A stretch of DNA of 64,000 nucleotides from Hydractinia symbiolongicarpus. Taxonomy: Eukaryota; Cnidaria; Hydrozoa; Anthoathecata; Hydractiniidae. Below, piece by piece: positions 1-64,000 of this stretch. A program made the translations under genes and the position numbers. Each line of letters starts with the position of its first letter. Position 1 is the first letter of the stretch. The stretch covers positions 26,722,001-26,786,000 of the forward strand of contig NC_079884.1 of assembly GCF_029227915.1 (NCBI RefSeq). The letters are read 5' to 3'. The notes below the pieces were generated by a model, which worked only from the letters and a program-made list of their open reading frames with translations, did not search any database and had not been told where the DNA came from.

Positions 1-28
1 ACATACATGTACAAAATTTGTAGATTTT

Positions 29-412
29 TGCGAAGCAATTGAGCTTTGCGAGCGAAGCGAGCGAAGCGAAATTGTGGAGCACGTTTGCTACGCGAAGTAT
101 ACCAAGAGAATTATTGAGATTCTCAAAATTTCGATAGAAAAAAAATCATATAAAATCTGCTTAAGGAGATATGACTGATATTTTTTCACGAAAAGGTAGG
201 TTATTTTTTTGTCTAATAGAACAAATAAGTTTGGACCAAGCAGCTCTTATAAATGTTAGCTAAAAATGCCAGTAAATAGGCTTTGTACCCCGCCCCCCCC
301 GTTATTTCCCGATTTTCCGTTTGCCGGAAGCGAAAGACTGGGAAATACACTCAAGCAGTCAAAAAACGGCTATCGGCTGAATTGAATTAACGTGTATTTT
401 ACAGACCTAACA
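29..412 (+). repeat. Left arm of inverted repeat A
   Basis: This stretch reappears in reverse complement at 3085-3477. The outer end carries iterated GCGAAGC-type words, followed by a segment with a run of A before CATATAAAAT and then a C-rich tract near 290-300. The match is broken by small indels and I judge it at roughly three quarters identical by eye. It resembles the terminal inverted repeat of a DNA element. The true outer end may lie before the window start. No transposase coding sequence is visible between the arms. Confidence 0.75.
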
Positions 413-442
413 CAAATACATAGTTTATACCAAGTCCTGATA

Positions 443-3400
443 ACTAGAAATTAAAAAAAGGTTGCGAAGCATTTCGCAAGTTGCAAGCAAAATTAAACTA
501 TCCAATACTTTGTCCCTAGCGCTTCTTGTTTAATTGGCGCTAACATCTTCCGAAATACATCAAAATTGAATATCATATAAAAGAACCCTGGGGACGAGGT
601 AGGAAAATGAACGCTCTGCGGAACAATTCGTTGCTCAAAAACAGTTTTTTTGCGAATAGACTGCGCGAGTATTTGATGTGCGTGGGATATTCTTTTTAAA
701 ATGTGCGAGAAAATTAGATTACGCGAAACTAACAAAAACGAATAACGCGTGTTAAAATTTTGTACCGCCTTTTCCCACAGAATGGTAAAAGTAAAGAGCG
801 CAATACAAAATTACACTTTTAGCAGTATTCCGAAAGATATGTGATACATCGAGTTGTACTACCCGCAGAAGCTGGTCCTAACGTTAACGATTTCGTAAAT
901 GACCTCACAACAAAACAGTATTTTTTTCACGTAAAAATACCGGCAGTAGAAGCCACAGAATCTGCTGGAACGAATTTCGAAAACTTACGGGAAACAATTA
1001 AAACAAAAACAAACAAATCAAAACAGTTTTTTAACTTTATCAAGATTTATTAAATAGCTTCAAATTTGGGCAGAAAAACAATAACGGATTCGCCTTCTTT
1101 TTACCACACGCATTAGAAGATTACATCACTCACCCATTGTACACAATCTAAAAGAAAAAGAAAACATTTTCATATAGTGAAGCTTCCAGTGCCTTTAAGG
1201 GTGGCCAAGTCAATGGAATTGAAAGCACTGTTTTTCATCTTATAAATAATTAAGGCTAATTCGGAAAAGTATAAAAGAAAAAAACTAAACAATTTGGCAA
1301 CTTTACTAATTTTATACGCAAAGTTCCAACCATACCAACAGTTTCCAAATCTGACAAAATAATTTTAGAAGTGTTTATTTTTTCAGAATTTGATTGATGC
1401 AAGGCCAAGGGAAATTAAATAAGTTTATTGTCCTAGACCCAATTAAAAAACATATGCTTCTCATTATTCGTTTTTTTTTTCAACCAACATTAATGTAATC
1501 ACCCAGAGGAAATTATAATGTCTCTTGTGTGTGTTTTAGAAGCTGAGTACACAAATACACAAATATTACAAGTGCTGAACTTTGGCAATCATATTTTGCA
1601 ATCAGACCCTTTTAAAAACTATGCTGAACCATGTCAATTATTAAATTCAGCACTAATAGAAAAGCACCTTGGATAGGATTCTTTGTTGGGCGAATAAAAT
1701 GACTGACAAATGGTTTATCGTGAATGAAATAGTAAATTTTACACAAATAATTTAAAAAATAATGAACTTTGTTATGTGGGTTGTTCTCAAACACACGTGG
1801 GCGGTGGACAAAAAACTGTGATGTAATTTCTCTTGGTCTATTATTCCTGAGAATATTCTAAAATAACAGGGTGTCAATAAGCTGCAAACAGCCACATATA
1901 TAAGGGCGAGTTCAGGCAACTTTTCCAATTAAATTAGTGATTGTCTTCCAAAACCGCCCGCACTTTCCCGAACTTGCCTGGAGCATTTTCAAAATTCAAT
2001 TCCTTGTAACATACCTTGTGGACGATAGTTGGAAAAAGATGCTTTAAGAGAAAGAAGTTAATAAAAATTAAAAGTTAATTATCAAGTAAATTTTATCAAA
2101 AACCATCAAAAACAGTTCTTTTAAGAACTTTACTACCACATAGTTTACTTTATGGTCTATGCAGGTTTTTTCGGGTGAATACTTCAATTTTTTTGCAAAA
2201 CGCTAAACTTGCCCAAAAACGCCTGCACGTTATATGGCGTATGCAGCTTATCAGCACCCTTGTTCTAAAATTACAAGCAGTTTCGAAGATGGCCACGCCG
2301 TTTAGAGGACGTGGTGCGGCTTGGGCATCCTTGAAGTTCTGTTTAATGACAGTTTTAATGTTTTAATGTCGTTTTAAACCTTGTTCTCAGGGAGGGTGTA
2401 CGGAAAACTAATTCCTATTGACAATTACATTGCTGTTGGTTTGATAGCAAAAGTGGATATTTTTTTAATTACTGAAACAGGTTACTTATATAATAAATAA
2501 AAAATGATAAAAAATGGTTGGTCAGCTCACTCTAGCGCCCAGAGCTATTTGTTTTGTCTGCGCCCTAGCTACAGGTTTTCCTATATCTGGCTATCAGTTA
2601 GGTATTAATACAGCTTCTCCATATGTATTCTACAAATTACTTTCAATTCTTTTATACAAAACTGAGCTCTAGCTAGCTACCTTTCGTGTGATAAGCCTTA
2701 CCTTGATTTGGATAAAACCAATTAAAATTGATAATATTGTATTCTTACATCCTCTTAGAAACAATAAAATAAAACACAGCTCGGCGCGTTTTAATTGTAC
2801 AAATTACTTAAATTTTTCTTTAGGAATGGGTACCTTACACAGGAGCTTTCCAATCCAACTAAAATCTCCAGAAAAAGCACAGCAACAAAAAAGCTTAAAA
2901 TACACAAGTAAAGTCGATTAGAAACAGGACTAGCAATAAATTTTTTCAAAAGAAGAAAACCGTTTTAATACTATTATGTTTCATTAAAATACAACTATAA
3001 TAGTATTAGAAGCAAAATTGCAAAGTAATTAATTAATTATTTATACCATAATTAGCTATAATACAAAGAAATAAGGCATATTTTGGGTCTGTAAAATATA
3101 CGTGTCTAAAATGCCGACTACCGTTTCTTGTTCACGGCATATTCCTCTTTGTGTGTTCAAGTTCGGCGGACGTATAATCCGGACCAAAAGACGGGGGGGG
3201 GGTCAAAATCCGGGGGTGGGGGGGTACGAGCCGTACTTATTGCATTTTTTACTAAACTTATACTTTAACCCCTCGGTCCAAACTTATTTTTTTTATTAGA
3301 AAAAAAAATACCCTAGCTTTATGTGCAAAAATATCAGTCCTATTTCTTTACGCTGATTTTATATGATTTTTTTTCTATCGAAATTTTGAGAATCTCAATA

Positions 3401-6074
3401 ATTCTCTTGGTATACCTCGCGTGTAGCAAACGTGCTCCACAATTTCGCTTCGCTCGCAAAGCTCAATTGCTTCGCAATAATTGGCTTAGCTGCATGCTAT
3501 TTCTCTTAATATTTGCACTTGGAAAGCTTTTGAAGGCACATTATGTTAATTTGAACGTTTATAATGCGCAAAAACGTGTTATATTTATGGCTTCATTAAA
3601 AGGAAGATTTTAAAGTACCAAATTATCAGCTTGAATTGGCATGTTTGTGGTATTCTTTTCATACAGCAAAAGAAAAGTGAGTTGCGAAGATATGGATGAT
3701 TTGAAAGATATATTTACGTTTTTTTCCTTGATTTGATGTAGCTAACTAACTAAATTACATTTTGGTGCCTATGGCCACCATGGAAAATTATTTTTGCTGT
3801 CATCCTTCAATCGAATCATTAGCTAGCTAGCTAGATAGCTACCTCTAGGTAAAGTCAGAAGAAGAAAATTCAATTCATAATGATTAACAAAACCCTTTTT
3901 TTTTAATTTTATTACACGATTTTTAAATATTTCCTAAAACTGAAGTTGCTTTTTTTTTGTTGCATTGTGGAAATAAATTTAAGTCATCAATCCAAAACTA
4001 ACGGGAAAATACCTCTTTATTCTTTAAGGTATTTGCTCATTTGTGGTTAAAAACTTTTGTACTTTTTTGTCTTTTTACTGATATATGTTCTAAATCTGAA
4101 CTATGTTATCAAATGGTGCCTTTACCTGGAAATTCTACTTTGTTTACCTACTTTCGCATGTTGTTAAATTCTTCAACACTCAAACCTATAGCAATAAATT
4201 TTTCAAGAAGTTAGCTTATGTACGACGTGTGAAGTCACAAATGACCAATTGGACTTTTGTTCGATAATGGTGGCAACCGTTAATGTAATTATTGTTTTTG
4301 TGAGATTAAGTTTGGACATATATAAAATATTTAAAAAAGATAAAAAAAATTTAGGGCTTCATCATTTTCTTTACGACCCTATGTTTTTGCATTGTGTTTC
4401 ATGAGCTTACAATAATGTGGTATTGCTAAGTTAAGATATGTAAAAACTACTCTTGAATGACCTTTTAGGAATGTGAAACCATATAATACACCTTAATCAA
4501 ATTTTATATTTTTCGTAACTTTTGTGTTCAGTATGGTAGATTAGTATGCGTGTCAACTGGCCAAAAAAGCCATAAGTATGAGGGCAACCTTGAGCAAATT
4601 GTTCAGTACAATTTGTACTTTCCAAATGAAAAACAGTGCCTTCAATCCTGTTGTCTTGGCCACAAAAAGTAGTGATCTATATTTTATGTGGTTAGCCTCA
4701 TTAATTGCAATAAATTTACCCTGTCAATTGTTCCAGGAGGGACAACATGACGGTTCTAGAGTGCTAAAAAGCTTCCATTTGAGCTACAAAAACCCTTTAA
4801 ATTTCTTTTCAATAAGGAACAGCTGTTATATGGGATTGAACCCATTGGAATATGAAGTGAACACTCTACCGACTGAACTACCAATCCCCAAAAGAAGACA
4901 ACCCTCAAAGTAAACAGAGTTGCATGACTTTATTAATTCTATCAAGCATGTATCAATCATATTGTATTTAGTAAATAATTTTTGAGCACTCTTTCCCAAA
5001 AAAAGATATATATTTGTAGTTTAGAAATTTAGCTCTAAATATCGTCTCTTAAAGGCACTGGATTTTAATGTATTTAAAGACTTTACTATATATATAATAT
5101 AATATACTATATAAAAATATTTTCTGTTTCTTTTTAGATTGCGTACGATGAGAGCGAGAGATGTTATCTTTCAATACGTGAGATAAAAAGAAGAAAGCGA
5201 AACCTCATCCCGCGTTGTTATTGTTATTCTGTCAAAAACTTGAAGCTGTTTTATAAATCTGGATAAAGTTAATAAATTGTTTTGTTTCTGTAGATTTTTT
5301 GTTTTTGTTTATTGTTTCCCGTGAGTTTACAAAATTTATTGCAGCAGATTCATTGGCTTCAAGAAATCGGTTTTCATAACTAGTGCCATTATTTTTAAGT
5401 GAAAAAAAACACATGCTGCTTCGTTCGCCTTCTTGTCTCTGAAAGTCTCTATTATTATCAGCGTTCCGAGTATTATTTTCCGGTTGAAAGAGTACCTTAT
5501 GATGTGCATCCCCTTAATTCGTGACATTTTCGCACATTACGGATTGTACAACTCGATGTATTGCATTTCTTTCAAAATAAGGGTTTTAATTTTATAAAAG
5601 TTTAACTTTGCATGGATTTTTAGCGCTAAAAGCTTCATCAATGTTGGATTTACGTCGGCCACCACTGACAATATTGTGATTATTGTCAATATTTAATTTT
5701 ATAATTCTGTGAAAAAGAGGTTTTACGAAATTTCTTAGTTATCGTTTTTGTTTAGTTTCGCGCGATCTAAATTTTCGTACCTTCTTAAAAGAAATATTCC
5801 GCATATATATATTGTATTTTTGCCAAAAAATCACTACTTTTGCACAACGAGTTGTTGTTGTTCCGCGGCGAGTTTATTTTACAACCTTGTCCCCAGGGTT
5901 TTCTACGTCTATGATATTCAGTTTTGGTGTATTTCCCAGATATCAGCTACAGTAAGATGTAAGCACCTCGTCGTATTATATCAAAGAGAAACAAAAGCAC
6001 TAGGGTCAACTATTGGCTAGTTTCGGTTTTGCTTGCAACTTGCGTAATGCTTCGCAACCTTTTTTGAATTTCTA
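443..6074. mobile_element. Long inverted-repeat element B (non-autonomous, degenerate)
   Basis: Both ends read ACTAGAAATT then GGTTGCGAAGC in inverted orientation (443 onward and the complement ending at 6074). Matching blocks continue inwards: about 443-840 pairs with 5560-6074, 841-1060 pairs with 5230-5560, and 1180-1240 pairs with about 4570-4660. The arms therefore cover around 0.8 kb on the left and 1.5 kb on the right, with length differences from indels. The interior (about 1240-4560) is AT-rich and shows no transposase-like reading frame, only short chance frames. I infer a palindromic, non-autonomous DNA element or an older composite. The target-site duplication is not clear: a TA is adjacent on each side, but offset. 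Confidence 0.6.
3085..3477 (-). repeat. Right arm of inverted repeat A
   Basis: Reverse-complement partner of 29-412. It contains two G-runs (about 3193-3222) that correspond to the C-tract near 290-300 of the other arm; these G-runs could form a quadruplex. The conserved outer end finishes at the GCGAA word near 3470, after which similarity to the left arm stops. This arm lies inside the interval bounded by the arms of repeat B, so the two inverted repeats interlock instead of nesting. Confidence 0.75.
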
Positions 6075-6493
6075 GTATGTTTTGTATTCAATGTTTAAAA
6101 AAAGCCCTGTGAACAAGGTTGTTTTCCTTTACATTTTTGCCTCATTTTAAAAATTTGCGTAAAAACTCAACGGTGCGCAGTGATCTCACTTGATGTAAGG
6201 TTTCGTATTTTGCACACGTGAGTAGCGGTAGTTCTCAGATATAACTTACAGTTCAGAATGCAGTAAAAACAACAAATGCAGAAGTTTGCAAAAAAAAAGG
6301 AAAAGGGGAAGTTGTTTTGCAGCGTACACTCAGAGCGACAAATACGTAATCATGCAGCGTGAAACAAACATGATCTAAGTAATATGTGCAGGTAAAATAA
6401 TGTTATCTGACGTTTATTAAATTTTAACCAACAACCAACTTTGGTCTTTTGATCATAGCTAGTGAATTTAAGTCAAAAATTTCTCTCACATGG
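6075..6493. other. Spacer without recognised features
   Basis: AT-rich spacer between element B and the 1.56-kb transposon. I see no coding frame, RNA gene or repeat that I can support here. Confidence 0.5.
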
Positions 6494-6899
6494 CTTGGCA
6501 CTGCTTAGGTAAAGCTAGCCGTACCTAACAGCCGTACCTAAGCCGTACCTTAACCGTACGTAACTACACTTTTCTTTTTAAGGTAAGGTAATGTATTTTA
6601 ATGGAAAAAACTGAGCTAATCGTAGTGGTAAATTTGTTGTGTCACTGAATTTCTGTTTCTCAATCGCCAATGAACCCGCAAAATACGAAAAATGTTAACG
6701 AAACATCTTGCCCTTATAGAAACCAAACGGGGGAGAGCGCGGGAAGGTGATTCCCAAATCGACAAATTAAGTACGGCTGGCAATAAAAAGGTGGTTAGTA
6801 CGAGCGGTGAACTTCAATGCGACTTATCAAGTAAAGTAAAATAAAGGGGATAGGTAAGGAAAAGAGAGGAAAAATATGAAAATTATAAGACAACATATA

Positions 6900-7138
6900 T
6901 TTTACGGTTGGGTCCTATCATATAAGAAACAACTTTGAAGGCTAAAATATGTACAATAAAAACGAAATTAAGTTAAGTACGGCTAGCTAAAATAAGGTAC
7001 GGCTGGACCATATTAAGGTACGGCTGGGTCCTATCATATAAGAAACAACTTCAAATGCTACAAATGTTCAATAAAAACAAAATTAAGTTAGGTACAGCTA
7101 ACCAAAATAAGGTACGGCTGGACAATATTAAGGTACGC
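6900..7138 (+). repeat. Two forward 117-bp subrepeats inside the transposon
   Basis: Each unit runs from ACGGYTGGGTCCTATC through a segment with AAGAAACAACTT to GGTACGGCTGGAC. The copies start near 6903 and 7020. The same unit occurs inverted at 7287-7620. Confidence 0.8.
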
Positions 7139-7286
7139 TGTGTGTTTATGTTTTATCTCGCGGAAAACCGGAACCCAGAACTTTAAAGAGGACTTAAGTT
7201 AAATGTGAGTAAATAAAGGCTAGTAATGTTAGATGCCAAGTTAGAGTCTCGATTACTATTGAATAAATCTTTTGGAATTGACGGAA

Positions 7287-7620
7287 AATTTCGTTTTTAT
7301 TGAACATTTGTAGCATTTGAAGTTGTTTCTTATATGATAGGACCCAGCCGTACCTTAATATTTTCCAGCCGTACCTTATTTTGGCTAGCCGTACCTAACC
7401 TAATTTCGTTTTTATTGAACATTTGTAGCATTTGAAGTTGTTTCTTATATGATAGGACCCAGCCGTACCTTAATATTTTCCAGCCGTACCTTATTTTGGC
7501 TAGCCGTACCTAACATAATTTCGTTTTTATTGAACGTTTTTAGCATTTGAAATTGTTTCTTATATGATAAGACCCAGCCGTACCTTAATATTATCTAGCC
7601 GTACCTTATTTTGGCAACCG
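7287..7620 (-). repeat. Three inverted 115-bp subrepeats inside the transposon
   Basis: Copies begin at TTTCGTTTTTATTGA near 7289, 7404 and 7519, a regular 115-bp spacing. They are the reverse complement of the units at 6900-7138. Each contains GCCGTACCTTA words that also occur in the terminal repeats. Confidence 0.85.
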
Positions 7621-8069
7621 TATTTAAATTTAGCCAGCTGTAGTCACTTTTAGCGCTAGCTCTAATATTGTCCGCAGCGTAATAATGTTCAATCTTACTT
7701 TACTAATGTTTTTCATACATTGAATTTTAAAAATCTCTTTTGTATTTGTATTAAAATCATTTTATAAAAATTATAATACATGTAAGATATATTATTATCG
7801 GTATTTCATCATTGAGGATTCCCTGGGGGTTACTGGGGCTCGACGATGGAGTGCTCCATTTTGCATCATTTTTATCGGCATAGATATTCACCTAAAAGAC
7901 GAAATAAAAGTTAGACAATTTAACTTTGATATACATTAACTACTAATTTTAAGCTTAAAAGCAAGTGGTCTTACACAGAGCTGCTAATTACGAATTTTCT
8001 TAAGTACGGCTAAGGTACGGCTAAGGTGCGGCTGTTAGGTACGGCTAGCTTTACTTAACCCTTGGCACT

Positions 8070-8392
8070 AAAGCTTGGCACCGCAAAGAGAAAGTAAATA
8101 TATTAAAAAGCAAAGTAATTAAATTTGCTTTGAATTTATTAAATTAGCTATATTTCCACCTTAACATAATGTCATACTGCATTTCTGGTAAAGTAGTTAT
8201 TTTATTTTAGATCATTTTTTCTGCCCATATTTAGAAGGCCTGGGCATTTGATGATGCCTGTTTCTTCAGTAATCGTTCCACATAATATACAGTATAGTCT
8301 GAATGTAATCTACCACATCTATATATATGCTAATATCATACCTTTGGCTGGAGGATGGGAATATTAACGAATTGTTCTCCTTTCTCTTTTAT
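8070..8392. other. Spacer without recognised features
   Basis: AT-rich DNA between the transposon and the SINE. I see no coding or RNA feature. Confidence 0.5.
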
Positions 8393-8748
8393 GGCGCCGT
8401 AGATTAGTGGTTATAGCTCTCGTACTCTGCGGGAGACCAGGGTTCGATTCCTCTTGATAACAATTCCACACGGGCGAGTGAATGTTACCATAGCCCCGGG
8501 TTAACCCAAGCCATGTGAGGGAAATTGGGAAGATGGCACACTGTGTGGGCCGTTGGATGTTGCAGGGAGTTGTCTAGTAGAGCGCGGGCTCTAATTGGGT
8601 CTGTGTAGCTCAAAATGAGCTTTAAATACTCTAGGACTCTCTGTCTAAGCCATGGCCCCTCCTGGAAATAATAGACAGGGTATATCCCTCGATATTTGTG
8701 AGGCTAGCCATGTAAAATATGCACATCTATCTATCTATCTATCTATCT
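8393..8748 (+). mobile_element. tRNA-derived SINE
   Basis: The 5' end resembles a tRNA and carries both internal RNA polymerase III promoter boxes: an A box TAGATTAGTGG at 8400-8410 and a B box GGTTCGATTCC at 8441-8451. The two are about 30 bp apart, as in tRNA genes. The sequence does not continue into a normal tRNA acceptor stem. Instead it runs into about 270 bp of non-tRNA body and ends in an ATCT microsatellite (about 8725-8748), the usual layout of a tRNA-derived SINE with a simple-repeat tail. I could not identify flanking target-site duplications. Expression would depend on the intact pol III boxes. Confidence 0.85.
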
Positions 8749-9312
8749 TGACTCCTGTTGCAAAAATGTACACAAGGTGACTTTCTTTGATTGGTGTGAT
8801 GAAACTATGTTTGCATAGTTTCGAAACCAACAGTGACGATATTCAGAACTTTATACCCATTTCATTCAGCTTTGACATTTTTCAAACAAATTACTGCATC
8901 CTTTTTAGCTTTCTATGATCCTATTTTGGTAGTTGTTCAGAGAAGTATGGCAGGATGGAAGCTTTCTAGTGAGTGAGTGTGAATAAATCCCGCTTTGATC
9001 ATTTATCTAAGATCTTATTTTGATGGTTTTCAAACAAATTACAGTGACATTTTAGCTTACAATCCTATTTTTATAGTTTTTAAAAGAATTATAGCAACGT
9101 TTATCTTTGTAAAATCCTGTTTAGATGATTTTCAAGCAAATACAATGAAATCTTATCTGTTTACAATCTCATTGTGATCGAAATACAGCAACGTTTTAGT
9201 TGTTTATGATCCCATCCCGTTTAAATACTTTTAAGTGAACTGCACAAATGTTTTAGCTTCTTCCTTGTTCACAAAACTGCTCTGCAACTTATATTTTTAA
9301 GATGTATTGCTA
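8749..9312. other. AT-rich spacer
   Basis: Repetitive-looking AT-rich DNA in which the phrase TTTTCAAACAAATTAC recurs loosely several times between about 8880 and 9150 with GATCCTATTTT spacers, an old degenerate tandem repeat of about 65-70 bp. No gene is seen. Confidence 0.45.
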
Positions 9313-9840
9313 ATCATCATTCATCATCATTCTCGGCTTAACGTCCGTTTTCTATGCTAGCATGGGTATATTAATGACCCTCTTCCAATCTGATCTAGAC
9401 TGTGTTAGATCTAAACTCAACTTCCTCTGTATCCAGTCTGTACTTATAACCTGCTAAGTCATTCTCGATCTGCCTCTGGGCTTTGCCCCAGGAACTATCA
9501 AGTCTCTACACTTTCTTACCCAATTATCCTCCTCCATTCTTTCCAAGTGCCCCCAGCCAATTCAATCTTCTTATCTGGAAAACATCTTTAATTCTACGGA
9601 TACTTAGCCTGCTTCTTAGCTCATCTGAACTCTTTCTGTCAGACTGGCGTTACACATCCACCTAACCATTCTCATATTCCTTTCTAAACGGTCAAGATCT
9701 TCCTGCTTTATTGCCCATGTCTCACTACCGTACAACATAACACTTCTTACACAGGCCTCATACAACCTACCTTTTACCTCAATTGACAGGACTCTGCTAG
9801 TCAACAAAGGAAGTAACTCTCTGAACTTTTTCCAAGCAGA
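9313..9840 (-). pseudogene. Decayed 3' end of a non-LTR retrotransposon (LINE) reverse transcriptase ORF
   Basis: On the minus strand, 9807-9616 encodes a peptide with RLYEACVRSVMLYGSETWA followed by LERNMRMVRWMC. This is the recognisable C-terminal part of LINE reverse transcriptases found in many invertebrates. Beyond 9616 the homologous frame continues only with frameshifts and stops (a WFGHLERM-like stretch and further basic residues), reaching an ending that includes AAAACGGACGTTAAGCCGAG and a short ATGATG-type tail near 9313-9330. The element is 5'-truncated, so there is no endonuclease or catalytic RT core, and it is disrupted. I infer that it is dead. The clade assignment is left open. 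Confidence 0.8.
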
Positions 9841-12748
9841 ACCTATACATAACCTATGTATTGCTAATAACTTTCATATTTGGTTATTGCAATTTATCAA
9901 AAATCGATGACATCAATAATAATATACTAAAACTGATTTTTTAACCTTTTTGTGATCTAAAAATCCATTGTGCTAAGCTATTGTTTATCAGAAAGTCAAT
10001 TGTTGTTTTAAAAAGAAGCAAAGATTATCTCAGTGTTCATCAAAGTTTGGCATATGCCGCAGATTACATACTGTATTCTACATAACATTCTCTAAACTAA
10101 TATATATTCAAACATCTTTCAAATTTTTCAGTAAGCAAGATTAGAATTAGCAAATATGGTCTTTGGTTCATTTTGTGATTTTTCCCCATGTGTTCTTTTG
10201 CTCAAATAAAGTTATAAAGTTTTATGCTTGGCAATTATACAATATAAGGCTTTTGAATAAAAAAATATAATTTGTGAAGCTAAAACTGAAATAATGTAAT
10301 TACTTTTAATGCTTGTAATGACATTAAAATATTGAATGCTTGCTGTAGTGACCAGGCCTATGATATATATTTTTTTTCTTAACTTTTTTGCCAACCCTTT
10401 TTTATTATATTTTTTCTTTACTTTTTTATACCAATCTTTTAATTTTTATTTAATAAAGTTATTTCAGAAGCTGATCAAATTTAGATAAACTTTCATTTTA
10501 GATACAATAAATTCTTTTATCAGAGGATAACAAAGATGCAAAGAAAACAGTTTGATTTTATTTGAATGAGCCAGGCTGTACATAAGAAACTCACACAAAT
10601 AGTCTGTAGTTGTTTGATATACATAATATTTATGTCTGTTGATTGCTACGAGGAAAAGGCAGAAATTATTTTACTTAATTCTTAGTGATTTTTTGTTCAA
10701 AACACTTATCTTAAAAATGTCTTTAATAGCTTATTAAGCTTAAGCTTAAGTTTAAAAGCTTAAGTTTTTAAAACAATTAACTTTTAAATTGTCTTTTAAA
10801 TTTGCATAATGTTGCATAATATAATATTTTTTAACTTTTGAATAAGATTTTAGAGGCAGTATTTAGATAATAAACAAAGTTTGTACAATTTATTTGTTTT
10901 ATTTTCTCTTTGTTTAGCATGTTGTGAGAATTTGTTGTTCCATGTTTTCCTTTCTCTCAGTTCCTTTTGCAGACACTTCTCTTCTCTGTCAGTTCTAAGT
11001 TATTATTTGGTAGGGATAAGTAAGATAAGTTTTCTTCACAATAACCAGGATTATACCTTTTCTCCCTCTTAACCTTACTGTTAGTATTTTCTTACAGTGC
11101 AATGTAAACAGTGGAGTTACTGAGATGTGTTTACTGTTGGAGTTGTTATGTTTTGGAGGGTAAAATTTACCAACACAGACTAGAAGAAAAATTGAGATCC
11201 AAAAAGGTGATGAAGTATCACTTTTTTTGTTTAGTGATGTTAAAGCCTGCCATTTTCAAGTAAAGTTCATAAAACTACAGAATACTATAGTGCAGGCCAT
11301 GTAAATTAATCTTGCGTTGTGCAATGCATGTGATCAGAAATGTCTGCAAATTAAAAGTATCCGAAACTCAAAATGCATTTTGGCACCAACAAAATTATTG
11401 AAGTTTAGGGTACATAATTTATCATGCACTGGTGACTATGCACTCGAATACAGGTTTCTTGTTTTGATAGCTAACAAATTTCTTTCAGAATCTGATATAA
11501 AGTTAATATGCATTTTAATAATAAGAAACATGTTTTAAAGATGCAAAAAAATTAAGTTTAGAGGCTTAAAAACAAAACAATGAGGGATAAATTGCATGAC
11601 TGGGCCTTCTGGGTGTGTGAATTGTCACTCTTGCAACAAAAACTTGTGGCAAGGCCCGTTCTTTATTATAACATTATGTTTATAGAAATTACAAATTTAT
11701 AGATAATGGTTCCAGTGTTTACTGTTCACTGGTTAAATTTTCCCCTGATCTTTTTAAACTTTGAGTTTTCATAACATCAATGTCTGGGATGATGCACATG
11801 GACATACAGACACTCTTCAGGGTGCGCTGTTTCTTCCTGTGTGTATTTTTTCCTGTGTGTATTTTTTTTTTTTAAATTGTTGTAGGGTGTTGCATATGAT
11901 TTGTTTTGTTTTTTAATAAACTGGTTTATAGGGGGCAGTAAAATTATTGGCGTGTTTTGGGGCATGTGATCACACACGTCTCCTGACCTGTTCCAGCATT
12001 ATTACAATGTTTCTATTAGGGATAGGTTTGTCCCTCCAGAATTCTGTAGAATTGGCAAATAACGAAATTAAAATTGGCATTTTTTCTTTTCTTTAAAATC
12101 ATAATAAACACAAGTATAAATGTTACACAACAAATAGTCTAATTTTAGAACTTTTTTATTTTAAACCCAATCCTACTTGTTTCCTGCTGCACCAGGCAGG
12201 AAATAGAACTTTGTAGATCATCCTGGACCTTTTTTTTGATATGATGTACAATGGTAGGATTTGTAGTGCTTTTTTTCCTTTTTTTATTGGTCTAACATAC
12301 CTAATATCTTTTAGGTGATAGATCTTTTGACAAACCTAGTGTGTGTGTATTTAATATTGTACAAATTTTTCCTTTCGCTATCTTCATACTAAAGACAAGC
12401 TATAAAACAAACTAGTTCATTGGGAAGAAAGGAAGTTCACAGGATCGTAATTACGATGGAATTGCTGATTGCTGCCATTGATTTCCCAGTACAGGGGAAT
12501 CAGCCATACAGGTTTTCGGGAATAAACAACATTTAAACTTTGGCCCTTTACTATGCAGTTTAAATTAAAACTTAAAACTTAAGCCTGCAGTTAGACCTTA
12601 TAACCCCCTGCCACCAAACATGTTTTACCTGAAGTTCAGATTCGACACAAAAAGTTGTTGTTAAGTTTCATAATTTTTAGCCAATCAAGTTTACCGGTCT
12701 TAAAATATATATGGTTAAATTTTGTTTCATAGATTTTTTCATTGAACA
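9841..12748. other. Gene-free AT-rich interval upstream of VPS13
   Basis: No convincing coding exon on either strand. Short frames are chance. A small palindromic cluster of AAGCTT/TTAAGC words lies at about 10733-10765. Promoter and any 5' UTR exons of the VPS13 gene probably lie here, but I cannot point to them. The last 16 bases before the start codon follow a pyrimidine-rich stretch ending in AG (12731-12732), which could be a splice acceptor. Confidence 0.5.
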
Positions 12749-15700
12749 ATGGTATTTGAATCGTTAGTTGTTGATTTGTTAAACAAATACCTGGGACAAT
12801 ATGTAGAAAACTTAGATGCATCCCAGCTAAAGATTGGAATATGGGGAGGTATAAAGAGTATTTTGTTTTGATTGTTTTTATTGTTTATTATTCTTTTATA
12901 ATATTTTTTTATTAATTAAATCTTTACTTCAATTACAAATAAAAAAATTGGTGAAAATCTAAATTCTTCGTCCTTGAATTTTAATACACATATAACTTAC
13001 CTTCATTCAAGTTTATTTTGTGTATCTTTTCTTGGAAACCTGTATATCACGAAAATATATGTTCTCTAGCCATCTTTCAAAATAAATTTTATTTTTTACT
13101 TATTATAGGAAATGTTGTTTTGGATAATCTGGAGTTAAAAGATACTGCATTGGTAATGCTTGGTTTTGCAAGTTATTATAAAAACAATTACACAGGGTTA
13201 CCAGGCCTCCTCATAACTCCTCGAATCTCTCAAATTCCAAAGGTCTTCTCAATTCTCCTAAAATCTTCTCAAATTTAGGTTTTAGTTAATTTTTATATAT
13301 GCTGTTTTTTATTTTATTTTTTTTAATCACTACAAATGTGATCAAATATTTGTTTTGAAAAGAGTGGGAACCCTGTTACAGTATTTTATTAGAAAAAAAA
13401 TCAGACATAGGAGTCTTCCCAGCTGCCAGTTTTGCCCACAGACAGATAGTGAGTATTATAAAATGATTACAAGGGGGACTAAAAAATGTGCTTGAACAAT
13501 AATTTTTTCACTACATCTCAGTATAGTTCACCATTTTCGTGAATTTTTTGTTTGAGAAAGTAGTTTCTCGACCTAGACAAGTTATTCATCTTGTTTGAAG
13601 CAAAAAATTTTTTGGTTAAGCAAATTTATTTTTCTCCAATAAGCATTGTCCAATGCTGGGAAATTGTTACACTTACTGTGATTACTTTACACTTGGCAGA
13701 CTTTTACCTATTTCATACATTTTAGGATGATTTGGACCTACCTATTAAGGTTGTTCATGGGTTTCTAGGTAAAGGATATATTATTATTAGATTTTATTTA
13801 GTTTTCTTACTTTTTTTGGGTCTCTTAACAACCCTTTCATAATTTTTCTGTAGTACAGGTTTATCTCCAAATCCAACGTGTGATTTTTGAAAACACTAGA
13901 TTGTCATGAACATTATAAATAAAAAGTATGTTTGTTTATAGGAAGGCTAACACTTTCTATTCCATGGAAGAATCTATACAATGAATCCACTGTTGTTGTC
14001 ATTCAAGATCTCCATGTTCTGGCAAGACCAAATTTTGGTATGTTGTAACTTTTTATTATTATTCCAATGTTATACACATTGCATATGCTGACATACTAGC
14101 CTACAATAACATTTGGCATATTTGAACTTGTATTCTATCCTTCACTTTGCCAGCTGGTTTTGATCCCTACATAATTATTTGATCACTACTGTAGCTTGAG
14201 AAAGGCAACATTGTGTACAAAATACCAAACAATAATTTGTTTCTGCCTAAATAACCTTTTTTTTGCACATTTTAGATATAAAATACAATGAAGAGAAAGA
14301 AGAAAAAGCCAAATTAGAAAGAAAGAAACAACAAATATTAAATATCGAAGAAGCAAGATTGAGAGAGGAGAAAAAGAAAAGCTGTATGGATGTTTATATA
14401 AGTTACCAATATGTGTGAAAAGAGTGATGGATGTAAACAAAATGTTGTGCACCAAACAATTTCGTAGTTTTAGTTGTGGTTTTTCATTGTCTTTACTTCA
14501 AAATTGCAGATTTGCCTGGACTGTTTCATTAAACATAAACCGTAAACATTGACAAAAAGCACTGACCAACTGGTTTCCATTTTTTATTCTCACACTATAG
14601 CTAAAAAGGACAAAGAGGACGAAGATGGTTTTGCAGAAAAACTTGCAACGAATGTTATTAAAAACCTTCAGGTATAAATAAAAAAACATCAGTATTTAAC
14701 AAAATTTACTCGTACTGTTGTTTATATGGTACAAATTTTCTTCATTTTTAGATCACAATACAAAATATACATGTGCGGTATGAAGATTCTGTAAGTTCCC
14801 AGAACAAAAATTCTGTTTTTTGACATATTTTGTTTTTGGCAACATGGTCATGCAATTAAGTGTATAAGTAAAGCTAGAGATTGTCAAGAAAATTTTTTTT
14901 TTTCTGTCAGCTGAAAAGTCAACTGCATAACCGATGCAACTCATTGTAGTAGAATGAACATTAAATGTGACAGTTTTGGAATTTGGAATACTGCTAAATT
15001 TTATGCTGAAAATACGGCATTGGTACAGTCTTCTCAATTAGGATGTGAACAGGTGTGTGACACATCACAAACTGATATGCTAATTTTGTGATCAAGTCAC
15101 ACTACTTTTTATCCATTTTCAGTCCACATATAACTGATTTTTATCAAGCACAAAAATTCAGTATAATATAAATATAAATATAAATCAGTTTCCTGAGTTA
15201 GCTATTTTGTGTAGTGCAGAATAATTGAGTTAAAATTTTTCATATACAAATAGCCCTCTGGCTTTTATGTAGTGAATAACAAATTGGGATAAGCATGTCC
15301 AGATATACACACATCAAACAAATATAATGCTCACAATGTTTTTAAACATTGGTTTAGAGCTTGAATATGGTAAACTTGTTTTGTGTGATAAAAAATAATC
15401 AAGTTGTCTGATAGAGTATGTTATGCGTGTGTTAATTTAAATGCGTGCTAAACATTTTATTTTAAAATTCCGAACTGTATAAAAGATGATCCTAATAAAT
15501 AAAAAATGACCCCTGGTTTTACCATCATTACAAATAAAACATAACCTACAGAGAAAATATAACACTTGGGACAAGGTTTGGGGTAAATAGCACTATGAAC
15601 AAAATGGCAAACCATGGCAGTGAGTACAGCATCTCTTTGTTCACTTTCATATGACATTAACTAATTATAAAGTACTTTCTACAATGAACCAAGGTGTTTT

Positions 15701-18700
15701 GTTAATGTCTTTAGCACTTTTACACCACTTACAGGACTGTTAGGAGTGAAATAAATAGATTTACACGTGCGATGTGTAGCACAAGTGTTCTTTTCTTCAT
15801 GGAATTCCCTGAAACTGTTTTAAATGATCAAGTTGAAGGATGTATATGGTAATTGTCTATTTAATTTGAGTTTTGGTGGTTATATACTTTGCGGTATAGC
15901 TACGCTCTTGTTAAACAATGTGTTATGTTTGTTGTGTGGAATTTGTGAGCATCTTTTTGCTTGTGGAAAGCATGATTAGTTGCCAGTCAATAATTTGACC
16001 ATTCATGTTTGTATCCTGACAGTCAAATGTCAAATTTCGGCATTCATTAGCAGTTGACCTACCGTTATTTTAAGTGTCGTTGTAGGGCATACTACCAATG
16101 CTTACAGCATACAGCAAAACATTTTAAAACTGTCACAAGGGTAGAAAAAAAGTAGCTGTTTCTGACAAATAACGGTCTTGAGTAAAGTTTGTGTAACAGC
16201 TGGTGTTTAAATCTTGTGTTGGCTGCATTGAACAGTGTATTTCCATTCCACTACATCTATAATGCAAAGTAAAAAACTAAAAGATCATTATAAATTGCTA
16301 AATCATATCATTGATAGAAAACAGTACAGAGGATATTATACTTGTTCCAAGAATCAAAAACATGTTTCAATTGGTCAACTAGGATTACCCAAATTGCAAA
16401 ATGTTCCACAATTAGTAAACTATATTAATTTTTTTTTTAGGTTAGTAATCCTGCCACACCATTCTCCATTGGTGTCACTTTGGAAAATCTGTCTGCACAA
16501 GTAAGATATCATGCTATTTTAATATAAAAGTGCAACCTGGTTAACTGACATTGAGAAAAAACAAATAGGAAAATAGAGAATAGGGAATAATCCAATTTTA
16601 CCACACATTAGCTAACATAGCATTTACTACTTGTCAGCATTTTACTAAACAAATCTGCACAATAGATCTGTTAGAGTTTATAATAAGAAATAAGAAGAGA
16701 TTCTTATTGACTATTTGAGAACTTATAACTTGTGTTTAATATCCAGCTAGAAAGTTCCAGATTACAACTGCAAAATAGTATTGTTAGAAAATCTTTAAGA
16801 AAAGAAAAAAACGCCCAAGTTATCATGTTTCCAAACAACGTTTTTTTATGCAGACTACTGACAAAGACTTTCTTCCTCAAGTAATCAAAGAATCAGTAAC
16901 TCTTATTCATAAGGTATGGATAGCAAAGTTTTAATTATATTTTTTGCATTAAAATTGTGAGCTGTTTCTAATTATCGAGAATTACATAGAAAATATAGTT
17001 TAAAATCGCATTGTTTTTGTTTAGCTGGTACTCATGGACAACCTTGCATTGTACTGGAACCCTGAAGAAAAATTAAAGCAACTGTCAAAGGAGGAATGGC
17101 TGGTAGGATTTTGTTGTTGGGACTGTTTTTTTAAAACATTGTCAGATATTGTTTTCAAGCTTTAAACTAATTATTTTAGAGTGAATCAAAGAGCCAGATT
17201 GCAAGGAAGGATAGCAAACCATCTGATATGAAATATAGTAAGAATTTTTATTTGTAATAAAAGGGGAGCAAATGCTGTTAATTTTTAAACAAATAAAAAA
17301 TAAGTATTTGTAATAAGTAGATTGGAGTGGCTTATTGTCAGTATCAGTTTTGTAGCAGGAACGTTTTTGCATTAATACTTGTAGTATTTACCTGTGTTTA
17401 ACTGCTACAAAGTTGAATGTTTTTTTAATGTTCTTTAATCATCTACAGTAGTCAGTATTGTCAGTAACGTAAAAAAACGAAATAGGTGCTATTTTTTTTA
17501 AAATAGGGTTTTTCACTCCTGTTACAGTTTTGTAGTCTGAAAATGTTTAAAAAAATTTGAAAAAAGCATTGGTAACTATTTTACTAAAATTTGGTTTATA
17601 TCATGCCAGTCCCTGCAAAAGTCGAAAAAGCAAAGCACAGAAGAAAAACAAAGACAACTGTTTCTTATAATAAATTTCAATGAATTTAAAGTACTTTCAA
17701 GTAAAAAAAGACCTACTTAGCCTTGGAAATAGCTGCTACTAAATCCTTTTGTTGTGTTATATATTTGTAATGGGTCTTGGAAATAATTTGATTTATTTTT
17801 TTTAATTGATAGTTTATTTGTATTTTTATTTTATTCTAAACATCTATTATATTAATGATAGATGTTCATTTTCCTTTAATGTGGCTAAAAAAGTTATGGC
17901 TAAATTTGTTAAGTTTATTGACGTTACATCAGGACATAAGTATCTGTTTGAGTGACGTCAATGCTAAAAATAAAATTAGAGAAGCCATTGCGTTGCACAT
18001 TTTGAGTTTAAGCCTAAATAACTTGGAAAAGTGTGGAAATAACTAAATTCGTCTCCTGCACAGGAGGTAATTAGAGACCACCTTGGACCAAAATGGGACC
18101 TATTTCCTTAAGCTGGTCAATCCACCTTTAAACACCAATATCTCTTTAACCATTTGTTAAAAGTACACAATTCTATACATTTTCCTAATCAGTGTTTCAA
18201 TCTCTTTGCAATGGAAGCAACTGTCAGGTCTTTGTTTACGTCAAATCTATAAACCCCTATATTTCCTTTTTTTGATGGAATAATCTTATAATTTTATTTT
18301 GATCAGAGTTTCAAGCTCTATACAGTAGAGGCAAAAGGTAAACTAATTTCTATAAAAAATTTCCTGCAACTTTCATTGCTAAAAATTTAACGAAAGGGTT
18401 TCTTCCATTGTTCTTCTGATTGAGTTGGCAGCCAGCAGTGCCAATGCAAAAGCCATTGTAGTAAAAATTCAACTTAGGTTAACGTCAGTAATTAGTGACC
18501 AAAGTGTTGAAGTGGAAAGGCAGGGTGTGTGTGAGCCTTTTTTGGGGGGCTTACGGTTATTTTCTATATAATAATACACTATGACAAAAAAGTGCCTGAT
18601 ATATGGGACATGCTGATGCTTAATATTATTTGCTTTTATTAAAATAGATCTCAACTTTCTGCCAACATAAGTGGATTTTCCATGTAACTTCATCTGGTTA

Positions 18701-21700
18701 TTATTTAATTTTCTAAAGTGAGCTACTTAAAAAGCCATCCCTGTCATTTTTAACTAACTAACGAATTTTTCAAAAATTACCAGAAGGCTTTATGATTCTA
18801 ATTATTGTTTATATATATATATTATTTTTGATATTATTATTTTATTTTAGTTTTACAACCAATCGTGGCTTCAAAAAGATTGAAAATCAATACTAAGCCT
18901 GGATCAAACTTGGATATACCTAAAGTAAAACATTTTTCGTGCTGCTTTAATCTCTGCCTTAAATGTTTGCAGAAACTTTATCTTCCTTTTTTTCTTTTTC
19001 AGATTTTTTTGAGTTTGGTTCTGGAAGAACTTGGCATTGTTTTGCTTCAAGCACAATATCATGGACTAGTGCACCTACTAGAATCTTTTGAACGTATGAA
19101 TAGAAATGTTCCATTTAGAAAGTATCGACCACATGTCTCTCTTAAAGGGAATGCAAAGATTTGGTATGTCTAGTTTACTGTTTTTGCATTGGTCTTTGTT
19201 GTTTTATCCTTTTACTTTGACATTGTAACAAATATTTGTTGACTTCATAAAATTTTAAGCCATTATTTTGAAAGCCAGGTATAAAGAGATGTGAAGTTAT
19301 ATAAAAATTAATTAAACTATGTAATATGCTGTGTAGATACTGAAAGATCAACCTAAAAATTTTAACAGTTTATTGACCATCAGGATTTTTTTATCATGAG
19401 CTGGCAAATGATTTTAAAATTTATATATATTTTTAAGTCCATTTGTATTTCAATTTTAATCTTGAAGAAAAATAAGCATGTTAAGCAAGTGAATATCAAA
19501 TACATTATATTCAGAATGCAGACCCACATCAATGACAGTGTTTTAAACACTAAAGTGTCTATCTTGAAAAATATTCAAAAATGATAAAAACTACTCTCTC
19601 TTGTTTTTAACATTTTCTCCAGAAAAGTGAACATTTTTTACTGATCAGTTTTTATTTTACTCAGGTGGAAATATTGTATGGACAGTGTTCTTATAGAAGA
19701 TATACAGAGAAGATCAGAAATGTGGAAATGGGAGAACATACAACAACATAGGTTACTTTTCTTACCTTCAATTACCTTAATAATTTCAATGGTACATCAA
19801 TGATTATCGGTAGGCACAGATATGAGACAATGTGTGATGCTTAAAATTAAACATGTTTCGAAACAAAGAATAAAAAAGGTGTTTGTTTATAAAGTAGAAA
19901 ATCTTCACAAATAAGAAAATGTGCTATCTGCCTTTTAAGAACCCTAATATTGATATTTTGTGATGCATTTTCTTTTAGACGTTAACCCTATTATATGGGT
20001 GCTTTTGGCCCATGTTACTTTAAAAAGAGGAGGGCCATAAATCTCAAACTAGCTATGCTTATGTTGATGCAGTTGTATAACGCCTTAATACAAATTCATT
20101 TAAAGTAAAACAAATTTTTGATGACGTAACGGTCACAGTCACATTTCTAAAATAGACCATTTCTCCATTTTTAAATATACTTTAAGTTCTCACTACGCTA
20201 CCGTCTTAATTATTGATAGACTTGTACCAAAAAATCATTTGATGTTAAAATAAAATTATAAAGTTATTGAGATCAACAATGATATTAAATCTGCAAGAAA
20301 GTTAGCTATTTAAGCAACACAGATAAAAAATCTCTTTTTTTTAGAATTATTGACACTTTGAGTTTTAAGTTAAGAAAACAATATATTTACATTCTTGGGA
20401 TCGGATTAATATTTCCTTCCAATCTGGTCCATAATTTATAACTAGATCCCATATATTACCTTAGCAACCCCTTGGTAACCCGAAGTGAATAGTATACATG
20501 TAATAAACATTAATAACAAATACAACACTTTTTTAACACTTACATTAAAGTAAACAATTTTCAATGTTCATAAAAATTTTCTGAACAAATTTGTTTTCAT
20601 CACAAACCTCAATAAAAGTTTTGAAATCACAAAATTTCAGCACTCAATTATGTGCCCAACAAAACTTCAAATTCATACTTAAAATCACCTAAAGTAACCT
20701 ACTTTTGACAAATATACCATTAGAGAAAATATGTGACAGTCTAAAATTTGGTCCTTTACAAAATAAAAATACTGATAATTGGAAAAAATAATTAATGCTT
20801 ACCCCTAGAAAATGCACAAAGTGCACATATACTTTTTTGGTTTTGAAGAACTTTTAAATTAATCTCAATAATCTCTTAGGTACTGTATTTTTGCATCTGT
20901 GGCAAGACTTTTCTTCCGTTCACTAAATTAAAAATGGTTGTTTTCATAAATAGAACATAAAATTAGTCACATTTTATACATAGAAGGTAGGGCTAGGAAA
21001 ATAATATAGGCATAAATATTACTGGATTCTTCAATAAATGAATTAATTTTGCGTTTTATAGGAGAATTCTACTCAAGGGATAATTGTTATATAGGGCAGG
21101 GTACCTAGCATGAAAGGTTTTTTACACCAAAATGTTGTACAATTTTGTAACTTTTCAATGAAAGCAAAGAGATCCCTAGCATTACATGTACAAGTTTGCT
21201 AGCAAATCTACTCCAAATAAGCACGAAAACATTGCCTCGTTTTTTCTTTTTAGGGTCTAATTCCGAATTTGTATTGGAAAGTTGCTCTTGGTGCTTTCCT
21301 GTTGTAATTTTTTATCTTCACACTGTGATAAAATTCTAACAATTCATTTATACTTAAAAAAACAGATACTTTATGAGAGTGTAGTATGCCCAGAACATAA
21401 ATATTTTTGTTTCATATTCATAAATGCTTGTACTTTTTAGCCTAAAACTTAGAGGTGTGTCAAGCAAAAAAGTTTTTTTATATATATATTGAGATTTCAA
21501 CTTATAAACAGATTAATATTTGTTATTTTATATTTTCCTTTTTTATCTTTTTTCTGTCGAAAATTTATATTTTTTATTTTAACTAGATATTCTATGAATT
21601 ATAACTTTTCCAATGATATAAAAATCAAAAGCGCAACAAAACAAAAATAACGATTTAGGTGTTTCATGTATCTTTAATAATGTTGTTCCCTACTAATATT

Positions 21701-24700
21701 CTCACTGATGCTAGCAATGTTTTCTTAGTAAGAAATTTAATTAAAAATAAATTCTTTATGGCACTTTGTTCTGTAGAACATTGTGCAAAGGTTATCAGAA
21801 AAGATATAAAGAGAAGATTTCTACAAAGAGTCCATCTAAGACGCTACTTGCTGAGTTGGAGGTTAGTATGACTTGTTTACCACAATCATGGCTTATATTT
21901 GACATGAATGTCTCTTGTAATTTTGTTGCAATCATTGTTAATATGTAGAACATGGAAAATCAACTGAATGTTGTCAGCATCACAATATTTCGGTCATTGG
22001 CAGAAAATGAGGTTAGTTTAAGAGGCAAGACAGTCCTGTTCTTTTTACTTTGTTGTTTATGCTTTACATATAACATTTTTAGGTTATTAGAGAGAGAAAG
22101 TTGAAGCAGGAAGCAAAATCTGGTGGATTTTTTGGATTCTTCTCTTCCAAAAAGAAAGATGAAAAAGTGAAAACTACCAGTAAAATTGAAGGTATTAACA
22201 TTGCATCAGATACTATTAATAATCTTACAATGCTTACGTGTTTACAAACAAATCGGGTCCAGAAATGTTACTTATAAATAGGTTCTGTCAGTTTCAAAGA
22301 ATAGTATGTGTTTATATTTAATATACGGTATGTTAAGGTATGTTAAACAAAGTAGTAACTAATATGGAGGTTGTAAACACTAGTCACCAAAATTTGTTTT
22401 TGTCTTGTTTTTATTTGATTAACTTGTTTAGAAATGATGGGTGCTGATAAAGATACCGAGATGCAGAAGTTGTATAGTGCTATTGGATATAGTGAAAATG
22501 AAGTTATAACTCCTTTCCCTGCTGATGTATGCTTTTTGATCACAACCTCTTTTGTTTTTTTATTTGCAGGTGTTTTTATATTTAAATTTTTTCATGTTGG
22601 TAAAAAATTGTTTACACAAATTCCTATTATGTTGAATGGCAATGAAAATTCATGAAATTTCTGTTTAAAAAGACAAGAAACACCAGTTTTCATGTATTTT
22701 AGTAATTTTAAGTTGCCGAAGTTTGTCCTGTGAGGTCAGGAAAAAATGCTAAACGAAAAATTTCAAGGACCACATCAACATTTGTTTATGCATTTGATAA
22801 AATCTACAATTTTTATTAAAGTTCGTACCATAGTTGCTTTTATTTGAATGTTTTTTAATAGTATGTGGCTAACGTTTTTCAATTCAAATTGCAAAGAATA
22901 TCTATCACTGTCAGAAGCGAATCATCAACAAAGCCTACCATTGACGTTGTTCGTTTTACTCTTGATAGTATTACTGCAGATTTATTTCAAAGACCTTCAG
23001 CAAACGCTTTGAAGTAAGTTATATTGCAAGGTTGGTGTATGTTTAAGCGTGTTAACCTACATAAATTTTATAGTTTCTTTAATTTACAAGATTTCTATAA
23101 TTTTTCTTAACTGCTTTAAACATGGAAAGAATGCAGTTTGTAAGATGTTGACATTTTAAAATCTTCATGAAAGCTTATTTATTTTGCAGGGCATGTGTAA
23201 AGATAGGGAAAATGAAATTATATGGTACTCCAAATGATCAAGAAGTTCCATTAATGATTCGCAATGCAAATGAAGGTATGCCAAGCTTTTTGTTTAATCG
23301 AAATAATTGCAAAAAAATAAGTTTTCACATCTTTTGAATATTATTTTTAGGAACAGTTGACAATGCTCTTCCATTGGTCGATTTTGTCTTTGAAACAAAT
23401 CCATTGAACAAAGAAGATATTGATCAGTGCATAAATGCCGTTTGCCAGCCATTAGAAATTATATATGATGCTGTAAGTAATGTTATTTGCAGAGTTAAAG
23501 AAAAAGTTGGCATCCTGCTTCATTGATTAAAAGTTCAATAATAAAAAAAATCACACACATAGTTTTAGCATATTTATATTACATTTAATACCAATAATTA
23601 GCCTAATTTATCACAAAGTTATCTTTAATCATGTCTTAGCAAGGTAATCTGTTTTTCTTACCAAATGCTGCTAAGACACTCAGTTCTTCAGTTCATATGA
23701 AGAGAATTACATGAGTGACTAAAATTACTTGCTAAGTCAAATACATTGTACAACAAAAAAATGATAAATCCTTTTTCTTTTTTTTCCTTTTAAATTGTTA
23801 CCATTGACAAAACAATGCATTTTGTGCTGTTATTTTAGAACACAGTCAATGATGTCATTGCATTCTTTGAACCTCCTGAAGATGTTCTGTTGAAGGAGTA
23901 TGTTTACTGTTTTTTAACCTTCTTGCAAATTATACTAGCATTGGTAATTTTTGAACACTGAATGCAGTGATGACAATTTGATTTTTTAGTCTTCAAGAAA
24001 AAGCCTACTCCACGTTTGAAGACTTCAAAGTTTCAAGCACAGCTGGCTTGTTACATGCTATTGACAAACGAAATGTAAATATTCATGTTTGCTATCAGAA
24101 TAATTTACCTGGCGTAGCTATTCTAGAAACTTTGCTTAAATTGCTTTTTTTCTAGATTTTAGATGTGGATATCAAAATTAATTCATCGTACTTGATTATT
24201 CCAGATAAAGGTGTATTAGCACAGTAAGTATGAATAACTTTTTCTACTTTCACTAATTTTTTTGCAAATACGCAAGGGATGATATGATAACTAAGAGTAG
24301 TTTTTGTCTGTTTATACAAAGTTGTTTTATAGATGCACAGACAGAATTGTGGTTGATTTTGGAAGCTTTCATATCCAAAGCGATCCTAATCAAATTCGAG
24401 TTGTTAATCCCAAAGTGCGTTAACATTTTTTACTTTGAGGATTCCTAAAATTCTAATAGATTAATTATAAATGTGGGTTTATATTAAGGAAATTGATGAC
24501 ATAAATGAAGTTCAGGAAAAAGCATATGACCGCTTTCTTTTGAGATTGACAGATCTTCAAATCCTGCTTTGCAGGGAAGGTACAATTTATAAAATATAGT
24601 GTTACAGTTTATACGAAGAGTTGTGTCCTATTACCCTGGTGTCCACTTATTTAATTTAAACATTCACAGGTGAAGATTTACATAGTGCGAGATCCAAACC

Positions 24701-27700
24701 ACAGTCTAAATTTCAAGTTCTGTATCCTGTTGCGTTTACTGGAAATCTTGCTAAAGCCATACTTCCACAAGATCCACGGCTGAAGCAGTAGGTCCTTTTT
24801 CTACTTATGTTCTTCGTTTGCTGATAACATTTTGTACTACACTCTGATTAACCAATAAAATTATATTCACATAGAATTTGCGTCCAGGGCGAACTTTCAA
24901 GTTTAGAATTGACTGTATCTGATGATAAACTGAGCAGAGCTGTTTTGGTATGTACACTTTTGTAAGCATAAACATGTGGAGCATTAAGATGCAAATTTCA
25001 CATTTAGATTGTGTTTTACGTAATTGCTAACAAATTTTTGAACTAGCATACCATTAAGAATGGCGATTGGTGAATATTATGAATATAATTGTACTATAAA
25101 GGAAGGCTGGTTACCTTTAATATTGATTAACATGAGAGCACAGAACACAATATCGCTAACATGGTCTTTGTACTGACCTATTTATAATTAAGAAAATATG
25201 AACAATATTATTGAGTTGATAAGAGGTAAAAGTGGGAAAAATATCTGATATTGATGCAAAAAAGTTTGCAATGAAAAAACTGACATATACAGATTCACAC
25301 ACATCTTTTAAATAGTATTTAACGTTAAGGTTCATTTAAAAAAAAAATTGCAGTAACTGTCATTGCATTTTGATTGTTATGTTTAGAATCTCATTCTTAT
25401 GTTACTTTAATATATATTACATTTATACATGCAACAAAACAGCAATTAGCAATTTTAGAATTCCATACCCTTACTTTTCATCATACCATAAGGTTAATAT
25501 TAAATTTGATTATTAACATTAGAGAATGACCTGCACAGGTAACAAAATATTTTTACCGTGCTATCTTGTAAAAAAATTATCTATTAACAATCTAATTATT
25601 GTTGTAAATAATAACTACATGTGTAATACAGTCAGTTTTTTAGTTGTTCAAAATTTTACGATACCCTCCAAAATTTTAAAACTATGCTGTAATACACTAG
25701 CAAATGTTACATGGAATGAGTGGCAGGTATTATAAGTAACATCAAATTCATATAAAAAACGCCAAACTTTTAGTCACCGAATGTTAAACGTGAAATGAAC
25801 TCAACATTTCAGTTGTCAATATTTATTTGGCATATTGCAATGACTTTGAAATGAATGATTATATACTTCCTCAAATGTGTTATATATTGGACTAGTTGTT
25901 ATTCCATGAAAATTTTACACATCATTCTTAGCAAAAAGTATTAATTAACTCTATGGGGTCATAGGAAAATTCGTAAAATATTTAAATTTGCCATTTTTTA
26001 GTAAAAATAATTTTGACCTTTAGCACGAAATCCGTTTGCATTACATATAGACTATGAGTATATCCATAGTCATACCTGTATTTGTACGTTTGTTTGTCAA
26101 AACTACGTTCTACTGGGTAAAAACTATTTATTATTAAAAGAGAAATAGTATTTGTTGTGTTAACATGAAAAAGACATGTATCAATGCAATTTCATTAAAT
26201 ATTTGTTCAGTTATTTGATAGTTTACCACTTCCGAAGCCATCAAAAACTGTGATGCTTGGTGATGAACCAGATACAACTTTGACGCAGGTAGGAAGTAAT
26301 ATGACTTTTGGTATTAGAGATTTCATTATTCTTCTATGCAACGTCGTGACTTATTTATGTATTTTTCTTCTTTTTTTTTGTACAGCCTATTTCAAAGATT
26401 GGACAATCAGATGAGGAGTATGCTATTTCCATACCAGTTCCTAACATGACGAGTATTTCTGATGAATCTTTTCACACACCACCAGATGAAGGCATACTTT
26501 CTCTGGAACCCAGGTAAAAATTTAAATTGATAGGCTATCACAAAACTGAAGTTTTTATGAAGTGGAAAGCTTTGCCATATAACCATATTTTTTTCAGTGA
26601 TGGACCTGATTTTGCATCTGGTGTGGCAAATCAAGTAAAAATCGAGCTAAAATTTGAAATTAAGAAAGTAAAATTGGCTATAGCATTGACTGATAAGGAT
26701 CAAAACAATGAAAAAGACTGTGTTGAAATCATTATTGAAAATATTGGCACTGAAGTTAGGATGCGAAGGTGGGATAAGTTTGTTGATGCTAATATTGGTC
26801 GGTTTGTGTTACGAGAGATGACATATGGATTGGAAGGGGAACCTTTAGATATTTTAAGCACGCCCAAAGATGGAAACATGTTACAGGTTTCTTATCGAAA
26901 GTGTGAATTTGATGAGTCACTAAACTTGGGTCTAGGCTATTTTTATTCAGCTGAAGCGCAAATACGAGCACTTCACTTTAAAGATGAATTCCAATCTACA
27001 GAACAGTTAATCGAAATACAAGTTGCAATGTTGTATGTTATTCTCCACCAAGAAGCGCTTTTAAGTATGATGGCATTAATATATCAGGTGCTTGAACCAT
27101 TAAATAAAAGAAATGAGACACCAGTCAAAGCCATCAAAAGACGTGTATCAGTGGCTGGCAGCCAGTTGAGTCTTGCCATGGCAGAGAAGGAAGAAAAAAA
27201 GAAGATGGTTGATTTAAAAGTGCATAAAGCTGCTCAGGAATTAAAAGAAAAAATTGGGGTTCACGAGGAGAGAAAATTAAAGGTTGATGCTCAGATGGAT
27301 GGATTGCGTGTTTTTATTTGCTCATCACATGGCGATCTTGCTGAGGCCCATGTAAAAGGAGTCGCAGCCAATGTTATTATGCAGGATGAGAAAATGGAGG
27401 TAAAAGCACACATGACGGACCTTCAAGTTACAGATAATGCTGAAAATTCTAAATTTACAAAGATTATTTCCATGCAAAGTGAACAGGTGTTTGATCTTCA
27501 GATTGCAATGTTTGAAAATGGCAGCAAGGGTTCGAATGCGTTGAATATATCATCAGTTGATACTATTGTGAAGCTGGACATAGGACAAATGAGAGCTGTT
27601 TTTCTAAATCGATTTGTTTCTGATATCCTTGCTTTTCTTGATCACTTTGAGGATGCACAAAAAGCAATTCTCGAAGCTGGAAAAGCTGCTAGGGATAAAG

Positions 27701-30700
27701 CAACAGCTGCGGTAACAGAATATAGTAAACACAGTTCTCGTCATCAGCTCAATGTTACTGTTCGTGCACCAATGGTAGTGATACCAGTGCATTCTAATTC
27801 TGATTTAGCGTTATTGATAGATTTGGGTGAACTACATGTATTCAACAATTTCAAAATCTTTAATAAGAATGATGGTCCTAAAAACATCGTTATTACCGAC
27901 AATATTACTGTCAAACTTTCCGACCTTAAACTTATGAAGGCATTGATTAAAGAAGGAAAAGATATAAAGGCACGGAAGGAGCTAATCAAACCAATGACAT
28001 TAAAGTTGAGTGTGATTCGCAATTTGACTCCGGATAATCATGCGGTGCCTGATGTAAGTGTGGAGGGGATTTTAAAGACAATTACGTTAGCTCTAAGTGA
28101 GGAAGATTTGAGTGTTGCTTTAAAAGTTTTGCAAGGAAACATCGCAGAAGGTAAAAGACGAAGCACACCAAAAACACGTAAACTGAAAAATGATCAAGAT
28201 AACCATACTCAAGATCTGCTTGCTGTTCCCACGGTAAACAGTGACCGGCTAGCAAGCATCCATGAAGAAGAAGAAACTGGAAACCTTGTGTATGAAAATG
28301 TGCGTTTCAAATTTGAATTGGAGAAAATACTGTTACAGGTGTATTTAAGACCATCAGATTTGACATTCGAAGAGGAGTTCTTAGAAAGAGATCTTGACTT
28401 CCTTTTGAGTCAATTCATCGTTGGACACCTTGATGTTGCTGGCACTATTATGTCTGATAGTGATATAGATGTCAATATTTCACTGGATACTCTCATGTTA
28501 GATGACATGCGACCAGGAAGTAAGGACACTTTGACACGGATGATTGATAATTGTCCAGAATCTTTGATTGACATTTTAGAGAAACAACAAGATATGTCTT
28601 CTGCAAAAATGATTGAGGTACAATTTAAGCAGTCATCAAAGTTGGACAAGAATATTGAAGTTAAACTGTGCAACCTTCTTTGTATACTCAATGTCGAGTT
28701 TCTCATGGTATTGATGCGGACATTATTAGCTGCAGTGCCAAAAGAAGACAGGGAAGGAGTTGATATTTTATCTGATTCTGGATCTCCCACACACAGTATA
28801 GCATCCAGTGATGAGGATACCGATGTTTCAACCTCTTATATTGACCAAAACGACGATGGAGTTGCATTGCTACCAGAAACACGGTTGCAACTGAACGTAA
28901 CAAATCCTCAAATTGTACTTCTGGCTGACGCAAAGGATGTGAAAACCAACGCTTTGTTTTTGACTACAGAAGTTAATTTCCAATACCTTGAGGTAAGTAA
29001 TGTGCAAAAAATGATGGGTACCGTGATGAACACTGCCATGTTGTCAACAGCTTTTAAGAAGCAACACCGCACAGATATATCAACAGTGTTGTCACTGGCG
29101 ATGGTGAATTTACATAGCTCGGCACCGATAGGAGGAAAACCACATATGCATGTTAACATGTCACTTGTAAAGCTGAATATCTCCCCAAAGACAATCAGGA
29201 CCGTTTCAGCTTGTGTCAGTCAAACTGCGGCCCCGCCTGATGAAGAAAGTTTAAGAGAAGCTCAAAAAGCAATGGGCCAGCTATGGGAACTGACTAATAT
29301 TGTGGATAAAAAGTTGTGGTATTTGGATACACCAGCACAACATGTGTTGAGTGCAGGAAGTTTTGTACTTGCTCGAACAGAAGTTGGTGATTATCAAAAT
29401 GGTTTTCTAGCCAAGAAAGATACCCATTTTACAGTGTATTTTTATCCAAATGGTTCAATAAGTCATTCTGTGTCCGATATCACGTCAGTTGTTGTTGATG
29501 TTGCACCACACAAAAAGGAGTTAACTGTGGGAGCTAATGTTGTGGCTCTGCGTTCACCAGAACATTACAGAGTTGGACGTATAATGGAGGTATTCTCTTC
29601 AATGATCTTAATGCTGACAAACATTTTATGAAGTCTTGCTTATCATTTCATTTTGTGTATGAACAATTTAATTTTTTTTAGATTTGGAATAATGCTGGTT
29701 CTTCTGAACAAGCTGAAGTTGCAAAGGAAGCTGGTGCATCAGATGAGGATTGGGAACTAACAAAACACGAAGATTTATTTGATAAGTATCTCATTAAGTT
29801 TTACCATGACAATTTTGAGCTTTATTTAGTTAGCGAAGAGCTGCGTCTGCTTCCAAGGCCGAAAAAGGGTATCATACCAGGGCTAGGAGCATGTGTATAT
29901 GCACGATACCGAGATGGTTTTTACTATAAAGGAATTGTTGAAGCAATTCTTGGATTTAAAACTCGAATTCATTTGGTGGAAATAGATGATGAAGTGAACC
30001 ATGACATGGATGACCCGTCTGCTGTCATACTAAATATGACTCCAAGGGAAAGTCAAATAAAGAAATATTTTAAAGTCATTGCATGCAAAATGGAAGGTAC
30101 TAAAGGTTACCACCCTGGCAAAGTTGCTGCAATCCAGGGAAACCCGGGCTATAGAAGTTATACCATTAAGTTTGAAGATGGTTCCACAAACCAAGTACCT
30201 GTAACAAAGTTGCTACTGATGCCTAAAGCTCCTTATGATGGTAAACTTTTATTGAAAAATAATTTTTTTTTCATAAATGATTTTAACATAAGTGAAACGT
30301 GCAAACATCACATTTTCCTATTTTTAGCTTTACCAGAGATTGGTACATATGTTTATTCGCGTGTGGCGCGAGATTCTCCGATGTATGAGAAGGGTATAGT
30401 ACATAATAAAGAAGACCGTATCTATGTTAACCATTTAAATGGCAACAAGTTCTCCCAAGATCCAAAAAATATTGGCTTTGTGATTCGTAACATTGTTCCT
30501 TTAACATCCTCGCTGAGAGTTGGTCAAGAAGTAATTGCTCAAGTAGATTCAAATGATCGAAAAATGTTTATGGGCGTTATCAGAGAGGTGATACAAGGTC
30601 CAAAATTAAAGAAATACTTGGTGGAATTTACTGACGGTTCTAAAAAGAAATTAACACCTGGTCGAATTCGCATCATTCCGACGTATGGCACCACTGAAGA

Positions 30701-33700
30701 GGAGACAATCGAATCGCAGACCAATCTTATGCGAAGAGAACAACTTGTTGTTGAAGTGGAGGGCGTGTCCCTGCGTATCGAAGGTTATCTTGGTGGCCAA
30801 TTGGAACCAATGCTTCGTTTTGATTCGAAATTAACCGCAGAGGTGTATGATTGGTCCAAAAAATTGAGCGCGACTGCTTTCACTTCTTTGCAAGCAAGTT
30901 ATTATAACGATTTTGTTGCAGAATGGGAACCGCTCATTGAACCAATCATTGAAAATAACCGCGACCGACCATGGCTGTTGAATATTAATGTAAGTTTCTT
31001 ATACATGTTTGTTTTATAAGCAAGTGAAAATTCGAAATCAGGATGGCATGAAAAAACACTTGAGGTTAAGAGTATGCTAACGTTATGCTAGTGTTAGTGA
31101 AGTCTTATTGTGTATGAGAATTAAGAAAAGGCGGTGTCTAATTAACATAAAAAACCCACCGAAGAAGGATTCACCAGGGCAAGCCATATGTATAAAATTT
31201 CGCAGGTTAAAGCTTTTGATAATTTTTGATGATTTGTCCTCTCAATACCATTCATAGAACTATTATGTTACTTACCCTTTTTAACGTAAAATTCATTGTA
31301 ACATTTTTTTAGTATGTCACTGAGGATGATAACGTTCAAGCAGGAGATAGCTCAGCTAATGACGTCACTTTACTGCAAAAACCAATGACGTCATTGAAGT
31401 TACAATCAAATGACAATCTGGAAGTCACAATTACAAAGTCAGGGCTTTCTTTACTTCAAGATCTTGGGAAGGTAAATCGATGAGTTTTTAGGGTTGCCAT
31501 TTCTTTTTTTAATGATCTTTTGTTTTTGAAAATTCTTTAGAAGTTTTTGAAAAAGCTTTAGAATTTGTGAAATATCCATTCAATATGTAAAATGCTTTTT
31601 AAAATATTTTTAGTTTTTTTTAGAACCAGTTTTGAGCACATTTGTGTGTTATTTGTACAGGATGGCCAGTGACGTAGAAAAGTCATGGGATATTGACTGG
31701 CCGCTATGTCGTGCTGTCCCTTTCTAAACAAAAGTTGTGAACAAAGTTCATATTGAAATTCATCTTTCATATTTTCATGTAGGCGTTTGGTGAAGCAGTG
31801 GAACAAACTGCAGATGTTGGTCAGGTTCTAGTTATTGAGAAGGATCCATTTATTCTGCATAACAAGGTATCGAAATTTAAATTTCCTTAGCTTAAAAATT
31901 TAATTTTTTAGCCTCGAAGTTTCGTAACGTTTCTTTAATTTTTCGGCGCTGGTCTTTTCTTAATACAACAAATATCACATTAATAAAGTATTTTTAATGG
32001 TTAGTGATTTGTTATGCGCAAAACGATAACTAAAAATCACTATGTTGTTAATTTTTGATAGGTTGGGAAAAGAGTAACAGTCGTGATGAATGATTTAATT
32101 CAGGTGTTGTTGACGTTTTTATTTTACTGATTTAGTAACATATGTCAAACATTATGCAGGGTGAGGCTTTACCTTCGAAAGATATTGGTTTCTTCAAGGG
32201 AGAGCTAAGGTCAAAATTAACATGAAAGATTTAGTGATCATGTTTTTCTTCTTTTTGTTATATTTAACTGGATTGACAGCAAATTCAGAACACCAGGCTA
32301 AGAACAAAAAAAATAGTTTAAAACAACCAGACTCCTGAATTTACTTGGTTACGTAACATAAGGATCCTTTACTACGACTTTTGGGCCAGAAAAGAATTGT
32401 TCCAGTAGGACCAAAAACGATTCGTTTCTGATAATCACTGGCCTGAAGGAAAATTTCGGCTAAACTGTCTCATTTGAGTTAAATTAAAAGGTGCGGTGCT
32501 GTCATTAAAACAATTTATCAAAAAATGATTATCAGAAAGTTCAAATTAACACACAATTGATAATTAACTTGACTTTAAGTAAATTCTACTTTTAATTGAT
32601 ATTTTTTGCGACTGTTTTATATCAAGCCCAGGAAATGCCTTCTTTGTATAAGCTTTTGTACTCCGAACACATGTAAATATCTTTGCATAGACCATATCTT
32701 TGACACAATGTCCGTAACAAAAAGTAGTAGATTTCTTAAGATATAGAGTTAATACGTTATATTCATAGGGAAAAGACGGTGGAAAGGTTTTAACGTTGGA
32801 ACCGTCTTCCCAAGTTGGTCTTAAATATACAGAACGCGACATGAGCATCAGAAGATCTGGTCAAAGTAAATTACCCACTTTGTCAATTACGGTAAGTAGC
32901 TACTTTTTTAGGACTAGGCTGACCAAAGTGTCAAAGTTGCAACTTTAATCAGTTTAGCAATGAAGTAGATGTCCCTGTATAAAATGTGACAACATTTGAT
33001 AAAGCAAAAATTCCCTTGTTTACATAACAAACCAACCTATATAGTATCTATAGTACAATACTTAGGACACACTTATTTTTTGATGAATATGGATATAAAA
33101 AAGCTGTACATATTAAGATTTGGTATCCATATAAACATTCTTTGAAATGCTAGACACTACTAGTAATTCTATTTTAACATCTGATAATAAATTTCTTATT
33201 CCTTCTTACTTGACCAAAAAATTTGCTAGATTTAGTTGTAGACAATATTTGTTTTGTAAGTTCTGTTTTGCAGGTTGATGGCTTCATGGAAATAAAAAAT
33301 GTCGCTGTTAAACGTCAGAAGACAATCATATATGACTTGATATCGACAAATGTAAATCGTGTTTTTTAAACCTCTCTTTTCTTGCGTGTATTCAATTTAT
33401 TAAATTGTATATTTATGATGTCTTATTTACAGATCTTGGGAAGTAGCGCATCATATTCTCTGATCATCCAAGTGACTGCAACAGATGGGCAGCGTGTTAT
33501 AACACTTCGCTCGCCGCTACAGGTTAACTATATTCCTTGTTTCACAAAAGAGTTGCCTGTTACTACTATTATTGACTGCTGTTGAATTCTTATTGATTAT
33601 GTTTTGTTTAGATTCGAAATCACTTCCCTATGCCGCTAGATGTTTCATATTTGAACAAGGAGAATAGATCAGTGAAGCTAACTTCAATTGATGCTGGTAG

Positions 33701-36700
33701 AATCTATTCAATTCCTCTTGTTTTGGCATACCACAGTAGTTTCTACATCAAGCCAGCAGGATTTGGGTATATAACTTTACCATGATCGCCATGGTTTTAT
33801 GATCACGTTTCTTTCATTTTACAGCGTTTGGCTTTTATGAATGTAATATACTCTAGATATAATGTGTCAACTGAGGCAATCAGCTGGAGTGATTTATTGG
33901 AAGAGAGACAAAAACAATATATCTGCTCGAACCCAGTGGAAGATTCTGATGACTTCTACGTGCAGGTGTGACACATGTGTCCTTGATTTAAAACTTTTCT
34001 AAAATCTCTTATGGTCATTCGAATAATTTTATCATTTTTTCCCTCTTGAAAATAACCATTCTTTACCATCGGGTGGATTTTGCTGAATGTGTGCCCCTGT
34101 TGTTGTTTTTTAATGCTTCGTAATATTACGTTAGTCAAATAGACTCTTCCTAGTCAAATAGACTCTTCCTGAATTCCACATTTTTTCATATCATTGAATT
34201 CGCATTAATGTTTTTTAATTATTTCGTTTGCACAGGTAATTGTTGAAAATGACGTTTACTCGTCCATTCATGGAATGTTGGAATCTGTTCCACGCTACAC
34301 ACTTCATTGTTATCCGCCCATCGTGCTGCACAATTACCTACCGTACCCTATCTTCTATCGTGCGAAGGTATCGACATATTTATTTTTTGAAAGGCGACAT
34401 CCCAATTATAAAAACAACAATACAAAAGATTGTAGCATATTAAAATTCCGATAAAAGATTGTTTCTAGTTTATTAGATTCGAATTTTTTGACGTTTTTTT
34501 ACCATCATTTGCTTTTGTTAATTTCAGGGTATGTCTGCCAATGAAAAGCTTGAAGGTGGAAGTCATTGGCCTTTGTTTACTATAAATGTGGAAGAGAAAC
34601 CTGTTGTTGATATAGAGGTGAAAATTTTAGACTTAAAACTTAACCATGTTTTTTTAAAAGTATACTTTACTGGTGTGTTCGATAAATAAGAAAAATGAAC
34701 AACGCGTTCTCTTTATTTTTGAACTACAATAATTTCCCTTTCAAATTTGAAGCTTGATTTTTAATTTTTTTTTTCATTGTGGGCGATTGGATACCAGAAC
34801 ATAGTATTTCCATTTAATACCATTGAATGAAAGAGTCTAAAGAAATTAAGTACAGAAATTTTCAATTGATAAATATTCTTTAAATTTTTTTTACCTCTCC
34901 CTTTGTCTTGAACATATCTAAGTTGAAATTCTCTTCCTTGTTTTTTATAAGTTATCATGTGATTTTCTGCTTTTTACAGGTTGAATATCTTGGCACCCGC
35001 TGGTGCGGTAGCATAATTGTGTCTGAATGTAAAAAGAACAACTCAAAAACTGCCCGCTTCTCACTATTTGCTGATGGTGACAAAAGAATTGTAAGTTCCA
35101 TGCTCCAACCGATTTGCATTTACTGCACTGTAATCTCCATAGTAGCAATACCCGTATTGTGTCTATATCCGTACGATTTCATAGTCATGCTACGTAAACA
35201 AGAAAGAGAAAATGCGATATATTTTCATCGACTTTGTTGCCGTAGATTCTAACGTATATTCATTTTTCAGGAGCTGGGTGTTTATTACTTACAAGAAGGT
35301 TCGTTGCATGCTACATTGTACTGCCCTTACTGGATGTTAAATAAAACTGGTAAATCTCTTATTTACGAAGTAAGTATATATGAACAGGGAAATAAAAGAG
35401 ACATTAGGTTGTGTGTGCTTCTAATTTTACTGTATCCATCGTCGATGTCTATTTTTACTTTCAGGCAATCGGAGAACCATCCACTTATGAGCATGCAGAC
35501 ACAAATGAAGGAGCGGTCATGTTTTTCGTACGAGGAAAGAAGAAAAAAGTTTGTAGCTTTTTTTTTATACATGCTTTAAACGCTCAACGATTTAGGTAAA
35601 CCTAAAAATGTTCTGTACTAAAATTTCTTGTAGGCGCGCGTTTGTGTGAGTGGTTGTGATTGGTCAAACCCATTTTCGTTGGATACAATTGGTAGCGGCG
35701 GTTCTTTAAAATCAGAAGGGCTCCGCGGAAGGCTGTATGAGGTAATGTTTTATTTTTGAAGGACTGTACCACCCCTTCCCTGAATTTTATGCTTTAGAGT
35801 TGTTGTTTTTATTTTTAGATCGGTGTTGGTATCAGTTTATCGTACTTCGGTTTGACAAAAATTGTAACCTTTACACCGTTGCGAATTCTATCCAATCACA
35901 CTAAGGTAAGTTATTTGTTGGTCATGCGGTTTCAAGGTTACACGTTGGTCACGTGGGTTTAATACTTAAAGCTTCGAATACATGTACACCAGAACATTAA
36001 GTATTCGTCTGAAAATCCATAAAAGTAACTGGTATTTAATAATTTGTAGTATTTTTTTTCACATATTTTTAGTTTACAATAAGCATGGCAGAAGGAGAAT
36101 CAGAAACTGCAGAATGGCATACAGTGAAGCCTGACGAGGTAGGTTGTTGTATATTTTTGTTTTTATAAGACAAAAATAAGTTAGCAGTCATTATGTTCGT
36201 CCACATTATAGAGTGTTCCGTATTGGCCGACTCGCTCGCCTCCGACGAACCTATACCTAAACATCAATGGGATAAATTCAGTTGAATTTAATCTTGAGGC
36301 TGGCAAGACATTGCTACTAAAGTTTCAAAATGAGGTAAGATCGCAAGTAATTCAAACTAGAGTTTATTTGTTAAATAATTATATGATCTTTTGAAAATGA
36401 TGATTTCTTTTTTTGTAGATTGGAGGTGTTTGTTTGAATTATCAAGAAAAGGACTGGACATCGTTGCTTTCGTTCACTGAATACTTCTCTGGTGCTGCGC
36501 CTGTGCGTATTGAGAACATGTGCAAGAAAGTCAGCATGATCAGTTATAAACAGGTGTAAGTAGAATTTACAGAATACGCTATATTTTACACTATATGTTA
36601 CACTATATGTACACTATATGTGCCACTATATGTTACACTATATGTGCCACTATATGTTACATATATGTACACTATATGTGCACTATATGTTACACTATAT

Positions 36701-39700
36701 GTGCCACTATATGTTACACTATATGTGCCACTATATGTTACACTCTATGTGCCACTATATGTTACACTATATGTGCCACTATATGTGCCACTATATGCGT
36801 ACACCATGTTACACTATATGTTACACTATATGTCCACTATATGTTACACTATATGTGCCACTATATGTTACACTATATGTACCACTATATGTTACACTAT
36901 ATGTACACTATATGTGCACTATATGTGCCACTGTATGTGCCACTATATGTTACACTATATGTGCCACTATATGTGCCACTATATGCGTACACCATGTTAC
37001 ACTATATGTTACACTATATGTCCACTATATGTTACACTATATGTGCCACTATATGTTACACTATATGTGCCACTATATGTGCCACTATATGCGTACACCA
37101 TGTTACACTATATGTTACACTATATGTCCACTATATGTTACACTATATGTGCCACTATATGTTACACTATATGTGCCACTATATGTTACACTATATGTAC
37201 ACTATATGTGCACTATATGTGCCACTGTATGTTACACTATATGTGCCACTATATGTGCCACTATATGCGTACACCATATGTTACACTATATGTTACACTA
37301 TATGTTACACTATATGTCCTATATGTTCTTATAAACGAATGAAACAAATTAAAATTTTTAGACGTGTTACCTTCGCACGTACCCTTCTGGCTCGTGTTAA
37401 CTGTGTTTAGTTCATCCCTTTTTGAAGTTGGTACAAAAACTACACGCATGTGTAAAATACGATTAGGCTAATGAAGGCATGGCCCAACTACTTTAATAAT
37501 TTCTTGAAAGTTTAATTGTGATTTTTCCTATACTACCTACAATCTTATCTATAACCTGTTACATAGGCTATATCTATTTCAAATTTAAGCATGTTAAGTC
37601 CAAACATTAAAATGTGCTAATTTTTGATGACGTCAGCATGACCAGTTTCCACTAATTAAACGCTGTCTATCTGGCTTACGTGTGTGCAAAAGTAGCGACT
37701 TTGCAGCCGGCCGGATTACCATGTAAAGCTTTGTCCATATTTAAATAATGACGAAAATATTACCTTTGTCTCAATATTTTTGTCCAAGATTTAATAGCTG
37801 TAAACAATTATTTCATATTATAAATTATTTTCCTTTTTTTTTTCTTTTCATTTACACAGAGATCATTTCAAAGGTTATGTATTATTGTATGGACAGTCCA
37901 CGTTGTATACATGGGACAATCCAATGAAGCCTCACGAACTAATTTGCTCTCTGATTGAAGTAAATGAATCGCAGACCAAGATAAAGCTGGACACGGTATG
38001 TTGGCTTTGCTCGAGTTTAATCTACCGAGAGATGTGAGATATGAACACGATCATCCCTTACTTTGTCTTCTGCCATTTTTAAAATGACAAATATCTTGAA
38101 GGGAGAATAAGTTTTCTTAAAAATCGTCTGTTCTTTGATTGACAACATAATGGGGATGTTTATTTTCTCTGTGTAGAATGACTTTGGTCGTATGAAAACT
38201 GGAGAGAATGCGATCTACTGGGTTTCATTTTTGGACGGACTGCAACGAGTGCTATTGTTCACAGACAATTTTAAAGCAGCTTATTGTGCAAGCCAGGTAA
38301 CATTTTCAAAGTGTGATCTAAAAAGCAAAAATTGTATGGGTAAAAATGTTCCTTCAGAAGTTATTGTAAAATTTTTGATTTATTTAGGAACAAACATTAC
38401 GCCCTACGCAGGAGATAGATCTGAATATTGAAGGTCTTGGTCTGTCTTTGGTCAATGGTGAGAAAAGGATGGAGATTGCGTACCTGGCTATAGAAAAGTT
38501 AGTGGTTTAATATTTTTTCTATCTGAGTTTCTGTTTTTGTTCTCATGGTTGTGATGTTTTTTCGTAGAAGCCCGATTGTGTGGGAACAACACAAAAAAAA
38601 TCGCTGGAAAACACTGCCAGGGCGCATGTGCGAAGCACTGGAAGAGGGTTACACGCGAATGCAAGCGAGAAAATCGAATGTTGCTTCGAAAGAAAAAATC
38701 CTCGAGATGGAGGTAACAAACTTTACACGACTCTGAATACTCTTCCAGTTTGGTAGTAAGGATTGTATCGACGGACTTAATAATTCTTTGACTTTAGGTT
38801 GATTTCGACAAGATGTTTATCACGAAGCCTGAGAAGATTCAAATTCGAAGAACATTCCACAGCGGAATTGGATTCAAATATATTATCTCTCCAAATCGAA
38901 TGCAGATCAGTGCTACTATAAGTTCTCTACAGGTGATAGACTTCTACCTTAAAAACGTCTTATCTTCTAAACAAAAATTGATTCCCGCGAAATTTGGATT
39001 TTTTTTACTTTTTAAAAAAACGATTTACGCTAATTTTTTTCTTCTGATTTACATAGAGCTACATGAAATATATATATGAAGTTTTAACCTCGGCAAGTCT
39101 TTATGTTATATCTCCAACTTAAACGCCCTTAAATAACGGTATAAATTGAGAAACAAAATGTCATCAAATTCTTTTATCGCGAAATTTGCGAAATTTAATT
39201 CTCACGAAACATTTGACAGCAACGAAATTTAGTTCTTTTAGTTCTAAAATTAATTTTCTTAAAATATTTTAAGTATAAATAAAAAATTGTTTTATTGCAA
39301 TGTATTTTTCTCTCCAGTTTGACAGCCACATTCCAGGTTCAACTTTCTCAACAGTCATCCATCAGGTGGAACCACCAAAGTCAATAACCAATGACAACGG
39401 TGGGTGTTTTTTGCGTGTCTCATTCGTTAGTTTTCTCGTAAAAATAATCGTTTATAAATCGTATATGTTTTGCAGCTCCGAAACCGTTTTTCGAACTGAG
39501 TTTGACCACAAATGTTGGAGACACAAACACTGTCAACGAGATCAGGTAAGTCGAACATTTAAAACTTTATCCTTTATTAGATCAAAGGGATGAAATATTA
39601 TCGAAGTTACGAAAATTCTGTCTCACGAAACATTTTCATAGTTAAATCTTCACTGTAACAATCTATCGTGTGTTTGTAGTACAAATTGGTTGGATTTTTC

Positions 39701-42700
39701 TTTCTCGCCTAAATTTTTCTTATACAACCTTTCATCCTAAAGCCTTGTGATATCGCCATTATTGATTTGCCTAAAATCCCTGAAATTTAGGAAATGGACC
39801 AAAATATTTTGTTAGATAAATTTGACCAAATTAAGAGAATGAGTTTGTTAGAGTTTGTGATATAACAAAGTAACATGTCCCTCCAGACATTCAGTGGATG
39901 ATTAAGAAAAAAGGCTTTTGTTTGTGACAACCTGATCTTTCTGCGACGCGGCAACGATAGCGAATGTGGAAGAACAACTACAGAAACCACTTTAGCGGAT
40001 ACATTTTTGGGGTCCTGATGAGGTCCATGAGAGGTTGAACTATAACTTCAAAGTTCATGTTAGTTGTAATCTAATCATCCTTATTTAGTTATTTGAAAGT
40101 ATTGGTGCAAGAACTGGATATTCGTGTTGACAAAGGTTTTCTGCTCGCTTTGATGGATTTATTTAACAATGAGAAAATTCGTGGAACAGAGGTGTGACCT
40201 ATAGACTTCAATCTTTCTGTTCGTGTTTATTTTGTTTACCCAAAAATACTTCAATAATTAAAAGTTCTTCGTTATTTTATATTTTCTTTCTGCCGCGTTT
40301 TTTTATAAGAAAGCTGTCTTCGGACCTTCAGAAGTCTAATATTGGGTTTTTGTATAGCTGTGAGAGAATCCTTTTATGTATTTTGTGCACCCACTGGCAA
40401 AATAATTTTTACAAGACAAAAGTGTAGCCACCAGTAAAAAAGAAACGCACGTGGAACGTTTCCATTCTTCATGTCTTTAAACATGCTTTGAAAACGCCGC
40501 CTGGTATACATTAACGCTACAGAAATGCTAAAGAAGTTTCGGTACGGTGGCATTGGAAATATTCTTATAAAAAACGCGTACTTTGTTTTTTGAAAGTTTA
40601 TTTATTTTATTAGAGTGATCAGCACAAATTTGATATGTCAGTTGTTCAACGAAAGTTAGAAGAAAGCCAAGAATTCCAGGTATAAAATTTATATAAAAAC
40701 TTTTTGGATTTTTTAAAGTGGCATTGCATGTTTATCATTGTGCTGTTTAATTTTTGTGTTAGGCGGCTAAACAAGACAAACGTTACGTGTTCAACTATTT
40801 CCATCTCTCGCCATTGAAGGTAAGTATCGGAGTGATCAACCAACTTGCGCAAACTTATATTTGTTGGATGAGCGAGTTTCACGAACGAAAAACGCGCCTT
40901 GTTGTGAATACAACGATGCGACCGCGCGAGTCAAACATAACTATTTACCACAGCAAAGCATTTTTTTTTTATTTATTTTTTTTTTTTTCTTTCTTTTTTT
41001 TCAAACCCTTGCGCTTTAATAACCAACAACAAGTAAAGTATATAGAGAGGGAAGTAATGCTGCGTTGCCATTTTGAATCGGCAGAGGGAATGCCACCCAT
41101 GGAATACAAACTTTTGTGTTACGACGTAATTTGTTTTAGGAGAAGTAGAAGTGTTGTCGAAGTTAATATATTTGTCTTATAGATTCACGTGAGTTTCTCA
41201 ATGACAGGTGGACATTCTCTTGAAGGGGAGGAGACGAGTTCGTCAATGCATGGAAATGTTTTGGGCTTACTTTTACAAAGTGTTGGAGTTGCATTCACTG
41301 AGATTCAAGATGTCGAATTTAAGTGAGCCTTTCATTTACCTAAGGGAATTAATTTAAGCGGGAATTGATATTTGCGAATTTCGCGAGTTTTTGTCTATTC
41401 GCAAAATTAGTTCCCGCGGAAATTATTAGAAAACTCGATATTCGCAAAAATTAATTTCTGTGAAATATATATTTTCTTCCTTTTTAAAAAAATTATTTTA
41501 TGTCTCGTGCATAAAAACGGTATAAATTGAGAATTTTCTTTAGACTTGCGTGTTACGAGATTGCGGCTCTCCTTCTCAGTACCTCACAGTTAACTGACAG
41601 CATTGCAAAACACTATCAAAATCAGGTATGCTTATAACTCTCTACGCAGGAGTTTGAAGTATCAATAACATCACACTCTTCTCTGTTTTAAAGTACCTAA
41701 TTTTTACAATGTACAATGTACCTGTGTTCCGACTTGTTTTAGGCCATTAAACAATTGTACGTGCTAGTTTTGGGATTAGACGTACTTGGAAATCCGTATG
41801 GCTTAATAACTGGTGTTGGAGCTGGAGCGAAAAATTTCTTTTACGAACCGTACCAGGTAATTTACTCCGCTTGTACTAGCATATTTTTTCCGCGTCTTGT
41901 AGTAAACCTTATTTCCACTCTTTACCTTTTAAAACAAAAGGATAAAAAAGGGGTAGTTTGATTGGTGGAGCAATATTTTATTCTAAGTTTCTCATGCTTG
42001 CTAATGTAAGAGCGAAAAATAATCTGATGGGCATTTAAACGTGAAATTCATATTTTATATATCCTTTCTCTTCTGTAGGGTTTAATTCAAGGTCCTGAAG
42101 AATTTGCAGAAGGGTTAGCTTATGGCGTAAAAAGTCTAGTTGGTGGGACAGTCGGTATGTACTTATCTTATTGATAAGGAACATCAGCTAAGAGGGAGGG
42201 ATGCATCCCATCCGGTGTTAAATGGCTTTCACTTTTCTAAACAGGTGGGGTATCTGGAGCAGTATCAAAAATCACAGGCACTGTGGGGAAGGGCTTAGCT
42301 GCGTTGACTATGGATGATGAATACCAACAAAAACGAAGACAAGCGATGAGTCAACGTCCTACAAATCTCGGAGAAGGTCTCGCTAAGGGAGGCAAGGGAT
42401 TGGTGAAGGTACACATGTTTTATGTGGTACAGTAAACTCTCGACATCACGAACCGTGATAGATGTTAAAAAGTTCTTTAAAGCGAGAGTTCGATGTGTTA
42501 AAATGTATCTTTCGTTACAGGGTATTGTTTCTGGTGTAACAGGTGTCGTAACGAAACCTATTGAAGGTAAAACAGCGTATTCATATGACAGCGTAACTGT
42601 AAATCTTGTGTATCTAATTCCTAGATGTTTAATGCCAGTGTTTTACATTTCTGTTCGACTTTTTTGACCGAGTTTTATTTCTTTTATAGGTGCAAAATCA

Positions 42701-44192
42701 GGAGGAGCTGGCGGATTTTTCAAAGGTATAGGAAAAGGTCTGATAGGTGTGGTTGCTCGACCAGCTGGCGGTGTTGTCGATATGGCGAGTAGTACGTTTG
42801 AAGGACTTAGAAGGTAAATTCGGTTGCCGGTTGTATCGATGACGATTCCGTCTAACTTAATCGTGAACAGTGTCTTTTTCTGCTGTGATGCTGAGTAGAA
42901 GCACTGGGAAATTAAAAAGAGTATAAATTGATAGGGATGTTACATAAAACCATTTTAAGGCGTAGAGATTCTACAAAGTTTTGCAGAAAACGTTCTTTAA
43001 GCTTAAGAAACAAGTTTGCCCCAAAAAGTACGCTTGTTTAAAAAAGAACATTTGTTTTAAACAGAAATTTTTTTGACTGTATTGTTTTCAGCACAACAAG
43101 TGGAGTGAAGTCGATACATCAGTTGAGAATGACACGTGTATTCCATGCAGATAAGGTAATTAATATAAGTGCCGCTAAGTGTGGTCAATATTTTCGTGTT
43201 GTTTTTACACGATCATGTTTATTTTTTTATCAGGTTCTTCGACCTTTTAATGAATACGAAGCTGATGGAAATAAGATCTTGATGGTAAGTGTAACCATAG
43301 AATTAGATGTTCATGATAAGTGCAATAATATAATAAGTACATTTTTTGGCAAATTTTTGCCAACATGGCAGCCATAAAAGCTCTGAACGTGTCTCTGGCT
43401 GTACTTTAGGAAGCAGACAAGGGGCGTTATGCAAAAACTGATTTTTATCTCACCCATGTGTATCCTGTCGAATCGAAGAATTATCTGATCTTGTCCAATA
43501 AGTAAGCTTTTCTAGTGAATGTTTTTTAATATTATATTGCTAAATTTCTCTGTGATTATTCTTTATATTAATTTGTATAATCATTTAGACATATTTTCTA
43601 CATGACACGAAATGAGATATTGAACGAATGGACAAGCAGTTGGTGTATTGGTTTCAATGAGATCAAGGGACTCCCTGTGGTGCGGGACACGAGGATCACT
43701 TTTAATCTTCACGCCATGGTAGAACATCTGCTTATTGATTAAGGGCAGAAAATTGTACGAGTGTGGCAGTGTGAAAAAAGCTTTAAATTATGAAAATGCT
43801 TAACATGTTTTTGATTTATAAAAATTCAAAAATTTAGAAGAAATATTCTCAAAATCACCTTTGAATTGTATTGGACCCCCAGTAATGATGTTGTTTCATC
43901 CTATGGATAAAATGTTTTATTTTTCACTAACCTTTTAGGACACAAGAAAATCAATTTTCAAGAAAGCACATGTGAGAACGCTGTTGTTACCAACAGAAGC
44001 CACTGCAAAGGTAGTTAACTGTTTTATCGTGCGTCCTATAATTAAGGAATCTATTTTTACGCAAGACATACAAAATTTCTTCTTTTTATTCAAGACCATA
44101 TTTAAAGTTAATAAAAGAATGCAAGACCTATATAATTTTTATTTTATTTTTAGTGGTTTCTTGGAAAATTCGAGGATGCTAAGATGCTGTGA
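12749..44192 (+). CDS. VPS13: VPS13A/C-type intermembrane lipid transfer protein (complete, about 75 exons)
   Basis: VPS13 proteins are bridge-like conduits that move phospholipids between membranes at organelle contact sites. The start at 12749 opens [16 protein letters not shown] and then LGIWGGN, the chorein N-terminus; this wording is closer to VPS13C than to VPS13A. GT-AG exons can be joined in frame through to the stop at 44190-44192, giving about 3,640 residues. In order: chorein (1 to about 115), extended VPS13 repeats, an unusual Tudor-like insert (about 1770-2175), the VAB domain (about 2415-2950), the conserved C-terminal region beginning [18 protein letters not shown] (about 3320) and a PH-like end. 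VPS13B and VPS13D are unlikely because their diagnostic extra domains are absent. One join (exon 37, 32160-32209) does not keep frame. The orthology call is firm, the A-versus-C split is not, and each exon edge is predicted from sequence only. Confidence 0.95.
14791..16440 (+). other. VPS13 intron 7
   Basis: About 1.65-kb intron. AT-rich, with no nested gene or recognisable repeat that I can support. Confidence 0.6.
17238..18850 (+). other. VPS13 intron 11
   Basis: About 1.6-kb intron, AT-rich. Short chance frames only, and a TA dinucleotide run just before the acceptor (about 18811-18822). Confidence 0.6.
19752..21776 (+). other. VPS13 intron 14
   Basis: About 2.0-kb intron, the longest in the gene. 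It holds no coding frame or clear mobile element that I can support. Confidence 0.6.
24948..26210 (+). other. VPS13 intron 28
   Basis: About 1.26-kb intron, AT-rich, no supported feature. Confidence 0.6.
26598..29589 (+). other. VPS13: VPS13 giant exon 31 (2,992 nt)
   Basis: One uninterrupted coding exon for about 997 residues, whose frame begins after the acceptor TTTTTTTCAG at 26588-26597 and ends at ATGGAG before GTATTC. The frame is open upstream to 26527, but there is no ATG and a clear acceptor, so the real exon starts at 26598. It encodes central VPS13 repeat segments, an acidic serine-rich loop (about 28770-28850), the conserved stretch [13 protein letters not shown], and at its 3' end LWYLDT followed by the start of the Tudor-like insert. 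Its size is out of keeping with the 39-160 nt exons around it, apart from exons 32 and 33. Confidence 0.9.
29338..30729 (+). other. VPS13: Tudor/DUF4537-like insert coding region within VPS13
   Basis: Between the VPS13 block ending LWYLDT and the block resuming [20 protein letters not shown] lie about 400 residues. They repeat a small beta-barrel pattern: hydrophobic-G-x-x-V-x-A, a variable acidic/aromatic turn, Y-x-G-x-V, then V-x-F-x-DG. Cores seen are [74 protein letters not shown] (followed by IKFEDGS), [19 protein letters not shown] and [19 protein letters not shown] (followed by VEFTDGS). This fits Tudor-like folds such as DUF4537. The insert spans the end of exon 31, exon 32 (29682-30240) and the first part of exon 33 (30328-30989), joined in frame. 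The fold call is by pattern only and ligand binding is unknown. Confidence 0.7.
31313..36555 (+). other. VPS13: VPS13 exons 34-52 (VAB region)
   Basis: Exons: 31313-31471, 31783-31866, 32062-32103, 32160-32209 (uncertain), 32769-32891, 33274-33351, 33433-33522, 33612-33766, 33857-33965, 34236-34367, 34528-34617, 34980-35090, 35271-35369, 35465-35548, 35634-35741, 35819-35905, 36073-36138, 36212-36334, 36419-36555. They encode the VPS13 adaptor-binding (VAB, formerly SHR-BD) repeats, seen as [52 protein letters not shown] and [16 protein letters not shown]. In yeast this domain receives Pro-x-Pro adaptors that choose the target membrane, so a targeting role here is inferred by homology. The exon at 32160-32209 is open only in the frame continuing from exon 36, yet its GT donor leaves phase 2 while exon 38 is open only from phase 0. 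Confidence 0.85.
36585..37325 (+). repeat. CACTATATGT tandem array in VPS13 intron 52
   Basis: About 740 bp of units 10-14 bp long built on CACTATATGT followed by TA, GC, A or nothing. A marker variant GCGTACACCATGTTACAC recurs near 36797, 36989 and 37090 and, altered, near 37267, so larger blocks of about 100-190 bp have been copied as well. The array lies inside the 1.3-kb intron between the exons ending 36555 and starting 37860, well away from both splice sites. No stop codon can arise in any + frame of the common units, which gives overlapping frames of about 240-270 codons. These are not genes. Confidence 0.95.
39000..39250. repeat. Dispersed GCGAAATTT-type repeat fragment in VPS13 intron 57
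   Basis: A stretch with repeated words such as CGCGAAATTTGCGAAATTT, TCTCACGAAAC and AACGAAATTTAGTTCT. Similar wording recurs at 41340-41470 (intron 63), about 39600-39640, 50040-50110 and 53035-53110. I read these as scattered fragments of one repeat family; its class is unknown. Confidence 0.5.
41340..41470. repeat. Dispersed GCGAAATTT-type repeat fragment in VPS13 intron 63
   Basis: Contains TTTGCGAATTTCGCGAG, TTCGCAAAATTAGTTCCCGC and TTCGCAAAAATTAATTTC, partly inverted relative to one another. It shares these words with the fragment in intron 57 and fragments near 50040 and 53035. Confidence 0.5.
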
Positions 44193-44341
44193 AGAAGCCT
44201 GTGATCTTTTTACATTTAGTTTATTTTCAATTTTTTTTGTTTTTTAACTAAAGACAAAATAAGGTATAAAGAGCCTGCCATCATAATGTATTTTTATAAA
44301 GAAATTATGTGGCACAACAATAGAGAGGCGATAGTTTTGTA

Positions 44342-44393
44342 AATAAAAAAGGAGAGGCGAACAAAAAACTTTTTGTGGCAGCCTCAAAATAAA
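44342..44393 (+). terminator. Candidate polyadenylation signals of VPS13
   Basis: AATAAA hexamers at 44342-44347 and 44388-44393, about 150-200 bp after the VPS13 stop codon. They are plausible 3' end signals, but such hexamers are common in AT-rich DNA. Confidence 0.4.
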
Positions 44394-45499
44394 TTTTAGG
44401 CGAGGTAGCAAAAATTAGGAAACGTCTAAATCCTAAGATCTACTAAAATAACTACTATAACGACACACAAATAACTGTTTTATAAATAAATATGCATATT
44501 CCTTCCAAGCAACATTTTTACAAAGTTTTTATGGCTGTGTGGGTAAAAAAGAGGCAAGTTTGAGATGCACTTACCAATAAATATTAAAAATAAGATCTTT
44601 AACCCAAGATAACCAAGAATATTTTACATACAGTCGTAGTGCCAGCATTTTATAACCTTCGTTAAAACTTCTTGAAACTATAAACATCTGTCACAGCCAA
44701 CAATAATAATTTTCTTTTCGTAATTTGGTTCGCTTTTTCACAACATACATCCTACTTCGAACGATGAAGTTTGTTGTGATGAGATGGCGCCAAATTTGAT
44801 AAATACACAGAGCGGAAACTTTCAACAAATCGAACGCGCAATATGGCGGTTTCAGCTTTGTTTACAAATCTTTATTTTCTTTATCTTTACTCGTGAATTA
44901 GTTTACTAAGTTCAGTATTAAAAATAAAAATGTTTTTTCGTGTTATTCAACTAATGTTCGCCTGTCCTTTAAAACGTGCAATATATTTTGTCTACAACGT
45001 ATTTTTTTAACAAATGCATCGAAAGTACACCGTTTTTCATAAGAATACTGCACCAGAAGAAAGCCTTCAATGTTCTTAATTATAGCTCTTTGAAACGTTC
45101 TTAAGTTGTTCTTTGCTGTTTTGTTTTGATTATCTTCTTAGATACAAAGCATTCAATTTTTTAACTTGTTTTAGAATTGGTGAACTAAAAAACCTTATTT
45201 TTTTATCGTATTTTTGTGTGGAATTAGAAAGTTTTCGAATCTTCAACCTCTTCCCAATGTCTTAATTCAAAAAATTTATTCTTTAGATAAATAGTTGTAG
45301 TTTTTTATAGAGTCACATTCACTTAAAATAAAAATATATAAATTCTATTAAATTTTTGTACTGTTTTTATGGGTATTTAACTTTTACGTTGTTTCATGGT
45401 TTTGTCGTGTTTCTGGCAGTTAATCTCCGAATTTTTAGGTATGAAGGTTTAAAGATTGGAAGATGAAATCATTAAGATTTAAAAAATACGTTTGTCGAA
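44394..45499. other. Intergenic region between convergent genes
   Basis: About 1.1 kb between the VPS13 3' end and the 3' end of the minus-strand coiled-coil gene. AT-rich, with no feature I can support. Confidence 0.5.
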
Positions 45500-45505
45500 T
45501 TTATT
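45500..45505 (-). terminator. Candidate polyadenylation signal of the coiled-coil gene
   Basis: AATAAA on the minus strand about 66 bases downstream of the stop codon at 45571-45573. Confidence 0.4.
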
Positions 45506-45570
45506 CTTTAAAAATTATTAAAAAAAAGAACATGAAATATTAGAATTTTAGGTAACTTTACGAGTTTCTT

Positions 45571-46782
45571 CTACAGATCTAACGCTTTACTTTTTAACTC
45601 CAAAGATTTTTTAATTTCTGCATGTGTTTCACTATAACTTCTGTGTAACATGCGTTTTTCTCGTTCGAATTCTGTTTTCAATTCATCCATTCCGAGACAG
45701 TAATTGCGGTCCATTTGTTGCCGTTCAAATTTCAAAATGGAGATTTCCCGTTCGTAATCTTCAATGGTTTCTTGCCAAGCTTTCCTTTCAACACTCATTC
45801 TTGTCTCATACTCCAGTCGCACATCCTTCTCAAAACAATGTTTTTCTTCTGATAATTTTTTATCGTATTCCTCCTTTTCGGAGTTAAATAATTTCAGCAG
45901 TTCAGTTTTTTGTTTTCGATACGCCTGGGCGAGCTCATGTTGTATCGACGTTTCGTCAAACGTACCAGATGTGGTAGACTCTGTTTGCTTTCCACATGTA
46001 CATTGACTGTTATTTTCTTCCGTTTTATCCAGTAACAAGCTGCAAACGTTTCCATAGTTTCGTAAATCTATGGACGAGAATGTATCGAATTCTTTGCGCA
46101 GTTGATTATATTCGTGCCAGTTTTGAGAAGCGATTTCGTTGTTTTCCATTACTTTGTGTAAATTATCAACAAAAATCTTCATTTTTGATTCTATCAATGT
46201 AAACAATTCTATTTTATCTTTGAATGAGTTTAAAATTTCTTCTCGCTGTTTACTTAATTTCTTTTCACTTTCTTCTTTCAAAACTTTTGAAAGTTCAACC
46301 AACATTTTGTCGCGCCGTTCTATCTCTTTCAATAACTCTGTTTTCTCGTTTTCATAAGCTCTTTTCATGCGCAACCTTTCCTCTTTGGAGTCTTCCATTA
46401 TCTCCCGTTTTTCCCGTTCGAATTTTTCAATAATGTTGTTTTGTTCGAATAGAAAACTTCTTTCGACGTGGTACAATTTGGCTTCGAAATCTTCATTTTC
46501 GAAGGAAGCCAAAATGTGTTTACTTTCTTTCAAAGTGTTAAATTTATACGAATTTTGATTGCTTTGATTTGTTAATGAGTTTTCATCGACCTGTGATGTT
46601 GATTTCATGAGCCCGTCACTCTCCCCAGTCCTTTCTGGATCTTTTAAAATCGTCTGTGTTGATGGAGAAGAGTTGCTGCGGAGTAAAACCGTTTTCTCCT
46701 CGCCACTCTTGTTTACAGTCTCGACATTTTCCATCTTTCTGCGAAAGAGATTTCTAGGAACCATGTTCATTAGCTTTCCCAT
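45571..46782 (-). CDS. Intronless coiled-coil protein, 403 aa, function unknown
   Basis: A single uninterrupted frame with an ATG at 46782, starting MGKLMNMVPRNLFRRKMENV. The first about 100 residues are polar and Ser/Thr-rich. From about residue 105 to 200, and again from about 285 to the end, the chain is dominated by Glu, Lys, Arg and Leu in heptad-like order (for example EEERLRMKR-like runs, FEREKREIMEDSKEERLRMK, DYEREISILKFERQQMDR, FEREKRMLHRSYSE), typical of long coiled coils. A central linker holds a short Cys motif CTCGK. Centrosomal, ciliary or membrane-trafficking coiled-coil proteins share this style, but I do not recognise the family. A splice-acceptor-like AG lies 10-12 bases upstream of the ATG, so a 5' UTR intron or a trans-spliced leader is possible. 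The gene is convergent with VPS13. The absence of introns is unusual here. Confidence 0.8.
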   Translation of the reverse strand: MGKLMNMVPRNLFRRKMENVETVNKSGEEKTVLLRSNSSPSTQTILKDPERTGESDGLMKSTSQVDENSLTNQSNQNSYKFNTLKESKHILASFENEDFEAKLYHVERSFLFEQNNIIEKFEREKREIMEDSKEERLRMKRAYENEKTELLKEIERRDKMLVELSKVLKEESEKKLSKQREEILNSFKDKIELFTLIESKMKIFVDNLHKVMENNEIASQNWHEYNQLRKEFDTFSSIDLRNYGNVCSLLLDKTEENNSQCTCGKQTESTTSGTFDETSIQHELAQAYRKQKTELLKLFNSEKEEYDKKLSEEKHCFEKDVRLEYETRMSVERKAWQETIEDYEREISILKFERQQMDRNYCLGMDELKTEFEREKRMLHRSYSETHAEIKKSLELKSKALDL

Positions 46783-48223
46783 ATTACCATCCCTCTTAAA
46801 ACAATAAAACTTTTTTTTTTTTTGCTAAACGGAAAACAATAGAACTCGTTTTGTGTAGAAGGGGAGCATAAAACCTCTCGCATGAATGCATCTATCAGTT
46901 CTTCATCGCATGGCTTATAATTTCCACACACTACGCATGATGTAAAGCTAAATACATTCCATGAAGGAGAGTCTAATCTTAAAGGTTTTTAATTGACTTG
47001 TTCTAAGTAGTTAGCTTTTGTGTTACAAAAACATTGCACGTGTCGCTGTAGACATTATTTTCTACTTTAAGTAAGTCAAATGTTATTATAAATATTGCTA
47101 TTAAATGAACAACAACAAAAAACCATCTGCCAAATACAAAATTCATTTCTTCTTTTAAATGTGCTAATATTTACTTGCATTCTAATGCGATAATTTTCTC
47201 GTAAAAATCCAAAAATGGAACACCTTTCTGTGACCACAAGCTTCGCGGGAAGAAAAAGGAGAGTGGAAAATTACTAATTCGTACGCCCCGACATTGCCTT
47301 AAACGTAATCTGTCTACACGCCTTCGTAAGAACTATTCCTATGACTTGTGTTTTAGTAATAAATATTCAATTAATTAATGAAATATGTTTAGAAAAAAAA
47401 ATACAGTTTCAATAAGAAGCCCAACCTACGACACAACTATTTTCTTATTTTAAACTTTATAATCTTCTCTTTTTATTAACAAAGAAGGATGAAAGGTTAA
47501 GATAATAAAAGAATTATCACAACAGTGTTTCTTAGACGTAATTAGCATAAGTTGTTTTTAGGGACGATTGTGCTTTCTACACAGGCCTGTAGTAAACTTT
47601 TATGCTACTCAGAAAAACGCAAAAAGCATTTTGAACATTTTACTTTGGAGTGTCCGGCCGTCATTTGACTTCCGCAGCAACTCTCCACCTTAGTTCCTAA
47701 ATCGATTAAGATCTGACAATTTCACTTTTCAGGGTTCGTCGTAGTGTTCCCTTTGTGAATACTCGTAGCTTGGTTTAAATTAATATTCGTATGCTTATAA
47801 TTTCATGACAACAGTGCTGTGCAAAAATTAAGAGATGTTTAATTTAGGTAGAATAGCTAAAAAGTCACTTAACAATTGTGAAAATGGTTGATATGCATTT
47901 AAATTTGCGGTTCGTTGGGGAAAAATGAAAATGCGGGGTTATGATCCATTTGAGCGGAATACTTTCTTCCATTGTATTCTCGGATGAATTTTGTTTGTAG
48001 TATAGGCTTGAAAGGTTCTAGAAATTTGGAATGTTATGAGAGGGATACCAACTTTTAAACTTGGTATGTGAAGGTATGACTAACTGCTTCTGTTGACAAA
48101 ATGTTGTCTTTACTTGAGAACTTGATTATCCAACGCCTTATTTTCATCTCGGTTATCTAACCACAATATGCGCTGCATGTCTTTTCTTTTCGACTGCAAA
48201 ATTTAGTAAAAACAACAATTTAT
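46783..48223. other. Intergenic region without supported features
   Basis: About 1.4 kb upstream of the coiled-coil gene. AT-rich; presumably contains its promoter, but no element can be named. Confidence 0.5.
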
Positions 48224-48502
48224 TTAAGACTCCGAACTTTTGCACTTTGTCTGTCTTGGAGCTGCTGAGTTTTCAAGTTTTCTAACATTTTGTGCAGCCA
48301 ACAGCAACGAGCATGAACATTTTGCGTTCTGAAATTCAAACGTAACTAAAATATCTTTAAAATATTGAGAATCGTTTACAAGGATTAACCCTTGTGGTAA
48401 CAAAAAATCATCTTTCAAAAATTCGAATTGCGGTTGGCAACTAAGTCCAAGACCTAAATGGTTCATGGTTAGCACCTTAGAGTGACACAATTCATCGCCT
48501 TT
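48224..48502 (-). CDS. Possible terminal coding exon of an unknown gene
   Basis: On the minus strand a TTTTAG acceptor at 48508-48503 is followed by an open frame of about 92 codons starting KGDELCHSKVLTMNHLGLG and ending ...CKSSES then TAA. The composition looks protein-like (FEFLKDDFLLPQGLILVND, FEFQNAKCSCSLLLAAQN) and is better balanced than the chance frames around it. I cannot place a preceding exon. It does not join the zinc-finger gene upstream, because that gene's penultimate exon ends in phase 1 and would hit a stop here. It could be a solitary exon, a relic or chance. Confidence 0.3.
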   Translation of the reverse strand, partial: KGDELCHSKVLTMNHLGLGLSCQPQFEFLKDDFLLPQGLILVNDSQYFKDILVTFEFQNAKCSCSLLLAAQNVRKLENSAAPRQTKCKSSES

Positions 48503-50374
48503 CTAAAACATGAGAAACACTTCTCATGACAACACATTACTCGTCAAGAATTATTCATGACGGTCAAACAGTGGGGCTAATTTTGTCCGGATATTTGCGG
48601 GACTCGTCCTTTAAAGGGTTAACGAATACTCTTGACAAGATGTTAAAATTTTGAATTTTGAAACAAATAAATGTTAATGTGAAAAATGTCAAACATAAAT
48701 ATTCGCCAACCTTGTTGTTTTGTTATTTTTTAAAGGTACCTCCTCGTGTGAATGTGTTTGAGAAGAACGTGTTTTTGGCAGTAACCAAATCACAAGTAAA
48801 TTTTATTTGGAAGATGACAGAAGTTGTAGGTTCTATGAAGACACACAATTCGTCACTGCAAACAGCACATTTTAAGTGTTGCACGCCGTTGAAATATAAT
48901 GAGCCTGGTACGAGTTAGTTGGCAACATTTTTAAGTACCGTAATTGACTGATTTATTGGCATTTACTTCAAGAATGAAATTTTATGCACAGTAAATCAAT
49001 GTGCAGAATAAAACATTGCGCTGTAAGTTTGATTTACACGAAGTGAGAAGCGATAACAAACAAATCTAAGGGAACTACTCTAACGCTTCTCAACGAAAAG
49101 AATTTTGTACTTACGTTTAAAAGGACTGTAAAGGAAGAAGAAGCAAGGTCCAGAAAGATATTAATATGCCTTCTTCTAAAGTGTTTCTTTCAAAAACATG
49201 AAAAAAATTGCTTCCAGCTTTCTGTTATCCTGTTAAATTAAGTTTTTTTTCACGAAAATCAATTAGCAACCAATTCTCAATTATAAAATCAATATAATGA
49301 CAACTCGTCGTTACCACTAATTGGACTTTGCAAAAATTGTGCAATACATCTAAAGAGAGGATTTGGGCTAAGTAAAAAAAAAAAAAAATCACCAAACCTT
49401 TAAAGCGACATACCAGTGACACATGCCATCGTCCAATCAATATACAGTCCAGTTTGTAGTTCGAACAAATTTTAAATCACTGGAAATGATTCTCTCGTTT
49501 TTCTTTTCGTATTTCGAATCTCTCTACTTCTAAGATTTCATAATTTGGACGAAATTTCAAATCCCTTCGAAAAATTTCATGTAGTTAGTTTTACTATGAA
49601 CCGTGTAACTATTTTGGAAATATTTTGATAATTTGTCTGTTTTATCAGTGTCCAGCAAGTAAGAAAAATGCGCGGAAGAAAAGCGTACCAAGGTTCACTT
49701 AACTGGGGTGGCCTCGGGTGACTCAAATGGTTTCTGTACCGTAATTTGAACAAAATTGTTTTTAAAAAACCAAGCTGTCTATAATACGGACCTGTCTCCT
49801 GATTTGAATAAGAGAATCAACTGTGTACGAGTTTTTAAATACAGATTAAAAAAGAAAAAAAATCAGTTATTTGCAAAACTGATTTTGGCGAATGACTGGT
49901 CCCAAATTCTTTATGATGTCTCGAATTATAGTAAGACAAGATAGATTTTAGACAAAAATACTTTCAATTAAGCACGAAAAACTGGAAAGTGCGAAGAGCT
50001 GAGAACCTTTGTGGATGACCTGTTTTTTTTTTTAATTTTTTGCAGATTTTGCTGAATCCAAAAAAAATAAGTTCTGCAAAAAAAACGATCCGCAAAAATT
50101 TCTTCCAGAATTAATTCATAACCTTAAGGTATTAAGGTTCTACACCTGTTACTTCTTGTGATAAATAAAAAAAAAACATTTCCCTGTAATGTTGTTATTA
50201 ACAAAATATACATAAAATAATTGAAGATAAGCATAAAAATATTTTCACATCAAAATTAATTTTAAAGTTAAAAGTCTTGAAAAACAAGACGTTATCACAC
50301 GGAGCTATCATAGCACACAATCAGAAAAATGGCGAAAAAGTGGCGAGAAAAGTTTCGTTCGAGGAGTCGTATAA
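48503..50374. other. Intergenic region without supported genes
   Basis: Downstream of the zinc-finger gene. Short frames at 48658-48918 (+), 49225-49440 (-) and 49756-49944 (+) have no support from splice context or family resemblance. A GCAAAAATT-type repeat fragment lies at about 50040-50110. Confidence 0.5.
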
Positions 50375-50380
50375 TTTATT
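50375..50380 (-). terminator. Candidate polyadenylation signal of the zinc-finger gene
   Basis: AATAAA on the minus strand, about 38 bases past the stop codon at 50418-50420. Confidence 0.45.
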
Positions 50381-50417
50381 ACAACACCTGGATCAGCAAA
50401 TTCTCTCTTAAATATCA

Positions 50418-53400
50418 TTATTTTTTCTTTGTGCGTTTTTCTTGACCTCTGGATTTGTTCGCATAACTTCCTCTTCTTTTTCGACTTGAACGGTTTCCAA
50501 AATCCATTTGTTTTATTGTGAAACTTTGGTCAGTCAACAAGTCTTCAAATGTTTGTAAGTTTGGGGGTTTAAAACTTACCTCGTTATCATATACCCAGTC
50601 CGGTTCTTGTTTTATACTAGTCTGGAGTTTTAACTTTGTATTACTTTCTTTACAGGGACACGGATAAGCTGACCATCTTTGCCTCTTTACTCGTCTGGAT
50701 TTGCTCTCGTTACTTTGGTAAAACAAACTTAACGAACTCACAGCTTCCTCAGGATACGAAATCTCCTCTTCCTTGATGTCTTCTTTAGAAATCAAAATTA
50801 TGTTTTCTTTTTCTTTCTTGATTTTTACTTTTCTTTGTACAGGTTTCGCATTGTTGGAATCGAAAGATCGTCTTTTGAGTCGTTCCAGAATTTGTTTCAA
50901 TCTTTCCCCTTTCTTTGAACGAACTGACAACATGGTATCACACGGACTGCTTTTCGACGAATTTATAACATGCTTTGGATTTCTCACTTGCTCAGATGTT
51001 TCTTTCTTTGATGTAGCATTTGTTTTTGTACTATCAGGCAAAGTATTACATGGCAGTTCTGGACGCGCAATTAGTTCACTACTTGCATTCTTTTCCATGA
51101 AGACGTTCCGAGTACGGGCTTTTGATTTTAATCTTTTTAACGCTTCCTCGACATCTCTTGCACATAGAACAACAAAGCATTCCTTAACAATCAAACTGGG
51201 TGAATTAAGCCCTAAAAAAAGAAATTGTCGTTATCAACATGACCCCAACAATTTTCGTATATGCAGACATGGTGAATGAGGCCACATTCGCGGTTCCTCC
51301 TATTTTTTGTAACAACTTATGAGGCATACCGTTTTAGTGGTTAAAATTTGGCGACTTTTCATCATTCTTAGCTAGCTCCCTAGCCGTCAAAAGGTTTTTT
51401 GATATGACGTCACGGATGTGTCATGGTGACTTATCGGTTAACAACAGGTAGTCATGAAATAATCGCATAAATTTTAAATACTTTATTAACAACATATTAT
51501 AACCATTTTATTGCTTTTATAAAGTAAATTTAGACATCTAAACCATTTGATAGTTTTTTATTTTAAAGTTTTTATTTCAACGTTGTAGCTTTTTTTAGGC
51601 TCAGAAATATATGATGATGGCATATTGAACTAAATAGCGTCATGCAAATACTTTTTATTCCCAATTGTCCCGCAATGTGCTACCAAAATGTGAGGCAAAT
51701 TTTGTGGCAACACCATATTTAACACTTCCTCCCTTTTCCTCGACTTTTGGGAACCCTGAAATATCCCCGTATGGATATGGTTGCGCCAAGTCAGCACTAC
51801 CCAAATGCCATCATGTGCGGTTTAAAAAAAAAATATTTCGTCGTCTTAAGATAAGTTTTTAAATCGCCGTAATTTGTTACAAAACGTTTTTAATTAATTC
51901 AAATTTATACCTTTGCTTTTTGAGGAATTCTTTACTTGTGTTTTTATTTGAACATTACGCGACTTCTCCATTTTATCACTTTCAGGATGCATGTTCTTTT
52001 CTAAAAACGAAAACAAAACAGAGTGTTTAATTAGTCAAAGTGATCTTACACGTCCCTTTTAAAAAACACTTACCATTTCTTGAAACTGATCTGGTCTTCA
52101 CCACAGGGGTGCAAAACACCTTTATGTTTTGTATTTCTGGCGTCCTTGATATATTTTTAGTTTGGTCTTTAACCCTTTTTGGTACTGAAGAGCTTTCAAC
52201 TTTCTTTATATCCATCTCTTTTTCTAAAGCATATAAAGAATATGTTGTACACACAAGCCTATTACAATTAACGAGTCAATTCATGGAACAAATGAAGAAC
52301 ATTTTTACAACATTGAAATTTTCAGATGGGGATAATATAGCTAGTTGATATAACTAGCTGTAAGATCGTAAACAAATCCACGGAATTAACTTTACAATCT
52401 TTTGCTCATGGACAGACAGCGAATATTATAACATAGATGACAACAAATAATGCTTTTTATTGGAATTAAGCTTAAAAATAATCTGCATATGGATAATTTA
52501 TTGCACGTTTTCGTCATAATCGCAACATAAACGCAAATGGGTGCACATGGCAGCCCAAGACGTCCAATAAGGCGCCTTTATGACTTACTAAAAAGACTTC
52601 CAGACAGATAATATATATATTGTAATAGGTTAGACCATTGATCGCTGCTCAAAAGTACATACTTTTTTCCATATTTTAAATAAAATTACACTTCGAATTA
52701 TTAACAAGACATTTAGTGATTTGCACTTTGGCAATGTTTTCTTGTCACGAAGATTATAAAATTAAAAAACCTTATATTTAAAAAATGGCGCAAGTTACAA
52801 ACGTTCTTAGGAGTTAGGTTAGGATGGGTTATTAATTATAATAACGGTACAGTACTCACCTTGTGTTTTTGATGGAGACTTTTTAGAAGGTGTATACGAA
52901 ATCCTGGGACTCCATTTTAATTTACCTAACAGAATAAAAAAAGTAATTCGGACTGCAAGATCATGGAGATGGGTTATACTAAGTAGGTATCACAAGATAT
53001 TTAAAAAGTTTTATTATTTTAAGTACAGAAACTTCTACGGAAGGAAAAAAACGCAAAATTTTTACATTTCGCAAAAAATAAACTTTCGCGGAAAATTTTT
53101 TAAAGCATTATTTTTTATTCATCAAAAGTTAACTTAAGAATCTAGAAATGAACCTTCAAACATATTATTTTATTATTAAAGATTTCAACTGAAACTGGAA
53201 CAGGCTATTCTTGTGGATTTTTTGAAGAATCAAATTTGTCGTTTCGAATAATAATAATAAAAATAATAATAAAAAAATAATGAAAATAAGACTCAGAAAC
53301 TTCTTTTTTCTGTAACATTGACCTTCGCGAATTAAAGAAAAAGTTCAGAAAAGTTCAAAGAAAAAGAAAAAGTAAAAGAAAAAGAATCGACACCTTTGAA

Positions 53401-56400
53401 AACTTTGGCGACGAATTTTATATGAAATATTCTACACTTACAGCATGAGAAAATTTCGTCAGTTTACTTTATCATATGCACAATACCTCAAATTGGGGGA
53501 AATTTGATTTGCCAAATTTTCGTCCAAACTTGCCTAACTTCAATATAACGTTAATATACCTTTGTGTAACATTTTGTTAGGAAAAAACAATAAGTTTTAA
53601 TGCACCAGACCTAGGCCAACATCTGTGTACATTTCGTCTACATCGTCTCATGAAATAGTGGTTCGCTTAAATTTTTTAAGGCTCGGATAGAACCCCAGGT
53701 GTTGCAGAATCCCAGGGATTGCAGAAGCCGTGGGGAAAATAAAACAAAATCCTAACCTTTCTTTCTTACACAAGAGGTTTTCTGAGTTGACGCAATTTCA
53801 TCTTTCCTTTCCTGTTCGCTTTCCGTTTCAGTGAGTCGTCCATCCAACAGGTCATCTGTATCATTTGCAAAATTTAAAATATAGTCAATAAGTCAAAAAT
53901 GTAAAAAGAAATAATTTGTGCACTTACTAATTCAAAATATAATTTTAACATTTTTTTCTGAACGTTTACCTTTTTCAACTTTTCAAAGAAAACATGTTTT
54001 TCCAGGTCTGAACAACCATCGAAAAACTGAACTCGTAATCTCAAAATTCAACTAACCTGAAATAGCCATTGAGTTTGTAATAGATGTCGCTGATCTAGTT
54101 AAATCGTTTTTTGAAGTTAAAGAATCGCAGCCTTTACTTTGTTTACCATCTAAAGGTAAAATCGAAAACATTAACAATAGAATAGTATCATTATTTTACT
54201 TCACCAAAAATATTATAAGAAGTATACACCAACCTTCTGATTTTGAATCATTTTCGCTGTGATTCAAAATGACTTCATCAACACTTTCCATTTTATTCAC
54301 TTCAGGACGTTTCAAAGCAGTTCTTGCTTCAGGTGTATGTATTGACTTCTTTTTGGTATGTTTTCTTACAGTTGAAGTGCCATGTAGTGGATTCTTCGAC
54401 TCGGGGACAGAATCTCCTAGTGTAAAGAAAACACTTCTTTTAACTTAAAATGACGTTACGAGGGTTTAAAAGTCAAGAATTAATGTGATATTAAAATAAA
54501 AATGATTTAACAATTGAACTAAACATTTTGTTTGGTGTTTCTGGAATTGAATATGATTTTAAAGGTAATGCCATGCAAAAAGAACAAATTATTTCTTCTA
54601 CAAATTAAAATATTAAGCAAAAGTAAAAATTGAGGGCAGTTTTGGAGATTTAAGGAGTTTTAAAGAGGCGTGAAAAATCTAATATGGACATGTTAAGTAG
54701 AAGCTGGCACATGATTGAGAAAATGTTGCAAACTGTACCTTCGAGAAAAAAATTTAGGTAGAAGAACTACTTTGCGCATTATTATTAAATGGTAGTGAGC
54801 GGGGATTGACACGTAGTCCCCCAGAACTGGGAACTACAAACGAACGCACTACAACTACGTTCAGGAGAACTACTGTGCACATCACTAACACATTGCTATA
54901 ATTTTATTTACACCAAAAAACAGAAACAAACAAAACTTTTTTAATAAAAATAATGATAGAAAACATATAGTTTTCGAAATTATTCTTTTTTATCATGTAA
55001 TTAATTAGAGGAAGAAGAGAGCTTCTGTTGCCCTAAATACAAATTTTAAAATGTTAATGACAAATGTTTGAGAAAAAGGTATTTCATAGTGATAATAAAC
55101 TAATATGTTATGAAGTTATCTATGATTTTCTGAAGTGGTATGTTCATTACTTTCCTGTAACTTAAAATGACACGCGTTGGGGCATTAGCAGATCAGAAGC
55201 AAGTGTTTACATGAAATCACAACAAAAAGAAATAACAAGTGTTTACATGAAATCACAACAAAAAGAAATAGCAAGCAAGTGTTTGCATGAAATCACAGCA
55301 AAAAGAAATATCAAGCAGTTGTTTGCATGCATTCACAGCAGAAAGAAATATCAAGCAAGTGTTTGCATGTATTCACAGCAAAAAGAAATATCAAGCAAGT
55401 GTTTGCATGTATTCACAGCAGAAAGAAATATCAAGCAATTGTTTGCATGTATTCACAGCAAAAAGAAATATCAAGCAAGTGTTTGCATGCATTCACAGCA
55501 AAAAGAAATATCAAGCAATTGTTTGCATGTATTCACAGCAAAAAGAAATATCAAGCAAGTGTTTGCATGTATTCACAGCAAAAAGAAATATCAAGCAAGT
55601 GTTTGCATGCATTCAAAGCAAAAAGAAATATCAAGCAAGTGTTTGCATGCATTCACAGCAAAAAGAAATATCAAGCAAGTGTTTGCATGCATTCACAGCA
55701 AAAAGAAATATCAAGCAAGTGTTTGCATGCATTCACAGCAAAAAGAAATATCAAGCAATTGTTTGAATGTATTCACAGCAAAAAGAAATATCAAGCAATT
55801 GTTTGCATGTATTCACAGCAAAAAGAAATATCAAGCAAGTGTTTGCATGCATTCACAGCAAAAAGAAATATCAAGCAATTGTTTGCATGCATTCACAGCA
55901 AAAAGAAATATCAAGCAAGTGTTTGCATGTATTCACAGCAGAAAGAAATATCAAGCAAGTGTTTGCATGCATTCACAGCAAAAAAAAATATCAAGCAATT
56001 GTTTGCATGCATTCACAGCAAAAAGAAATATCAAGCAATTGTTTGCATGTATTCACAGCAAAAAGAAATATCAAGCAAGTGTTTGCATGCATTCACAGCA
56101 AAAAGAAATATCAAGCAATTGTTTGCATGTATTCACAGCAAAAAGAAATATCAAGCAAGTGTTTGCATGCATTCACAGCAAAAAGAAATATCAAGCAGTT
56201 GTTTGCATGCATTCACAGCAGAAAGAAATATCAAGCAAGTGTTTGCATGCATTCACAGCAAAAAGAAATATTAAGCAATTGTTTGCATGTATTCACAGCA
56301 AAAAGAAATATCAAGCAATTGTTTGCATGCATTCACAGCAGAAAGAAATATCAAGCAAGTGTTTGCATGCATTCACAGCAAAAAGAAATATTAAGCAATT

Positions 56401-59400
56401 GTTTGCATGCATTCACAGCAGAAAGAAATATCAAGCAAGTGTTTGCATGTATTCACAGCAAAAAGAAATATCAAGCAAGTGTTTGCATGACATCAAAGCA
56501 AAAAGAAATATTAGCAATTGTCTCATGACATCACAACAAAAAAAAATTACCTGAAATATTGATAGACTTTGTAATAGTTGTCACTGATCTAGTCAAATCG
56601 TTTTTTGAGGTTAAAGAAACGCAGCATTCACTTCGTTTACGATCTAAAGGTAAAATAAAAAAACATTAACATTAGAATAGTGTCATTATTTATTTCAACA
56701 GAAATATTATAAGAAGTATACACCAACCTTCTGATTTTGAATCACATTCGCTGTGATTTAAAATGACTTCATTAACACTTTCCATTTTATTTACTTCAGG
56801 ATTCATCATAGCTTTTCTTACTTCAGGTGTATGTATGATTGATTTCTGTTTTGTATGTTTTGTTACAGGAGTAGCTTCAGGGTTGGGTAGAAGATTACTC
56901 AGTTTTTGTGATGCATCTCCTAGTATATAGAAAATGTTTTGTCAATAAATCAAAGTGCAGCAAGTGTTTATTAGAAGACACAAAGTAGATATCTATTTTT
57001 AATCTGTTTTCCAAATATAAAAATCGGTAACAAACAAACCCAATATTTTGTTCGGTGTTTCGGGAATCAAACATGCATGAGATAGTATTTTTTCATAATC
57101 ATTTGATGTTGAAAGATCAACTTTCTTGTTCTGTTTGTCCTCTGTTACTAAATTCAAGAAAATAGTCCCTAACTTATTAAGAAATCGTCTTACATGCCAC
57201 TTTATTTTGATGCACAAACAGTCAAAATACGACTATTAGGAGAAACATTTTATGGATAATAATCACCAATTTTAAGTTACTTATTTTTTTAATAATAGCA
57301 AATATCTCACACCCTAAAAGGTTTAAAAATTAGGAATTCACAAGATATGTCTAGCAGATAAAACTAAGTATTAAAGCGAAATAAAGTACCTGAATCTCTG
57401 GTGTTTATTGATTGTGTGACCTCAACCAGTAAATCTAAATTGTTTTCACCAGAACAATGTGGTGCTTCCATGTTGTTGTTATTTCGATCAAGATGTTGCA
57501 CCTCATCTAATAAGGTAATTGTGAGTAGAAAGAAGCAATATGGACAAAATGAACAAAATGAACAAAAAGTGATATGTTAAAGTTAAATTTTGTACCTAAA
57601 GTTTTCTTTGTGGGACAGCTTGGTAATTGATAGTACTGGTTTTGTTGTTGACTCTCTTGTTTTCCTTGTATAACTTTATCATTCCGTGAAAAAAAAAAAG
57701 TGTGATAATTTATAACAACTAATGACGTTTTAAATATCTTAAAAGAATAAATTAAAGTTCCAGGAAGATTATTCCTTTTCTTCTTACTTTTTGGTAGGTA
57801 TTCAGTCGAGATGCTTGTATTCTTTTCATGATTTGTAAAGTCTTGACTAACATCAGAATTATTAATGCTAACATTAGCTGGAAATAAAATTATAATCGTG
57901 CTAATTTGTTAACTTTGTTGACAATCCCAAAAATTAATACACATGTAAGACTTTCAAACACAAAGAACATGAAATCCATCCATAAAAACATATTTACCAT
58001 TAAAGTAACTATTATCTTGTCTTGGAAAGAGATCGGAAGAATTCCTCTGAAACATAGACTCATCTTGATTTCTTTGAAACACAAAATCTGTGTAATCACA
58101 TCCAAGTGGAAGATCATCGACTTCTAAAATATAAAAAATATTACAAAATTCAAACTGTTTGAGTTAACCTCAAAGTAAGTCATGCAACTTATTGTCACCT
58201 GGTGGATACATGAAGCTGCCATTGGATTCTTCTGAAGGTTCAAAAAGTTGATTATCGTTTTCTGTATGCATACTAACTTCTTCAGGAAAATGACTTAATA
58301 CTTGTTCGATGTTGGCATCAGCAACTGGCATATTGCTTTCAGTAAGACAACTGTTTAAATCCAGTTCTGTATTCATCTCACGCAAAGAAAGCATACTTTC
58401 GCTACTTTCTCTTATGCTCTTACTTTTCATTTCTCTCTCTTTCATGCCTAATGAGAAAAATTAAAATAAAGCTAAACGACATAATATTTATAGGATATTA
58501 TTAGTAGGAAATTTGACATGATTTAATTTAAAAGATACAATTTATGACTATGTACCTCTTTGGCAAGCAGTAAGCAATCTCCCACCTAAAATTTAATACA
58601 GCACAGAAAAATCATTAAAAAAAGTGCAAGAAAGATTGGGATAAATCATTTCAGCTGGTATTATTGAACAATTGTGCGAAAAAAACTTTTGTGTGCAAGG
58701 TCTAAATATTATATTATGTTGTCTAAAACTGTTTTCATATGAAGCCTAAACATTTCCACATTCTAAAAAAATGTTCTACAATAACTAAAAACGATGAATT
58801 TTGTAGATCTGATTTGGACTTAGTTATAGAAAATTGTAACTTACATGAAAATTAAATCGCCTGTCACGAAGAGGAAACAAACCAGTTTCTGAAGACGATT
58901 TTAAAAATCTATTCTAGACGTGTTCATAAACATTGTCAAAAAAAGTTTTTATCTCGAGATTCATCTTAATTTAAGCTTAGGGCCAGGGTGCAAGATTGTG
59001 TGCCTGATAAAACTTTCATTTGATTAAATTTTTTTTATTCTTTTGTGACAGATCTAGTTTTTTTTGAAAAAAGCGCGTCAAAATAAAAAGACTGAGTTCT
59101 AATTTGAATATGACGTTTTATAGTTCAAAACATTGCGCTAGCTAGACAAAGTCCTATGTTGGTGCTTATAATGCAACAGAATTTCGAATAAGAAACAAAG
59201 AAATGCATCATAGTTTCTTGTCCAGTGACAAAGAAAAGACTGTTCCAGACATTTCGGCTCTAAAGTCTTTTAGTTTTGAGCCTGAAATGTCGTCGGAAGA
59301 GCAAAATAAATTTTTAAGTTCAAACCATGAAGACGAAGTTATACAAAAGAAGGCAATCGAATAGGACACAATAATTGGTGTAAATGAGGTGGTCACTGTA

Positions 59401-62400
59401 GACCGATGAGTTTATTCTCTGAAAGCTTGTGCTGCAAAGATAATAATGAAATTCCTGACGACTACTTCAAAAGTACAAATAATTTCGCTAAATATAAAGT
59501 CTTTCATATTTATAATCATGACTGAAGTGATATCCATTTTATATTTTTAACATCTTTCTGTCTTCAATTAATTGAAATTGATAAATTGAATCGTGTTAAA
59601 AATAAAAAGTCTGATAAAAAAGGAAATACATTTTCCATACGCACAACATGATAAAAAAGTTTCTCACCAAGCTCTTTACAATTTACTTTTCAACACAATC
59701 TTTTGTGAAAAAAACATCTTGCTCTCCATCCTAAATATTTTATGCAACTGCATCTTTGAAATTCAATGAAGAAGGCCCGGAAAGCAACAATGATGAAGCG
59801 ATTTAAAAGAAAATAGAATACCGAAGATGTGTTTTAATGAAGAAATACAATAATGAGATGTGCTCCCAATGAGTTTACATGAACAGGGGTAAATTTTAAA
59901 TTTCCTATTTTAAGAAAAACATGTATTATAGATTTGATGGGTACATAATCGATTAGAAAGAGATGTTCTGAAAGATATACCATCGTGTGCTTTATGGGCA
60001 ATCCGCAATAAATACTCTACAGCCGATAGTCATTAATGTTAAAAGAAAGAATTATCATTGTGTAAAATATAATTTTTGTTGGCTTGGTATGTAATTGTTG
60101 GTTACGAACATGAAGTTTATACCAAGCTTGTATCTTTTTATTTTGATAAACAAATACAAAAGAAGTATGTGTTTGGCTGATACATACAAAATCAAATGAT
60201 TTACGTAAATCAGGTAATTGCCTGAAGATCTCTTTCAAAGCAGTCTGTCTTAAAGTGTGTGGAACATATATAAAAACCTGAATCCTTAGGCAAGGCTTTT
60301 TCGAAGCTCTTTTTTTTTCTCTGCGCTGGGAATTTTGAAAAAAACTACAACATCGTCAACATTTTCTTTTGATTTATTATTACCAGTTCTGCTAGTGCAG
60401 TTGATGGTGGCACAATTTGGCATGTTTTCAAGCAGTTAAACTCAAAAGTTTAGTTAAATTAACAACTAATACTACTACCCCACTAGCACACTACACTTTG
60501 TGAACTAAAAAACGTCATAATTTTTAACTTGACCCAATCCTTTTAAAATCGCAAAGGGGCCAGAATAACGAAGCGATTTCACGCATAGTAAACACAACTT
60601 TTTACTAAGTTAGTGAAACTTTTATATAAAAAGAAATAGGTATTTCAAGTTTTTTTTGTTGCGGTTACTGTTTTTTTAAAAAAAAGCGCTTATACTTCCC
60701 CTTCAAGATATCAGTTATCTGTTAAGGCACTTTGACATTAGGCAGGGTCTAAGCAATTTTACCTGGGGTTATTATACTACTTAGTACCTAGTATATACAT
60801 AGTCCCTGGTTGTTTCTTTTTCCCCATTTTGTATATAGGTTATATAGGAGTACAAGGTATTTTTTATTTATGTATTCGACACAGCACTAGATATTGTGGG
60901 GAAAAATACTAAAAATGAAAACTAAGAAAAGAAATTTCACATCAATCATGAGATACAAGTTTCCGTTGTTTTAAATATTTGGTGAATATTTTGGCATTCT
61001 ATGTTGTTTTGACACATGTTTCAATTTTTGCTCAAAAGATGGGTAAGTAATGGAAAATCTGATATATTTGTTATAAATAAATGTTTGTTATAAAATATAG
61101 GTTTTATCAGTCCTGGATGTCAGTTGTTTGAGTTATGTCATGGCCACATAATTTCCCTAACCCACGGGATTAAAAAACATGAAAACAAATGCTGCCTTAG
61201 CTTTGGTGAGTTTGGGGTATGTTGTATTGTATATCAAACAACATTGCAGCAGCAATATGATTTCTATGAAGTTTCTAAAACGTTAAAACATCACCTAGAC
61301 ACAAATTAGGACTTGTGATCAGGTTACCAAACAGCATCTACGATCTACTTACTAAGTTGGATATTAAAGTCTTCTTAGTTTTCTTAAAAAAACATGCAGA
61401 AATATTAGCTTACCAATCTTTTTAGATTTTGTTTCACCTTGACAATTAGAATTTAACTCATTGAAAGTTTTTTCATCAGAAACCTGAAAAGAGGGAAAAA
61501 ATGATAAATAGCAAGATCAGGGGTAACATAATACAGATAAAATAGAATAGATATATCTTACTAAATTTCTTTTCATTTTAGTAGAGGTAACTTTCACAAC
61601 ATTTCCTGCCACATCAGCAAGCAAATCCAAACTGGTTTTTCCTTTTCCATTCTTCTTCTTCTTCTTTTTACCTTTTTTTGCTTTACTTTTGGTTTTCTGT
61701 GCATCATTACTCTTTGGCTTACCTTTATTTGGCTTTACAGAGTTTGGTTTATCTTCATCAATATCAACATTTGGTTTATTTACAGAAGAACGTTCAATAT
61801 CATCAATATGACTTTTTATATGATTTTCGAAGTTTGACTTTAATACCTCTTCACAACAAAGTAAACAAACTATGACATCTTCATAAAGAATATGCTTATT
61901 ACATTCCAAAACATTTTCCCATATTTGAAACACCCCTTTGTGGTGACTGACCAATCTTTTTTTCCACAATCTAAAAGACGCTGATAACGCCTTATAATCA
62001 AAAACATTCCCTATCTCATCTGTTTTGGTACCAAACCCACTACGTAATGCGACAGTAAAAAAATCAATATCATTTAAGGTAAAACTGGACAACTTGGAAG
62101 ATGATGGATCATTATACTGTTTACAAATCTGATGACTTTGAATATGTTGGATTATGTCTTCCTTGCAATATATTTCTATGTTACAAATCATACAAGACAG
62201 GGAACTTTTACTTAACTTATCATCATGTATTTTTAAATGATCTTTTAAATGCCTTTCAAATTCTGAATAATATAAAAAATGGCAAGTACACTGTGGGCAG
62301 TCGAACTGTCCTTTGTGTACATTATTAATATGGTCCAAAATGTTATCTGCATGACTGTACATTACATTGCACTTCAAACACTGATAACAAGGTGGGGTTT

Positions 62401-63940
62401 CATTATCCACAGTATAATCTTCGTCCCCATCAATGCTGGTACTGGAAGAGACAATATTACTTTGAACTGCAGATTGATGTTGATTTTTCTTTTGGCTGTG
62501 TTTCCAATAAATATGTTTCTCAAAAAGCTGTTCTGAGGTAAAAGATATGTTACAAGTTAAACAAGTAAATAATTTCTTGTTATCAGCTTTTGGGTGGCTA
62601 ATAGTCATGTGATGTATCATAGGTTGTGCACCTTTAAAGAACAGACCACAAAAGGGGCATTGATAACGCTTTACATCTGCGTGAGTCTTTTCATGGCGTC
62701 TCAGGCTGCTTTTTGATTTAAAATGTTTGTGGCATATCACACATTCTAATGAATCAGATTTAATGGCATGTACAGCCAGTACATGGTCTTGTAATTTAGC
62801 TTTATTTTGAAAAGTCTGATTGCAAAACCCACACACTTTCTGCTGATTCTTTTTCTCGAGATGAAACATTTTCATGTGCTTTATTAAACAGTCTTCTGTG
62901 GGAACCCGAAGCTTACAGTAGCCACAATGTAAGGCATTTGTTTTTTCAGGTAAAGTTTTTTTCACTTTTGAAGGTATCACCATTTCAGACTGGCTTTGTA
63001 CAACAATATCTAGGAGCTGTTTAAGTGTATCTTGTTGAATAATAACACTTTTTGAACTGTTTTGTTTTAAAGATGTTGCATTATACTTTTGATGCGTTTG
63101 GTTCACTGATATTGCATTCCCTTTCTTCGTTTGAAGTTTGATATCATTGTTTTTGTCGAGCTTTTCAACTTCATCTAATATAATTTCTTCGTTAACAACA
63201 ATAACATTGTCAAATCTTGATAATTCTGATATCTGATCGTTTTGTAGATGTACAATCCCAACTTGGTCATTATCAACGACAAGATTTCCACCTTCACTCA
63301 AATTTTCTACAGCATTGGAGTTACAACTCTGTTCAAGATCGGGTTGAAAGCTTTTTATGTAATCTTGAAGTGAATTTAAATTCTGTGCATTTTGGGGCGG
63401 CTGAGGTGCCTGTGTGCTGTTTATTTCATGAGTGTCATGAATTGTTTCTGTAAATGGTGAAAAATGTTCCATATTGTCAGGGATCTTGGTTTGTTCAATT
63501 TGTAGCATCTTATTTAGTATGTCATCAAGCACAGTATCTTCAGCAATTTTTTCATTCCCAGGAAGAGTTGAGCAACTTTGGCCCTGTTCGTCAATCTGAT
63601 GAAGAACATTTTTTATCTCTTGAAGGCTTAATGTAGAATATGTTGGTACTTCATTTACTGCAGAATTACTGTTGTTTACAGAATTTGCAATATTAAAATC
63701 TACTACAGGTGGTGCCTCACAAAGTTTAACATGATTTATACCTTCACTTTGGCTTGTATATACCTGGGTTATATTTTCTTTAAATGGAAATTTATCATCA
63801 TCTGTATACACTGAGTTAATATATACAGGTGAACCCAAATTGACATCATTAATCACTGACGCTTCAATTGCGGTTTCATTTACTCCCTCACCTGTGGTAA
63901 TACTTTGTAATACATCTTCTGGGAAACAATCTGATGCCAT
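50418..63940 (-). CDS. Nine-finger C2H2 zinc-finger protein with long modular tail (18 exons, 1,665 aa predicted)
   Basis: Start ATG at 63940, stop at 50418-50420. Exons in transcript order: 63940-61562, 61483-61414, 58585-58556, 58447-58199, 58123-57998, 57877-57788, 57664-57596, 57506-57390, 57147-57040, 56919-56728, 56643-56551, 54416-54234, 54149-54057, 53855-53757, 52925-52860, 52223-52074, 52000-51911, 51211-50418. The sum is 4,998 nt, divisible by three, with all phases matching. Exon 1 supplies an acidic/Gln-Asn N-terminus (1 to about 335), C2H2 fingers (see separate entry) and a Lys-rich likely nuclear signal (about 750-768). Exons 3-17 encode polar sequence with repeated His-Thr-Pro-Glu-type sites. 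Exon 18 ends in a basic Arg/Lys tail. The role is presumably nuclear, DNA- or chromatin-associated. I do not recognise an orthologue. One gene is favoured over two because the exon 2/exon 3 join keeps phase, but transcript data could still split it. Confidence 0.75.
54057..54580 (-). repeat. Duplicated exon segment, copy A (exons 12-13 plus a relic)
   Basis: Exons 54416-54234 and 54149-54057 match exons 56919-56728 and 56643-56551 closely in both coding sequence and adjoining intron. Examples are EVNKMESV-DEVILNHSE in the first exon and SLTSKNDLTRS in the second. Similarity continues upstream to about 54520-54580, where the words IPETPNK of exon 9 survive but the splice donor is lost, leaving a dead copy of exon 9. 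Confidence 0.9.
55204..56548 (+). repeat. 40-bp minisatellite, about 33 copies, in intron 11 of the zinc-finger gene
   Basis: The unit begins GTTTGCATG, continues through TTCACAGCAAAAAGAAATA and ends TCAAGCAAGT. From 55281 to 56481 the unit starts fall exactly every 40 bp with no insertion or deletion. The edge units (55204-55280 and after 56481) are degenerate. Variation is limited to a few sites: C or T after GCATG, A or G before AAAGAAA, and AGT, ATT or GTT at the end. Blocks such as 56201-56280 and 56321-56400 repeat the same variant pair, which points to local copying. Forty is not a multiple of three, and the unit has no stop in any + frame, so all three + frames stay open for hundreds of codons. 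This is a repeat, not a gene. Confidence 0.97.
56551..57147 (-). repeat. Duplicated exon segment, copy B (exons 9-11)
   Basis: Partner of 54057-54580. It contains three working-looking exons (57147-57040, 56919-56728, 56643-56551), each with phase 1 at both ends. The two copies are in direct orientation, separated by the minisatellite at 55204-56548. Confidence 0.9.
58586..61413 (-). other. Intron 2 of the zinc-finger gene
   Basis: 2.8-kb intron, much longer than its neighbours. A 54-codon + strand frame at 59202-59366 (with SALKSFSFEPEMSSEEQNKF) has acidic protein-like composition and may be a relic of an inserted element, but I cannot identify it. The rest is AT-rich with no supported feature. 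Confidence 0.5.
61562..63940 (-). other. Exon 1: C2H2 zinc-finger cluster
   Basis: 793 codons in one exon. Cys-Cys-His-His fingers by residue: 339-360 (CGYCKLRV...HMKMFH), 370-391 (CGFCNQTF), 400-420 (CVICHKHFKSKSSLRRHEKTH, the most canonical), 428-449 (CPFCGLFFKG), 460-481 (CLTCNISF), 521-542 (CLKCNVMY), 548-568 (CPQCTCHFLYYSEFERHLKDH), 583-603 (CMICNIEI) and a lone one at 692-711 (CLLCCEEV). The linkers are irregular. The classical TGEKP linker is absent, so a KRAB-type or long tandem DNA-reading array is unlikely. The exon ends at AATTTA before a GTAAG donor. The frame runs on a further 14 codons past the donor to a stop, so an unspliced 807-aa product is also possible. Confidence 0.9.
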
Positions 63941-63962
63941 TAATTATTATGCTCAACTTAAC
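63941..63962 (-). promoter_or_regulatory. Short 5' leader with a splice-acceptor-like boundary
   Basis: Reading the minus strand, a pyrimidine-rich stretch ends TTTAG (63967-63963) and is followed by 22 bases before the ATG at 63940. This fits either a 5' UTR intron or a trans-splice acceptor. Confidence 0.35.
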
Positions 63963-64000
63963 CTAAATTAGAAAATATTTAGTATACAATCTACATGTTT

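Follow-up and report, generated by a model that had tools for sequence, protein, structure and literature searches.

The action of VPS13 bridges is directed by accessory domains. Levine's 2022 survey (PMC7613979), in its section on them, lists UBA, lectin, WWE, beta-sandwich, PH, C2, beta-tripod and beta-helix domains, a list without a Tudor fold. UBA and lectin domains are found in VPS13D, WWE in VPS13A and VPS13C, a beta-sandwich in VPS13B, and a beta-helix and others in plants; accessory domains that sit in VPS13 loops are proposed there to be sites for partners. The VAB domain lies between segments 12 and 13 of the VPS13C bridge (PMC13430412). The words "Tudor" and "cnidaria" do not occur in the main text of the survey. 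The literature search never paired VPS13 with DUF4537; for VPS13 with "Tudor domain", neither term stood in the titles or abstracts of the matches, and for bridge-like lipid transfer with Tudor, the Tudor match examined was the name of an author. That VPS13 loops can house accessory domains is established, and a Tudor/DUF4537 array in such a place is not described in the passages covered by the literature search.

A VPS13 gene with an in-frame insert

The window analysed here is a stretch of 64,000 nucleotides from Hydractinia symbiolongicarpus (contig NC_079884.1, positions 26,722,001 to 26,786,000), and the gene described below lies on its plus strand. A draft exon chain extends over 13109–43284; it is incomplete, ending short of the PH domain and yielding a stop at one junction. 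On this chain the N-terminal domain PF12624 (VPS13_N) is matched in two pieces, at 116.8 and 100.9 bits (cut-off 80), PF25036 (VPS13_VAB) reaches 120.8 bits (cut-off 22.6) and PF25037 (VPS13_C) 24.7 bits (cut-off 21), and on a 1404-residue piece PF25033 (VPS13_M) reaches 196.7 bits (cut-off 50). With its N-terminal, middle, VAB and C-terminal domains all above cut-off, the gene is a member of the VPS13 family. The middle piece matches human VPS13C with E 4.2e-107; downstream of the insert, E is 1.4e-197 to VPS13C and 7.2e-190 to VPS13A. The best relatives with a solved structure are VPS13C and VPS13A, and the matches contained no VPS13B or VPS13D chain. Outside the insert the gene looks ordinary for VPS13.

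The large exon 26598–29589 encodes the VPS13 middle region, where the VPS13_M match falls, down to the motif LWYLDT (29314–29331), followed by module 1 and the first half of module 2 of the insert. The whole insert, delimited by frame reading and by alignment to human VPS13, occupies 29332–30734 and comprises 408 codons interrupted by two introns; it is read in a single frame across the large exon, exon 2 (29682–30240, 559 bases) and exon 3 (30328–30991), which keeps the frame of the preceding exons. The bridge resumes at REQLVV (30735–30991), aligned to residues 2271–2349 of VPS13C and 155–255 of the VPS13A chain. The alignment to human VPS13C ends at residue 2255 (query 912) and restarts at 2271 (query 1318), and the blocks of the VPS13A chain end at 153 (query 911) and restart at 155 (query 1306), which places the two blocks almost side by side in the human sequences. 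The insert is coded in frame, occupies a single well-defined position in a VPS13A/C-like protein, and is built of A–B pairs of modules.

Most of the window (about 8742–59883), VPS13 included, has a second copy about 25 Mb away on the same contig (G000:C10:1226122-1286121), which is 99.97% identical over window positions 20001–30000, about 95–99% identical elsewhere, and differs by three bases in the three exons around the insert; it is either a recent duplication or a haplotype duplicate of the assembly. A 12-base tandem repeat of about 63 copies (36575–37317) lies within a draft VPS13 intron, and the open frames there are mechanical. Another tandem repeat, of 40 bases in about 34 copies with 93% matches (55197–56547), leaves one frame open for 462 residues, and an 808-residue open frame on the minus strand (61517–63943) displays many C2H2-like zinc-finger motifs by eye.

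Predicted splicing of the insert

Intron 1 (29590–29681, 92 bases, phase 0, GT–AG) contains an in-frame stop, and relatives share its boundary. Intron 2 (30241–30327, 87 bases, GT–AG) is open in frame, so that a 445-residue open reading frame reads through it and its retention would add 29 residues; it is called an intron because of its splice sites and because the sequence of the relatives diverges from that of the window there. The open frame of intron 2 is what speaks for the view that the modules are dispensable, being either removed by splicing as a rule or tolerated as an insertion that has no function. Against this view, skipping of exon 2 would shift the frame, owing to its 559 bases, and both ends of the insert fall inside exons that also encode the bridge, so that an in-frame isoform free of modules would need other splice sites. 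We hold this view to be most improbable. A cassette exon was rejected by the same length of exon 2 and the same position of the insert ends.

Three pairs of modules with a predicted Tudor fold

By profile comparison the insert consists of six modules that alternate as A-B-A-B-A-B, that is, three tandem pairs. Five modules are 55–59 residues long, and module 2 has 88, including an acidic loop of about 34. Pair 1 is formed by module 1 (type A, 29344–29508) and module 2 (type B, 29512–29867), the latter split by intron 1 and carrying the acidic loop, which is variable; pair 2 by module 3 (type A, 29871–30044) and module 4 (type B, 30054–30227); and pair 3 by module 5 (type A, 30330–30503) and module 6 (type B, 30507–30683). 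Modules 1, 3 and 5 group together with E values from 1.2e-6 to 3.1e-5 (module 1 matches modules 3 and 5 at 1.2e-6 and 2.3e-5), and modules 4 and 6 match each other at 1.6e-7. With its loop left out, module 2 matches module 6 (E 1.2e-4) and also module 1 (E 6.8e-4); with the loop it has no match. Comparison of whole pairs, each set against the maximum of 50 column shuffles, gave E 2.3e-8 for pairs 1 and 3 (score 49.4 versus 15.7), E 2.4e-9 for pairs 2 and 3 (54.8 versus 19.2) and, through the A module only, E 2.6e-5 for pairs 1 and 2 (33.2 versus 16.9).

In the 1404-residue piece two Pfam families pass their cut-offs: DUF4537, set at 27 bits, with 52.8, and Tudor_5, set at 31 bits, with 33.5. 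Taken alone, pair 2 (modules 3 and 4 together) scores 40.1 bits against DUF4537, and pair 3 scores 20.7 bits, below the cut-off; for pair 1, Pfam returns neither Tudor nor DUF4537 up to E 10. Among the relatives described below, P0014 (33.3 bits) exceeds the DUF4537 cut-off and P0012 (26.6 bits) falls just below it. Module 6 is the best modelled, as a predicted five-strand barrel that matches Tudor domains, its nearest structural matches being methyl-reading Tudors. Module 4 appears Tudor-like in the model of exon 2, where the pLDDT of the block is 58–85 except for the last residues, and module 5 was modelled without a confident fold. The Tudor fold is therefore a prediction, modelled directly for module 6 and weakly for module 4, and extended to the others by repeat homology.

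The initial annotation had described two VPS13 blocks split by about 400 residues, an insert of about six Tudor/DUF4537-like modules, and a place for these outside the usual VPS13 layout. The analysis bears this out: 408 residues stand where human VPS13C has 15 (2256–2270) and VPS13A has 1, six modules are found, both Pfam families exceed their cut-offs, and by alignment the modules are absent from human VPS13A and VPS13C.

The insert in related proteins

A query with the insert region retrieved 11 proteins, all VPS13_M, which cover module 1, enter module 2 and end at the same donor. A query with the remaining insert retrieved seven proteins, which correspond to exon 2 (P0012, P0014) or exon 3 (P0013, P0015-P0018) with identical boundaries. 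The VPS13 exon alignment, scored against only the 7986 candidates that share most words, gave 12 proteins. Eleven of these reach the site and all 11 bear the insert start, a count from which P0019 (535 aa), which stops before the site, is excluded, and which is to be read with the composition of alignment A1 (10 sequences, without P0005 and P0009): this contains the first part of the insert, so that scoring favours insert-bearing matches. The 11 are the same proteins as those found with the insert-region query.

Together with the window, these 11 form eight groups at 80% identity, and the most distant pairs are 47% identical. Identity to the window is 64–76% in module 1 versus 51–57% in the preceding VPS13 part; it is 53–81% over modules 3–6, 56–81% in modules 1, 3, 4 and 5, and 35–52% in the first half of module 2. 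No single relative protein spans the whole insert, and the relatives look like unspliced frames, so that the search would overlook lineages whose VPS13 exons are short. The insert is common to the relatives, which conserve its parts and have their exon boundaries at the same places. Conservation of the modules among proteins as little as 47% identical also argues against optional or functionless sequence. An accident of assembly was ruled out, as the relatives carry the insert too.

Aromatic cages and a possible reading of methyl marks

Tudor domains of SETDB1, PHF1 and TDRD proteins read methylated lysine or arginine. By extension, the array could read such a mark on a cytoplasmic protein and couple lipid transfer to it, and two observations point in this direction: the nearest structural matches of module 6, and module 3, which is aromatic at cage sites 1 and 2 in 3/3 sequences. 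Three cage sites were examined over 12, 3 or 6 sequences per module, being assigned provisionally from short MTF2 and SETDB1 alignments and in part from the usual cage positions of Tudor domains. In no module are all three of them occupied by F, W or Y. Site 1 has one of these residues only in module 3; it fails in modules 1, 4, 5 and 6 (0/12, 0/3, 0/6 and 0/6) and in module 2, where a single H occurs among 8 letters. Site 2 is aromatic in modules 1, 2, 3, 5 and 6 (12/12, 12/12, 3/3, 6/6 and 5/6) and is H in 3/3 sequences of module 4. At site 3, F occurs in modules 1, 2, 4 and 6, and module 3 (I) and module 5 (L) fail. These incomplete cages lower the standing of methyl-mark reading by the array, which now appears less likely, and we consider it decidedly doubtful as an account of the insert. 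The binding of methylated residues, which had been put forward for such modules at the outset, is accordingly the part of the initial annotation that finds no support.

A candidate docking arm on the bridge

The VAB match starts 124 residues past the insert in the incomplete draft. Given this distance and the position of VAB between segments 12 and 13 of VPS13C, the insert would lie in the loop that joins segments 11 and 12 of the bridge, by the VPS13C count. From that loop the array would project alongside the groove or across it, in the neighbourhood of VAB. The reading that we favour, with somewhat better than even confidence, is that six predicted Tudor barrels, arranged in three pairs at one point of the bridge, serve as an additional arm on which a partner protein docks near the acceptor-membrane end. 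Since each cage lacks part of its aromatic residues, what the barrels hold would be a peptide or protein surface that carries no modification. Partner binding would then recruit the bridge or set its orientation, a role played by VAB and PH domains in other VPS13 proteins. Docking near the acceptor end is suggested by analogy with VPS13 accessory domains.

It could also be argued that the array braces or gates the groove as a rigid element, which sets the shape or the opening of the bridge without any outside partner. The same predicted loop position would suit such a role; against it, calmodulin, which spans the groove at the opposite end, is a partner that binds there and not a built-in brace (PMC13430412). 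We regard a brace or gate of this kind as unlikely. In a bolder reading, which we put forward tentatively, VPS13 was remodelled in one animal lineage by the addition of a three-unit tandem-Tudor arm in the groove-crossing loop just ahead of VAB, and the bridge so acquired a second, Tudor-based site of recruitment or gating that works without methyl marks. If it were true, Tudor domains would act in bulk lipid transfer. More generally, the presence of so large and conserved a Tudor array in a single loop suggests that some animals gained a site for docking or gating near the acceptor end, and DUF4537, rarely mentioned in the literature searched, gains a setting where a binding role is testable.

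Comparison with DUF4537, Tudor arrays and other VPS13 inserts

DUF4537 (PF15057) has the tandem A–B unit in common with the insert, which differs in having three units in one protein, two of them below cut-off. Other DUF4537 matches are reported in the genome of the window (480.9 Mb, 76 contigs), namely L003, L004 and L005 (G000:C8), and unlike the insert they sit in genes other than VPS13: two nearby sites may be in one C11orf16-like gene, and the third lies beside a von Willebrand A-like open frame. The Tudor arrays of SETDB1, BAHCC1 and PHF1 resemble the insert in the five-strand barrel, as predicted for module 6, and in the tandem layout; these are chromatin proteins, whereas the insert stands in a lipid bridge and its aromatic cages are incomplete. 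In human VPS13C and VPS13A the same bridge flanks the site on both sides, and the difference lies in the number of residues between the flanks. The accessory inserts of other VPS13 proteins in the survey (PMC7613979) are also folded domains in a bridge loop and proposed partner sites; no Tudor fold is named there, and each consists of one domain, where the insert described here has three pairs.
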